Shown: piece by piece, positions 1 through 64,000 of the stretch
Numbering within the stretch: position 1 is the stretch's first letter
Layout of the letters: each line of letters begins with the position of its first letter
From: Polytrichum commune
Taxonomy: Eukaryota; Streptophyta; Polytrichopsida; Polytrichales; Polytrichaceae
Length of the DNA: 64,000 nucleotides
NCBI GenBank assembly: GCA_950295325.1
Contig: OX485809.1
Span: 22,630,001-22,694,000, forward strand
Direction: 5' to 3'
Notes under the pieces: generated by a model
Database searches by the model: none
What the model saw: only the letters and a program-made list of their open reading frames with translations
What the model was told of the DNA's origin: nothing
Translations under genes and position numbers: made by a program

Positions 1-3000
1 ATCTGCTGTATGTGCTGCTCTGATAAGATTCTTATCGTGGGCCGTGAGTCCGGGGTTCTTCATCAATATGACATCAAAGAGCTTCGACTTGAAGCAAAAG
101 AATCCATTCAGTGTCGACCACAAAGTAAGCATTTGCTGGTGTCTACAACTGCATTTATATTCTCTATGATGTTGGAACCAATGTTGGGCTTGTATTACCT
201 TTCTGTTCTATGATACCAATCAGGTATATAGAATGAGGTTGTTACATTTTTTTGATACAAGTAGTGTACGGGATTTTGAGGATATTTTTGTTTTTCTACC
301 ATTTGCGTCTATATACCATCTAAAACCCTTCATACCTATGCATTGACCCAAATAACAACTCGTATATACAAAGATTGTCTACCCACCAAGTTTCCATATC
401 TGACCCGTATTACAATTTGATCAGTCAAGTAGGTTTTTAATACCATAATTGATATTTTGCATTGATACCATGCATTCACCTATATGCCGGTTCAAAATTG
501 GTTCAAAGCCATTATTGTTTAACATGTTATCTGAGTGTGCTACTCGTAATGCAGCTGTAGAGCTGAATTGTGACTCCACACGATTGTCTGTCATCGACAA
601 GAGTGGAATTCTTTACTTCTATGACCTACAAAAGCAACATCAAAAATTTGAAGAGGTTCTTTTCAAACCTCTCCTTACCATTTATTTTGAATATCCTGAT
701 GAACAGGTTGAAGACCATGTGCATCCTTACAATTATGTCTTATGAACGAACTGTCTGCTTAGGTCAATTGATGATCCTGGGAGTCTTACAATTGCAGAAA
801 CATCAAGGTGACAACAACATAAGTTACAGCATAAGGGTTCCAAACTTTGAGCGGAAAGATGTATGGAATATGAAGTGGGCAGATGACAATCCCAACCTTC
901 TTGCTGTCATGGAGAAAGGTCGAATGTACATTTTGCGGGGCACTGAACCTGAGGAGCCTGTTGCTTGCACTGCCTATCTGTGCAGCTTTCATGATCTGCA
1001 GGTTTTTCAACTACATCAACTTCCCTTTCCAGTTGCCTCTTTTATATATGTCAAAATCCTCAACTTGATGATTTATGCGCACCTCAATGATCTATCTCAG
1101 CCAGCTGCTAACTTCTCCGTCAATGCTTTTGGGGCCCGATTTGGGCCTCTTGTACATTCAGTACTTTGAAACTGTGGAAAGTGAAAATACAATGTGATCT
1201 AAGAGCTTGTTGTCTTGAAATTTCACACTTATTAACATCCATGTAAAGTGGCTTGGAATGTTTTGATGAAGATTTTATATTATCCAGTATAAAGAGAATA
1301 CACAATTGGTACGAACATGCTAAAAGCATCTAGGGGTTAGTACTTTGAGATGGTCTCAGGTTGAGGTTCCTGCCTTCCGTATGACTCCAGTTATCAAGGA
1401 GTCCTATGTGTTGGAAATAAGTCTCTTAGAGCAAACCCACCGGTTGCCATATCCATATTCACAAATCCTCCTGCATCGATCCACATTTTCTTTGAGGATG
1501 GGGATGCAGGTGCATTCTACTACCGATTGCCATATTCATACTCGCATTCAGGGCAGAACTTTCTGGACTACATGTTGTCTTGCAAAAAGACATAGTAAAG
1601 TGCCCTAAACCATTTTAGGTAAATTAATCCCCTGCAGGTGGAAATCCAAGAGGATACAAGGTGATTGATTGCTCGTCTCATTATATTTGTTAGTGTTTTG
1701 TGGTGACAAGAAACAGGTTCAATTTGTTGGAAAAAGTGGATGGTCGCATCCACTTTCTGCACCCAAATGCAGATATTGCGATGGGTGGGAGCCATCTCAG
1801 CATATTCTCCAACTTAACATCCACTTTTCATCCAAAATGAATGTTGATGAATACGGATACGACAACCAGTAGTGGGCTTTGCTCTTATTCAGTACTCAAA
1901 CAATTTCAGACTTCGTCAACCAATATTTGTTTAATCGTCAACCATTTCTTTCGAATACTGCAGATTCAAGCAATCCAACTTGATAACATGATGTGCCAAC
2001 CGGATGACCCAAGTAATTCACATGTCTTCAACCATGAAACAAAATCCCTGAGGGATACACAGGAGATGGTATCAGCTGTAGACATGCAAGATGCCTACTG
2101 TTATGTAGAGGAGCATTCTCATCCTCGACTGTGGACCTCATTGGCAAACCATGCCCTTGATACTCTTGATCTTTCCTACGCTGAAAAGGTGGTGATTTCT
2201 ACTCCCATTGAGGATGGACAAATAAAAATAGCTTGAAAGGAGTGACTGAATTGAGGGCTGCAATTCATACAATATTGAGGCTTCTGTATAAGGTAGATGA
2301 GCCTATTACGGTTGCTTCCATGAGGTTTGGCCTCTTCTGATGTGCAATAAATGACTCAAAGAACCGTAATTCATTAGCAAATCTTGCACGATCCTATGCC
2401 ATAAGAATGAGAAAAAGGTGACCAAACCTCAATTTATGACAAAAACGAATTTTCAAAGAGCATGCATGCGATCTTCTTAAGTGGTTACAGAGGTGTGTCT
2501 AAAGTGGTTAACGTTGAGCATGTGTGTAAGCTTTGATTTTTGCCTATCACAACCATTCAGCCATCATATTATCATACTAGAGATGTTTCAGGAAAATAAT
2601 TGAACCATTTTGCACCCAAAAGTAGGTGTTCGAATGACTTGTCTAAGAATAACTTCTTTCTTTCCTGTGAGTTCATCTACGCATCCCTTGCATGTGCGTA
2701 GTGGGAGCATGGAGGTTCTGACCAATGTTGGACCAGTATGTAGATATGGTATCCATACACAATATCAATAATGGTAACAAAGAACCCACATGACTCGTAT
2801 CAAATTGTAAGACTAATCATATATTCGCACATGATTTTCATCCAGAGCAGTCAGATATCCAAGACTGAAAGAAGTTCACCTAACTTTTAGTCTGTTGGGT
2901 TCATGATTGTTGTCTTTTCCCAGATATATTGCCTCTGGAAACTGACTTTAAAGACAGCCAGTGAATGTTTCTGGGTTTGTCTGACTTGGATCTTGCTGGA

Positions 3001-6000
3001 ATAGATTGTCTGACCGTCCCTAATACCTTTAGCCTTTGAGACTGTTCTTCCTTAAGAATCTCTCACTCTAACTTTGTAGTGAAATAGTGTCAAATCGGGA
3101 CCTGAATAAACTGGATGAATAACACTGAGCCACTTCGCTTATGGTTTCAGGCATTTGTGAAATGTAAAAATTACTATGGCATTCAATTTGTGAAAGGGCT
3201 TCACATCTTCAAGAACAAACTCCAACAAAAAGCAGAGGTATGCTGTGATTTATCTTGTCCTGACCTTCCTACATCCGAATCAGTAAAAACCATTTGAAAT
3301 TGTGTGTTGCAATGAGAAATCCTGGAAGTTGAATAGACCCCCCTGTATTGCTTTGAAGGTTTTGTCATCTGAAAAGCCCTAATGTGGATTTGAAGACGCA
3401 ACAATATCATCATGCGTCTCATGCAGATCTGTGTATACTTTAAGAAAGATAAAGAAGCAGAGCAGATTTACAGCAATATGGACCGGCAAGATCTCATTCT
3501 GGACATGCGAATGAAGTTGGGGGACTGGATCATGTAATTTCTTCTGACTCTACCACATTTCACTTGAATTCACTTGAGATGCTACTTTCGTTGCAAATGG
3601 CAGGATTAGAGGCGAGCTGGATCCTGCGGCCACCAAATTCGGATTGTCAATTACATGCTTCCAGTAATGACCAGAATTGTGTGACAGACAAGCTTAGATA
3701 TGTGCTCTCTACTCGGTTTTGGATTCAGAGAAGCTTCAGAGTACACAATTGAGAATCTGGATTCAGTTCCTCAAGCTCTAATTGGTCTTTAAAAGTTATT
3801 AACCCCTCAACGTCCAAGAGGCCCAATCTGGTCCTCTCCATGCACAAAAAATTAATTTGAGCTACATGCTTCTATTTCTAGCTGATTGTGTCTAAAGTTA
3901 CCCTATTGAAAATCAACTCATTCTTCAAGTGCACTTTTCAAATTAGTTGAAAGCCTTAATGTTATTCAAGGTGAGGGTTTTAATGCATAGCCTGGGTGCC
4001 CTTGGATGTAAATGTATGCTTATTTTGAACATCAATGTCACATGTGAATTTTTATACTTTCTCCCTGACGTAACATGATGTACTAAATAAAGTTTCAAAC
4101 CCTTAAATACAAATAACATGCTTTTAAGACTTGGTGAGGCTCGTAGAAATTGTGTATATATCTCGCACGTTGAGCCTCTTGGTCCTTCAAGGGTTGATGC
4201 GACCCAAATTCAGTCTAACACCCGCCTACTGTCAAATAAGGTTGAGCATTGAGGGCTGATATTTAGAATCCATTATTTCTCCCTAGTAATGTTTTCTAGG
4301 CCGGCAAGAAACTGAGCTTCCTATTTCACTCATCCATTGCCCCATAAGAAAAGGCTGGAGAAGCTGCTAGAGGGAGAAAGTGGTAACGATGCCTTGTTGG
4401 AGCTGATTTGGAACAACATCGGCGACTACCATGCTGACAGACAAAGTTGGGATAAAGCAGCTGTGTATTACAGCAAAGCCAAGAAATGTGAGAAGCTGGC
4501 AGAATGCTTCTATGCCCTGGGAGACTGGGATAGCCTTGGAGAGATGGTGACCACTCTTCACGAAGGCTCTCCCCTTCTCCCCACTTTGGCCAAGAAGTTC
4601 TTCCATGCAGGCATCTGTAAGCATGCTGTAAGTATGTCTCCTTCAAATTCAACCTGATGTTTCACATCATTCAATTTCAACCTGTCATCTGTGCATGCGC
4701 CTTTACCTGCATTCCTCTCAGAAAATTGTTGGTGAAGTCGGTGAAGAGCAGTTAGTGATTTTATGCAAACACATTGTCTGTAGACGATTCCTACAAAAAT
4801 GATCTCAAAAACATTTTCAAATGTTAAGTTATCCCCTAGAAGGTCTGGAAAGTGATTCGAGGTCTATTACCAAAGTCATTTCTTATTGTCACTATGACGC
4901 TCACCTGTTTCTGCATTAGATTCTATGCAGGTGACAGCATTTGTGGAAAGCGGGGATATCAAGGCTGCAATAGATTGTTGCATGGACCTTAACAACTGGA
5001 ATTTGGCAATTGATTTGGCCAAGAAGCATGACTTTCTCAAGTATGTGCAAAACAACATTGCCAAGTGTACAAAGTACCTCGTACAAATTGGAAACCCTTT
5101 ACATGCTGCACTAATTCATTGTGAAGCGAATCAACAATTGGATGCGGCTAAAATCTTCCTTCAACTTGCCAAACAGATGGCTAAAATCAAGGTGATTGGC
5201 TTTGGTGTCCATTATGTTTGCACGGTTGTGAGGGGTGGTAATGACATTGCACAAGGATCCAATCAACAGTTATGTATAATTGCAGTATCACACTTACATT
5301 TCATGTTACCAATAATTTGTCAAAATAAAAATTGCTATCCTAAACTGTGGAATGTAGTGTTGCAACATATCAATATATGGTACTTGATTGAGGCAGACGG
5401 CGCCCATCATGGTGAAAAAACTGTATGTGCTATCTGCAATTCAAGCAGATGCATATCGAGCTTCTTTTGACATCAAGCAGGTAACATCTTTAACACTTGA
5501 CCCTGGTTGAAAACCCAAATTTTGCCTTGGTTCACCAGTATACAATCTCATATCTTTAATTCGTTGTTTCTTTCTTGTTCAACTCTTATGAGCAATGTTT
5601 TCATGAAGTTGTGCGAAATATGCAGCATGATGCAACGACATGTTTGGATAGATTGTTTAAGAATGCATGGCATGGAGCTGAGGCTTACCACTTTTGGTTG
5701 TTGTCCCATCGTCACCTCTATGCAGGCCGCTATGAACAATCTATGCAGGTTGACAATTTATGGAGTCTCCTAACCTGATCATTTACCCAAATTTAATGTA
5801 TTGTGGTGAAGTTGAAATTCACGTTGAGGTCTTACAGTTCTTTGCATTATATCCAAACCCCAAGTGTTGTACGTATTTATTTTGTTGGCTCTACCCTGAT
5901 TGATAGAGTATATTTCACTCATGTTGTTGAGACCAAATGTGTATTTTTTCTAGGTTGCATGGTGGTTACGAGACTACGAAGATATCTTAGATCATCTCGA

Positions 6001-7130
6001 CATTTATTCCTTGATCGCTCTTACATCATTCCTTAATAAGGTATCCTTTTACCAAAGTCAATTTCTACACATTGAGATGAAAGTAGGTCATAGGATATCT
6101 TTCAGTCTGACTACAATAGAACTTGATGGTGTCAAAACATCTCTCAATCACAGTACTGGTAAACCCCCTGCCATCAACACTTACATTCCCAATAAGAGTT
6201 CAGTGCTTTCTGCTTTGGTTTGAATGTAATAGTAGCTCCTGAAGATTTTCTGTATGTTTGTATTACTTGCTACCACATAAATCCCACATGGAGCTGATGA
6301 ACCAGAAAACACCTTATGAACAATAATTTTGTTATACATAATTGAGTTCATTTTTCATTCTATCTAAACATGTAGTCTTTGTGTAGATGTTTAATTTTAG
6401 TTAAATATGTATTCTATATATCATGTTCTTTTAAAATGGAAGATAACGCATTCAATCACTGATCTATAACATCAACTTGCAGAATTATGCCCAATGTAGC
6501 AAAGCTATAAAGAAGTTAGAGTCTCTCTCGCAAGCTGAAGAAAAACTCAAAAAAACTTATGCATTGCTTGCATTCTCCATATTCACACGGTTGGCACCCA
6601 CAGCATCATCCAAGAAAATCACAAGATTTTGTAAAGATTGTGGAGCTCCTGTTCAGGCATGTAAATATGACACGGTGAAGTATTATGATCATCAAAATAA
6701 GGAAAACAAGTAATTGGACCCTAATAAGCAGGCTGAGAATATGTGGCAAATAGAACTCCTTAACTAAGCCACCATTCACAAGACCATGGATGATGATGTG
6801 AAATATACATCATATATCTTGATAGTTTGATAGTTTACTTTTGCGCTTAATTGACAATATTTTGTCAATGTATAAATGCATTGTATTGTAGTTTGTAACA
6901 TATTTATGCTTGCACTTGAACAGGATTCCCAAGCCAAGTGTTCAACACCAACATGCAAAGTGTTGTTTCGGATTTGTGTGGCCACTGGAAGTCTAATTGT
7001 TGATGAGATAGCTTTGCAATGTCTAGTTTGTAAACATCATTTGATTGTCTCTAAGCTTGAGCCACGGAAGTATTGTCCACTTTGCCATTCCTCATTGAAA
7101 GATTTAACCACCAACAATGACATCTATTAG
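1..7130 (+). CDS. IFT121: Intraflagellar transport protein IFT121 (WDR35), 3' part
   Basis: IFT121 is a core IFT-A subunit, needed for retrograde transport in cilia and flagella; in plants it serves motile sperm. I placed 13 exons by splice sites, reading frame and similarity to animal WDR35: 1-124, 555-655, 798-1001, 1964-2188, 3151-3237, 3427-3533, 4354-4627, 4931-5191, 5397-5480, 5626-5748, 5954-6040, 6483-6656, 6924-7130. Together they give about 685 residues ending at TAG 7128-7130; the WD40 start lies left of the window. Family landmarks seen are VWNMKWADDNPNL, HPRLWTSLANHALDTLDL, NNIGDYHADRQSWDKAAVYY, NAWHGAEAYHF and ICVATGSLI. The C-terminus has Cys pairs CKDC/CSTPTC and CLVC/CPLC, consistent with zinc binding. 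The donor at 655 is a weak GTTCTT (706 is an in-frame alternative). The intron after 6656 appears to be GC-AG. Exon identity is secure; a few borders are not. Confidence 0.9.
1002..1963 (+). other. IFT121 intron with unrecognised coding-like patches
   Basis: This 962-bp intron contains open, codon-like patches, for example 1483-1606 (reads FFEDGDAGAFYYRLPYS and on to a stop) and 1669-1820. A short block is nearly repeated inside it: a CCATAT-TCATA-type stretch at about 1447 and again at about 1530. None of this matches IFT121. It may be a decayed fragment of another gene or transposon; I do not recognise it. Confidence 0.35.
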
Positions 7131-8064
7131 AATTCTCTTAAAAATTGCTATTCACCTAGAAAAATAAATTTGTCACCATGGTCTTGTTGAGAGCCTGAAA
7201 GATCTGAAATTATCTAAGACCTTTTTTCCATGAAGCATGTAATTCTCCCAAATTATATCCAACTCCATGTCACTGCACCCTAACAATACCCACTTATGTT
7301 CCAAGGTACCTATTTTTTCTCACATATATAACCAATTTTTTGCCATTCTTATCAAAAACATGTGGTGCAAGAAGTTTCTAAATATGGGCTTCACAATATC
7401 ACGGCACAATTCAAGAGTAAGCTATTGTTGAAAGAAATCACATCAAAAACACTTTGACCACCTTTCATTGCTGTCAAAAGGGTTTGCCGATTGAAGTTAA
7501 ATCAAGCCAAGTCATATCATAAGGACTTAAATGAGATATGTACACCCACAACCAACATTGACACTAAAATGTAACACTATGAACCACAATCATACATTTG
7601 GGTGCTTAAAATCTATGACAATAATATATAGTATTGGTTTTGGGTATGCCTACCTTATGCCAAAAACATTTACAGCATATTTAAAAACAAACAAAGGTAC
7701 ACCTTCATCATTTTAAAATCTTTCTTTAACATGAAAATATTGTTACATGGAAATGTTTTGTACCATAGACCTATTGTATCATAGACCTCTCACAAGGAAT
7801 GATTGTTGATGTTCTCCACGTAAGAAAGCTCTAGTATGGTTTCAGCCATGACCCTTGTTGGGTTTTCCATCATTTATTCTTAGTGTGATTTCATGGACCG
7901 TATGCTACACTAAACATCTAATTTAGTGTGGTTATTCGTCACCTCGTAAGTGTGTTGCAATCACTAGGTGGCATTTAAAGAGGGTGTCATACAACACTTG
8001 GTGCTACATGACAAGTCATTAAAACCATTCTGATTGACATGAAAAATCGATTTTAATGTCACAA
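7131..8064. other. Gap between convergent IFT121 and AADC genes
   Basis: AT-rich DNA between the convergent 3' ends of IFT121 and the decarboxylase. It should hold the 3' untranslated regions and polyadenylation signals of both. I see no further gene or recognisable repeat. Confidence 0.5.
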
Positions 8065-11000
8065 CTAAATCATCCGTTTAGTATAGTCTTGCAAGAGCTG
8101 AAGTGCTTGTAATTGAATGACTTTCCATGCTTCATCTACGTGCCGCAACTCTGTGTGAGAACCCCCAATAGCGACCCGCAGTGTGTACACTCCTGCAAGG
8201 ACCTGCATGTTTCACACATCCCATGGATCAAATCACTTCTTGACAAACATACAACCCAAAGTATAACACATCAGAATGAAATAAGGTAGACATGCCTTAG
8301 GTAGACACTTTTATCTCTCCACCCACTTCTTGTAGTATCTGAGACACACAATTAGTGTGAGATGATTGACAAATCCAAATCATGACCATAGCCATTTTCA
8401 GCATAATTCTCGGACCTCATATGAATATCTTATTCGTTATCAAAATGAGGATTCTTGAGCTCATTATAATGTCATATAAGTCCCCCCCCCCCCAAATTAT
8501 GTTGACTACAGAGCCTAGAATGGTTTATATATTTTGAGAGCGTAGTTCAATCACTTTTAAAGACATGTTTTTTTGGTGTATGTCCTTAGATCCACACACC
8601 ACTCAAATATAGGTGTCTGAGCAGTAAAAGTAACCAAGTCAGGCGTGCATACCTTATATCTATCAACAGAAGCTAAAATACTTTATCTAGTTTTAATTCT
8701 AATTTTAAAGAATGTCAGCCCAAAAGCATGCGTACCGTATGCGTGATCAAAATACTTCCATCAGAGTTCACAGCTTCTTCAAGCGCTGCATTCAAATTGT
8801 TCCCATGGTCTGTATCGTGCTCATTTGGCTTGAGTCGAAAACAAATGAGTGAAAATGTTGTTGGTGCCATGACCTGTGCATCCAAAATACTCCATAAGTA
8901 TATATAACAAACCAAAAACAGCACGCTATATACTTCTCTGTTGCTATTAGCACAGCTGGATTCTCACAGAATGTATAATGAAGTGTTTCTACAAAAATGA
9001 ATAACGCAACAAACCATCGGTGTCATAATGAGGAGAACCTCAAATCGAGAATCAGATTGCACAAGTCCTTCAAAATGCTTGCCAAGTTCACAATGTTTTC
9101 GAATGTGTGACTGCAAGCCTGATTTTCCATAGAGACGCATCACCATCCACAGCTTCAAAGATCTGCATGCAGAACATAATTGACGATGATCTGTCAAGTG
9201 CCAAAATCTCCCTGTATTTCTACTTAATGTTCTGAAAAGACAAATGAAATTCATAGATAATTTAATTTTAACTAGGGTCACTTTTGAAGTGATCAACTAA
9301 AAAATAACAAGAGATAACCTCCGTAAAGAAAGTTTGATGCCCATAATGAGCCTCTGGGCCCTTTAAGGTTAAGATAGATCACAAAAATGAAAGACCAAGT
9401 ACAAGTCAAAAGTGCAGAGAAACTCCATGAAATGAATTGTTGGGACCATAAATTGAAAACAGCGCAGGTTGTTGCAAATGACCTGAACCGCCGACCCAAA
9501 GGAATTTGCCAGTCCTTGTAATCAATCACCAGGTTGCTATCTGTTTGCTTATTTCGCAGATATTCCGGTTGGTTAGAGAGCGCACCCACTAATTGATTTG
9601 CATCCTGCGCACAGTTTAAGATGAATGTTGTCAGGCCACTTCTTCAAACTAGGGCCCCATTTACACCAGAGAGGTTGAGAGCTCAAAGAAAGCAGACTTC
9701 TCATTGGCATGGAGCCTCTTACACACGCTTGTTCACTCAAATCCACTTTACACATGAGCTTCCAACTAGAGCTTGAACTTTGTACCGGGCTCATGGTAGC
9801 TTAGGACTGTCGAGAGCTCCAGCACTCATTTTGTGGGTCCCAAGCCAATGGGCTTTCAACCATTGTTTGGCTTGTAACGAATGCTTCTTTATTGAGTATC
9901 ATATCACCCTCCTTGATAACTCACTTTGAACATGGCCACTTTACACTTCTTAAACAATTGAGAGCTTGAGGGTTGGTCAAGCTCTCAATAGTTGAGCTTG
10001 GGATGAAAGTTTGTCAACACCAAGTATCAAACTCCCGAAAATTGCAAATTCAAGCTCTCAATTCGAGCTCTAGGAGGCCTAAGACGTCTAATCTGGCAGT
10101 TTGACACTTTTGTCAGAGTGGAACGAGGTATGACTCACACACCTTCAGCCAAAGAGTAGAGCAATCAAAATTGGTGAGTAACCATTTGTGAGGATTCATA
10201 TCGAAGGAATCAGCCTTCTCAATGCCATTCAAAAACTGCCGATATTCTGGGCATATGCAGGCATTTCCTGCATATGCTCCATCTACATGAAACCACATTC
10301 CGTAATCCTGCCACACAAACATTTGAGTATCAAGACGTTACCAGCTTTGTTGGGAAAAATGTGCGCAATTTCAATCAGATAAGGTTATGCCCTGTAGGTT
10401 GAAACAGCTGAAAAGGTCCATTGCATACCTGGGCAATGTCACCTAATTCTGATATGGGATCTACAGCTGCCGAAGAAGTTGTTCCCACCTGCACATAGCA
10501 ACCCAGGGTATACTTACAGATTAGTAAAACTCTAAAATCTGCAACAGAATCTAGAAGTATCAAAACGACTCTCTTGAATCTGTTAATTAATGCTTAGCCC
10601 CCTTAATCAAAAAACTTTGACCATCCATAAGTCGGTGAGATTCTGTTCAATCCTGCAATTCTTTTTCAAAGTATGTAAATTCATATAACGATTTATATGA
10701 CAATTATCCAACATTGTCTATTTATAGTTTCGCCACATTATCCAAAAAGTAGGAAAACACAAGGAAACCAATATGAGGAGCGATACTTGATGACCTACTC
10801 TCCAACACAGCCATGAATTTAATTTTTTCCTGACCAATTGGAATGAAAATCGAATCTTTAGAATCATTCTGAAGTCACCTAATACATGGATAAACTCTTG
10901 CTTGAAAACGGAGGTAACACTGGTACTTAAAAGACTGACAAACAAATTCCAGTTATTTAGGACTGTAATGTCCATTTCTCAAAATGATTTGAGAGAGAGG

Positions 11001-14000
11001 CGACTTGACAACAGACTCAAACAGCAATTCATTTTCACAAGTGAGCAGCTTCGGCATCCAGCACCGTTGCACAAAGAAAAAATGGTATGAGACCAGCTGC
11101 CACATCAGCAGTAACAGCTTCTGCTAGCAATACTGGAGTCAGCATGTAACATGTAGTTGAATCGGCCTTCAACAACCGCAAGTTCTCTGGACTCATACCC
11201 AATATCTGCACGAAAGCAAGAGAGTTGTTACTGCACATTACAAACAAAAATCATTCAATTGACATGGTTGGCCTCAAGGTTGGAGGCTGTCGGGAATTGA
11301 TGAGATCATGTACCTGACAGGCCTTATGGACACAAGAATGTGCTTGATCTGACGTGTAAGTTATGAACTTGCTGAGAGCTTCAGACTCTGACATGCCACG
11401 CTCTTTGGTCACTTTGTCCAACGTACGCTTTCGTGCGGCTAGCAGTACCACCACTAAAGCTTCACTGGCTGTACCTTGAATTACACCTCCTCCCTTACCT
11501 GCATCAACATCTCAAGGCAAACAGATTAAAAAGAGCTCCTATGAATGCTCCTTGCTAAGTAAACCTTGGGTACAACGCCGTCCAAATGCATTGGCAGGGA
11601 ACATATTGGGTCCTCAACACTCACTGTCCAACCTGCTCATGCCCTACAACTTCAACAACGGTCTTAAAAAAAAAGGATAACACCTATGTGCACCAACATT
11701 AGCAAGGAATAAATAGAGTCTCTTTGCCCACGGGCTACTGCCTCAATTGTAGGTGGCCTCTTTCTAATTGCCTTACCCAAGGCTCCTTGCTAAGTAAACC
11801 TTTGGGTACGACATCATCCAAATGCATTGGCATGGAACAAATTGGGTCCTCAACACTGACATCCTCCAAACAGCTCAAGTCCTTCAACCTCAACAATTGT
11901 CTTTTAAAAAAAGGATAACGCTTACATTTGCCTAGACTGGGATGAAATATGTAGAATCTCTTTGCCCCGTAGACTACTGCTTCAATTAAGAGGTGGACTC
12001 TTTCTAATGACCTCAACCGGGGCGACTCAATCTCCCTTTGTTTCTTCCCTACTAGGCTCGTCGACTAGAGCCCCTTAGTACCCATAGATTTTTAGATGAC
12101 CAGTTCATCCAGTGACCCCCACAATGATTGGGTGGACCATAGCGGGTAACACTAGGATAACTTGGTGAAGAATGTAGTCCGCTCCACTTGCAAGGTGGAG
12201 ATAAGTCCCAACCACTTACAACTATTGGCTTGGTGCTTCAACCACCTTCGTATTGTGCTGCTTTCCACCTACTTTTCAAAGATAGATTTTCAAATGAAAG
12301 AGATTGAGATTACCTGACGAAAGAAATAATTCTGGGAGCTGCAAAAGCTTCCCAAGCCAATCCAGCACTATGGTTTCCAATTCTGTTGCAGCTGGGGAGG
12401 TGATCCAGCTAAATCCATTTACATTGAGGCCCCCACAAAGCATTTCCCCCAAAATGCCAGCTGTGCTTGCATTGCATGGATAGTACCCAAAAAAATTTGG
12501 GCTCTGCCAGTGAGTAAGTCCAGGTATGATTTTTGAATGCAGATCTGCAGACATCAATAGAACTTGTTAATACTGCAATGCATAGATCAGATCAAATAAA
12601 CAAATATTCCAGGATTTATTGAACATATTCAACAGAACATCACTTCTTCCATGCCAGTACAGTGCTATAGCCGAAAACTGTGTGTCGATGAGTTTATATT
12701 GGTGGACAGAATAAATAACTCTTGAAAGCTACAGTTATCAAGTGAGAAAGCTTGATCTGATCTCCTTAACCTAAAAATTAGGAAGTGACAACTGATAGCC
12801 AAAAATATTGCAGCTTCGCTGCTTAGATTGGAAACCCAGCAAGATCTTCTGGCAACCTCTACATTTTACATTGAATGGTACAGTTCCTACTGTCTGTCAT
12901 GACTGTTTGGCTCGAGTGCAACTACTTTCTTCAAATAGGTGTTTCATAACACAGTGTCCTGAAACCAAAGGGGCACAAAAAAATGACCACAAAGATATTA
13001 CCAGCGAAAACGTCTTCAAGTGCTTCTGGCTCTTCTGGAGCACTCTCTGGCAGCAGGTGGTGCAGATAACCTGGCTGTAGATGGAACATCACAGCCAAAC
13101 ATACCCATGATAGTCTCCTGTCAATCACCAATAGAGGATCCTAAATTGGACAAATTAGGTACCTATTGGAGATGGAGAAATGTGATCTGTACCAATGTTG
13201 CACTGATATATATAGGTGAATGCATGGTATCAGTACACAATGTCATTGAGGCTATCGAAGAAAATAAACAACGAGTATCAAAATTAGTATACAAGTCAGA
13301 TATTGATACTTGCTGGGTCTCACAAGATGAGAGAACCTTTGTAAGCCAAAGTCATTACCTATTTGGGTCAATCCCATCCTAATACTCTGCTGATATTAAA
13401 GTGATTTTACGTAGGTTTAAAGGCTTTTGAACAGTCTATAGACCCAAATGGTACCAAAATCAAATATATCCTCAAATACTGTAATGTATTGACATTTATT
13501 ATATTATTTATTTAATACATTAGTAAACATCAAGTAACCAGTAGGAATGAAGTCTAGGAACTTTAGAGTTCCTAGTTACATTTCCCTATCTAGAACTTGA
13601 GTTCTATGGATAGGGGTGAGTTTAGAACTAGGGGCCCCTCACATGCGAGGATAATGCAACTTGAGTTGCGCATGCAAGGGGGGTCCTCTATAAATCGTAT
13701 GGTAGGGAGGTTCATGCCATTCATTATCTCATTTGGAGCTTGGAGCATAAGGGTTGAAGCTTGAAGCTTGTTACAAATACCCCTACCCTGCTGTTATAAA
13801 ACAACATGTAAAATCCTCAATACACCCAACTGGTATCAACAAAAGATGATACCATTCGAACATCAATTCATACCTTACTCTCACAAGACATAAAGATACA
13901 TCAACACAACAAGCTCAGTGCTCGCATGTTCTTGTTCTTGACTTTGAGCTCGGAACTTTTATGAAGGTTTTTAAGTGATTCATAGACCTGAATGGTTTCA

Positions 14001-14875
14001 ATAACAAATATATCCCCAAACACCCGTAAACTCCTGCTATAAACAACTACATGTGATATCCTCAATATATATACCCGTGGTGATATCAAAAAAAAAAGGG
14101 TGATAGTAGTCCAACATTGATTCATACCTTACTCTCACAGGATCTACAAATACATCAATACAACAAGCTCACTTGTTATTGACTATGAACTGGGAACTTA
14201 TATGAAGATTTTTGAATGGTTTATAGACCCGAATGGTATCAAAAACAAGCATATCCTCAAACACCCCTACCCTACTGCTATAAAACAATCTGTAAACTCC
14301 TCAATGTCTATACCCGATTGGTATCAAAAAAAGGTGATACCAGTCCAACGTCGATCCAAAATTTACTCTCGCAGGGTATAAACATGCATCAATACACCAA
14401 GCTCACCTATTCTTGGTACCTATTCTTAACTTTGAGCTGGGAACTTTTATGAAGATTTTTGAATGGTTTATAGACCCGAATGGTATCAACAACAATTATA
14501 TCCCCAGGCACCCGCACCCTACTGCTATAAACAACTATATGTAAAATCCTCATTATATATACCCCGAGTGGAATCAAAAAAAAAGATAATACCAGACCAA
14601 CATTGATTCATACATTCCTCCGCACCGGTTATAAACATACATCAATACAACAAGCTCACCTTTTCTTGACTACGAACTGGGAACTTCTCAATGTCGCGGT
14701 GGTAATCAGCAATGAAATCCACCATCTGATGGGCATGCTTTCGAAACTCCTCCACTTCTAAAGGCCCGGTCAAGAATGACTTTGACCCCGCTTCGCTCCC
14801 CCTGATCACAACCCACCATAATTGACAACGTTGGAATTCAGAACATTGCAACAGTTATCATCACAAGCTATCCAT
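8065..14875 (-). CDS. AADC: Aromatic L-amino acid decarboxylase (Trp/Tyr decarboxylase family)
   Basis: PLP-dependent enzyme that turns aromatic amino acids into amines in the cytosol. Twelve exons, read from high to low coordinates: 14865-14875, 14660-14801, 13002-13074, 12314-12544, 11314-11498, 11065-11205, 10429-10488, 10143-10307, 9483-9604, 9039-9162, 8736-8873, 8065-8202. They total 1,530 nt and 509 residues with matching phases throughout, the usual family length. Landmarks: [48 protein letters not shown], and NPHKW with the PLP lysine near residue 322. The loop residue that separates decarboxylases (Tyr) from aldehyde synthases (Phe) is Tyr near 351 (QPEYLRN). Near 373 the pocket position is Gly (PLGRRF), which in flowering-plant enzymes goes with tryptophan-type rather than tyrosine-type substrates; that is inference. 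The first exon depends on a 63-nt intron. Introns hold tandem repeats and a C-run near 8482-8493. Confidence 0.93.
11546..12015. repeat. Two-copy tandem repeat (~235 bp) in an AADC intron
   Basis: Two diverged direct copies, about 11546-11770 and 11781-12012. Both start with CTCCTTGCTAAGTAAACC and share AAATGCATTGGCA, TTGGGTCCTCAACACT and an A-run followed by GGATAAC. They sit in the intron between the exons at 11314-11498 and 12314-12544. Confidence 0.75.
13420..14650. repeat. Tandem repeat array (~245-bp units) in an AADC intron
   Basis: A recurring segment with ATAGACCCGAATGGTATCAA, then ATATCC(T/C)CAAACACCC, CTGCTATAAA, a second GGTATCAA, and CAATACAACAAGCTCAC. Copies start near 13438, 13981, 14222 and 14470. 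The last three are spaced about 240-250 bp; the first is separated by an extra ~300 bp of other sequence. All lie in the 1.6-kb intron before exon 13002-13074. Confidence 0.75.
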
Positions 14876-14940
14876 GGTGCCACCTCCACCTCCTTGCAAC
14901 CTCCAATTATTCTCAAGTCTTTCCGAACGAACCTCTTCCT

Positions 14941-14950
14941 CTATTTATAG
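14941..14950 (-). promoter_or_regulatory. TATA box of the AADC gene
   Basis: Read on the minus strand this is CTATAAATAG. It lies about 66 nt upstream of the proposed ATG (14873-14875), which has a good context (GGCACCATGG). The spacing leaves a short 5' leader and supports this ATG as the start. Confidence 0.6.
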
Positions 14951-14975
14951 GAGCTCATTTGACTCCGCCTGGATG

Positions 14976-16659
14976 AAGGGGAGGGCTAATAGTGTGCCTA
15001 AACCCACGTCTCCGTTGTGTACCTTGCATTGACAGAATGTGCAATCTGTGGCTCGTAGAAAGGATTCTATGACCTTCATCACTACACTGGTTGAATTCCA
15101 TAAGCTGTCAATCATAGATCCAACCTTTGAGCATTTCTCTTCAATGAGAATCCCTCTGACATGATCACACTACCATAGTCCAGTTTGCAATTGCTAGACA
15201 CGACTAAGTTGAACCTGTAGGTTGCAAAGACATGAAGAACGCAATAACGATTTGCAGAAGTTCTTCACTTCTTTGTCCCAGTTATTATTCACCAACAAGA
15301 GCTTAACGGACCTCCAAGAAATGACATCTGAAAACTGAAGACACCAATGCCCAAGCGGTCGATGGATGGCATCAGTCTTATATGGCACCATGTACAGCAT
15401 GGAAAGCAAAATTGAAAAAAACCATCTAGCAAGCAAGTCCACTTGAAGAGAGAGGTTTGCAAATCTCCACTGCTTAACCTACATGCTGAGCACCAGAATC
15501 TCACAGCCCAACTCCACCTTCCCGAGCAATTAATGTGACTTCAATGTTTGCAACCAAGTTCTGAAATGAAAAATGCCAAGAGACACTGATGCCAAGGATT
15601 TCGAAATGCTTAACACGCCCACTAAGCTTACAGTAATGCTCTCGGCTCTCTATTTCAAAAGATTGGGGATGCTTCTGTTTCACCCACTTTCGGTGGGGGG
15701 TCAGTAACGAGGTCCACAAATGCCAAGGCTGGAAAAACCCCAACTTTTTCCGGCCGATGCATTGGGTTTTTGGTTTTAATGCAAAAAACCAGATTCCTAC
15801 CACACGCCACCACCATTGGCAGACATTGGGCCCTCTTCCTTGTAATCTCAACTTATTTGCAATAAAATCAAATAAAATCAGATTTTGTTAGACCCCATAT
15901 AATTGGGTTTTAAAAAAAAAACTATGTAAAAATCCAATTGTAAAGAACCGCGTGGTGCCAGCCTTGACAAATGCTCCGCCTAGGCCCACACCCTCCGCTA
16001 CCTAATATTTGTTGGTGGACATTAACCATCCCCCCCCCCCCCCCTCACGAACTTTCAGGGGGTGTCAAATCCGTGTTGGGGCAGCCCCCCAAAGTTCTTT
16101 TTAAAATTTCTGGACCCAACTGAAACCTGCTACCCGCCCCACCCAACTTCGGGGAAAGAAAAGAAAAGAGAGAGAGAGAAAAAACACACACACACACACA
16201 CACACACATTGCCCTTGCATTCTTGAAGGTCACTTGACTACGAATCCCATATTGAGTGCACATCACCTTCAAGGTCTAAAATCCAATATATATATATATA
16301 TGTGCACTTCCAATTAGTGAATAAGCGATTGATTGGGGTTTCATTCCGAAAGTGAAACCATCAATGAAGCACGTAATTAACTTGGCAGTCAAAAACATTA
16401 CAACATCCTCATTGACATGGCGGTTATAATTTTTGTGACTTACCATTTGAAATTATCTTTGTCCATCTGAAATGAAACTTAAATTAGTGTGTTGGTTTAG
16501 TATGTATAGTTTACAATATTTTAAGTAATGCCTTCTACTTTCACAAGTATTCATATGCATTCACTAGGACAAATCAAGGTCCTTTGGACTAGATATTGGA
16601 CTTCCTTCAATATAAATATCACCCAAGTATTTTTTGATTGCCTAGTCATTGTGGAGCGG
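14976..16659. other. Gene-free stretch with simple repeats
   Basis: I see no gene. Low-complexity tracts are a C-run at 16030-16044, a GA-rich tract near 16166-16179, a (CA)n run near 16183-16208 and an (AT)n run near 16286-16302. Open frames here have biased, non-protein-like composition. Confidence 0.6.
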
Positions 16660-16663
16660 TATA

Positions 16664-16796
16664 AATAGTCACTAGTCAAATGTGTCTTAGTCAATATATC
16701 ATAGTGTTCATTTGACTAAAGGGGCATTTGTATATTTGACTATACCTCCAACATGCATAATAGACTTTCACTAGTCAATGAAACATATGTACATTA
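16664..16796. repeat. GACTA/TAGTC array, left part
   Basis: About 130 bp with ATAGTCACTAGTCAAA, TTAGTCAA, TTTGACTAAA, TTTGACTATA and CACTAGTCAA. It ends in ATTA directly at the LTR start. Its style matches the arrays at 39565-39720 and 45565-45860. Confidence 0.55.
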
Positions 16797-16931
16797 TGTC
16801 ACGGTATGCGGCATCGGCGGCTGCACCTTATCTGTTGGGCTTCATTCATTTAGAGTTGGATGGATGAACCTTAGTTTTGGAAAGTGAGGCTCCTAAGTGA
16901 GGAGCCTCCTCCTTGGCTTGGCATTCTTGCC
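16797..16931 (+). repeat. Left LTR, 5' portion
   Basis: Its 135 bp align with the first 135 bp of the right LTR (39121-39255) at the same length with only scattered substitutions. It is interrupted after CATTCTTGCC by the Mutator-like element; the rest of the LTR resumes at 33429. Confidence 0.85.
16922..16931. repeat. Target-site duplication of the Mutator-like element, left copy
   Basis: CATTCTTGCC, repeated exactly at 33429-33438. The undisturbed LTR at 39246-39255 has it once. Mutator-superfamily duplications are usually 9-11 bp. Confidence 0.85.
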
Positions 16932-17010
16932 GGGAAACTCAAGTATGTGAGCGTAGAGCGGAGAGCGGAAAGCAGAGAGCAGCGTTTGGAGAGCGGAGAG
17001 TAGAAATTTT
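16932..17010 (+). repeat. Left terminal inverted repeat of the Mutator-like element
   Basis: Starts GGGAAACTCAAG and then TATGTGAGCGTAGAGCGGAG, followed by repeats of GAGAGCGGA. The reverse complement of 33345-33428 starts GGACGACACTTG and then has the same TATGTGAGCGTAGAGCGGAG, also followed by GAGAGCGGA-type repeats. The best matching core is 25-30 bp. Confidence 0.8.
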
Positions 17011-17305
17011 TGGTATAAATTTTGACCAAAAATGGGTGTATTACCGTGGGTTCAGGGGGTATTAGTAGAAACATTTGTTGAAAAGGGAGCCCAATTCCGT
17101 TGAAATATACATAAATTAGGGCTGACGTCAGCACTATGTGAGCCCAATATCATGCCCACATGCGTTCTTAACATTAAAACTTATAAAGCCCTTGGTGGTG
17201 AGTGTTTGATTAAGGAGGTTCATATGTCAGGGGTGGAATTAGATTTAAATGGCCTTCAGTCAAGCATAAGGTTAGCCTAGATGGGAGCCTCATGTGAGTA
17301 GTTGT

Positions 17306-17660
17306 GTGAGGCACCCAATTTTTATTGGAATGGGTTTATGCTACATTGTTTTGTGATTAGCGGTTAAGATTGTGATAGCCATATTGTTTAGGGATACTTA
17401 AACTATACTTAAGGGCTAATCCACAAACTAATTAGATTAGCAGTAATAAATGAAGAATGCAATGCGGGTAGTATGAATTGGAGTGTATTGTATGGTGTAC
17501 AACTTAAGTATTATTGAAAACTTATGATTTAAGGAAACAAGGAGGAGGTGTGTGAGGCAGCAATTTTTTATTGGAATGGGTGTATGCTAGATTGTTTTGT
17601 GACTAGAAGTTAAGAGATCCGAACAATGAAGAAAAAATGAAGAATGCAATGCGGGTTGAC
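17306..17660. repeat. Two-copy direct repeat (~243-bp spacing) inside the Mutator-like element
   Basis: GTGTGAGGCA, then TTTTATTGGAATGGGT and TGCTA-ATTGTTTTGTGA, occur at about 17306-17370 and again at 17549-17612. AATGAAGAATGCAATGCGGGT also appears twice (near 17448 and 17636). It looks like an internal tandem duplication. Confidence 0.65.
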
Positions 17661-17795
17661 ATTATGAATATGAAATAATGGAGAGAAAGAATGAGACTTG
17701 CGCCGGATATCAAAAATAAAACCAACACACAACTTTTTTTAAAGCCGGAAAACAACAACAAACTGAGTTATAATCTCCAAAACCAAAATGATAAA

Positions 17796-20700
17796 CTAAG
17801 GGCTTGGAGAACATTCCCTATCACTCTCCTCACCCTCATTTGCTTCTAACAAGAAAAGATTTCGTGTTCCACGCAAGAAATGACGAACGCGAGGAGGAGG
17901 TGGGGACTCCGCCTTCGCAAAGCAATCCGCCATTGCACTAGCATACGGGGGAAGCTCAACTGGCTTCGGAGGACTTGAAAACATGTCTCGACGAATGACT
18001 GCGTCATCCGATGGCTCTCTAAACACCCAAGCAAAAGGATTAAAAACAGGATGACACTGGAAAATGAGAACCTGAAATCAAGGCAAACATGGCAAAATAT
18101 AGAAAACAAACTTACGCACAAAGGAATCCGAATGTCCGTTTGGTCATCTTCTGAGGAGGATCAAAGATAGATGTAGACGGTGCGGCAACTGAGCGAGATA
18201 TACGCGCAGGCTGGGAATCGCGCATTGGGAGTAGGAGTGCATTGAAAATGATGGGGTCACTCTCAAGGGCCACAATATGCCGCTCAAGGGAGCGACATGC
18301 TGTAATCGAACCACCTAAAGCAAAGAGAGGTAAAAGGTTAGTATGGAAACTAGTCAAGAAAAAATAACGGAAAATTAAAAGTAAGGATGAAGTTGAAAAA
18401 GAAGGCGTACCTACACCACACTGCCAGTCCATAATAACATCATTCTTATCGGTGAGAGTAGCGAGAAAGATGGAAAAAAAAACCATGATGTTTCTCACGG
18501 GCACCTCGCCAAGGTACCCCATCACTGCGCATCGCCTAGCTCTTCTCATCGGTGAAGGTATTTAACCATCCATCTCGCTGGAGGTTGTAACCATACTCTT
18601 GCATGGCCTCCTCCCGCACTCTAAGAACGGAGTTAACATGAACAAGAACCTTGATGCTGAACTTCCGAGTCTGCAACAATGAATACGAATTCATAAGACT
18701 CATTTGAATTGAAATGAGAAGCAATACGAAAGCGGAAGAGAGGGAGAGTTGTTTACCACTCCAGAGGGAACAATGGGAGATTGGAGGTCCAAATCATTCA
18801 TTCCGAACCAATCTTTGGCGACGTAGAAGTCGTAAGTGTGTGCCCAATCGAAAATACTCCTAGAAACACTGGCACTCGTACAATGGGCAAGGACAAGGAC
18901 ACCATGATCATAGAGGTTAGATTTCGCAAATGCAAAAAGACACTCATAGTATGATTCATGGAGCTTGTTCCAAGCAGAAACATCGGTGGAGATGTTGGGC
19001 ACCGGCAAATTCTCGGGAATGTCGGCGAAGAGCAAATCGAGGCCCTTGTGAGTTGTAGTCGAGGTATTCACACGGGAACGACCTTCCCCAACTTGCAATT
19101 AAAACTTCATGAGAAAACAAGAAGGAAAAAAAAAAGCAAACCAAAGGAAAGAAAATTGAGAATTGACGAAGGAAAGTATACAAACCTTGGCAATGAACTC
19201 TTAGATGCGGTTATATGCGGGGAGGGGACCTCCGGAAACCTCGGAATCCAACATTAGTTGAACCATGTCCACATTTTCGATGAGGGCAAGCGTGTTAGGC
19301 GACTCCAAAGAGGTGGCACTGGTATCCAAGAGAGCGGCATTCCTCTTGCGAGGCAAGGAGAGGAGAGAAGTGCCACTGTGAGATGGAGTGGCAAGAGATT
19401 GTGGACGAAATGCCGATGGAGTACCAGAGGGGGCAAGAGAGGGAGCAACGGAGGGAGCAACGGAGGGAGCGATAGATGGACTGTGTGGGAAGGTGGGTGG
19501 CTCAACCGGGGTATTTGAAGCAAACCGAGTGAGAACTTGGGAAGATATTTGCGTGGCGGTCTTCTTTGCTCTGTTCTTTCCCCTTGGTGCTTTAGGCGGA
19601 GGAGGGGGAAGTTCAACAATGTCAGGCTCCTCAAAAGTGACAATGTTATCATCCGGAGCACTACCCACAAGGCTAGCAAACAAAGCCTTCTCTTCTCCGG
19701 TGACAAATCCTGCAGCACAATCCAAGTATCATCCACCACCCTGCAAGTGCAATTCGGAGAACTTGTTTGTTTGCGCGGTCGTGTACACGCAGAGGCTAGA
19801 AAAAACGTTCACCCAGTCCGAGAAATAGGCGGGCAAGGAAGATGATGCTAATGCATTCTTTACAACCAACTCTCTCATGATATACCTACATGACAAAACA
19901 AGAATATAAGAAAACCAAGAAAACGAGCAAAAAATGAGAATAAGGAGAGGTGCAAAGTGGAGGATAGATGTATTACTGATAGACCACATGCTTGATAGCG
20001 AGAGCCCCCTCCTTGAACTCCAAGAGATTATCACCTTTGGCAAAGGGAATGTCAGGCTTATCGCCGAGGTAAGACTTGGAGGCCTTGTCCCAAAAGACAA
20101 TTCGCCAATGATCAACGTACTCACGAGGGCGCAAGATAGTTTCCGATGCGTCCCAGTCAATGTCAACGGAGAGGCTCTCCTCCAAGGTCTCAATGTCAAC
20201 CGCGACTTCCTTCTCCAACTGCATAGAGGGAGATGATTAGATATGAGACAACTAGAATAAAGGAAAATTAAAATGAAGAAGGCCGAGGGATGGATTTACC
20301 TGAGCCCAGAAAGACGCCCTGTGTAGCCAGTCGTCCAAAGCCCTCTCCCTCATAGGCTTGTCGACGGGGAACTTGTTATCCAACCTTTCACGAAGGGGGG
20401 CGTTCCACCAGTGAAGCCACTTAGCTTTGAACGAAGCTTCACCGGGCATGTGACAATTTTTTGCAATTTTTCAATTGTCATGTCCGTCGAAGAGAACTCA
20501 TTAAAATGGCGGTCAATCTGTGCACGTATAAAAAGTAATTTGAATTCAAGAGAGTACTAGAGTTCAAGAGTGATTTGAGTGATTTGAGTTCAAGATAGTT
20601 CAAGAGGAACATTTATAGCATTGGAAATATGAAAATCACGACAAGATACCTCAAAAAAGAAAACATCTCCATTGTCAGGGTGTGCAACGGATATGTATTT

Positions 20701-22186
20701 CTCAAAAGAACGTGCCCGAAATTCTTGATTGTTCTCTCTTGGGCCTTGGTCATAACATTCCAAATCTCAGTGGCCGACCTCTCCGCAACAAGTGTGGTCT
20801 CATGGTAATGTCTCACTGCAAGGTCCGCTTGAGCCGAAATGTCTCTCTACAAGAAATGACCTTGTGAGCCAATATAATCGGCATGTAAATTATCTATGTT
20901 GGAAGCTCTAAATGATTGAAAATTAAAAAACCATACCTTGTAAAGAAACTTAACGAAAACATCCGCCGTCAAGTTGTACCAAGTTGGGCGACTGTCCTTT
21001 ATCTTCTCGCATACTTTGTAGTCAGTTGGAGATATGAGATCCTTAAAGGTCGACAAATCCAACCTCCCAAAAGTGCGGATTCGAAGGAGCTTGGCCGGAA
21101 TGTTTGTCTTCACATAATCATGCTCGGTTGACCTGAGAGAAAAGATGTGAGGAACGTCCAGTGAAAAAAATGGAAAAAAATTGAAACAAATGTGGAAAAA
21201 AAATGGAAAAAAAATGAGTGAGCTTACCAATTAATGTCATTCATGGCATTGAGGAATACACCGGTGTATCCCTTAGGGTCAAGAACAATGCAATCCACCG
21301 AAATATGTCAACTCTTGTCATCGGCGTGGTGGTTATTGATGTGCCTCCACCACGCGGTGAGACGATGATTGCCTTCCAAGACGAAGAACATATTCCCGGC
21401 GAAATGTACAAGATCCGGATCCTCCTTGAGCTTGGCGTCAAAATCTGCGGAGGCCTCTTGCCAGAGAGGGCTTCAAGAGGCCATAATGCCAGGGGGAATG
21501 GGGAGGTCCACGCCAACGTCATTGAAAGCAGACACTTAAAGAACCCGATCACCCTCTCGGTATCCCATTACAAATTCACATTCCAAGCGCTGCACCTCAA
21601 CCTCACTGATAGGACGGACGAGAGGGAGGACTCTCAAGCGGCACAAAGGAATGGATAAGCGGGACTTACCGGTTGGCTTAATCCGGAGGCGTTGGATAAC
21701 ACCAATGGAGTCCTCCTTTTGTGATTTCCGAAGCTCAAGCTCACACACCACAGGATCCGTGTCCACAACTGCCTGTACGGCATCTTGGCTCATTGCGAGA
21801 GCCTAAAAAAAACACAAACAATAAAACCATGCTTAGAAAACTAGAACTCAAAACTTACTCAACAACTTACTCAACAACTTACTCAACAACTATCCAACTC
21901 ACATCTCCTTGCAATAGGCCTTGCGAAGTGAGACTCTCAACCTGGACGGCTTCAACTTCAACCGCGGGGGCCGCAAGAACAACATCCTCTCCAGATTGGG
22001 GTTGCGATTGCGCAACCTGAAAAGAGTTCGAATCCTAAGAACATGGAGAAAATTAGAATTTCCCAAAGGAAAGTCAATATCTTCGTAACTATAAAGAAAC
22101 AAATACTCACAAACTATTTTGAATTCAAAGTAATTCAATTATGAAAAAGGTACCAAACGAGAACCGACCACATTCAAATCCGCCAT
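17796..22186 (-). pseudogene. ParB-like / DNA methyltransferase-like cargo gene, broken
   Basis: Multi-exon minus-strand stretch. Segments read: 22154-22186 (ATG), 21903-22016, 21228-21802, 20937-21132, 20650-20846, ~20300-20517, ~19990-20218, ~19737-19885, a Pro/Ser-rich linker ~19201-19705, 18757 to ~19090, ~18536-18670, 18411 to ~18500, ~18120-18314 and 17796-18026. Segment 21228-21802 has ParB/sulfiredoxin features (IPLCRLRVLPLVRPISE, then FVLEGNHRLTAWW). Segment 18757-19090 has GLDLLFADIPENLP in the place of a DPPY motif, then LYDHGVLVLAHC. The segments at ~18500-18411 and 18314-18120 read GEVPVRNIMVFFS and DVIMDWQCG, then GGSITACRSLERHIVALESD, like the DPFxGxG S-adenosylmethionine motif. 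The order IV then I is that of beta-class DNA amino-methyltransferases. In-frame stops at 21536-21538, 21473-21475 and 21308-21310, a frame break near 20460-20480 and another near 18540 argue for a pseudogene. Confidence 0.6.
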
Positions 22187-22489
22187 CACGATGAAATAGA
22201 AGGTGTCACACGTCCTCGGTTGGAAGCCTACATTCCGTACCTTAGTCTTGTTAATCAATGAAGAACATTTAGATTATCCAACCAACGACCTCGGTAGAGA
22301 GGCTTCATTACATCCTCAAGATTAAACATCCAAAAACAATACAAGGCCGAGAGCAAAGTACACATAAATAAGAGGCCTCTCCCCATAGCTAATTCTTATG
22401 CACAACACAAAGCAAGAAATGGCCGAATGCAAAGTCAAGTGGCCAACTCAAGTATACATAACATTTTGATATTTCTACCACTAACCTAC

Positions 22490-25400
22490 CTACGAATGAG
22501 AGGCCTCGGATCCGAGGCCTCTTCCCATACATCCTCCTTATGCACTACCCAAAACAAGAAGGCCGAGAGAAATATTACATGCACATAATAGTTTAACTTT
22601 TCAAGCACATACATTGACCCTAAAATGAGGCCTCGGATCCGAGGCCTCTTCCCAATCCTCCTCCTTATGCACTATCCAAAACAAGAAGGCCGAGAGCAAT
22701 CTTACATGCACATAACATTTTAACTTTTCAAGCACATACATTGACCCATAAATGAGGCCTCAGATCGGAGGACTCTTCCGAATACTCTTCCTTATGCAAT
22801 AAATAATACAGAAAATGGCCGAGAGCATTCAAATATGAACATAACATTTTAAATTTTCAAGCACATACCTTGACCCATAAATGAGGCCTCAGATCCGAGG
22901 ACTCTTCCGAATACTCTTCCTTATGCAATAAATAATACAGAAAATGGCCGAGAGCATTCAAATATGAACATAACATTTTAAGTTTTCAAGCACATACATT
23001 GACTAAAAAATGAGGCCTCGGATCCGAGGCCTCTTCCCAAAGCTCATCCTTATGCACTACCCAAAACATCAACCCCGAGAGCTTTCAAATATGGACATAA
23101 CATTTTGATTTTTCAAACATGAATCTTGCCTAAAAATTGAGGCCTCGGATCCGAGGCCTCTTCCGAATGCTCTTCCTTATGCAATACATACTACAGAAAA
23201 TGGCCGAGAGGATTCACATATGCACATAACATTTTAAGTTTTCAAGCATAAATATTGACACAAACATGAAGCCTCGCATCCGAGGCCTCTTCCAAAAGCA
23301 CATACTTATTCACTACCCAAAGCAAGAAGGCCGAGAGCATTCAAATATGAACATAACATTTTAAGTTTTCAAGCACATACCTTGACTAAAAAATGAGGCC
23401 TCGGATCCGAGGCCTCTTCCGAATGCCCTTCCTTATGCACTACATAATACAGAAAAATACCGAGAACATTGAAATATGAACATAACATTTTTAAGTTTTC
23501 AAGCACATATTTTGACTCAAAAAAGAGGCCTCGGGTCCGAGGCCTCTTCCGAATGCCCTTCCTTATACACTACATACTACAGAAAATGGCCGAGAGCTTT
23601 CAAATATGGACCTAACATTTTGATTTTTCAAACATGAATCTTGCCTAAAAAATGAGGCCTCGGATCCGAGGCCTCTTCCGAATGTTCTTCCTTATGCAAT
23701 ACATACTACAGAAAATGGCCGAGAGCATTCAAATTTGCACATAACATTTTGATTTTTCAAGCTTAAATATTGACACAAACATGAGCCCTCGGATCCAAGG
23801 CCTCTTCCCAAAGCACCTACTTATTCACTACCCAAAACAAGAAGGCCGAGAACATTCAAATATGAACATAACATTTTAAGTTTTCAAGCACATACCTTGA
23901 CTAAAAAATGAGGCCTCGAATCCGAGGCCTCTTCCGAATGCCCTTCCTTATGTAATACATACTACAGAAAATGGCCGAGAGCTTTCAAATATGGACATAA
24001 CATTTTGATTTTTCAAACATGAATCTTACCTAAAAAATGAGGCCTCGGATCCGAGGCCTCTTCCGAATGCTCTTCCTTATGCAATACATACTACAGAAAA
24101 GGGCCGAGAGCATTCAAATCTGCACATAATATTTTGATTTTTCAAGCTTAAATATTGACACAAACATGAGGCCTCGGATCCGAGGCCTCTTCCCAAAGCA
24201 CCTACTTATTCACTACCCAAAACAAGAAGGCCGAGAGCATTCAAATATGAACATAACATTTTAAGTTTTCAAGCACATACCTTGATTAAAAAATGAGGCC
24301 TCGGATCTGAGGCCTCTTCCAAATGCCCTTCCTTATGCACTATATACTACAGAAAATGGCCGAGAGCATTCAAATATGAACATAACATTTTAAGTTTTTA
24401 ACACATACCTTGACTAAAAAATGAGGCCTCGGATCTGAGGCCTCTTCCGAATGCCCTTCCTTATGCACTACCCAAAACAAGAACCCCGAGAGCTTTCAAG
24501 TATGGACATAACATTTTGATTTTTCAAACATGAATCTTGCCTAAAAAATGAGGCCTTGGATCCGAGGCCTCTTCCGAATGCTCTTCCTTATACAATACAT
24601 ACTACAAAAAATGGCCGAAAGCATTCACATATACACATAACATTTTAAGTTTTCCAGCACATACCTCGACTAAAAAATGAGGCCTCGGATCCAAGGCCTC
24701 TTCCGAATGCCCTTCCTTATGCACTACCCAAAACAAGAACCCCGAGAGCTTTCAAGTATGGACATAACATTTTGATTTTTCAAACATGAATCTTGCCTAA
24801 AAAATGAGGCCTCGGATCCGAGGCATCTTCCGAATGCTCTTCCTTATACACTACATACTACAGAAAATGGCCGAGAGCTTTCAAATATGGACATAAGATT
24901 TTGATTTTTCAAACATGAATCTTGCCTCAAAAATGTGGCCTCGGATCCGAGCCTCTTCCCAAAGCTCCTCCTTATGAACTACCCAAAACATGAAGGCCGA
25001 GAGCATTCAAATATGAACATAACATTTTGAGTTTTCATACATGAATCTTGGCTAAAAAATGAGGCCTCTTCCGAATGCTCCCCTTATGCACTATCCAAAC
25101 CACGAAGGCCGAGAGCAATCTTTTCATGCACATTACATTTTGAATTTTCAAGCACACCGAGAGTACGGAATGGCCGAGAGTAAGGTCCTAGCAAACAGTA
25201 TGGAATGGCCTAGAGTAAGGAATGGCCGACAGAAAATGGCCGAGAGCTTTCAAATATGGACATAACATTTTAAGTTTTCAACACATACCTCGACTCAAAA
25301 ATGAGGCCTCGGATCCGAGGCCTCTTCCGAATGCCCTTCCTTATGCACTACCCAAAACAAGAACCCCGAGAGCATTCAAATATGCACAGAAGATTTTGAT

Positions 25401-25960
25401 TTTTCAAGCACATACCTTGACTCTAAAATGAGGCCTCGGATCCGAGGCCTCTTCCGAATGCTCCCCCTTATGCACTACCCAAAACAAGAAGGCCTAGAGC
25501 AATCTTACATGCACATAACATTTTAAGTTTTCAAGCACATACCTTGACACATAAATGAGGCCTCGGATCCGATGACTCTTCCGAATGCTCTTCCTTATGC
25601 AATATATAATACAGAAAATGGCCAAGAGCATTCAAATATGAATATAACATTTTAAGTTTTCAAGTACATACCTTGACTAAAAAATGAGGCCTCGGATCCG
25701 AGGCCTCTTCCGAATGCTCTTCCTTATGCACTACCCAAAACAAGAACCCCGAGAGCTTTCAAATATGGACATAACATTTTGATTTTTCAAACATGAATCT
25801 TGCCTCAAAAATGAGGCCTCGGATCCGAGCCTCTACCCAAAGCTCCTCCTTATGAACTACCCAAAACATGAAGGCTGAGAGCATTCAAATATGAACATAA
25901 CATTTTGAGTTTTCATACATGAATCTTGACTCAAAAATGAGACCTCTTCCGAATGCTCCT
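22490..25960. repeat. Satellite array, ~128-bp units with a 22-bp palindrome
   Basis: About 27 head-to-tail units. Each has a perfect palindrome (arms GAGGCCTCGGA and TCCGAGGCCTC), CTTCC-AATGCTCTTCCTTATG, a CACTACCCAAAACAAG or ATACATACTACAGAAAA segment, GGCCGAGAGCATTCAAATATG, ACATAACATTTT and TTTCAAGCACATA. Palindromes recur near 22626, 22882, 23010, 23140 and so on to 25815. Some units carry mutated arms. GGCCGAGAGC-type fragments continue in decayed form to about 26360, so the array seems to have grown from local sequence. Confidence 0.9.
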
Positions 25961-26376
25961 CCTTATGCACTATCCAAACCACGAAGGCCGAGAGCAATCT
26001 TTCATGCACTACCTCGAAACCCTACTCGAAACCTCGAAACCCTACCTCTCACATGCTCCTACACCCAAAACAAGACATGGCCGAGAGCAAGTCTAGTGGA
26101 CATTCCATGTACTTTCAAAATCAAGAACCTCACCTCCCTCAAAACCCTACCTCCTACCTACTCACAAAACCCAAATAAAGACATGGCCGAGAGCATGCCA
26201 CTTGCACTTTGCATGTAGTTTGATAACTCAAAACCCTATCTCTAACATATTCCTAAACCCATATCAAGACAAGGCTGAGAGCAAGTCAAGCTAATATTCC
26301 ACATACTATTGGAAACCAAGGTAATACAAACCAAAAACTTCGGCCAACATAGCTTGGCCGAGAGCCGACACCTTAC

Positions 26377-27325
26377 CAGAATTTGGAGTATGCCCTCCAC
26401 TGTATCCCCGATATTGGCGCCACTATCTTCCGATGTCCCGTCCCCTGTCGGCGTTATTGGAGTGCTCCTCGAATCGCCGAGGTTTACTTGCGCCATTCCT
26501 CTCCCGCGTCCACGCCCTCGCCTTGATGTTTGTTGTGTTCCGCCCGCCTTGCTTTGCAGAAATCTTGAAGCAGGGGTCACATTATCTTGAACCAGGGTTT
26601 CAGTGCCTGGGTCTCCTCCTTCAGCTCTTTCGCGGCCTCCCACCAAATTTGATTTGAGATCTTCCTTTGCCGCTTTCTTCTTGGACGCCTTCATTTTTCC
26701 TCTTGCTTGATTCGTTGGCTGTCCCGACACCGGTTCTCGCTCATCTAACGCCTTCTCAGTTTGTTGTGCTACCTCCTCGTTGTCTTCTTCGTAGATATTT
26801 CCACTATCTCCACTCCCCCCATCCCCCTATATTTAACAGCATCCCAATGTTTATAACAATGATAACAAACCGGAATATTTAAAAGAAAGTAATTTCACCG
26901 TTGAATATGTTCTACCATTTTCATTATGTGCTCAAACAACTGAATATATGGAGAACCCGAAGAATACGTACGACACTGGTAGAGTTCGTCTCTTCGCGTG
27001 AGTCCTCTTGGATGTTGTCATTTCCCAACTCCTCCACTTCTGCCATTGTCTGCGCTTTACTTCCGTCCGCCTCTTCTACAATCGGTGATAAATGAAAAGG
27101 CCGAATTTCACAGTCTAGCCTCCACGAAGGTTTCCGCAGGTCCTTTATGCTTTCGTTCAAATCCTGAGGCGTCCCACGGCCCTCGATTGGTGCCTTCCTT
27201 GCCTGTGTCTTCTGTGTCCTCACTGTCTTTCTCTTCTTATCAGTGTAATGTGTAGACGTTCGCCTCCTCTTCTTTTTCTTAGATGGTTCCGCTGTCGGAG
27301 GTTGTGGATTGCCTATTTCTTTCAT
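26377..27325 (-). CDS. Basic, RG-rich N-terminal part of the Mutator-like element's second gene
   Basis: I do not recognise a family. Two exons fit well: 26972-27325 (ATG at 27323-27325, 118 codons, donor GTACGT) and 26377-26826 (150 codons, donor GTAAGG), both phase 0. The protein has KKKKRRRT near residue 20 (a likely nuclear-localisation signal), an acidic middle with EEDNEE, a second basic stretch KASKKKAAKED, and RRGRGRGRG near the end, so it looks disordered and nucleic-acid-binding. The donor at 26376 opens into the satellite. The next open exon in phase 0 is 21903-22016, so this may be the 5' end of the ParB/methyltransferase-like gene, with the satellite inside an intron. That join is inference. 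Confidence 0.5.
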
Positions 27326-27643
27326 GTGTTCAACCCTCCCGCAATTCAGACCTACTCGCTCTATTTCCTTTCCACAACCTGACCACATCAAACTCACACA
27401 TTGGAAAGAAAGTGAGCAATCCCATTCCTCTCAGTATATATTTGCAATACCTCCCGATGGGAGGCGCGCTTCACTATCTGACAACCGTCTTCATAATTAG
27501 GGGTATTTTTTTTTAGGATGCCTGACAATTTTGTCTCTTTCTTATAATTATGCTTATTTGTTTATAACTTCATCGTTATCACCATTCTCCTTCTTTATGG
27601 ATCTTTTCATCTTTGTTCCTTTACGTTTGCGTTCTCTGCCTTC
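27326..27643. promoter_or_regulatory. Divergent intergenic region of the Mutator-like element
   Basis: About 320 bp between the minus-strand RG-rich gene and the plus-strand transposase, AT-rich in its middle (27490-27600). As both genes start here and point away from each other, it is the likely shared promoter. I see no unambiguous TATA box. Confidence 0.4.
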
Positions 27644-30600
27644 ATGGCTTCCACCTCACTTCGTTCCCATGGGATTGGTGTCCCTATTCTTTTCCCCATT
27701 GATGCACAAGGTATTGTTGTTGCTCGGAGCTTCATCTTAGCATTAGGTTCTCTTTCAAACCTAATACAATATGGGTAGAGCATGAGATCCTCCATCCTCA
27801 TACTGGATTGCTCGTTCATACCTTCCATGAGACCTCCAAGTTAACTGACAATGGCATTGTAGTGTGGGAGCTTGCCGCGGGAAAGTATAGGGTTTGTGGC
27901 TGGCCAGATTCTCAGATGGGAGTTTCGACAGAAATCCTTACTCCTCTTCGATCATCCACTGCTGCCTTTAGCACCCCTCCAGTAATAAGTGTCAAGACTG
28001 AGCTTGGTATAGACAACGTTATAGACTTGTCTGATTCTTCGAGTGAAGATGTACCAGTTCAGCATGAAGATGTATCAGTTCATGATTCTCCTCATTTGTT
28101 TTCCTCTTCTGCCTATGTCACGCCTTCTCCTTCTCTCTTTGTGCCTTCACCTTCTTCGGTACCCTCTACGTCCAAACCTCCTCAACCTATTGTTCAATGT
28201 CTTCGTCGTCTTGGTTCTATGCCCGGAAGTAAGAACGTCCTCAAGAAAATAAATTACGATAAACTCAAAATCCAAGTAGTTAATCACCTTCCCCCTCGTT
28301 TCGATGGTACCCAGTTATTTGTCCTCCCAGCAACAGAAGTTTCATCATCTCAAACCAGGGCCAAGTCGTTGGACGGCATGGACAAGCAATATGATGGCCA
28401 TGTTTGGACGAAGACTCAAACCACCAACATTACAAACGACGTTGGCCTTACCTTTCGTTCCTCTGCCTGTGTTGGCCATCTCCAATGCCAAAACCCTAGC
28501 TGTGATTACCTTCAACGCGCCCATCGTACCTCTAAGGTCAACGACACGGAATTCGAAGGTTTCACTAAAGATCCTTTCCCTCTATCTGGCATTGTGCCAT
28601 CCGGATCTACTCTTGTTTGCAGGATCTGCAAAGAGCCTCCCAAATGCATTGCTTTATGCCAGGCGAAAATCTTCTACGTCCATGGGAAGGAGTCATCTCA
28701 AAGAGCCTGCATTCATCTCGGTACTCATCAACATCCAGTAAAGGTTGGAGACTGCAGAGACAGCCGGAAGCGTATCAATGCACTTCTCGAGGAGCACGTT
28801 GAGCGTACGCCTCAAGCCACACACAGCAAGATCGTCCTTGAAGCCAGCAAGGACATTGTTGGTGAGTTCCTCCTTTCTGGCGATAATGACACACACCGAC
28901 CCCTCTCCTTAAAAGAGCTCGAACTTGTTTTTGAGAGCTGTAGAGAGTTGAATTCCCCAAACCTTTGCTCTAAGGTTACATCTTTCAAATATTTGCGGAG
29001 GTTCGGTGTTATGGATGGCATTGCAAAGCTCAGAGGCGTTAGCAATTGGGCCTACGTCCAACGGAACCAATTCCCTGGACAAGGTGACGATGCGGACAAG
29101 GTGTTCGTCTTCAAGATGTCGGAGGTTGGTCCTGGAAGTGGAGTGGATTTGGTTCGTCGTATGCAACCGGGTGGGGACCTGGAGAGCGTGTGGATCATGT
29201 CCGATCACGTCAAGCGGGTCAAAGGGTGGACCACCATGGCTGCTCATATCTACGATGGGACTTATCAACGGGTGATGACCATTTCATGCTGTGATTTCCA
29301 ATCGGAGGATAAGGATGCCCAAGTGCTCTTCTGGCAGAACCTCAACCACGTCATGGCCCGACACGGTATCCCACATCCAACCTTTATTGGCTTCATGGCG
29401 GACAGTGCGCAAGCCAATTGGAACGCTGTTCGCATTGTTTATGGTTCAGGGGATCCCAAAGGTCCAATGGAGGGTCGTGAGCGCACTTGTTTTTTCCATT
29501 GGAAACAATCGCTCAAGAAACATACAAAATCGTATATAAAGCATGAGTTACAAGACCAACATAGACACCTTTGCCTTCAATATCGAAATGCGTCATCTAT
29601 GGAAGAGGCCAAGACTAGGTACCTAGCTATCAAGGCTTGGTGGGCGTCATCGAATTGTACAAGTGAGGACGGTCTCAAGCATCTTCAGCTCTGGCTTGCT
29701 TTTTGGCACTTCCGCTACCTTCAATGGGGTGGTTTCATGGAACTGGTACATCTCCTACATGATTCATTTTTGGTTTTTCTTTGATTCGGTTTCCTCTTTC
29801 TGTACTTATTCTAATACTTGATTTGTCCAATCAGGAAAAAGTTTTGACCCAAGACCAGTTGGCCGAGATGCCGTCCTGCAATCTTGCGGAGTCCGTCCAC
29901 AACAAGTGGCTTCAAGCCTCCGGCAACAAGGGTGGAGATCTATACGTGGTTACGGTGGACGACTACATTCGGGCTTTCTTACAAGTTGTTGCATACTACC
30001 AGTTCCTTAAAGGTGGAATTGGCGGAGATGGTCCAAGCAAAGAGGAACTAAAGCTCAGAGGTGCTCAACGTCGAGCTCAGCGTACTGGCGACCCCACAGT
30101 GTTGCAGAAGGTCTTGCTTGACATGCCCGGTGGAGGAGATTTTTGCACACGCGATCCACACCTTGAGGGCGCCGAGGTCTTTGGATCGCAGAAGCGAAGA
30201 CCGGACACTCCAATTGGTGATGATGGCGAGACCCACCGCCCCGATACCGTGAACTTCTCTCGCCCTCCCCCCGGTAAGCGTGTCACTCGATCTCAACCCG
30301 AAACACTGCCCACTATTATTGAGGAGTTTTCCCCCTCTGTACAAGAGGTCCAAGTGCCTTCACCTGCAGGACTTGGTTTCCATCGTGTCACCGCCGTGCA
30401 AGAAACCAAAGTAGATATCTCTCTTTGGCATATTGCCCGCATACCCTATACCTCTGGGAAGTCTTGTTGGGTTAATCATGCGGGCACGAAGAAGAAGTGC
30501 ACCGCAAGAATCATCACCAATAATAAGAGCGTCCCTGCACCAACCTACACTGGTATGTGGCATCATTACAAACTCCAATCTATGAAGCGCACGGAATTCG

Positions 30601-31310
30601 TCTTTTGCCCAGACGACATTGAGCGTTGCGTAAAGGGCCCTCGTCGGAAATGGGTCATGCCGTTCTCTGCTGATGACCAGAAGCCTCCTATTCCCCCAAT
30701 CTGGCCCGTGAAGATTGGAACCAACCTCACCCGCTCGAAGATCTTCGCCCTTGAGAACGCAGGTTTTCAACTCCCACCAAAGGAGCGCATCACACCGACT
30801 GGACTCTTTACCAACTCTGCTCCCCCACTGGATATGTCTCGAATCCGTGTTCCAAAAAACCCCGACATGATCCCTTCGACAAGATTGTCCAAGCTTGTTC
30901 GGCGATCCAGCAGCGCACCTTCGGCAAAGCAGAGGCAGATGGTGGCCTCTGCTGAAGCTATGCATGGTACTATTCTGAAGTTAACTATGATCCCTCAACC
31001 AGGATTTGGTTGCATTATCACACTGCAGTCCAAATCAGAACCCCAACCACCCATCTACCAAGTCACAGTCAGTTCTCTTCCAGAGTGCAACTGCGCATAC
31101 TTCTTGGATATGATTTCCAAGTTTCGCCGCAAACGAAATTCTTATGTGAATTGTAAGCATCTGTATTACATCTTCATCAAGGTTTCTAATTTGGATATGG
31201 AAGTGAATTTGTTCATTCACGCCCCGACATTTAGCTTCAACGAAGTCAAACTCATCCTCGAAGGGGGGTCTTTTGACAAAGTCTACTTCTTAGAATTTAG
31301 CTCAGCCTAG
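27644..31310 (+). CDS. Mutator-like transposase with SWIM zinc finger
   Basis: Cuts and reinserts the 16.5-kb element. The main frame is open from 27703 to 29745, then has an 89-nt GT-AG intron (29746-29834), then runs from 29835 to the stop at 31310. Counting from 27808 this is 1,137 codons. Features in order: Cys/His cluster CRICKEPPKC and THQHPVKVGDC; the transposase core with HIYDGTYQRV and FMADSAQANW (two likely catalytic Asp) and CFFHWKQSLKKH (the C-x2-H signature); then a SWIM finger with CNC and CKH near 31087-31160. The start is unsettled: ATG at 27644 opens MASTSLRSHGIGVPILF in another frame and would need a small indel near 27735 to join; the first in-frame ATG is 27916. An unusual lineage of Mutator-like transposase is likely. 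Confidence 0.8.
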
Positions 31311-33344
31311 CAGTATATTAGGCTATGATATATGTGTCCATTTTTGGACCTTTTGTGAAGCAATAATTGATTGATATAATAAAAATATAATCTCAATGAT
31401 TATTTTTATTCCATTCAAAGTATCTTACAAAATTTCGTATTACAATGTATCCTATGTCTATCAACTCTATTTCCGTTTTGAATACTTCTTGGATGATTCC
31501 GAGGGAGGTGGATCCGGTCGAAGTAAATCCATATAAGAAACTGTCTTATCTCTCTTTCGATCATTCAGCGGAAGATGATGCGGCGTCATTCCTTTCATCC
31601 GTTCGCGAAATGAAAGAGACTTCGAAGATTCCCCTTGCACCTTCTCGCAACCCTTACTAGCCCCCCTTGACCATCTTGCCAATTTTCAATTCTAGCAAAG
31701 GTTACGAGTGGCTAACCCTTCGCATACCGCCATGCTAATGGTTAGCTCCTCTAACCCCGGACCAATAGTTCATAGGAGGGAACCAACCCTCCTACTTTGC
31801 TTTCGGGACTCACCCCTTAATCGGTAACCCATTTCCCCAATGTGGACTTCCATCCATGGAAGTCCAATCCTATGTTGATCATCGCGTTGCCGGAGCAACA
31901 CTACAACAACCCGAACCATACTAGGCAACTATGGCCTCACAATAGGCCAAAGCCCATGGAGGCCTTGCCGTTCGGCCTCGGGTGGGTGAGGCCACACCAC
32001 CTCACCCATATAAGCCTCTAGGACTCTACGCGGGGCCCCTACCCCACCGTCAACCAACCTCTTGTCTCTCTACCAAGAGTTGGGGCCAAGTGGACATTTT
32101 CCCTTAGCCGCTGGGCCTAGAAGCCCCCAGCAGCTTCAGACCATCATAACTTCCTTGTATGATGTCTGATTCCAGCAACCAACCACTCCATCTTCATGTA
32201 CGCTTCACGTAGATGCCGATGGACTCCTCACTTGCCCCATTCGGGCAAGTGTGAAGGACGTTATGCCTGTTTGAACCTTGGCAGTCCCGGGAATCACTCC
32301 CAGGCACTGCTGTAGCAGGGCGCTGTCCCGGGACAGCGCCCCACTCAAATGGCCATAACTCCTAGCTCACACCTCGGATTGAGGTGTTCTTGAGCATTCT
32401 AGAATCACCGCGCCATGAGCTACGCATAGCTCATGGCCTTACCCTTGTGCCTCCTAGTCTTCGTGGATGGGAGGCGTTCCCAACGCCCGGGGACCTCACC
32501 CACACTAGGATCACTTGGGCCCTCTCACCAACGGCGCCACAAGTCCCGGGTGTCACTCCGGGGTCCCCCTTGTGCCCATGGTGTTTCGGGCACTCCTCAT
32601 GGAGAGGTGCGCGACACACCTTGACCTCCTCCTCCGTTTCGTTCGATTTGTCTTCATCCAAATCAACGTCCTTCTCCGGCACATCTCCCTACCTTTTTAC
32701 TTTTTTCTCATATTGTTTTTGCTCCTCCTGCACCCTCCACCTCCATGTTTGTGTAGACTGCGAAAATGGAGTCAGCTCGTAGTCATCACTACTTCGATTT
32801 CCAACATCAAACTCAAATTCCGGCGATGAATTAAAGGGAATATGAGGATCTCCTAGACTCCTAATTTCCTTCTCCCATCCTAATCCAGCAAACATGTCTC
32901 TCTCATCACCCATTGTATGCAAGTGTATATACAATGATGTTTGGTATGAGTCCAATTTATAATCTATTCGGCCACAAACGATAATTGCTAAAGTCCAAGC
33001 TATAGAATAGACTCACATATAAGACAAATAGAAAAGTAATGAATACAAACCAAAGAAGTTCATTATCTTGATTTTTTGATTTTTTGATTGACTTATTCTT
33101 CAATTATACCAATCTCATAAAATCTGTTTTCATTTATTTTTTCTCGTAATCATCCTTGGTTTTAATAATTCAACCACCTCACGGTTTCCAAACTTAATGA
33201 TACCATTTTAATTTCAGGGCCTTTTATTTTATTTTATGACCTATACATCCCACGGAAATAGGTCCAATTTTTTCTATTATTGGAAGATTCTAGAATATTC
33301 CAGATATATTCTTGGTTTTTTTCAAATATCCTTATTTTAGTCTG
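31311..33344. other. Right arm of the Mutator-like element, no gene seen
   Basis: Transposase 3' flank (AT-rich near 31320-31440), then GC-richer DNA from about 31650 to 32620 with short hairpins, including CACTTGCCC...GGGCAAGTG near 32230, then AT-rich DNA to the terminal repeat. Open frames here lack protein-like composition. Confidence 0.5.
32318..32341. repeat. 24-bp perfect palindrome
   Basis: Arms GGGCGCTGTCCC and GGGACAGCGCCC meet without a spacer. It lies in the right arm of the Mutator-like element. Confidence 0.85.
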
Positions 33345-33428
33345 CCAAGATTACTATTTTATTTCATCTACGCTCTCCGCTCTCAAAATCTCCACTCTCC
33401 GCTCTACGCTCACATACAAGTGTCGTCC
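33345..33428 (-). repeat. Right terminal inverted repeat of the Mutator-like element
   Basis: Inverted match of the left end (16932-17010); the shared core on the minus strand is TATGTGAGCGTAGAGCGGAG. It is followed on the plus strand by the duplicated target CATTCTTGCC. Confidence 0.8.
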
Positions 33429-33637
33429 CATTCTTGCCAAGTCAAGTCTTGTGAGTGAGTGTGTGGAGAGAGCTTGTGTGAGGTATAGATTGCATGTGTT
33501 TGTAATAAATTTTGAGTTCTTCTCCCATCTCTTGTACTCTTGGATTCTTTCTTTGTGAAATGAGAGATAACTTGACTAATTGTGTGCATTTGAAGAGAGA
33601 TTAGAGCTCTTGCAAGGGTTTGACTCTCTCCTTTTCA
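33429..33637 (+). repeat. Left LTR, 3' portion
   Basis: Continues the LTR interrupted at 16931. It begins with the second copy of the target duplication and aligns with 39246-39455, for example AAGTCAAGTCTTGTGAGT, GAGATAACTTGACTAATTG and GTTTGACTCTC. After 33637 the similarity to the right LTR stops. Confidence 0.8.
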
Positions 33638-35094
33638 CTTGGCAAGAATGCTTCATTTTTTATATTTTCTTCTTCATTCTTGAGATGTAACGCGCATGGG
33701 AGGGCGTAAAGACAAAAAGTGATGAACTTGTGAAGTTCCGGAGTGAGAATACCACGGATTTGCGAAGCAACATAAATAATGTTTGCTTGGAAATGTCATT
33801 TCAAGGTGAATTATGGTGATAAGGTATTGAAGTTGCCACGGAATTTTATGTGAATTGATTGCTTGCAAGCTTGAATTCATGCCCTTGAATTATAAGGAAC
33901 CATTCTTGTTTGCATTCAAAAGCAATTCATTCATACAAAACATAAAATTTCAACAATAAAAAAATTTCATAAAAAAAAAAAACGGGAAGGAGTCCTGTGG
34001 GAGCCGGAGCCCCTGGCTCCTCCCTGGCCACGGACGCTGCAGAGCCTGCCAGCGTCTGCCATCGTCTGCCGACGGCTGCCAGCATCGGCCGGCGTCTGCC
34101 GACTGCCAACTGTGGTATAGTGAGGAGCTCCGTCAGCTGGAACCAGTCAGCAGGCTCAGCTCTCGTCAGCATGTTCAGCTCTAGTCACCAGGCGTAGCTG
34201 CAGTGAGCAGCAGCAGGCAGTTGCTATTGTATTTTATTTTTTTAAATTAGTTAATTAACGAATAATTAATTTAAAACCGGATTAAATAAAATTAAATAAT
34301 TAAAACGGGATTTTTTTATTTTATTTAATGTTTTCTTTCAACTTCTTATTTTTCTTTTCTCTCTAAAAGGTTAATTTCTTGTTTTCATTAATCAAGAACA
34401 CGAGATGAACCCCAAATCTCTTATGACATATTAAGGTATTTGGAATTTCTTTTAGGGGTTGTGTTGCACGAAATTTCCAAGGAGATGTCATTGGATTTTG
34501 AGTGGCTTGTGGAATTTCCGTTTGGCCTACAATAAATTATTATTAGGATAGAATTGTGTTGGTCAACACATATTCCCGGCGTTGTTGTAAGGAGAGATTC
34601 TTAGGTAGTATTAGGGAGATGAGAAATGTACATATGTCTCATTTTCTTTTCTTAAGCAACAGGGATTTTTTATTTTGACCACCAACTGCAGGCGGGTGTT
34701 AGTTGGTTGCGGTCGCTTTCAATTCTGCTTAAGTGTTGTTTTGGGGAAGAGGATCCACTGTTGTTTTTGCATTGTTTCTTGCATTTTATTTTGGTACCTT
34801 CCCCTGTAGCGGGCTGTAATGCTGGAGTGTTCCAACACTGCCCATTTTTGTGTTGTCCTAGATTGTGATAGGGTATTGTGGGGGTGAGGTCGGAGTACTG
34901 GCCGACGAAACCCTTGTATGTGCACCAAGTGGGCGGTGCTTGTATTTCCTTATAGTGAGGTTGGATTGATGACCAACAAACCATAAGTTGGATGGTGTTT
35001 GCAGGTGCAAGTTGTCTTTCACCTTTGGACCCTTTAATTTGATACCACATTAGTTTAGGTTGTTGGCCCCAGTGACCGAACCCATTGCAGGTTT
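33638..35094 (+). other. Retrotransposon leader between left LTR and gag
   Basis: No gene. It includes a GC-rich imperfect repeat of CGTCTGCC/GGCTGCC near 34000-34110 and an AT-rich stretch near 34230-34330. I could not identify a primer-binding site with confidence. Confidence 0.45.
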
Positions 35095-35950
35095 ATGGTT
35101 ACAACTCGGAGCCAACATTATCGTTCTCCGTCTCCGGCACCATCGGAAGGTCGATTCTCGGACCTCTTGGACGTTGAACCAGTAGTAGCACCTGACGTGA
35201 CTTTTCAGCCTACTTTGGCGTGGAGGACTGCCATTCGGTCTCACGTCTTTTGGGTGGGATCCTTTGACGAGATGGAGGAGGAAACGCGAGGCGGCATCCG
35301 GGACCGATTTTCTGGTCGAGCAGGGATCATTTTCCTGCAAGATTGGAAAATTCGGTTCAGGACATGGATGAGGGAGAAGTGTCAACGCAATACCAGTTTC
35401 AATAACTGGTATGCGTTCGAGCTACTCCCCCAACATTTGGAACACGAGGCTCTCCAAACTTATGAGCAGTGAACGAAGGCTCATTGGATGGAGCTGCGCC
35501 ATGTGGAGCGGTACTGGGAGACTCGGGTTGAGTTGGTATCCGCATTGAAGGAATGCGCAACTTCCAGTTTGATGGCCGCCCCTTAGGTTAAGTCGGAGGT
35601 GCCGGAGGGAGCATATGTGGTGGATGTGGAGGGAGCTTCTCATGGTGAACCCAAGAATAAGAATTTTGCTCCCGCTACGGCGAGTACGTCGAGCCCCATT
35701 CTTCCACTTTCCCGTTATGCCCAGGTTACCCAGGCGGCTTTGGCCTCTTTAGGGGCTCCGCCAGCTTTTGAGCCATTGCGGGCATTTGAGCTGCATCTAC
35801 AGGAGGAGTACAGAGGTTTCCGGTGGGACCAGATGCAGCGGATACAAGATTTTCGACGAGAGAAAAACGATATACCTCATACCATGTATACGAGGTTGGC
35901 GAGGTTGGCGAGGTTTGCCAGAGAATCTGGAGGTGTGTTTGCGGAAAGTC
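35095..35950 (+). pseudogene. Gypsy gag-like fragment
   Basis: Starts with ATG (MVTTRSQHYRSPSPAPSEGR), a common beginning for plant gypsy gag proteins. It continues in one frame through in-frame stops at 35470-35472 and near 35585. The segment near 35760-35930 (EEYRGFRWDQM...TMYTRLARLARFARESG) looks like the capsid region. No CCHC zinc knuckle or protease motif DTGA follows; the sequence passes almost directly into the reverse transcriptase, so an internal deletion is likely. Confidence 0.65.
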
Positions 35951-35959
35951 ATCGAAGAA

Positions 35960-37134
35960 GGATATCTTTGGCAATTGGATGGAGAAGCGGATGTGCGGGG
36001 ATTACCGTCCAGTTAACCGGAAGACCAAGTCGGATCGGTATCCCATGCCAATCCCCGAGGAGTTATTCGATGCCATCGGATTTTCTCGAGCTTTAGCACC
36101 CTAAACTTGAGATCCGGCTATCACCAGCTCCCATTACTTGCGGGAGATCGAGTGAAAACCGCATTCTGGGGAGTTGATCATGATGAGAATGATCAACTTT
36201 ACCATTGGAAATTTCTTCCATTTGGCCTCAAGAATGCGTTTGCCGAGTTTCAGAGAGTGATGGACCAAGTCCTCTCTGGTTTGTCTTTTGCTCGGTGTTA
36301 TATTGATGACGTGATCATTTTCAGCAAAACACCACAGGAGCATATAAAGCATTTTCAAGCCGTTTTTGAGCGATTACGGCGGTGGGGATTGCACTTGCAC
36401 CATGGCAAGTGCAAGTTTTTCCATGACCGACTAGCATATCTAGGTCATATGATTATTCCAGGAGGTCTTGGGGTGCAACAAGCTAAAATGGACGCCTTGC
36501 AGAAGATCCCGGCACCGGTCGATGTGCCAAGACTTCGTGCTTTCTTGGGCTTGGCGAATTACTATCGTCGATTCGTTAAGAGCTTTAGCTTGATCGCCAA
36601 GCCTCTTACCATTCTCACGAGTAATGACCAACCTTGGACTTGGGGTCGTGAGCAGCAACAGGCATTTGAGACATTGAAGCAAAAATTGGGTGCGGCTCCA
36701 GTGCTTCTACGTTCAGATGTCTCTAAATCCTTCCAATTGCATACGGATTGGAGTTCATCGGGTTTGGGAGTAATTCTTACTCAGAAGGATGATTTTGGTC
36801 GGGAGTATGTTATTGCTTACGCTTCGCGAAGCAATAATACGGCGGAGGCTAATTATTCATCCTACGAGAGAGAAGCATCGGCGGCGGTATGGGCTATTAC
36901 CCATTTTCGGCCATATCTTTATGGTCAGCACTTTACTTTAGTGACTGACCATCAGCCGTTACGGTGGCTCATGGAATCAGATAAACATATTGGCAAGCTT
37001 GCCAGGTGGACTTTGTTGCTCCAGGAGTATGACTTTGAGGTGGTACACCGTGCTGGGATTACCAACATGGATGCAGATGGACTCTCACGCTATCCAAGTC
37101 TTTCGGATGAGGACTTGACCGGGGCCAAGTGGCA
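35960..37134 (+). pseudogene. Gypsy reverse transcriptase and RNase H
   Basis: Reverse transcriptase begins near MCGDYRPVNRKTKSDRYPMP, shifts frame near 36090, then reads LRSGYHQL, PFGLKNAFAEFQRVM and the catalytic YIDDVIIFS near 36297. RNase H follows with TDWSSSGLG, YEREASAAVWAI and TDHQPLRWL. The product would copy element RNA into DNA. The frame fails again near 37134, so it is not functional here. Confidence 0.88.
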
Positions 37135-38357
37135 TGGAGATTGTGATCGAGAGGCGGTTCCAGGTTGCTTACCTCACTTTATTTTCTGGTACATCTGTTG
37201 AGATTCCGATACAGAACTCGGATGATGAGATTGATCGGCCTCAAGCTATTTCGGACATATGGGAGGATCTTCCCGTATTGCATAAGTTTCAACAGGGTAC
37301 CTTTCCTTTGTCTATTTCGGCAATGGAAAGGGATAGGATTGGACATCGAATAACAAGGTTCCGTTGGGAGAACGGTTTGTTATTTCGATTGTGGCCGGAT
37401 GGAACAAGGCGTATTGTTTCTAGGCCGGATCAGAAGGCCTCCTTGGTGCGACAAGTGCACGAGGAACTTGGCCATTTTGGCATACGCAGGACACATTCGA
37501 TGTTGCATGGCCAATATTGGTGGACTGGTATGTATCAGCAGGTGGCTGCCTATGTTGGGAGGTGTGAAGTTTGTGACTGGGTCAAGTCTAGCTTTAACAC
37601 CTTATCACCTCAGTTACAGCCTATACTTATCATGGGATTGGACTACTGTTGGTCGCTAGACTTTGCAGGGCCGTTGGTGGTTACACCACGTGGAGCAAAG
37701 TACGTTTTGGTGATGGTGGAGCATTTTAGCAAGTGGATTAAGCTTGTTGCTCTGCCCCAAAACTCTGCAGAGTTGGCCGCGGCCGCCTTTTTGGATCGTG
37801 TGTTAGCACGTTTTGGAGCACCGGCTGAGGTGTTGACGGACCAAGGGAAGAAGTTCCTTGGTACTTTTGAGGAGTTGTGCACTAAGGTGCTCACAGATCA
37901 CCGTACCACCTCTTGGGATCATCCGGAGGCAGATGACTTGGCTGAACGGGTTGTTCAGACAACCAAACGTGGCTTGAGGAAGTATGGATTACTTCGGGGG
38001 AGCCACCGGGATTGGGACCTTATATTGCCTTGGATTGCTATGGGCTATCAATTTAGTAGGCATGCCTCTTTGGCATCCTACAGCCCGTATCAGTTATTGT
38101 ATGGACGTGAGCCTATTATCCCGAGTTCTATTCAAGAAAAGTTAACTCCTGTTGTGGATTTGGATGACCCAAACATTTGGGCAGAGTGTTTGCAGGAGCG
38201 GGCTCTATTCTTCCAGAGGGCCATGCCTATGCCCATGGAGAATTTGTCCATTGCTCAGCACCGTGACACATTGCGTTATGCACGCATTCGCAGTGGTGCT
38301 TACCAACCTCAGTTGTGGAAATTCCGGCAAGGGGATTTATGTTTATCTCCAACGTGA
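37134..38357 (+). pseudogene. Gypsy integrase
   Basis: The zinc-binding HHCC region is visible (VHEELGHFGIRRTH, then CEVCDW). The catalytic core has SLDFAGP, TDQGKKF and DLAERVVQ, giving the expected D, D and E. The C-terminal part reads to LRYARIRSGAYQPQLWKF; another frameshift near 38340 then moves the frame into the PHD-bearing end. It inserts element cDNA into the genome in intact relatives. Confidence 0.88.
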
Positions 38358-38730
38358 GGCGCCTACAACATTGGATGTCAGGGTGGGGCGCACTATCCTT
38401 CGGGTGAAGAAGGTGTTGCCGAGTGGTTTGTTGTTGTTGGAAGGCAATGATGGCAAGGAATGTCGCGAGCATCCCAAAAATTGTGCCCCATGTCATCTAC
38501 CCATTGAGGGTACAGTTCATCCTGAACTTGCCGTCATGCCAGAGGGTCTTCTATGTTTTGTGTGTGGAGAGAAGAAAAGAGCGGCTACTATACTCTTGTG
38601 TGATCAGTGTCAACGTGGTTGGCACATGGCATGCTTGAGGCCACCCTTGACTTCTCTACCATCTGGACAGTGGAGTTGTCCTCGCTGTCGAGGATTTTCG
38701 GTACTTGGTGTTTCCACCAATCGTATTTAA
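38340..38730 (+). pseudogene. C-terminal region of gypsy pol with PHD finger
   Basis: After the integrase frameshift the frame reads YLQREAPTTLDVRVGR, a small beta-rich part (RVKKVLPSGLLLLEGNDG) and then a PHD zinc finger at 38554-38688: CFVC, CDQC, GWHMAC and CPRC, the Cys4-His-Cys3 pattern. It ends at a stop at 38728-38730. The finger sits where chromoviruses carry a chromodomain, so a histone-tail-reading role in target choice is plausible but inferred. Confidence 0.75.
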
Positions 38731-39012
38731 TAATCCTGTGTGGTTTCATCATCTTATGCCTGCCCAAATGAAAGATGAGGAGTTATGGCTTAGAAACGCA
38801 ATCGATATGAGGCGGTGAAATTAATTCTGTGGAATCTGATGGCCAACCATCAAAGGCGATTAAGGATGGGGCTCACATTGCACCCAGCCTACAGTTCCTT
38901 GGGATGACGTTCGCCACACTAGTTGGTTGCGGAGCAATCCTTCATTATCCATACCCTTGGATTGACTTGGTCCTAGCTGCTTGGCGGGACTCCATAGTCA
39001 GCTAAGGGGGTA
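38731..39012 (+). other. Retrotransposon 3' untranslated stretch with polypurine-like tract
   Basis: No gene. It ends with AAGGGGG near 39004-39010, immediately before TGTCGAGATG; this is a candidate polypurine tract priming plus-strand DNA. Confidence 0.5.
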
Positions 39013-39118
39013 TGTCGAGATGTGTTGTTCATGTGTGACCTTGCTATGTTTTAATGTTGTTTGTTAGTGGTGGTTGGTACTCGAGCTGCAATGATACACG
39101 ATCGGTATTAACACGACA
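39013..39118 (+). repeat. Extra LTR-tail copy upstream of the right LTR
   Basis: 106 bp starting TGTCGAGATG and ending CACGACA, nearly identical to the last part of the right LTR (39455-39560). It gives a tail-LTR-tail layout. Confidence 0.8.
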
Positions 39119-39120
39119 TT

Positions 39121-39560
39121 TGTCACGGTATGCGACGTTGGCAGCCGCACCTTATCCGTTGGGCTTCATCCATTTAGAGTTGGATAGATGAACCTTAGTT
39201 CTGGAAAGTGCGGCTCCTAAGTGAGGAGCCTCCTCCTTGGCTTGGCATTCTTGCCAAGTCAAGTCTTGTGAGTAAGTGTGTGGAAAGAGCTTGTGTGAGG
39301 TGTAGATTGCATGTGTTTGCAATAAATCTTTAGTTCTTCTCCCATCTCTTGCACTCTTGGATTCTTCCTTTGTGGAGTGAGAGATAGCTTGACTAATTGT
39401 GTGCATTTGAAGAGAGATTAAAGCTCTTACAAGGATTTGACTCTCTTCCTTCTTTATCGAGATGTGTTGTTCATGTGTGACCTTGCTATGTTTTAGTGTT
39501 GTTTGTTAGTGGTGGTTGGTACTCGAGCTGCAATGACACACGATCGGTATTTACACGACA
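39121..39560 (+). repeat. Right LTR of the gypsy element
   Basis: 440 bp, TG...CA ends. The first ~335 bp match the split left LTR (16797-16931 plus 33429-33637). The last 106 bp repeat 39013-39118. ATTA follows, matching the bases before the left LTR. Confidence 0.75.
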
Positions 39561-39564
39561 ATTA

Positions 39565-39720
39565 GACTATCTCGAGTCATAACAACATAGTATGAGTAGA
39601 CTATGTATAGTCAAAATGGCACATGTATATTTGACTTTGGATAGTCATAAGAACTTCGAAGATGATGCATCTTAACCTGAAGAGTTTTGACATAATAGAC
39701 TAGTCCTAGTCAATTAACCA
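39565..39720. repeat. GACTA/TAGTC array, continuation after the gypsy element
   Basis: Contains TAGACTATCTCGAGTC, GTAGACTATGTATAGTCAA, TTTGACTTTGGATAGTC and AATAGACTAGTCCTAGTCAA. It resembles 16664-16796 and leads to the CACTA transposase. Confidence 0.55.
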
Positions 39721-40087
39721 TGGTTTTTTATGGTGTTATTGACTACATCATGGGGATATGTAACTGGGATATATAATGACTAGGTCAATGAAGCCTATCA
39801 AAGCAGGAGAAGAGTTATTTGCATACTATCCTGTAAATTTTTGAAAAATTGAGGTCAGCATTGGACCAATAGATCAGAAGGGGGTGGGTAGGTAGGTCCC
39901 AATACACGAAGAACAATTTTGGTATCCTTGATTGAACCTTTGACTTTTGTTTAGAGGCCTAGTTTGTTTACAAATGACTTGTACTTCAAATTGTAAATAA
40001 ATGTTTTGCATTGGTTTAATTGTGACATTTACACATGATTCATGAGATTTCAATAATTGGCAGGGGTCAGATCTCGAGTTAGCGGCA

Positions 40088-43000
40088 TTGGGTTGTGATC
40101 CTTACCAACTACCTGGTTGTGATCCTCACACATTGAGTCGTCGAGGCAATCGAATTCAAGCACCTTATACAAATTCATTACATGACACCGAACCTGACAT
40201 AGAACATGACACTGAGTTGCATCGCATGTGTCACGAGGCATTTATTCGGTATGACGAAGTCCATGCAAACAACTCACGACAAGATGTCCCTGAGGAGGTG
40301 GAAAATGACGAGGAAGATCATGTACTAGATTGCGACTCACCAGTGGTGGACCCCAATTTGGATGAGTTGCTTAAGTGGGCAAACACTCCTCTATATCCAG
40401 GGAGTAGAGTCAAGCTCTTACATATAGTGTTGCATATTCTTAATACATGCACAGTGCACGGCTCTACAAACAACCATGTAGATGAGTTATTAACTCTCCT
40501 TGCAGAGGATATACTGGAGCCAGGCAACTTGTTGCCCAAGTCAAAATATGAAACCAAAAAATTCTTAAAGAAACTTGGGTTGACATATGACTCCATACAT
40601 GCATGTGAAAAGGGATGCATATTATATCGAGGGGAGCATAAGGATCTTGAAAAACGCCCAAAGTGCGATTGCAGCCGATATGTGGATGGATCGTCCACAG
40701 TACCACGAAAAGTCCTTCGCCACTTCCCTCTGATCCCAAGACTTAAGAGGATGTATCGTTGCAAAACCATATCTGGACTTATGCAACACCATGCACATAA
40801 TCGAGCAAAGGATGCAGTGCCTCTGGAAAGAGATGAATCAAATGATTCTTTGGTGCGCTCAGTAGCAGATTCGAAGGCTTGGAAGCATATTGACAATATG
40901 TGGCCTCAATTTGCTGCAGAGACCTGTAACATAAGATTGGGTCTAGCAACAGATGAGATGAACCCATTTGGCGATTTTAATCTGAAACATTCTACATGGC
41001 CAGTGGTATTTCTAAACTATAATTTGCCTCCGTGGCTTGTGACAAAAATATTTTTTGTCACGTTGGCTCTTATCATTCCCGGGAAAGAAGCAGTGAAGGA
41101 TGAAAATTTTGATGTTTATTTAGCACCTCTTCTCGAAGAATTTCTCATGCTATGGCAAGGAGTGTGGGCATATGATGTAGCCGCAAATAATGGTAACCAA
41201 CGCTTCTTGCTACGTGCTATTTTGATGTGGACCATACATGATTTTCCAGCTCTCAGGTTTGTTTCAGGGTGTGTAACCAAGGGTTATAAGGCTTGTCCAG
41301 ATTGTGGGCCAAACACGATTGCAAGGTACTCCAAACCTATGCGGAAAATGACCTATACAGGCCATAGACGCCTACTTGCTCACTCACATCCTTATCGAAA
41401 AAAGAAAAGTTGGTTTGATGGCAAGGTGGAGAGAAGAACAAAACCACGAGCTCTCCTTATAGAGGAGATTTTTAAAAATGCCACAGAACGGGATGAATGG
41501 ATTACAAAAGGGGGAAAAGTTGGAGCTAAGAGAGACCCTGTACACAAGCACGGAATGAAGAGAGTGTGTGCTCTATGGAAACTCCCTTATTGGCATGTTA
41601 GTTGGTCTTCAGTTTTTTCCTTTAAGTATGATCAATTTTTGATGCAAGCACAAGTCAAATAAACCCATTCTTAATCTATGAAAACATTTTCCACTTACTT
41701 GAAGTCAAATGTTGAGTATAATCCAAAATGTTTATTTATTTTCAAACTAGTTGCAGTCCAAAGTTACTTTAAAGTATAGATGATGTAAGTATGTAACATA
41801 TGCAACACCATGCTCATAATCTTATCATTTATGTTGGTTTTACATGACCTTCTCATTCGCCACACTTTGGATGTAATGCACTGCGAGAAAAATCTCATTG
41901 AGCACTTAATGAACATTATGTTTGGTGAAGAAGATACAGTTGCTGCAAGGAAAGACATGGAAGGTATGAACATACGTTCAAATTTATGGCCCATTCCCAA
42001 TGGAAACGGAGACCTTGATTTACCTCTTGCACCCTATGTGATGTCCCCAGAGGATCGATTGACATTTGTGGGTATAATATAAAATTTGAAGGTCCCTAGT
42101 TCATACTCAAGTTCCTTGAAGAAACGGATACATCCTGAGACTCAAAAATTGAAGGGCTTAAAAGCTCATGATTATCACATTCTCATGCAACAGGTCCTCC
42201 CTTTATGTGTTTGCACTATACTACCCAAAGGACCAAGGCTTGCAATAATTCGTTTGAGTCGCGTTTTTCAACAAATATGTGCCAAAACCTTGGACCCAAC
42301 CACTATGAAAGACTTAAGAGAGGAGGCTGCAATGACATTGTGTATCCTTGAGAAAGAGTTCCCCCCCTCTTTGTTCAACGTAATGACACATTTGATGTAT
42401 CACCTAGTGGAGGAGTTGGATCTTTGTGGTCATGTGCACACCAGATGGATGTACCCTATAGAAAGGTAGATGAAGACATTGAAGAATTTTGTATGAAATA
42501 AGGCAAGGGCGAAAGGAAGCATGGCTGAGGGGTATTCCTTTGAAGAATCGTTGGGATTTTGTACATAGTATATAAAAGAGTCGAAGAGCACAAAGACACG
42601 AGTGTGGGATGACCGTGAGGATCCGAAGATGTACGATGAAATGCCAGAAGGAGAGGGTCATGACAGGCATATGCCAACAAATTTGAGGGATTGGGCACAC
42701 TCATTTGTCTTGAAGAATGCGGCCGCACTACAACCTTGGAAGAAGTAAGAGAATGGCCTACTGTACTTATGTGGCGGTCGTTTTAGTTTGGTATAGGTGG
42801 CATGTACTTCATTGATGATCGTATGTTGTAATTTTATAGTGCATGCAGTGAATAATAATGGTCATGCTTTGAGCACTTAATAGTCCCACACCCTAAAATT
42901 TATAGAAAGTTTTAACATAAAATATTATTTAGAAATTTGACAAGACTTTTGAACTCAAATTCTTGATCGCAGGAGGTATGAGGATGCCGTGAAAGCTCGA

Positions 43001-43849
43001 GACGCATCTCGATTGCAGTATCAGAACAATCATAGGAGAAGGGGATGGAGGGCAAGGGTGCAATATCCAGAGGAGTTAAGGCCGTTGCCAACCTATGAAA
43101 AGTGGATACTATCTGCCATTTCTGATGCAATCAACGATGAAGAGAAAATTGACGAAGAGATAATTCAATTGAGCATACCTCCTACCTTGAAAGCTATAGC
43201 ATACCGATCTATGTTCGCATATGGAAATCACATCCGTGTGAAGAGTGCAGAGACGCATCTAGTTACAATGGATTCGGGAGTTGCAGTTGTATTTGGAACC
43301 ACGTGTCGCTCAAGTGTCAATGACAAGAACCATGTCAACGTTGACGTTGAATATTTAGGATATGTTGAAGAGATCCTAGAGTTGAACTATGGCACCACAT
43401 GTGTGATAGTGTTGTTGTGCCATTGGGTGAGAGCCAATTATAGAGGAGCAGGGGCTACTATGAAACGCGATGAGTATGGGTTCACTTTGGTGAATTTCAA
43501 TCATATGTTGCCCATTTCTGAAGATTCTTTTGCATTTCCAATCCACATTTAGCAGGTCTTCTAATCAAATGACCCTGGCAATGACGATGGATGGAAAGTG
43601 GTTCTAAAGAACGAGCCTCGCAGTCGACGAGTGGAATGTGCCAAAGATAAAATGGCAGAGGTGCCTTGTTTGATGCTAGGGAACGATGAAAACTATGCAG
43701 GCTTGGCTAATCCAACTCTAGGTCCATGTGATGTGGAGAGTGATGATAGTGCAAATGAAGATGATGCAAGGCAAGAGATCAATGAGGATGAATTTGAGTC
43801 AGAAGACAATGAAGACTACCTTGGAATTTCATCTTCAGATGAAGAATGA
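40088..43849 (+). pseudogene. CACTA (En/Spm) TNP2-type transposase, degenerate
   Basis: First long part at 40088-41662: N-terminal acidic region, then the TNP2 core with MNPFGDFNLKHSTWPVV, NYNLPPWLVTK, DVYLAPLLEEFLMLW, WTIHDFPALR and CVTKGYKACPDCG. After a likely intron or gap come 41810-42082 (RHTLDVMHCEKN), 42086-42469 (KVPSSYSSSLKK, KAHDYHILMQQVLPL and MYPIER), 42989-43552 (a DUF4216-like part with YLGYVEEILELNYG and DEYGFTLVNFNH) and 43598-43849 (acidic tail). In-frame stops near 42467, 42497 and at 43551 and about 43561 show it is dead in this copy. It moved the outer element. Confidence 0.85.
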
Positions 43850-44327
43850 ATATCACATAAGCTATTGCATCTCATAGGTAAGACCTAGTCATTCCATAGT
43901 GCACATAAATAGGTAGGACGTAGTCATTTGTGAGCCCAAAAGCATGTGCCACAGGTGTCTTGAGTTTAGAATTGATCAAGGCTCGTGTTTGGATTTATTA
44001 TTACTTCATTGAAACATAAAAAGAGTGCAGGTTGGGAGTGGCTTAGGACTTAGTTTAGTATTAGCAATGCTTTTTGATTTAGTAGTGTAGGATGAATATG
44101 GGGACTCTTAGGTTGAGGCTAGTAAAAGAATTAGGATTTTGGCCGTGGTAAGGGACGTGGGCACGGGGAGTTGGCTGGCTCAAGACAATTAAGGTTCCAG
44201 GGTTTTGGGGTTTGAGAAGGGCGTCCTCCCTGTCCATTCAGGGGGTTCCCGGGGTTTTAGTGGATAGGTTGGATTTCGGTGTGAGGAGGGGAGGCACTGA
44301 GGTGTGGGCTCTCTCTCGACATTGCAA

Positions 44328-44690
44328 GTTGGTAGCAGGGGAGGAGGAGCGACCATCCAGCAAGGAGCTGGATTCGGCAACAGAAGACCGGCCACATTAG
44401 CCCAGCCGAATTGCGGCTGGGAACTGGTGAAGATCTGTGGGGGTTGACAGTAGGACATCAGCATTGAAGGACAGAAGTGGGCGGAGCTCAACCTGAGATT
44501 CAAGTTGGTAGCAGGGGAGGAGGAGCAACCATCCAGCAAGGAGCTGGATTCGGCAGCAGAAAACCGGCCACATTAGCCCAGCCGAATTGCGGCTGGGAAC
44601 TGGTAAAGATCTATGGGGGTTGATAGTAGGACATCAGCATTGAAGGACAAAAGTGGGCGGAGCTCAACCTGAGATTCAAGCAGCAGCAGG
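44328..44690. repeat. Two-copy tandem repeat of ~178 bp
   Basis: AGTTGGTAGCAGGGGAGGAG starts copies near 44328 and 44506. Both contain CCATCCAGCAAGGAGCTGG, CCGAATTGCGGCTGGGAACT, GTAGGACATCAGCATTGAAG and GGGCGGAGCTCAACCTGAG, with very few differences; a third copy starts near 44683 and stops. The low divergence suggests a recent duplication. Confidence 0.85.
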
Positions 44691-45564
44691 GGAGGAGGCG
44701 ACTAAAAAATCCCAACTAATTGCCAAGCAACTGGAGTCTTTGGACTCACTCAGTATTGTGTTGGGTAATTCGTAATTGATAGGAGTTGAATTTAGGGGGT
44801 GAGTGGGTCAAATGCGATCGGGTTGTGAGAGGAGGAGATGGAAATGGGTGGATTCGATTCGGAGGAAATGTTTCGGGGTCTGTCATAATTTTGAGATGCA
44901 GAACTTGCGGAGCGGGGTGCAGATCAGGAAGGATCTGCACCTGGGTTGCAAGAGGGGCGAATCAATGGGCTCTGACGGGCTGGATCGCGAGGGAAGTGTC
45001 AAATTAGTGGCGAAGAGGGAGTGAAGGCAGACGGTGGGAAAAATCCAGCAAGGGGGCTAGAGGAACGAGGCTAAGGCTACGGTGGAATTGTGAGGGAGTG
45101 GGAGACCGACAACCAAAGTTACTGGTTCGGCACAGACCAGGGCCCGGAGGGCCACCTGGGAACAGGGGCTTAAGGCAAGGGATCCAGGTTGTGCTCAAGA
45201 AGTGGGAAGCCAGGCTATGAGGTTGGGTTGCATGAATATTTAGGTTTGGTAGGAAGTGTAAGGTGGGTGTGCTACTCAAGTGTTCCTTGAACGCTGGGGT
45301 CAATTATAATAAATAAAAAGACGTGTTATGCCTCAGTTCATATTGAGTGATCCCAATGTAATGGAAATATTCAAATGGTATTAGTGGGAAGGAGACCCTT
45401 CACCTGGACTAAGACGCATGGAAGAGGTGAAGGTAATCCTGCTCACATCATTCCATTTCTTATTGCATTTCATATATGGACCTTTTATGTAGGAGCATGT
45501 GGCAAGTTTGCATGCATGTTATAGGTTGCATGCTACCAATAATGTTTGTTTCTTTATGTTAAAT

Positions 45565-45860
45565 TAGACTATGTTTAGTCCACATGTGTGTAAGGATTAA
45601 TGAGTGCCATAAAACAAAGGTAATTGATAAGTTGCTTCATCCCAATGGTGTGAGTTTCTTAAATTTTTAAGACTATGTCTAGTCTAAATGTGTGATTGAG
45701 TTATTGAGTCAAAAAAACCAAGTGTGATTTGGACTATGAGCAGTCAACAAAAACATCCGAACCCTTGAGTTTGGCTATCTTAGTCGGAAAAACACGGAGA
45801 GTCAATTGTGCCGAACCATTGTGACATGGTTTTGTGGTAGTGATTCCAACTAATTAAGCG
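45565..45860. repeat. GACTA/TAGTC array, right subterminal region
   Basis: Contains TTAGACTATGTTTAGTCCA, TAAGACTATGTCTAGTCTAA, TGGACTATGAGCAGTCAA, CTATCTTAGTCGG and ATAGTCATGC. It is probably the right subterminal region of the CACTA element. Confidence 0.5.
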
Positions 45861-48800
45861 TATTATATATAGTCATGCATAATTAGTTCACCCCGTTCAT
45901 TGTCTCCAAGTAGATGGTGTATTTTGGGTGTTCAAAAGCCAAACCTTCCGACTTTCCACTTTGCAAAAACCATGTAACATGGTGAAAGGGGTGGCAAGTT
46001 CATCCATTGAACGACTATTCGTGAAGAAAAGGTTGTGAGGGGAGAGTCTTGGTGACATTGGCACCCGAAGGCCATGGTCATGATACGGTTGCACGTGGCA
46101 TGTAGGCAGTTGGAGCGGTTAGGAGATTAATGGTCCACTATAGATGCAAGGCCCCATGTCACCCAACTCTACTAAATACCATTAAACAAATCACCTGGTC
46201 ATAAGGTAGGTGCACTTATCTATGTTTGCAACCTAATGTAGAGGGTGCTTAAACCAACACTTCAACCTATTGCACTTACATACGCCCATGTGGTTGATAT
46301 TCAAATAAAATTAAAATAAAATTCATGTTAGCCTTTGGGCTAAACATAGGTATTAAGAAAGAAAAAACACTTTTAGCCTCAATTAAATATTTAGTGAATC
46401 TTCAAAGTCAAGATCACTAGCCACCTTTAAATTCACCTTCAACCAATCCAAGATAGAGTGGAGCCACTCTAAATCCCAAAAAGTTTTTTTATTTTTTATT
46501 TTATTTTTGTTAATTTTTTAAAAAAAAAGCTTCGACACTTGGATATACCAAAACCATGAGATAGTGAGGTCCCCATTCTTGTTTGGGGGGAGGGGGAGTA
46601 TTGTGGACAAATCAAATAAGTTAGTATGATTTTTAATAAAATGAAAACTAATTGGACATAATAACATGAGCTATATGCACATGTTACACATTCATTGTGT
46701 GGCACACCGCCTCATGACAATTGAGTGGAGTTTCTGAAGCTAGGTAGGACAATGGACTTACCAAGCTTGCACTTTACTAAATCACACACACACACACTGC
46801 ATTGTAAGTAAATGTGTCATGTTACTTGTGTCCTCAAAGTCATGCACAATAAATAATCCCATCTGTGTGGATGGAAAATTAGCATAAATAATTAACATAG
46901 ACCACTCTAATTTTCTAGTCCAGGTGGAAATAATATGGGTCCAAGATCCAATGTCTTCCCCTCCAAGTCAACCTTCCTCAACACTGCCACCCAACACCTT
47001 ACGTAAAATAAACTAGCCACCTTACATCAAAAGCAACATAAAATCACCCACATCGATCATTTAGAGAAATTTTAGTTATGTGGCCCACACTATAATTTTG
47101 GCATGGGTTGGAAATCAATGTGGCCCATATTAATTCTCATTATAAGAATTAGTGTGGGCTCTAGATAATGATTGTGGCATGCACTAATAAGATTATTTAG
47201 CATAGTGGGGGCAAGATCATCGTAGATTACTCAATAAATGTGTTAGAGATTGAGACATCATCCAAATCTTTAGAAGTAGTAGTAGTAGTAGTAGCAACAT
47301 CAACAATTGGTATAAGGGGACGGAATCGGTAGATACAAAAGCATTAGCAATTGGAACATGTTAGGCATCCTTTATCACTATACATGTCTTCCACTAGATG
47401 ACACCCCAAATCATGATTCAAACAATAGTTAATTGAAACTTAGTGTAAGTCACGTGCACGATTGGACCTTACATGGTATTAAACAAGATTTAAAGTGAGT
47501 TAATAAACACAATTAACATGAAGAAGTTGGATTATAATTGAAGGCGGGCAATCAAAAGTGGATGTTTATTGGAAGGACCATGTAATTTGGTTGGTAATAT
47601 GTCCAAATATGCATTGTGCCTGCACTAGCTAGTGATTGGGCCTTAGGTCCCCCATTATAACTATATATAGGATTATTTGGCTTTGTTGTTGCCATAAGTT
47701 GGTGTCAGAAACTAATGCATTTAGATCGTCAAATGGCAATCACCCATGGTACCACCAACAATGCATATTGGCACTAAACTTTTTATGTGGGCCCGTTTGC
47801 TTGTTTCTTGCAATCTTGTGGCCCATGCTCACTTGTAGCATGTCATGCACCCAATGACCGGTGGTTGTGCCCTAACAAGGAGCCTAGAAACCAAACCAAC
47901 GTATTTTATTACTTTATGGGAAGGCTCGAATCCAATTTGAAGTCTCGCATGGCTACAAATTCCAAGACAAAATTATTGATCAAGCATGGAATAAACGATG
48001 GCCCCACATAACGTACTACATAATTTGAACAATGCTATATGGAAATGTCCCGGCTTGATACAATCGTAACAACACAAACACATGTTTCGTCTCATTCAGT
48101 TGAAAGCTCTACATGCCACGTTCATATACAAACGACTATAGATTGGCATGTTGGACTTTAATCTTAGCCATGTCTACTAGGTCTTGGGCCACCTCCTTTG
48201 AGGCTCGTTCTTCCAATGAACAATGTCTCCTCATTACCTTGTCTTCTATTTGTTCTACATTGATCCTCCAACATAAGTTGACTAGATAGCTTTTCAAAAC
48301 TTGGTAACTCGTATTAAGCAATTATTGACTTGGTGGAATCCTTCGAAGCTATGAGACAATCCATTGAGATCCACATGTGTGATTGTGTCGTTGCCACTTG
48401 CCACTTAAAACACCCAAACAATTTTATGTTTGTTAATCGACATGACCGTTTGTGTCATAACTCCCACCACATTTGGAATGAGACATTACACGTTTGGAAC
48501 AGTGCATTGCATGGTGACAAGACATTCCGAGGCCCCACTTTGACCTCGTGAGCGGCAGGGTGGGAGGGAAACCGGCCCAACATTGAAACTAGTGCCCAAA
48601 CACCGAATACCAAATGTAGTCGACTTCTAAAATATTGCATGGTAAAAATAACAATTGTTGCTTTCATAAGAAAAAATACGGTGATAAAACATGGCTTATT
48701 ATCCTTGTCCAAACGGACACATAAGGAACAAGGCTCTAAAAGCCGACTACGTTTGACACAGTGGAAGGGCCTTCAAGTTGGGATTTCCGAAAATGTCGAA

Positions 48801-49400
48801 ACCTACTTGAGGGTGCACCGTCCCCTATACCATAAAGACCAAGGCTGAATTTCCCTTTGTAATAATATGAGGTACCTTTATTTTGTGCAACATACCCCAC
48901 ATATTTCGGAGTGCATTACGACTCTCAAAGCAACCAGAGCCATTGAAATCCGTCCATTTGAAACATGTCCTTGAGTCTATACGTTCAGTAGTGCGTACTG
49001 GGATTGCATCTTGGGCCACAAGGACACCTTGCGAGGTGGTCGCCGAGCATAGGTGCCCGTGTTCCCCATACTGCATTACCGAACCTAAAGGCCGAGGACA
49101 AATTTCAGCAGCTCTGGTCAGTCGAGAAACACAACACCCTGCCAATAAACGTAATACACTCCCAAATTACATGGGATGCATTATGAAAAATAGAGCTATC
49201 TCATATTATAAAAGAAAAATTGTCCTGGGTCTTTACCAAAAAAAACACGGAAACCTATGCTCGACTACCGCCTCGCATGGTGTCCTTATTCCCCATAATG
49301 CACATGGCGTATACAATAGCGTATAATCCAGCGGCCCTAGTACAGTGGACGGAATTGGGGGCTTACGGAGCGGAAAGGTGGGGTTGGCGGCGTTGCCCTA
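45861..49400. other. Gene-free stretch upstream of RPS16
   Basis: AT-rich DNA without recognisable genes. It has A/T-rich low complexity near 46480-46530, a short (CA)n near 46784, and an (AGT)n run at 47275-47294. The last few hundred bases should include the RPS16 promoter. Confidence 0.5.
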
Positions 49401-49460
49401 GAGCGAGGTGATTGGGGTTGGGAACAGCGGAGGGGAACGCAGGCGAGGAGGGAGAGGGAG

Positions 49461-49472
49461 GGAACCCTAAAG
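49461..49472 (+). promoter_or_regulatory. Telo-box-like element before RPS16
   Basis: GGAACCCTAAAG about 95 bp before the RPS16 ATG. AAACCCTAA-type boxes are common near start sites of plant ribosomal-protein genes; this is a near match and the role is inferred. Confidence 0.4.
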
Positions 49473-49562
49473 CAAGCGCCGCTCGTGGTTCTTTCTCTTT
49501 CGCTTCAGCCCAGTTGCTGCTGCTGCTGTCGTCGTTGCTGCTCCTCCGACCTGCGCTGCGCC

Positions 49563-49994
49563 ATGGCAGCCATGGAGTCCGTCCAGTGCTTCGGCCGCAA
49601 GAAGACCGCCGTCGCCGTCACCTACTGCAAGCGCGGCCGAGGCCTCATCAAAATCAACGGTTGCCCCATCGAGCTCGTGGAGCCCGAGATTCTGCGGTAC
49701 AAGGCGTTCGAGCCCATCCTGCTTCTGGGCCGCCAGAGGTTCGCCGGCGTGGACATGCGCATCCGTGTGAAGGGTGGAGGTCACACCTCCCAGATTTACG
49801 CCATCAGGCAGAGCATCGCCAAGGCCCTCGTCGCCTACTTCCAGAAGTTCGTGGACGAGCAGTCGAAGAAGGAGATTAAGGACATCCTGTTGCGCTACGA
49901 CAGGACGTTGCTGGTGGCCGACCCCCGTCGCTGCGAGCCCAAGAAGTTCGGAGGACGTGGTGCTCGTTCTCGTTTCCAGAAGTCGTACCGTTAA
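49563..49994 (+). CDS. RPS16: Cytosolic 40S ribosomal protein S16 (uS9)
   Basis: Component of the small ribosomal subunit; its C-terminal tail reaches the decoding site. Single exon, ATG at 49563 (context CGCCATGGC), stop at 49992-49994, 143 residues, close to the usual ~146. Signatures: [57 protein letters not shown] and the tail [18 protein letters not shown]-rich coding sequence in an AT-rich neighbourhood is usual for a highly expressed gene. In-frame codons continue upstream to 49485 but the ATG at 49563 matches family N-termini. A decayed copy of its 3' end lies at 57243-57560. Confidence 0.97.
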
Positions 49995-52900
49995 GTGGCT
50001 GCTGGCGGGGTTGGAAAAAGGGTTTGCCTCTCTTTTGGGATACAAAAGGTTGGATCAGGTGATGCAGACCTAGGAATTAGGTCATGGTCCTGGAGATTCT
50101 CCAGGTTTCTTTACCTTTTGGACCCTAACAGGATTAGGAGAATATCAACTACCTGTCTTGAGACGCCTCGATTTTGTCCCCAAAACACTTGATTTGATAC
50201 AAAATGAATACTTTCCAAAAGCATGGCAACTGGCGTTATCGTGCATATGTTCTTTCATATCTATCGCTGCATTTATAATGCAGGCACTCACGTATTGTTG
50301 AATTTGCCGAACTGTGATGGAGAAGGGGTTGTGCTGAGCTCGAAGTTAGGGTTTATAGGGCTATGACTCAAGTATGCATGTATGTTAGGGTTTAGGGTTT
50401 TATCTGTGCTCCATGTTTTATGGTGAACTTGTTAGGGTTGAGGGTTGCTATATTTGCTTCATGCCTTATGGAAATTTTCTGCAGTTAGTTGTGTAAGTAT
50501 ATGTTTGTAGTCGCAGCGGTGATGATTTTGTCATCTGGAACTTTAAGTTCTTTGATCTGCCCTGGACAGAGTTCCCAAGTTTCGAGGTTCATGCCCTAAG
50601 TTCAAGAGTAAAGATATATTGTTCCACGATGATTGATGCGTTGCACAGTAGCTAGGTATCAATCTCTAGGCTGAGTTGTCTTAACCCTAGCTAATATGGA
50701 GGACATGGCATATTTGTCATATATTATATTCTGAATTGGAGGTCACTTTCTTGTGCATGGTAGAATGTGACCGGGCCGATTGAGGATTTGCTGTCACTTA
50801 CTGCAGAGGCCCTGTGGGAATGTTCACTGGAATATTCCCTTTACTGGTTCCTGACGTTTGGGCCTCAACTATGAAGGTGTCTTCTGTTAGGGAATTGCAT
50901 ATTGGATGTGCAAGGTGGCTCCTCTTACGTAAAGATGTCGTTTTAAAGAGTGTGTAATCAGGTTCCTGCTCAAATCTTCCTCAAAATTGTAACGGTTTTA
51001 TGAGTCATTATCAGCAATTTCTTAGCTGCAGTATTGTGGAGTGCTTTCTGGCTTGTCAACCAAATGTATAAGGTGGGTTCTCGGTTCAAAGCAATTGGTT
51101 CTAAATGCCCAGTTTCAAAATTTCTTAACATCCTAGATACCCAGTTTCTCTGTCGTCAAGTGCTCACCTGTTCTATAGTGTCTATATTGTAGGTGTAATA
51201 TTATGCAGATAACTTGTTACAATCAGATCAATATGCATGACGTAACAACGTGCATATTGGACTGAAGTCCTAGGTGATGACTATTGATCAGTAGTAGAAA
51301 GAAATGTGATGTTGTAGGGAAATACATCTATGCAAGTATAAGTAGCCAAGGATTTTGATGTAACTCCAATATTGATTGTATACCGACACCCGAAATTCAA
51401 TGATAGGGACTTTGCAGAACAAGTGTATTTTCTAGGGAAGGGCATTGCTGATGCTGGTTTTCTGATGGATGAAATTGCAAAATGAAGAACCCTTAAGGTC
51501 CTGTAGACTATTATGATATGCACACTAGAATGGCACACATATTATGATAGGCAAGTGCGCTGTAAGTTTCTTGTCATTGCAACACAGGACAGGCGAATTG
51601 TCTTGACCCTCACTAAGGTGTGCGATCTAAAAGTAACACATCCAGTGTTTTCCTCACATTTCTGCTTGACTCATCAATATGTCAGGAGTTTCAGAAGACT
51701 AGAATTGTTGTATTCAAAACATGAGGGTTAAGCTAATTACATTTGCACTGAACATGAATATGATATGTACTCAATATTTTCTTACGAATGTGGACATTTT
51801 GAGGCTTGGACAGGGTGCAGGCTATGGAGTTATTGGTCACCCACATTATGAAGTATCAAGGTCTATATACTTGACATTGATTGAACAGCATATATGCACA
51901 GACAAGTAGATATTGCAGTGAGATGAAACCAAATATGTTTTTAAGTCTGAGAAGCAAAGAGGCTTATGGGACTAGAAGCACATCAAGATGGTGTTGTAAT
52001 TCCCTACAATAGCAGAGTGCAGCAGCCTCTGTAAGATAGCTAATATCAACTTGATGGTCCAATCGAAAGAAAGACTTGAGATTTCTCAGAACTATGTTTT
52101 CAGTCTATTCTCAAAAATGGGTAGTAATTTTGCCAGATTGGCTCAATTAGTGATAGAGTCTATTACAAAGAAGTGAACATGTGGGTGTGTGCAACAATGG
52201 TGATCAAATATATGTCATGTGCATTTAACTCTAGGTCGATGGTGCAAGTACAAATCTCTATATCTTCTTTTCCAACACATGTATTGGTCCAATTGGAAGA
52301 ATGTAATTAATAATTTGGTTGATTTTAGATGGGGTTACTTTTGATGTCATTCCATAAATTATAGTATATAGTGTAGGGCCACAATATAGGGGTGCGTAGG
52401 GTAAGTCAGACTAATGTGGCCTATAATATACAAAATGCAAGAATGTAATGTGTATTCTTGATTTTCCTTGTCATTATCTTGTGATTTACCATATCATTCC
52501 TCGAGGTACATATCTTAAGAGAATGGGACACAATAGGATGTACCATATCATTCCTTGAGGTGGGAAGTTTCTCAAATGCACATTATTTCCAATCCAATAG
52601 AATTATTGTAACCTAAATTGTGGAACTATAATGTTTAATATTGTAGATTGGTAAGTCATTTGCACTTCCATATCATCCCCAGTGTTTGTAGTTTGAAAAG
52701 CTCAATAGTGTGGCCCACATTGTTTACCATAATTAATGTAGCTTAATATTACCAAATACATTTTACGACCTTATAATGCCATAAGGCATATAATAAGCCT
52801 TTTGGACATATGGGTTATGGTCTATGCATGACAAACATACTACACAATGTACTCTTGAGATTTGCAAGTGTGTGTTAGGGCTTTCGAATTTAAGGGATGC

Positions 52901-55135
52901 ACCATTTTTAGTACATTATGGAGTGTGAATTTACCAACTTGGGCAAAGAATGGGAAATATCACACATGTGCACACCTCTCATCTACTAGACTAATTCATG
53001 TTGTTAGAGGTAATTTTTTTGTTGTGGGGATGCATATGTTGAAAGTGGATTCAAGAGTCAAAATTTGTTCAATACAATATCATCAAATACATCATACTCG
53101 AGATGAATTCATAATATATTTTAATTTAATTATGCAAATTTGAATATTATAAAATATTGATATTGATCACATAAACGGGAAACCACCAAATATTAGAATA
53201 ATTGTTTGTCCATAAATTGTGTAGTATTGTATTATTAACTTCATATCTTCACAAATTTAAACCATACTAGTATAGAAACTTGAACACCGTTTGACTACAA
53301 AAGGTCCAAGGAGACCCCATGGGACTCTTTGAATACATTTTTTTTTAATTCCACATCAATATTTCTTACTAGGATGTCATCTTAATTAAGCCATTATACA
53401 TACATAGCACTCTTCCAATTGTTATAATGCTTATGCCTTGAACGAGAATTGGGCTCCCCCCAAAAAAAACTACGTAGTTTTTGTTTTGCCACGTATAATA
53501 ATATTTTCTTGATTGTTACAAAATGATGTGCTAGAAAAAGGATCAAGTCATAGGCAAAGTTATAAACTAAAAAAATTGTGATGTGTATTGTTTGTAAAAA
53601 TGCGCACTCAAAATTATGGACTGCAATTTTGTCCATATCACAAGAGTGATTACAACTCCAACTTGTATGGATGCTATATTTAGGTCATTTCCAATCATTT
53701 CTATTCATGAAGAAATAGCTTTCAAGGTGATGAAGCGTTGTTGTTCATAAAATCTTAGGGTATGTCGATTTGAGGATATTTTTTATTATGATACCATTCA
53801 ATGGATCTACAGGGCATGCAAGAACCCTCAATCTGAAGTAACATTATCCGAGTATCAATATGATATTAGGATGGTTAGAACTTGGATTCTCTCATCTAGT
53901 GATACCCACCAAGCAATGTGTATGTTTAACAATTTTCATTCGACGTTCAAGTTCAAATCCAAAGTGTCACGTGATGTTTTCAAAAACGAATATGTATGTC
54001 ACCTCAATGTCATATGCCTAGTAGTACGTGTCATTTCAATATGTTAAGTGTCAATTGACATGTGGTTTTTTTTCTTCACAAGTACACTACATGTCAAAAT
54101 CTAAAAAGTGTGTGTCAATTGACATGCATTCTATTCTTGTGCGAGTTTTTGTGTGTCAAATATCAAAAACTAGCAAAATTTTTGTCAGAAATACACACTG
54201 CCACCAAGTACCAATATTCAATTGGTACTACAATTTTTAGACAAGTCATGTAGGTAATTTTATTCCATTATTTTATTGACATTGTGTGTTGATTGATACC
54301 ATGTATACATGTGGTACCACTATATGTACCACTTGATACCAATTTACTAACCCAATTATATTGGTATCAATTGGTACCAATATACTAACCCAAGCCAAAA
54401 ACTGGATTGCAAATCAGACCTTCCCTCATTTAGTTATGGTTATCATAAGTGCATATTTGTCGGTTTCTTAACTGGATACATAGGTCCTCCCAATTATGTC
54501 CACTATTGAGTGTAGAGTAGTTATTGATATCCGAAGACGTCGTCCAATCTCTTTGAAGCATGTGTCTTCATGATGTTTGCTCTTTGGTCCTCACCAAATT
54601 GCATACCAATCAAATGTAAGGGTTTGAGGGCCATTTCACACACGAGACTGAGTGCCTGTGTCCAATACACTTCAAGCACTCTTAGTGGTCGAAAAGGGAG
54701 AGCCAGTCGGATTTTGCTTCACACTACACTTGAGGGACCAACAGAGTATGTGAATACAAGATGGATATAAAGTATACATGGATTACTACATGGCATCGAA
54801 TGGATCATGTTTCATGTCACTTGGACTATGTTCAAAAACCACCTCTTGGAGGTAGGCCTAACACAAAACCGGGAGACCATGGCACTCCAAATGCTCACAA
54901 CCATTGATTTATTCTATTTTATCATGTGCAAGGATCCGCATGAATAGAAATTCATTGAAATAGCATTTGGTTGAGGGCGCGGTCACATATGACTTCACAT
55001 TACACTTGAGGGTCCGTGACCACACTACATGATTTTGGAGGTGTTTTGGGACAACCTTTGGACTCTCACAATTTCATGGTCACAACGCTTGGCTCATGTG
55101 TGAAGTGGCCTTGATTAAGAAAACGAGCCACTTAA
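49995..55135. other. Gene-free stretch between RPS16 and the inverted-repeat element
   Basis: The first few hundred bases are the RPS16 3' untranslated region. A short TTAGGGTTTAGGG at about 50384-50397 resembles two plant telomere units but is not an array. TGTCAATTGACATG-type palindromes occur near 54047-54126. No gene seen; many short AT-rich open frames look random. Confidence 0.5.
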
Positions 55136-56062
55136 GGGACGGTTTACACTATGGACCAAGAAGTCGTCCCAAGGTGTCGTAAGAGCGCTGATTGGTTGTT
55201 GAACTCGTCTTGGGACCACTTTGGTTTACACCAAGGAAAAAATGGCAGAGTGACCATGGAGGTCGAGGTCCCCAAAAGACATATTTTAAGGCCTAATTGA
55301 TACACTGACATGGTCTGCGCGGGTTTAGCAGCAAGAGAGGCAAGAGAGGTGGTATGGTAGGAAAAGGCAAGGGCCCATGGCAAAGAAATGCCAATAGGAT
55401 CCTTTTTTAATTAATTCTTTTTGGGGGCTTTATATACAACTCTTCCCACAAGGTAAGGCTCGTAGGGCACACTTTTCAACATCTATATGATGTAATGAAT
55501 CTTGAGAAGCAAAGCTACCCTCTATGTGCCTAGATCATATCATGGCCCATGAGACATACCATTTCTTTCATGCCCTACCCCTTAAACTTGCTCCCACATG
55601 TTTCATCAAACAATGTGGGACATCTAGAATTCAAGAATTTGAGTACACATGGTAAAGCAGGTTGCAAATAATGCTCAATGTACAACACAAGGTACATGTC
55701 ACATGTACAAATTAAATCACTCATTTTTTGTTGTAAAAATTGTTGTGAGAAGATATGCAAGCCACATCTTCAACACATTTAACAAGAAGTGAAGACAAGT
55801 AAAGCCCAAGAGAAGACAAGACAACGAAAATAATTTCTTTTTTCTTTTAAAAAATGCCCATTTTGGACGTATATTAAAAAGAATGAGCACATTCACTTTT
55901 TGGTGCATGGTCATTCCTTTTGGTCCACATTCGGTTTACGCCTAGTGAGGACCCAAGGCTTTCAAAACTGATTTTTTAAGAAATAAGATCATGGAAGTTA
56001 GACCATGAACTCAGACCATTGAAAAAGACCTTCTTCCATGGTCCATAGTGTAAACCGGCCCC
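55136..56062. mobile_element. Non-autonomous DNA transposon with terminal inverted repeats
   Basis: The left end GGGACGGTTTACACTATGGA and the right end, read on the minus strand (GGGGCCGGTTTACACTATGG), match over ~25 bp. Inner copies of GGTTTAC occur at 55212 and 55931. The left flank TAA and right flank CAA would fit a decayed TWA target duplication of PIF/Harbinger type. It carries no transposase. Confidence 0.65.
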
Positions 56063-56214
56063 AAGGTCCCTCTACCTTATATATTGGTCTAACATTGGTG
56101 CAAACCCAGCCAAACAAGTTTGATTTATTTGCAAACAACCTCGGACCTTGAAATAAGCATTGACAGCAATTGCGCAAGCTGTATAATTCTGGCTGAGCTA
56201 GTTCCAGGTGTCGA

Positions 56215-56330
56215 CCGGGGCATACCGGGGACCTGGACCTGGACCTGGGACCTGGGACTTGGGACCTGGGGTCATCTCTCTCTCTCCGCGTCCGTCTGTC
56301 TGTCTCTCCTCTCAAGCTGGAGCGGAGGTT
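56215..56330. repeat. CCTGGGA and CT-rich repeats in the TEX261 leader
   Basis: ACCTGGGACC units repeat at about 56230-56271, followed by a TCTCTCTC stretch and GTCTGTCTGTCT to ~56310. Probably in the 5' untranslated region or promoter of the next gene. Confidence 0.6.
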
Positions 56331-56417
56331 TACCGGGCGATGGCAATCTGTTGTCGCGGGACGAGGGGAGTTTGAGAAATCGTGGAGTAGCGGGGGTTTA
56401 CAATCGGAGTGCCACAG

Positions 56418-57101
56418 ATGCCTTACATGAGGGCGGCCACGGTCGTGGTGTACGCCGGAGCCTACCTGTTTTTAGTATTTTTCGCGGTCTGCTTAGCCAC
56501 AGGGCTGTACTACTTGGCGGAGCTTGTGGAGGAGTACACACGGGTAACGAAGAAGGCAATCAACTACGCAATCAAGGCGGTCATCGCCGTCCATGTGTTG
56601 CTGTTACTTGTAGATCGACTCCCGGTGGTGTGCATCGGAGTGGGGATCGTCTCCCATGTGGTGTACTATCGGCTTCTTAAGACGTTTCCCTACATCACGC
56701 TCACGTCGGGTGATTTTCTAGGGAGCCTAGGGTTACTGGTGGTGAGCCATATTGTGTGGATCCGGTTCTTCTTCAAGGACCCGCGATGTGCGTATGTGAG
56801 CGTGGAGTGGCTGTTCGGTTTCATGCTCATCATGGTGTGGCTAGTGCCTTTTGCGTTCTTCATCTCGCTGGCCGCAAATGAGAGTGTTCTTCCCAGCAGT
56901 GGCTCTGGCTCCGGATACCAAGGGCTTGGTCATGGTGACGCGTCACTTGGACATGGCGATGATACGATGGGTGCAGCACCTCGGCGAAAGTCGAGGAGGC
57001 AGAGCCAGTTGCTAGGGTTTCTGAATTTCCTGAGGAAAAAACGTGATGAGGTTCTTCCTATCGTGACTCAAGCAATTCCCTCATCTCACAGGAACGCGTA
57101 G
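56418..57101 (+). CDS. TEX261: TEX261/SVP26-family ER-to-Golgi cargo adaptor
   Basis: Members are multi-pass membrane proteins that load certain type II membrane proteins into COPII vesicles. Single exon, 227 residues; ATG at 56418 chosen as it gives the expected short N-terminus before the first membrane segment. About four hydrophobic segments lie at residues ~8-30, ~48-85, ~95-120 and ~135-155. Family motifs: ATGLYYLAELVEEYT, KTFPYITLTSGDFLGS and LVPFAFFISLAANESVLPS. The C-terminal tail is longer than in animals, with Gly-rich GYQGLGHGDASLGHGDD and a basic RRKSRRQ stretch, cytosolic by expectation. No regulation visible beyond the repeat-rich leader. Confidence 0.92.
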   Translation: MPYMRAATVVVYAGAYLFLVFFAVCLATGLYYLAELVEEYTRVTKKAINYAIKAVIAVHVLLLLVDRLPVVCIGVGIVSHVVYYRLLKTFPYITLTSGDFLGSLGLLVVSHIVWIRFFFKDPRCAYVSVEWLFGFMLIMVWLVPFAFFISLAANESVLPSSGSGSGYQGLGHGDASLGHGDDTMGAAPRRKSRRQSQLLGFLNFLRKKRDEVLPIVTQAIPSSHRNA

Positions 57102-57242
57102 GAACGATGTAACTTATAGCTGCAATTAATTGCTCCTCTATATCATCAATCGCCAACTGTCTCATAGATTAGGATCATTTGATGTGTGCTGATGTATATG
57201 CGCTTGCCCATTTCTAAGTGCACATATAAGAGGAACGATGTT

Positions 57243-57560
57243 CCAAGAAGGAGATTAAGGGTACCCTCTTGAGCTACGACAGGCAGGACACTACTTGTTG
57301 GTTGGCGAGGCGGAAAGGATTGAGGAGATTTAGCGCGTATGTAGGATACGAAAGGTGTTGTGTTCATGGTCTCTCTGGAGGATCAGGTGATTTAGACCTA
57401 GAAATTAGTTCATGGTGCTTGAGTTTCTTCAGCTGCTTCTTCTTCCTTTCGGAACTTCACGAGGATTCGCAGAGGTTACTTGAATGCCATCTCATTGTTG
57501 TGAGGCTCCCCACTCTTTCTTTAAATGATGCTTGATTTAGCACAACTCAAAATTCTCAAA
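57243..57560 (+). pseudogene. Decayed copy of the RPS16 3' end
   Basis: AAGAAGGAGATTAAGG, then GCTACGACAGG, aligns with RPS16 coding sequence at 49866-49905. Further matches to its 3' untranslated region follow: GGATCAGGTGAT..AGACCTA (50053), GAATTAG..TCATGG, and ACACTTGATTT near 50190. Part of the S16 C-terminal codons is missing. It lies ~140 bp after the TEX261 stop. Confidence 0.8.
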
Positions 57561-60500
57561 CAACACTCCTATAATTGATACTAGTCCGTTCCATTGTCAA
57601 ATTAGGGTTTCCAATTCCTAAACTCTACACACCTCAAAGAGTGAGCTCAAAATTGGAACCTTTACTTCACTTATCTTCTGAATCCTGTGGTGGGTGCTTC
57701 CGTTAGTGCAGGAATTTTCATGTAAACACTCTGATGCTTGGCTTCCTAAGGGCCTGTGTCATCCCTGATAACTCTGTTTATGAATTTCACTAAGGTATGT
57801 GGCATTATTGTGGGCGCTTCCAACTTAGACAATTCTGGATGTTGGAACAGATTGGGAATTGCCTCATGCGATTAGGAATTCAAAATCAAGCAGATCGTCA
57901 TTTGAAGTTTCAGAAACGACGTTTGAGATGTAGATTTTGAAAGGGGTCGAAGCCAAGATCTGCTTTTTCTTCAATTGATAACATACGGTCTCCCAAATGT
58001 GTTAACTATTGACCCTTGTGACTGTTGACCCTAGAGTAGGTAACATATTTTAAGCACATGTCCTTTTGGTGTTCGTTCATAATAACAAGCCTGCCATAAG
58101 TTATACCACTCAGATATAGGTGCTTGATGACGAAGAGTGACCATATAAGTCCCACATAATTTACCCTGACCCTTATGATTAATAGCACTTGCATCTAGGT
58201 ACTCGTGCAGTATGCACAAGTACAGATGATTTATGATTTACAGTGTCTATACAAAGATGTAATTCTGACCATCATTGTAATATGAGCAGGCCTTGCTTAC
58301 TTCCATTCAGGATTGATTTAAAAGGCTTGGATTTTTTTTGGATTTTGTGTACTCGTGTGCACAATGTGGACACTTGGAAGCCATAATCCCCACTGCAGGT
58401 CAATTTTGGTGTTGTACGCAAGGCAAAAAGTGCCTGCACCTTTGGTTTAAAAGAGTGTTGTGACAATTTTTCAAGAGACGTGCACACAGCTGGAAGTCAT
58501 ATACGATGTAGCACTTCAAATTGACAGTGATACGGCAATACTTAAACGATCAGTTGTTTACTCCAACTCCTGGTTAACCTCATCAATCAAAAGTTCTTTC
58601 CAAATTTCCACTGTCACAATTCATGACACTCTTTTCATTAAGCCAAAAGATTATATCACTTTGTTGGAAGTTGTATCATGAGAGTGATGTCCTATTAGAT
58701 TACAAACAAATCAGTTATAGGATGGAAACTTCAGAGTTGAAACAATTTGTATCAACAATATCATATAGAAAATTTTGAAGTGTGGAAGAACAGGAAAGGA
58801 TTTCGCAAAATCTCCCCTCGCAGCATCACAAAGATTATCTGTTTCTTGAACCAGAAGAAGATTTAGGTGAAGGGAGGACAGAATTGTAAGAGAGATTACG
58901 CACTTGCTGAACATGTTATCTCATAGGAGTTGAAGGCGGTGATTAGAGGTGACTGCACATTGGCGTTGCAATTATTGCAATCACTAAACCCTCAGTCGTA
59001 TAATAGCAACCTTTGCACTTGGCCACAACAACCTTAATGTCACCCTATTTTGTTTCCTAAGACCTTGTAGGTCGATCTACTCCCTCTTCTTAGCATTGTG
59101 CAAACCACCCGAGCCCCAAAATGTCATATTCTTCTGCCCTTCCTTCTCCTTGAGTATGTAGAGGTGTACATGAAGATTTTGCAACACTACTTTTCTTCAT
59201 CCTCCCACTCTTTCTGACCACATCTTCTCCCCTTGTTGACATAGTGGGATCAATCCAAAGAAAGACAAATTGAGCCATGGCGATGCCGTAGCAAGATCGC
59301 TATTAGAGGCGAGAATGTTGATTCTCCTCTTGTTGAATGCCTGCCCCATAGCCTCTTTGAAGCTTGTTGTTTGCTAGTGAAAATTTGGGCTTGGTTGCCC
59401 TGGGTGCCCAACACCCGGAGTGCCGTTCACTTGCCATGTACCCAACTTGGTGGGGATGCTCATAGAGACCTATACATAGTACTCAAATTTGGCCTTTTAG
59501 TTGGCAGTAAGATTATCAAAGTGTAAGACATAGCTTGCTAATACACTCTTAACTCTGTTGTATCACACTTGTGGCAACCAAAGTGCACGTGATATTATAG
59601 AGTTTTGTAGCATTAGCATGGATGCATCATACTATAGAATTAGTGTAGCATGTGACATTATGGAATAACACAAAGGAGATGTGAGGACAATTTGAATTCG
59701 TTAAGCCGTCACCTACGCTAGTGTGGTCCACTCCACTTGGCCTTCCTGGGCAATGTGGCAGATGCATGCACCAACATTCAACAAGTGGTGTAAGAGGAAG
59801 AAGAATAAGAATTAGAAAGTGGCACTCCACATGTTGACACATGGCGCAATGCGAGGGTGTGGGTTGACCTCTTTGATGGTTTGCATTATTGACAAATTTC
59901 ATGATATAAGGGACAGAAATGTGACAAAAGGAGTGAGATTTGAAGTACAAACATTTGAAACTCGGGTTTCGGGATATTAGAGAGTGTGTGACATTATGGA
60001 GGTTGATATTATGGAGTTGAGGGTGTATCAACTTGATGGTACACTTGGAAGAAAGACTTGAGACCACCTAGAAATACATTCTTAAATAGGGAAGGAAATC
60101 TATCTCAATGGAGTTGTAGAGGTGTGTCTCATTTTCAACTACATCTTCAAAGCAAAACTAGCATAATCTTATATCCCTAGAGATTGGAATAGTTGACCAC
60201 CGGCCAGTTTCAATGGGAAGTCTATAATAGGTGTGGTAAGCAACAATGATTTTGCATTAGGGTGGTGTCAATGGTTGCTTCCAAGTACAATTCACATTCA
60301 TAATCAAGAAAGTCCTTGAGGTAGAGGAAACTAATTTCTTTCCCATGAGGTGCAAAGAGCTCCTCTCTTTCAACAATAAAGTCATGCTCAATAACGTCAA
60401 ATGTGTTTTTTCAAATACATATACCTAAGTCTCCGTCCCACTTCATGCTTTTGCAAAACCGACCACACCCTCTTAACCAACATGTGCATGTTCAAAGCAC

Positions 60501-61190
60501 TGAACTAAATGTTGTATCTAGTGTCATGTCATATTTCATGTCCCTGCGATAGCCTTTCTAACAATATTTCTTTATGAATAAGTTTAAAATTAATGCCATG
60601 GATGAATGAAACAAGATGAAATCCATGACAAATATTGAAATAGAGTTTGACATAATTTGCATCCGGACATTTCTGTAATGAACTACTGTCATAAATGATT
60701 GAAACTTGGATGAGAAATCACAAAAATTGCAACACTGTATATCTAAAGTGGCTAAATTCTTTTTACAAGGAATGATGAATAATGTTAGGTTTACATGTGG
60801 TGTTGGTGACACTACACAGGCGGTGTCCAATTAGTATTGAGCAAGACATAGAATTGATGGCACCAAATACAATATTTAGTGTAGGTAGTTTTACCACCTA
60901 CCACCAACCACAACCAGCAGAGGTTGGTTTTACTTGCGTTTCATAATCTCTCGCCAATTGGCTTGAGAGATGTTAGGTGAACTCACCTGGAACCCCTAAC
61001 ATGGCTGCCACGAATTCCAAGCCAATTGGCAAGGGATGATAATCTAGAGAATTCATTCACCAACAAAACCAACCATTTGAGACCCAATGATGAAGAGCCA
61101 TCCATCGTGAGTGTACTGCTTGTACAATTACTACCCCTAAGCAATGCAAGGATCTCCGGATTCCAATCTACTCAGGCTCTAGACAACTAT
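57561..61190. other. Gene-free stretch between TEX261 and CTC1
   Basis: No gene recognised. A block at 60027-60095 (ATCAACTTGATGGT, GAAAGACTTGAGA) resembles 52044-52110. The far end should contain the CTC1 3' untranslated region. Confidence 0.5.
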
Positions 61191-63884
61191 TTACAAGGTG
61201 TTTGACAATATCTCGAGCTCCCTCCAGGTATCTATATTTTCAACCTTTCGAGCTACAAGCTGTGTCCTAACCCAAGTCATATTTTGCCATGGCCTGCTAT
61301 TATCTACAACCGAGGCTGACAAAACTGCGTGTTTTCTACTGTACTCTTCACAGAAGAATTCTTGAACTTGCTTCTCCGACATGACATCGCAATGCACAAC
61401 CTGCACATCAAACAGACCAAATTTTAAGTATGTGCTTGTGTTGATTGCCCTTAAACTTGTCCCAAGCACGGAAGCCTCATGAACAAGTTGTCTTGTCCAG
61501 GCAGTGAAATGAATTTAACATCGTATTGCTTACCTTTGGCCCCGCCTGGCAGGCCTGGTTCATGAGCAATTTCAGTATGATGGCCTCATGCTCCTCGAGG
61601 TCACCATTGGGACTTTTGACGAGCCATGAAGTGCTTCCTGTGTCTCCTTGGGAAGGTTCCCCAATCACACTTATTTGCTTATGCCTACGTACCAATGAGC
61701 TCAGAACTTGATGTAACGAAGTCCGGGTCCCAGATTTTCTCTCTGATGGTAGGAGGACTTTGTGTAGTAGTTCCTCGAATGGTGGACACTGAGTTGACAT
61801 TCTGCTTATCAATTCAGGCAATCCAAGAATTTTGGCAGCCTCCTTGCCTCTTGCCCAACATTCAGCTACGGCAGAGCCATCATCTACGACCAACAGCACC
61901 CAGTGTTAGGTGACGAGCATGACCCTAAGACTTCAAAAGGAAACACATCAAATCACTACAGGAAAGTGGTCTGAGGACGACTTCACACCACATGTAAAGC
62001 AAGCCAATGAAGAAAAACGAGATGATTGATATGAGTGGGATTAAGTTGAGTCATGTTCTTGAACTTGCTTCTCCGACATGACAAGGGACTTCACGCTATA
62101 ATATATTTGGCTACAAAACATTTGTCGTACCTATAGTAAAACATCCTGATGAGACTCCAACTCCAACCAGATCCCCTTGCAAGTAAGAAGAGGATTGGAA
62201 ATTTCTCAATGCTGACTGGGGCAATGTGTTATCCTGCCACTGCAACTCAAGCACTTGTACGGATACAACCTGCCCAACAAAAGAGTAAGATCAGATGAGG
62301 AGTCATGCTGGATGCAGAATGTTCCTACTAAATGGCTACAAACACCCTATTGAGAACGATACATGTGCTCTCACTTGCAACTGATGGTTGCAGGTGCAGC
62401 CAACTCCTAATTATAATAACAACGTACCTTGCAATGCACCCTCAAGTGGTCCCTTGCTGGCATTTCGTGAGAAATGAAATCATTGAGTAGATCGATCTTG
62501 CTGACTATCTCTGACAAGGATTGTTGTTCATGGGGAGGATATTCTGTATTTCTGTTTAGAAACAGTATCTCACTATCAGAAGGTAGAGAGAACCTTTCCT
62601 CAACGCTGTTAACAATCACAAGCGTTGTTGGAATACTTTGTAACTGCACATTTTCACCCCTGCACAAATGAAGCATAATCATTGTGTTAGATGGTGTCAT
62701 ATGAGACGAAAAATGAAGTGACAAAATAGATTCATTGGTAGTTGTGACCATTGAGCTCACCTTTTCAGAAGGATTCGATACAACGATGCAACAGCACCAG
62801 GCCCCAATCCAAGAGGTTGTACATACTTGTCAAAGTTCATCTGCACATTAATCTGCAAGTACAAAACTAATTCTTGATAACTAGTTCCATATGTAATGTC
62901 TGAATGGAGGTACTAAAAGATCATTAGACTTCTCTATAATCAAATGGCTGCAATTTGAAAGCAAATGACTACTTCCTCAACCATCACATGCACTTTAGAA
63001 TTTCATCACCTACATGTCTAAAGCACCTCATTTACTCAAGGTCCTGATTGAAGCACATTTTGGTCATATCACATAGACAAATCAGAACTCACCAACTGAC
63101 TGCTATGCAAATCTTGAAGTCCCAATAGCAGAATCTTTTCCTCCAGGCATCCTCTGAGGCTCAAATTTGTGGATGTCTGCTTGAGCTGGCCTTCTCCACA
63201 AAATCCAGGAGGGTCAAAGTACTTCATAGTTTCTATCTTTCCCTGGACCGAGACCACTTCTCCTTGTAGTGAAAAAATGCCAGATGGTGTTTCTCTTTTT
63301 ACAGCATTTGACAGAGTTAACAGACTCTTGCAAGGCATGCTAAAATTGCCTGCCAAAGCCCTTGGAGAGTGAGTTGCATGCTCAAGTGTCTCACCTACAT
63401 CTAATAATGGCGGGAGCACCTGGGCTCTGAAGGCAGCTAACCAATTTCTGAAAGCCTCCCCACCTGAACTTGCTAAAGTAATGACAACATCCACACGTTG
63501 TGAATTCTGCAGAGAAGTGAATTCCTCCTCCAAGGTTTCAAGGGGTTGACCACATCTTCCTCCACAAATCCGCCTTTCAAATGAACACGATCTTCTGGCT
63601 CCACATCTCGAATCTCTCGATCCTATTGTTGCAGGTACCGCTAGGTCCAAAAGAAAATTTCGTGGGCTCCTTTGGGATGCTGTACTGGCCGTACCTGCCG
63701 AGATGCTCTTTGGTACTGATTGGGAGGTTAGGGAATCCTCCTGGAGGTTCCAGTGGATACTTAATATAGGGTGGCGATAATCTACAACAAAAGTTTGAGA
63801 TTGGGCCGTCGAACCCCCAGGATTATGAGGCAGCTGCTGACTATGCAAAATCGGCAGCAGGTACCAATCTCCAATCTTCAGCAC
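61191..63884 (-). CDS. CTC1: CTC1, CST telomere-capping complex subunit, C-terminal part
   Basis: CTC1 with STN1 and TEN1 binds single-stranded DNA at telomeres and recruits DNA polymerase alpha for C-strand fill-in. Six exons: 63093-63884, 62761-62852, 62428-62659, 62131-62269, 61534-61883, 61191-61400. All phases fit, giving 604 residues to TAA 61191-61193. The start lies right of the window; the plant protein is usually about 1,270 residues. Visible: SLQGEVVSVQGKIETMKYF, FDKYVQPLGLGPGAVASLYR, ENVQLQSIPTTLVIVNSVEE, and TIDDGSAVAECWARGKEAAK, like the DDGT-A-W part of the last OB-fold in animal CTC1. An unannotated OB-fold protein is the main alternative. Confidence 0.8.
62051..62082. repeat. 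Copy of a CTC1 exon fragment inside a CTC1 intron
   Basis: TTCTTGAACTTGCTTCTCCG followed by ACATGACA occurs here in the intron between 61883 and 62131, and again at about 61361-61388 inside the last exon (61191-61400). The 28-bp match is exact. Confidence 0.8.
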
Positions 63885-64000
63885 CTGCAATTATTGCAAC
63901 TTCAAATAAGTTTACTGTTTTGTAGGGTTGTACATTGATATACACAGATTGGATTACTGGCCTACTAATGCATGAATAGTAGTTTACAACAAAATAGAAC
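63885..64000 (-). other. CTC1 intron reaching the window edge
   Basis: Minus-strand acceptor TTGCAG at 63885-63890 precedes exon 63884. The remaining bases are intronic; the upstream exons are outside the window. Confidence 0.6.

Follow-up and report, generated by a model that had tools for sequence, protein, structure and literature searches.

Transposon proteins of the ParB-methyltransferase kind were reportedly described from green and red algae by Iyer in 2011 and by Petroll in 2025. In Ectocarpus, the transposon Sola1-1_Ec32 carries an accessory gene that runs opposite to the transposase and comprises about 1100 codons; the passages of its description considered here read it as ParB-like plus N4C/N6A methyltransferase (PMC12477816). 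For VANC of the Arabidopsis VANDAL elements, the corresponding parts of the account describe binding to short motifs, which build up in rapidly changing tandem repeats (PMC5735166). Cases in algal transposons have thus been published, and our literature search found no land-plant transposon with a ParB-methyltransferase gene. The element presented here takes the range of ParB-methyltransferase-like genes on transposons beyond algae, to a plant genome with relatives in a fern, and an empty site and target duplications tie such a gene to a Mutator-like element.

A Mutator-like element in Polytrichum commune

Within the window, i.e., the whole 64,000-nucleotide stretch of P. commune DNA analyzed, a 16.5-kb element contains a methyltransferase-like gene and a transposase facing each other across a tandem array (table 1). 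The earlier note had assigned the gene to a transposon; the terminal inverted repeats (TIRs), the target-site duplication (TSD), and an uninterrupted insertion site confirm that it belongs to one. All the peptides quoted in that note lie on the minus strand within 22186-17796.

Table 1. Features of the element and of its insertion site, in window coordinates.
Feature	Position	Strand	Remark
Whole Mutator-like element, 16.5 kb	16932..33428	.	TIRs, exact 10-bp TSD, uninterrupted site elsewhere
TSD CATTCTTGCC, left	16922..16931	.	
TSD CATTCTTGCC, right	33429..33438	.	
Left TIR, matched part (27 bp, 96%)	16943..16969	+	Repeat proper from 16932
Right TIR, matched part	33391..33417	-	
ParB-like/methyltransferase-like gene, about 12 exons read by eye	17796..22186	-	Damaged here; first exon (22186-22154) uncertain
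Exon with IPLCR and VLEGNHRLTAWW, "ParB-like" part	21228..21802	-	ParB membership unsupported by profiles
Exon with motif IV region GLDLLFADIPENLP	18757..19092	-	
Exon leading into motif I (DVIMDWQCGV)	18411..18670	-	Frame change in window copy
Exon with remainder of SAM-binding region, GGSITACRSLERHIVALESDP	18116..18314	-	
Tandem array, 129-bp unit x 27.1, with palindrome GAGGCCTCGGATCCGAGGCCTC	22500..25946	.	
ORFs of 194 and 168 aa, perhaps another gene of the element	26242..27430	-	ORFs only
Transposase ORFs	27703..31310	+	52 homologs at E <= 1e-3, best 93% identity
Insertion site without element	39116..39451	+	Element's two flanks match here, 89% and 93%

The element is labeled Mutator-like, as first proposed, for its TIRs and its TSD of 10 bp. 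From the transposase came no Pfam MULE match: at E <= 1, Pfam found no MULE family in the window ORFs. Among 23 transposase homologs, one matches Transposase_mut (E 0.18). The transposase alignment shows three conserved D columns (527, 557, and 593 of P0014), and the protein ends in C-x-C ... C-x-H, which we take to be like a SWIM finger. The 52 homologs include no Adiantum-named entry. In five of the 11 loci examined, namely W (the window copy), D, F, I, and J, both genes lie between TIRs and exact TSDs. These TSDs are of 10 bp in W, D, F, and I and of 9 bp in J, the MULE criterion being 9-11 bp. Four of the ten other loci taken from the same genome are elements of matching layout, each with its own 9-10-bp duplication. 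No TIRs were found for loci A, C, E, G, and H, and a 420-bp repeat pair at locus B was not read as TIRs. The 11 loci contain 13 N-terminal genes: eight have an upstream transposase on the opposite strand, one has it on the same strand, and for four none is present in the DNA fetched. A tandem array lies at most 4 kb upstream of 11 of the 13.

Judged from its matches, the gene is more than a chance reading, because Adiantum proteins resemble it and it recurs at many places in the same genome. Three proteins of the fern Adiantum nelumboides match it at E values of 2e-12 to 3e-7, in alignments spanning both halves; a second search retrieved 13 Adiantum proteins, including the first three, and the methyltransferase half alone matches P0003 by BLASTP (E 5e-4). 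In P. commune, the methyltransferase exon was found at at least 150 places (150 scored of 973 candidates) and the N-terminal part at at least 47. Compared with Pfam, NCBIfam, and PHROGs, the Adiantum proteins gave no informative family and one weak match to Methyltransf_23 (E 0.15). Nothing useful came from the PDB sequence search with P0001 or A4, from the viral contigs searched with P0003, or from Rfam.

The window copy is broken by frame changes and in-frame stops. VPVRNIMVFFS, one of the peptides quoted earlier, is a shifted-frame reading of this damaged copy; sister loci L177, L178, L180, L182, and L183 have, in a single frame, ..GAREKHP[VI]FFSILLAT[LF]TDKNDVIMDWQCGV or something close to it. 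Damage also affects the three copies retrieved whole: exon 10 changes frame in L185 and in L187, which has a stop besides, and L186 has two insertions. No copy among these four is intact end to end. Such lesions would suit a captured or decaying gene without a role for the element. This is highly improbable, as the gene has at least 150 copies, several subfamilies share gene, orientation, and array despite 37-57% protein identity, and dN/dS lies well below 1. The protein is under purifying selection, with dN/dS of 0.17-0.29 between sister copies for the ParB-like and middle parts; values for exons 9-12 are inflated in frame-changed copies.

The two halves of the protein

Profile comparison with N6_N4_Mtase (PF01555), the family named in the earlier note, identifies the C-terminal half as a permuted beta-class (N6_N4_Mtase-type) methyltransferase relative of bacterial/phage-type descent. 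The hhalign probability is 95.2 (E 2.8e-8, 184 columns), with the next family at 1.6%, and the ranking test of the methyltransferase profile gave an AUC of 0.995. A profile built from the Adiantum sequences alone is weaker (E 0.011, AUC 0.990). The alignment with PF01555 is collinear, motif IV preceding motif I, in line with the permuted order read at the outset. For the L185 half, PF01555 is the sole family matched by Pfam, at E 0.16 and 12.3 bits, below the curated cut-off of 26.7; the window gene pieces match no Pfam family, and loci A and G yielded no methyltransferase domain. A chance origin of the motifs was rejected: five column shuffles and a reversal yielded no match at E < 1e-3, and the best control match (E 0.0018) is to a non-methyltransferase. 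The pattern DLPYGTT..KWD, by which the phage reference set was fetched, makes this set rich in a single methyltransferase type. Of 83 matches at E < 1e-3, five fall outside that type; among the four of these listed, L131 is PF01555 by Pfam, L135 resembles one, and the others are L119 and L046.

The catalytic (D/N/S)-P-P-(aromatic) motif is absent. The earlier note had seen ADIP in its place and suspected lost or altered catalysis. ADIPEN is present in all ten closest loci, so that decay of the window copy is rejected and the motif is the subfamily's own; the doubt about catalysis stands. Motif IV reads ADLPEG, AEYPDG, or LQFPDG in other subfamilies and IDLPTG or LDLPFEG in Adiantum. In place of the catalytic motif stand DIPE in the window subfamily, DLPE, EYPD, and QFPD in the others, and DLPT and DLPF in Adiantum. 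In some subfamilies catalysis appears doubtful, motif IV arguing against ordinary chemistry, since E (in the largest subfamily) or Q (in J) replaces the catalytic D.

That the element marks itself is an idea of the earlier note and of the Ectocarpus authors. The protein would then be an active methyltransferase that deposits N6-methyladenine or N4-methylcytosine on the arrays or copies of its element. This reading would agree with the N6_N4_Mtase descent and with the SAM-binding motif I, kept in every subfamily seen and in Adiantum (DWQCGVG, DVIASTG, DLTASTG, DLTCSTG, ELGAGTG, and EIGGGTG). The catalytic D is also kept in the window subfamily, H, and Adiantum, and a DLP-type motif IV is frequent among phage PF01555 members. 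We nevertheless consider such a writer of marks unlikely, given the replaced D and a fourth motif IV residue that is E, D, or T and not aromatic, except in P0012 (F).

The ParB domain announced for the N-terminal half is not supported by profile comparison. Pfam found no match to PF02195 at E <= 1 in the gene and its relatives, and hhalign against phage ParB domains, represented by 13-29 sequences of one narrow kind, gave probabilities of 0.1-0.7% and ranks from 12th to 39th of 40 phage families. The label comes from the GNHR box, which is also the piece aligned by hhalign, and as an established assignment it is rejected by this ranking.

Palindromes in the tandem arrays

The perfect 22-bp palindrome GAGGCCTCGGATCCGAGGCCTC is conserved: two sister copies have it without mismatch at 24 of 26 and at 21 of 28 sites, the decayed window copy at 11 of 24. 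Between copies its identity is 94-98%, versus 41-59% for the 60 and 40 bp that flank it. Among the 82 22-mers common to the three arrays, none recurs as often in all of them as the palindrome does (11, 24, and 21 times). The unit length varies (127-129, 117, 96 bp, and others) and the palindrome is constant. In the I/J and C subfamilies, the palindromes are unrelated to it and have arms 10-14 bp long, not reached in any of 200 shuffles each. Conservation in C is no better for the palindrome than for its neighbors (0.926 vs. 0.884 and 0.915), and the conservation figures for I/J are biased, as sites were chosen for matching; comparison of palindrome and changed surroundings applies to one of the three long-palindrome subfamilies. 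The arrays of B, D, E, F, G, and H show no palindrome excess. The palindrome arrays present a motif multiplied in element-specific tandem repeats, a feature also of the VANC type.

Because the palindromes stay unchanged while the surrounding DNA changes, and a methyltransferase relative is carried, we suggest that the element recognizes its own copies. The protein would most likely bind the palindromes of the array, which lies in the upstream region common to the two genes, its own and that of the transposase. Through the bound array it would tell copies of its element from the remaining genome. The outcome would most likely be kept or raised expression of these copies, i.e., anti-silencing, as by VANC on VANDAL elements. 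We infer both the binder and the effect of binding, and give this reading roughly even credence; the transposase or another protein could also bind the palindrome.

Large autonomous plant elements often depend on an additional protein binding to their inner repeats. Like the position of the arrays upstream of the transposase gene, this would fit an array-bound protein that builds the transposition complex or regulates the transposase, with no part in silencing. We find this not very likely, since the arrays of W, A, D, and J_2 are placed mid-element between the two genes, away from the TIRs, and I and J carry a further array on the far side of the transposase. Self-addressing by a prokaryotic-type ParB-methyltransferase protein with co-evolving palindrome arrays, which would give copies of its element, and no others, a non-5mC mark (N4mC or N6mA) or an equivalent signal dependent on SAM, is decidedly unlikely.

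For a protein that binds its own array, the 22-bp palindrome multiplied in the divergent upstream region is a candidate target, so that the suggested role, binding and modifying its own transposon, comes within reach of a simple binding assay. Should some subfamilies have a dead methyltransferase and others a live one, they would also provide a natural test of whether such elements need a mark or whether a bound protein suffices.

Comparison with known systems

Phage ParB-methyltransferase fusions (PF02195 + PF01555) have a homologous methyltransferase half and the same succession of an N-terminal module and a permuted methyltransferase. Unlike in these fusions, the ParB module here is unrecognizable by profile and DPPY or DLPY is replaced. 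The ParB-parS and sopC centromere arrays consist of tandem units, each with an inverted repeat, near the gene of the presumed binder; the resemblance is an analogy only and implies no partition function.

Compared by description, Ectocarpus Sola1-1_Ec32 is likewise a large DNA transposon whose gene, on the strand opposite the transposase, is read as ParB-like plus methyltransferase. It belongs to the Sola superfamily and to a brown alga, whereas the present element is Mutator-like, in a plant genome and with fern relatives, and the passages of its account considered here contain no mention of tandem palindrome arrays (PMC12477816). The VANC motifs differ in being 8-9 bp long and non-palindromic, and the corresponding parts of that account mention no methyltransferase domain (PMC5735166). 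The likeness to VANC, drawn from descriptions of motifs and repeats and not from VANC sequence, lies in a gene of a Mutator-like element and in tandem repeats that multiply a short motif and vary from one related element to another.

The Mutator-like element and its gene copy

Two window intervals, 16791–16951 and 33429–33633, both match the single uninterrupted stretch at 39116–39451 (89% and 93%, respectively). A 10-bp target-site duplication (TSD) is seen at the joint and encloses inverted repeats of 27 bp (96%). The duplication, the repeats within it and the uninterrupted site together define the boundaries of the element. The label Mutator is based on the 10-bp TSD and the terminal inverted repeats (TIRs); a Pfam search with the transposase gave no MULE match, and its relatives (52 at E ≤ 1e-3, identity up to 93%) are nearly all metagenomic proteins. 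CpG observed/expected, as raw values irrespective of coding content, is 0.73 in the element; the flanks have 0.40 and 0.55, a difference that would be compatible with the element being young or little methylated.

Features of the element and its surroundings in the window
Feature	Position	Strand	Remark
Exons	0.5–5.5 kb		presumably resembling the ciliary gene WDR35, which would fit a plant with motile sperm
TSD CATTCTTGCC	16922–16931, 33429–33438		10 bp
Element	16932–33428		
ParB-like/methyltransferase-like gene	~22186–17796	-	inside element
Tandem array	22500–25946		inside element; 129-bp unit, 27 units
Two ORFs	26242–27430	-	between array and transposase; possibly a third element gene; basic-rich and low-complexity stretches
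Transposase	27703–31310	+	inside element
Perfect palindrome GGGCGCTGTCCCGGGACAGCGCCC	32318–32341		24 bp
Retroelement ORFs	35587–38730		reverse transcriptase, integrase-like; terminating in CFVCGEKKRAATILLCDQCQRGWHMACLRPP, which we take to resemble a PHD finger joined to the polyprotein
538-aa ORF	40046–41662		we take it to resemble a CACTA/TNP2-type transposase

The peptides quoted in the earlier note are all present on the minus strand in one gene of about 12 exons with plausible splice sites, exon 1 being uncertain; VPVRNIMVFFS had been read in the wrong frame. Damage in this copy takes the form of in-frame stops and shifts of frame.

Descent of the two halves of the protein

Proteins matching the window protein, first three and then 13, came from a single species, the fern Adiantum nelumboides; both halves align, at about 24% identity. 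Four of them (P0001, P0002, P0003 and P0005) have a weakly LEA_4-like initial stretch and P0009 is fused with a retrotransposon gag domain, which are either gene-model artefacts or captured exons.

The C-terminal half had been described as methyltransferase-like. We built a profile from the window and seven Adiantum sequences and used it to search 1391 ORFs on 146 phage contigs, of which 120 had been fetched by the pattern DLPYGTT..KWD. The 113 ORFs with this motif ranked top (AUC 0.995, best E 9e-8); of the 83 matches at E < 1e-3, 78 were of this type. The window sequence alone gave an AUC of 0.974 and eight such matches, all motif-bearing; the Adiantum sequences alone reached 0.990, yet with a best E of 0.011. 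Five column shuffles and the reversed profile produced zero matches at E < 1e-3 (AUC 0.31–0.62). By hhalign, the phage methyltransferase family came first of 40 phage families (94.4%), rising to 95.2% with a sister copy added (E 2.8e-8, 184 columns, spanning motif IV through motif I; next family 1.6%). Pfam assigns the two members of this phage family and the one ParB fusion that were checked to PF01555, also the sole match of the sister copy's methyltransferase half among 24736 models, at an E of 0.16, too weak for Pfam's own cut-off. In the PDB, a seven-sequence profile best matched DpnA-type and CcrM methyltransferases (E 0.018). Methyltransferase descent of this half is therefore well supported.

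The case of the N-terminal half differs. A segment MFFVxEGNHR, kept from the window through Adiantum, resembles the G-x-x-R box of ParB/Srx proteins, and the proposed ParB domain is based on this likeness. Pfam found no ParB in this half, and comparison by hhalign with 13 to 29 ParB domains from phages gave 0.1–0.7% (rank 12 to 39 of 40), a failure that is no proof against ParB because the phage reference set is narrow. Five phage ORFs (L130–L133 and L135; Pfam check on L131) carry a ParB-type N-terminus ahead of a DPPY methyltransferase.

A rival to the reading favoured below is that the protein methylates element copies. Motif I, the SAM-binding motif, is recognisable in each subfamily examined and in Adiantum, and the domain is probably able to bind SAM. 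In the ten closest loci, the window among them, the catalytic motif IV is DIPEN; it is DLPEG in locus H, EYPDG in B, C_2 and D, EYPDR in E, QFPDG in J and, in those four Adiantum proteins that contain the segment, DLPTG or DLPFEG. None has the first proline, all but one lack the aromatic, and two subfamilies lack the acid itself. Judged from these motifs, working methylation is doubtful and the ability may differ between subfamilies.

Copies in the genome and selection

The moss genome (408 Mb in 64 contigs, nearly all of it in seven large ones) matches the N-terminal part in at least 47 places and the methyltransferase exon in at least 150. We took 20 kb around 10 of the N-terminal places (loci A–J), mostly picked for open frames, and joined neighbouring stretches; with the window copy (W), this gave 13 N-terminal genes at 11 loci. 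Their sequences form five subfamilies with 37–57% identity. A relative of the window transposase lies upstream on the opposite strand in eight of the 13 genes (W, A, D, E, F, I, J and J_2) and on the same strand in G; none was found within the DNA fetched upstream of B, C, C_2 and H. A tandem array lies within 4 kb upstream of all genes except E and C_2 (11/13), and a methyltransferase domain downstream in nine of 11 loci, A and G having none where it was looked for. In D, F, I and J, TIR pairs with exact TSDs (10, 10, 10 and 9 bp) enclose transposase, array and gene. The other rival reading would make the protein a transposition helper.

Between sister copies, dN/dS is 0.17–0.20 in the ParB-like exons (18–21 changes), 0.28–0.29 in the middle part, 0.52–0.55 in the low-complexity linker and 0.37–0.48 in exons 9–12, a figure inflated by frame changes. 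The element's protein is of prokaryotic-type descent and under purifying selection.

Palindromic arrays and known systems

Every 129-bp unit holds the palindrome GAGGCCTCGGATCCGAGGCCTC or a near copy. Two sister copies, located on other chromosomes, have this palindrome in their arrays as well. Counting sites with up to four mismatches, it is exact at 24/26 and 21/28 sites there, against 11/24 in the decayed window copy. Between copies GAGGCCTCGGATCCGAGGCCTC is 94–98% identical and the flanking 60 and 40 bp only 41–59%; unit length varies (96, 117, 127–129 bp and others), and among 82 common 22-mers GAGGCCTCGGATCCGAGGCCTC is the most repeated in each of the three arrays. It is absent from all ten other loci. 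The arrays of I and J hold different palindromes (arms 10–14) and that of C another (arm 12), reached by 0/200 shuffled units, as for the window unit; that of A is weaker (arm 8; 1–3 of 200 shuffles), and the shuffle test found no excess in B, D, E, F, G and H. In C the palindrome is kept no better than its neighbouring sequence, and the comparison with flanks in I and J is biased by the choice of sites. The palindrome GGGCGCTGTCCCGGGACAGCGCCC also occurs in ~1-kb insertions within the gene copy L186 and is hence part of a different small repeat that lies nested inside such elements.

The palindrome multiplied between the gene and the transposase gene is constrained beyond its repeat and differs between subfamilies, as would be expected of a binding site co-evolving with the element's own protein. 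Our literature search, which covered mainly openly accessible papers, found no land-plant transposon with a ParB–methyltransferase gene among the matches listed, and the words 'methyltransferase' and 'ParB' are both absent from the text of a review of Mutator elements. Algal cases are in print: the one relevant paper found, on Ectocarpus, reports a ParB plus methyltransferase gene carried by a Sola element and refers to cases in green and red algae (PMC12477816). The constrained, subfamily-specific palindrome, together with the precedent of VANC, leads us to favor putative recognition by the protein of its own element through the array, which would result in anti-silencing or autoregulation. 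VANDAL elements, which encode VANC, are the same broad kind of transposon, and VANC likewise works through short motifs that are amplified within rapidly changing tandem repeats (PMC5735166).
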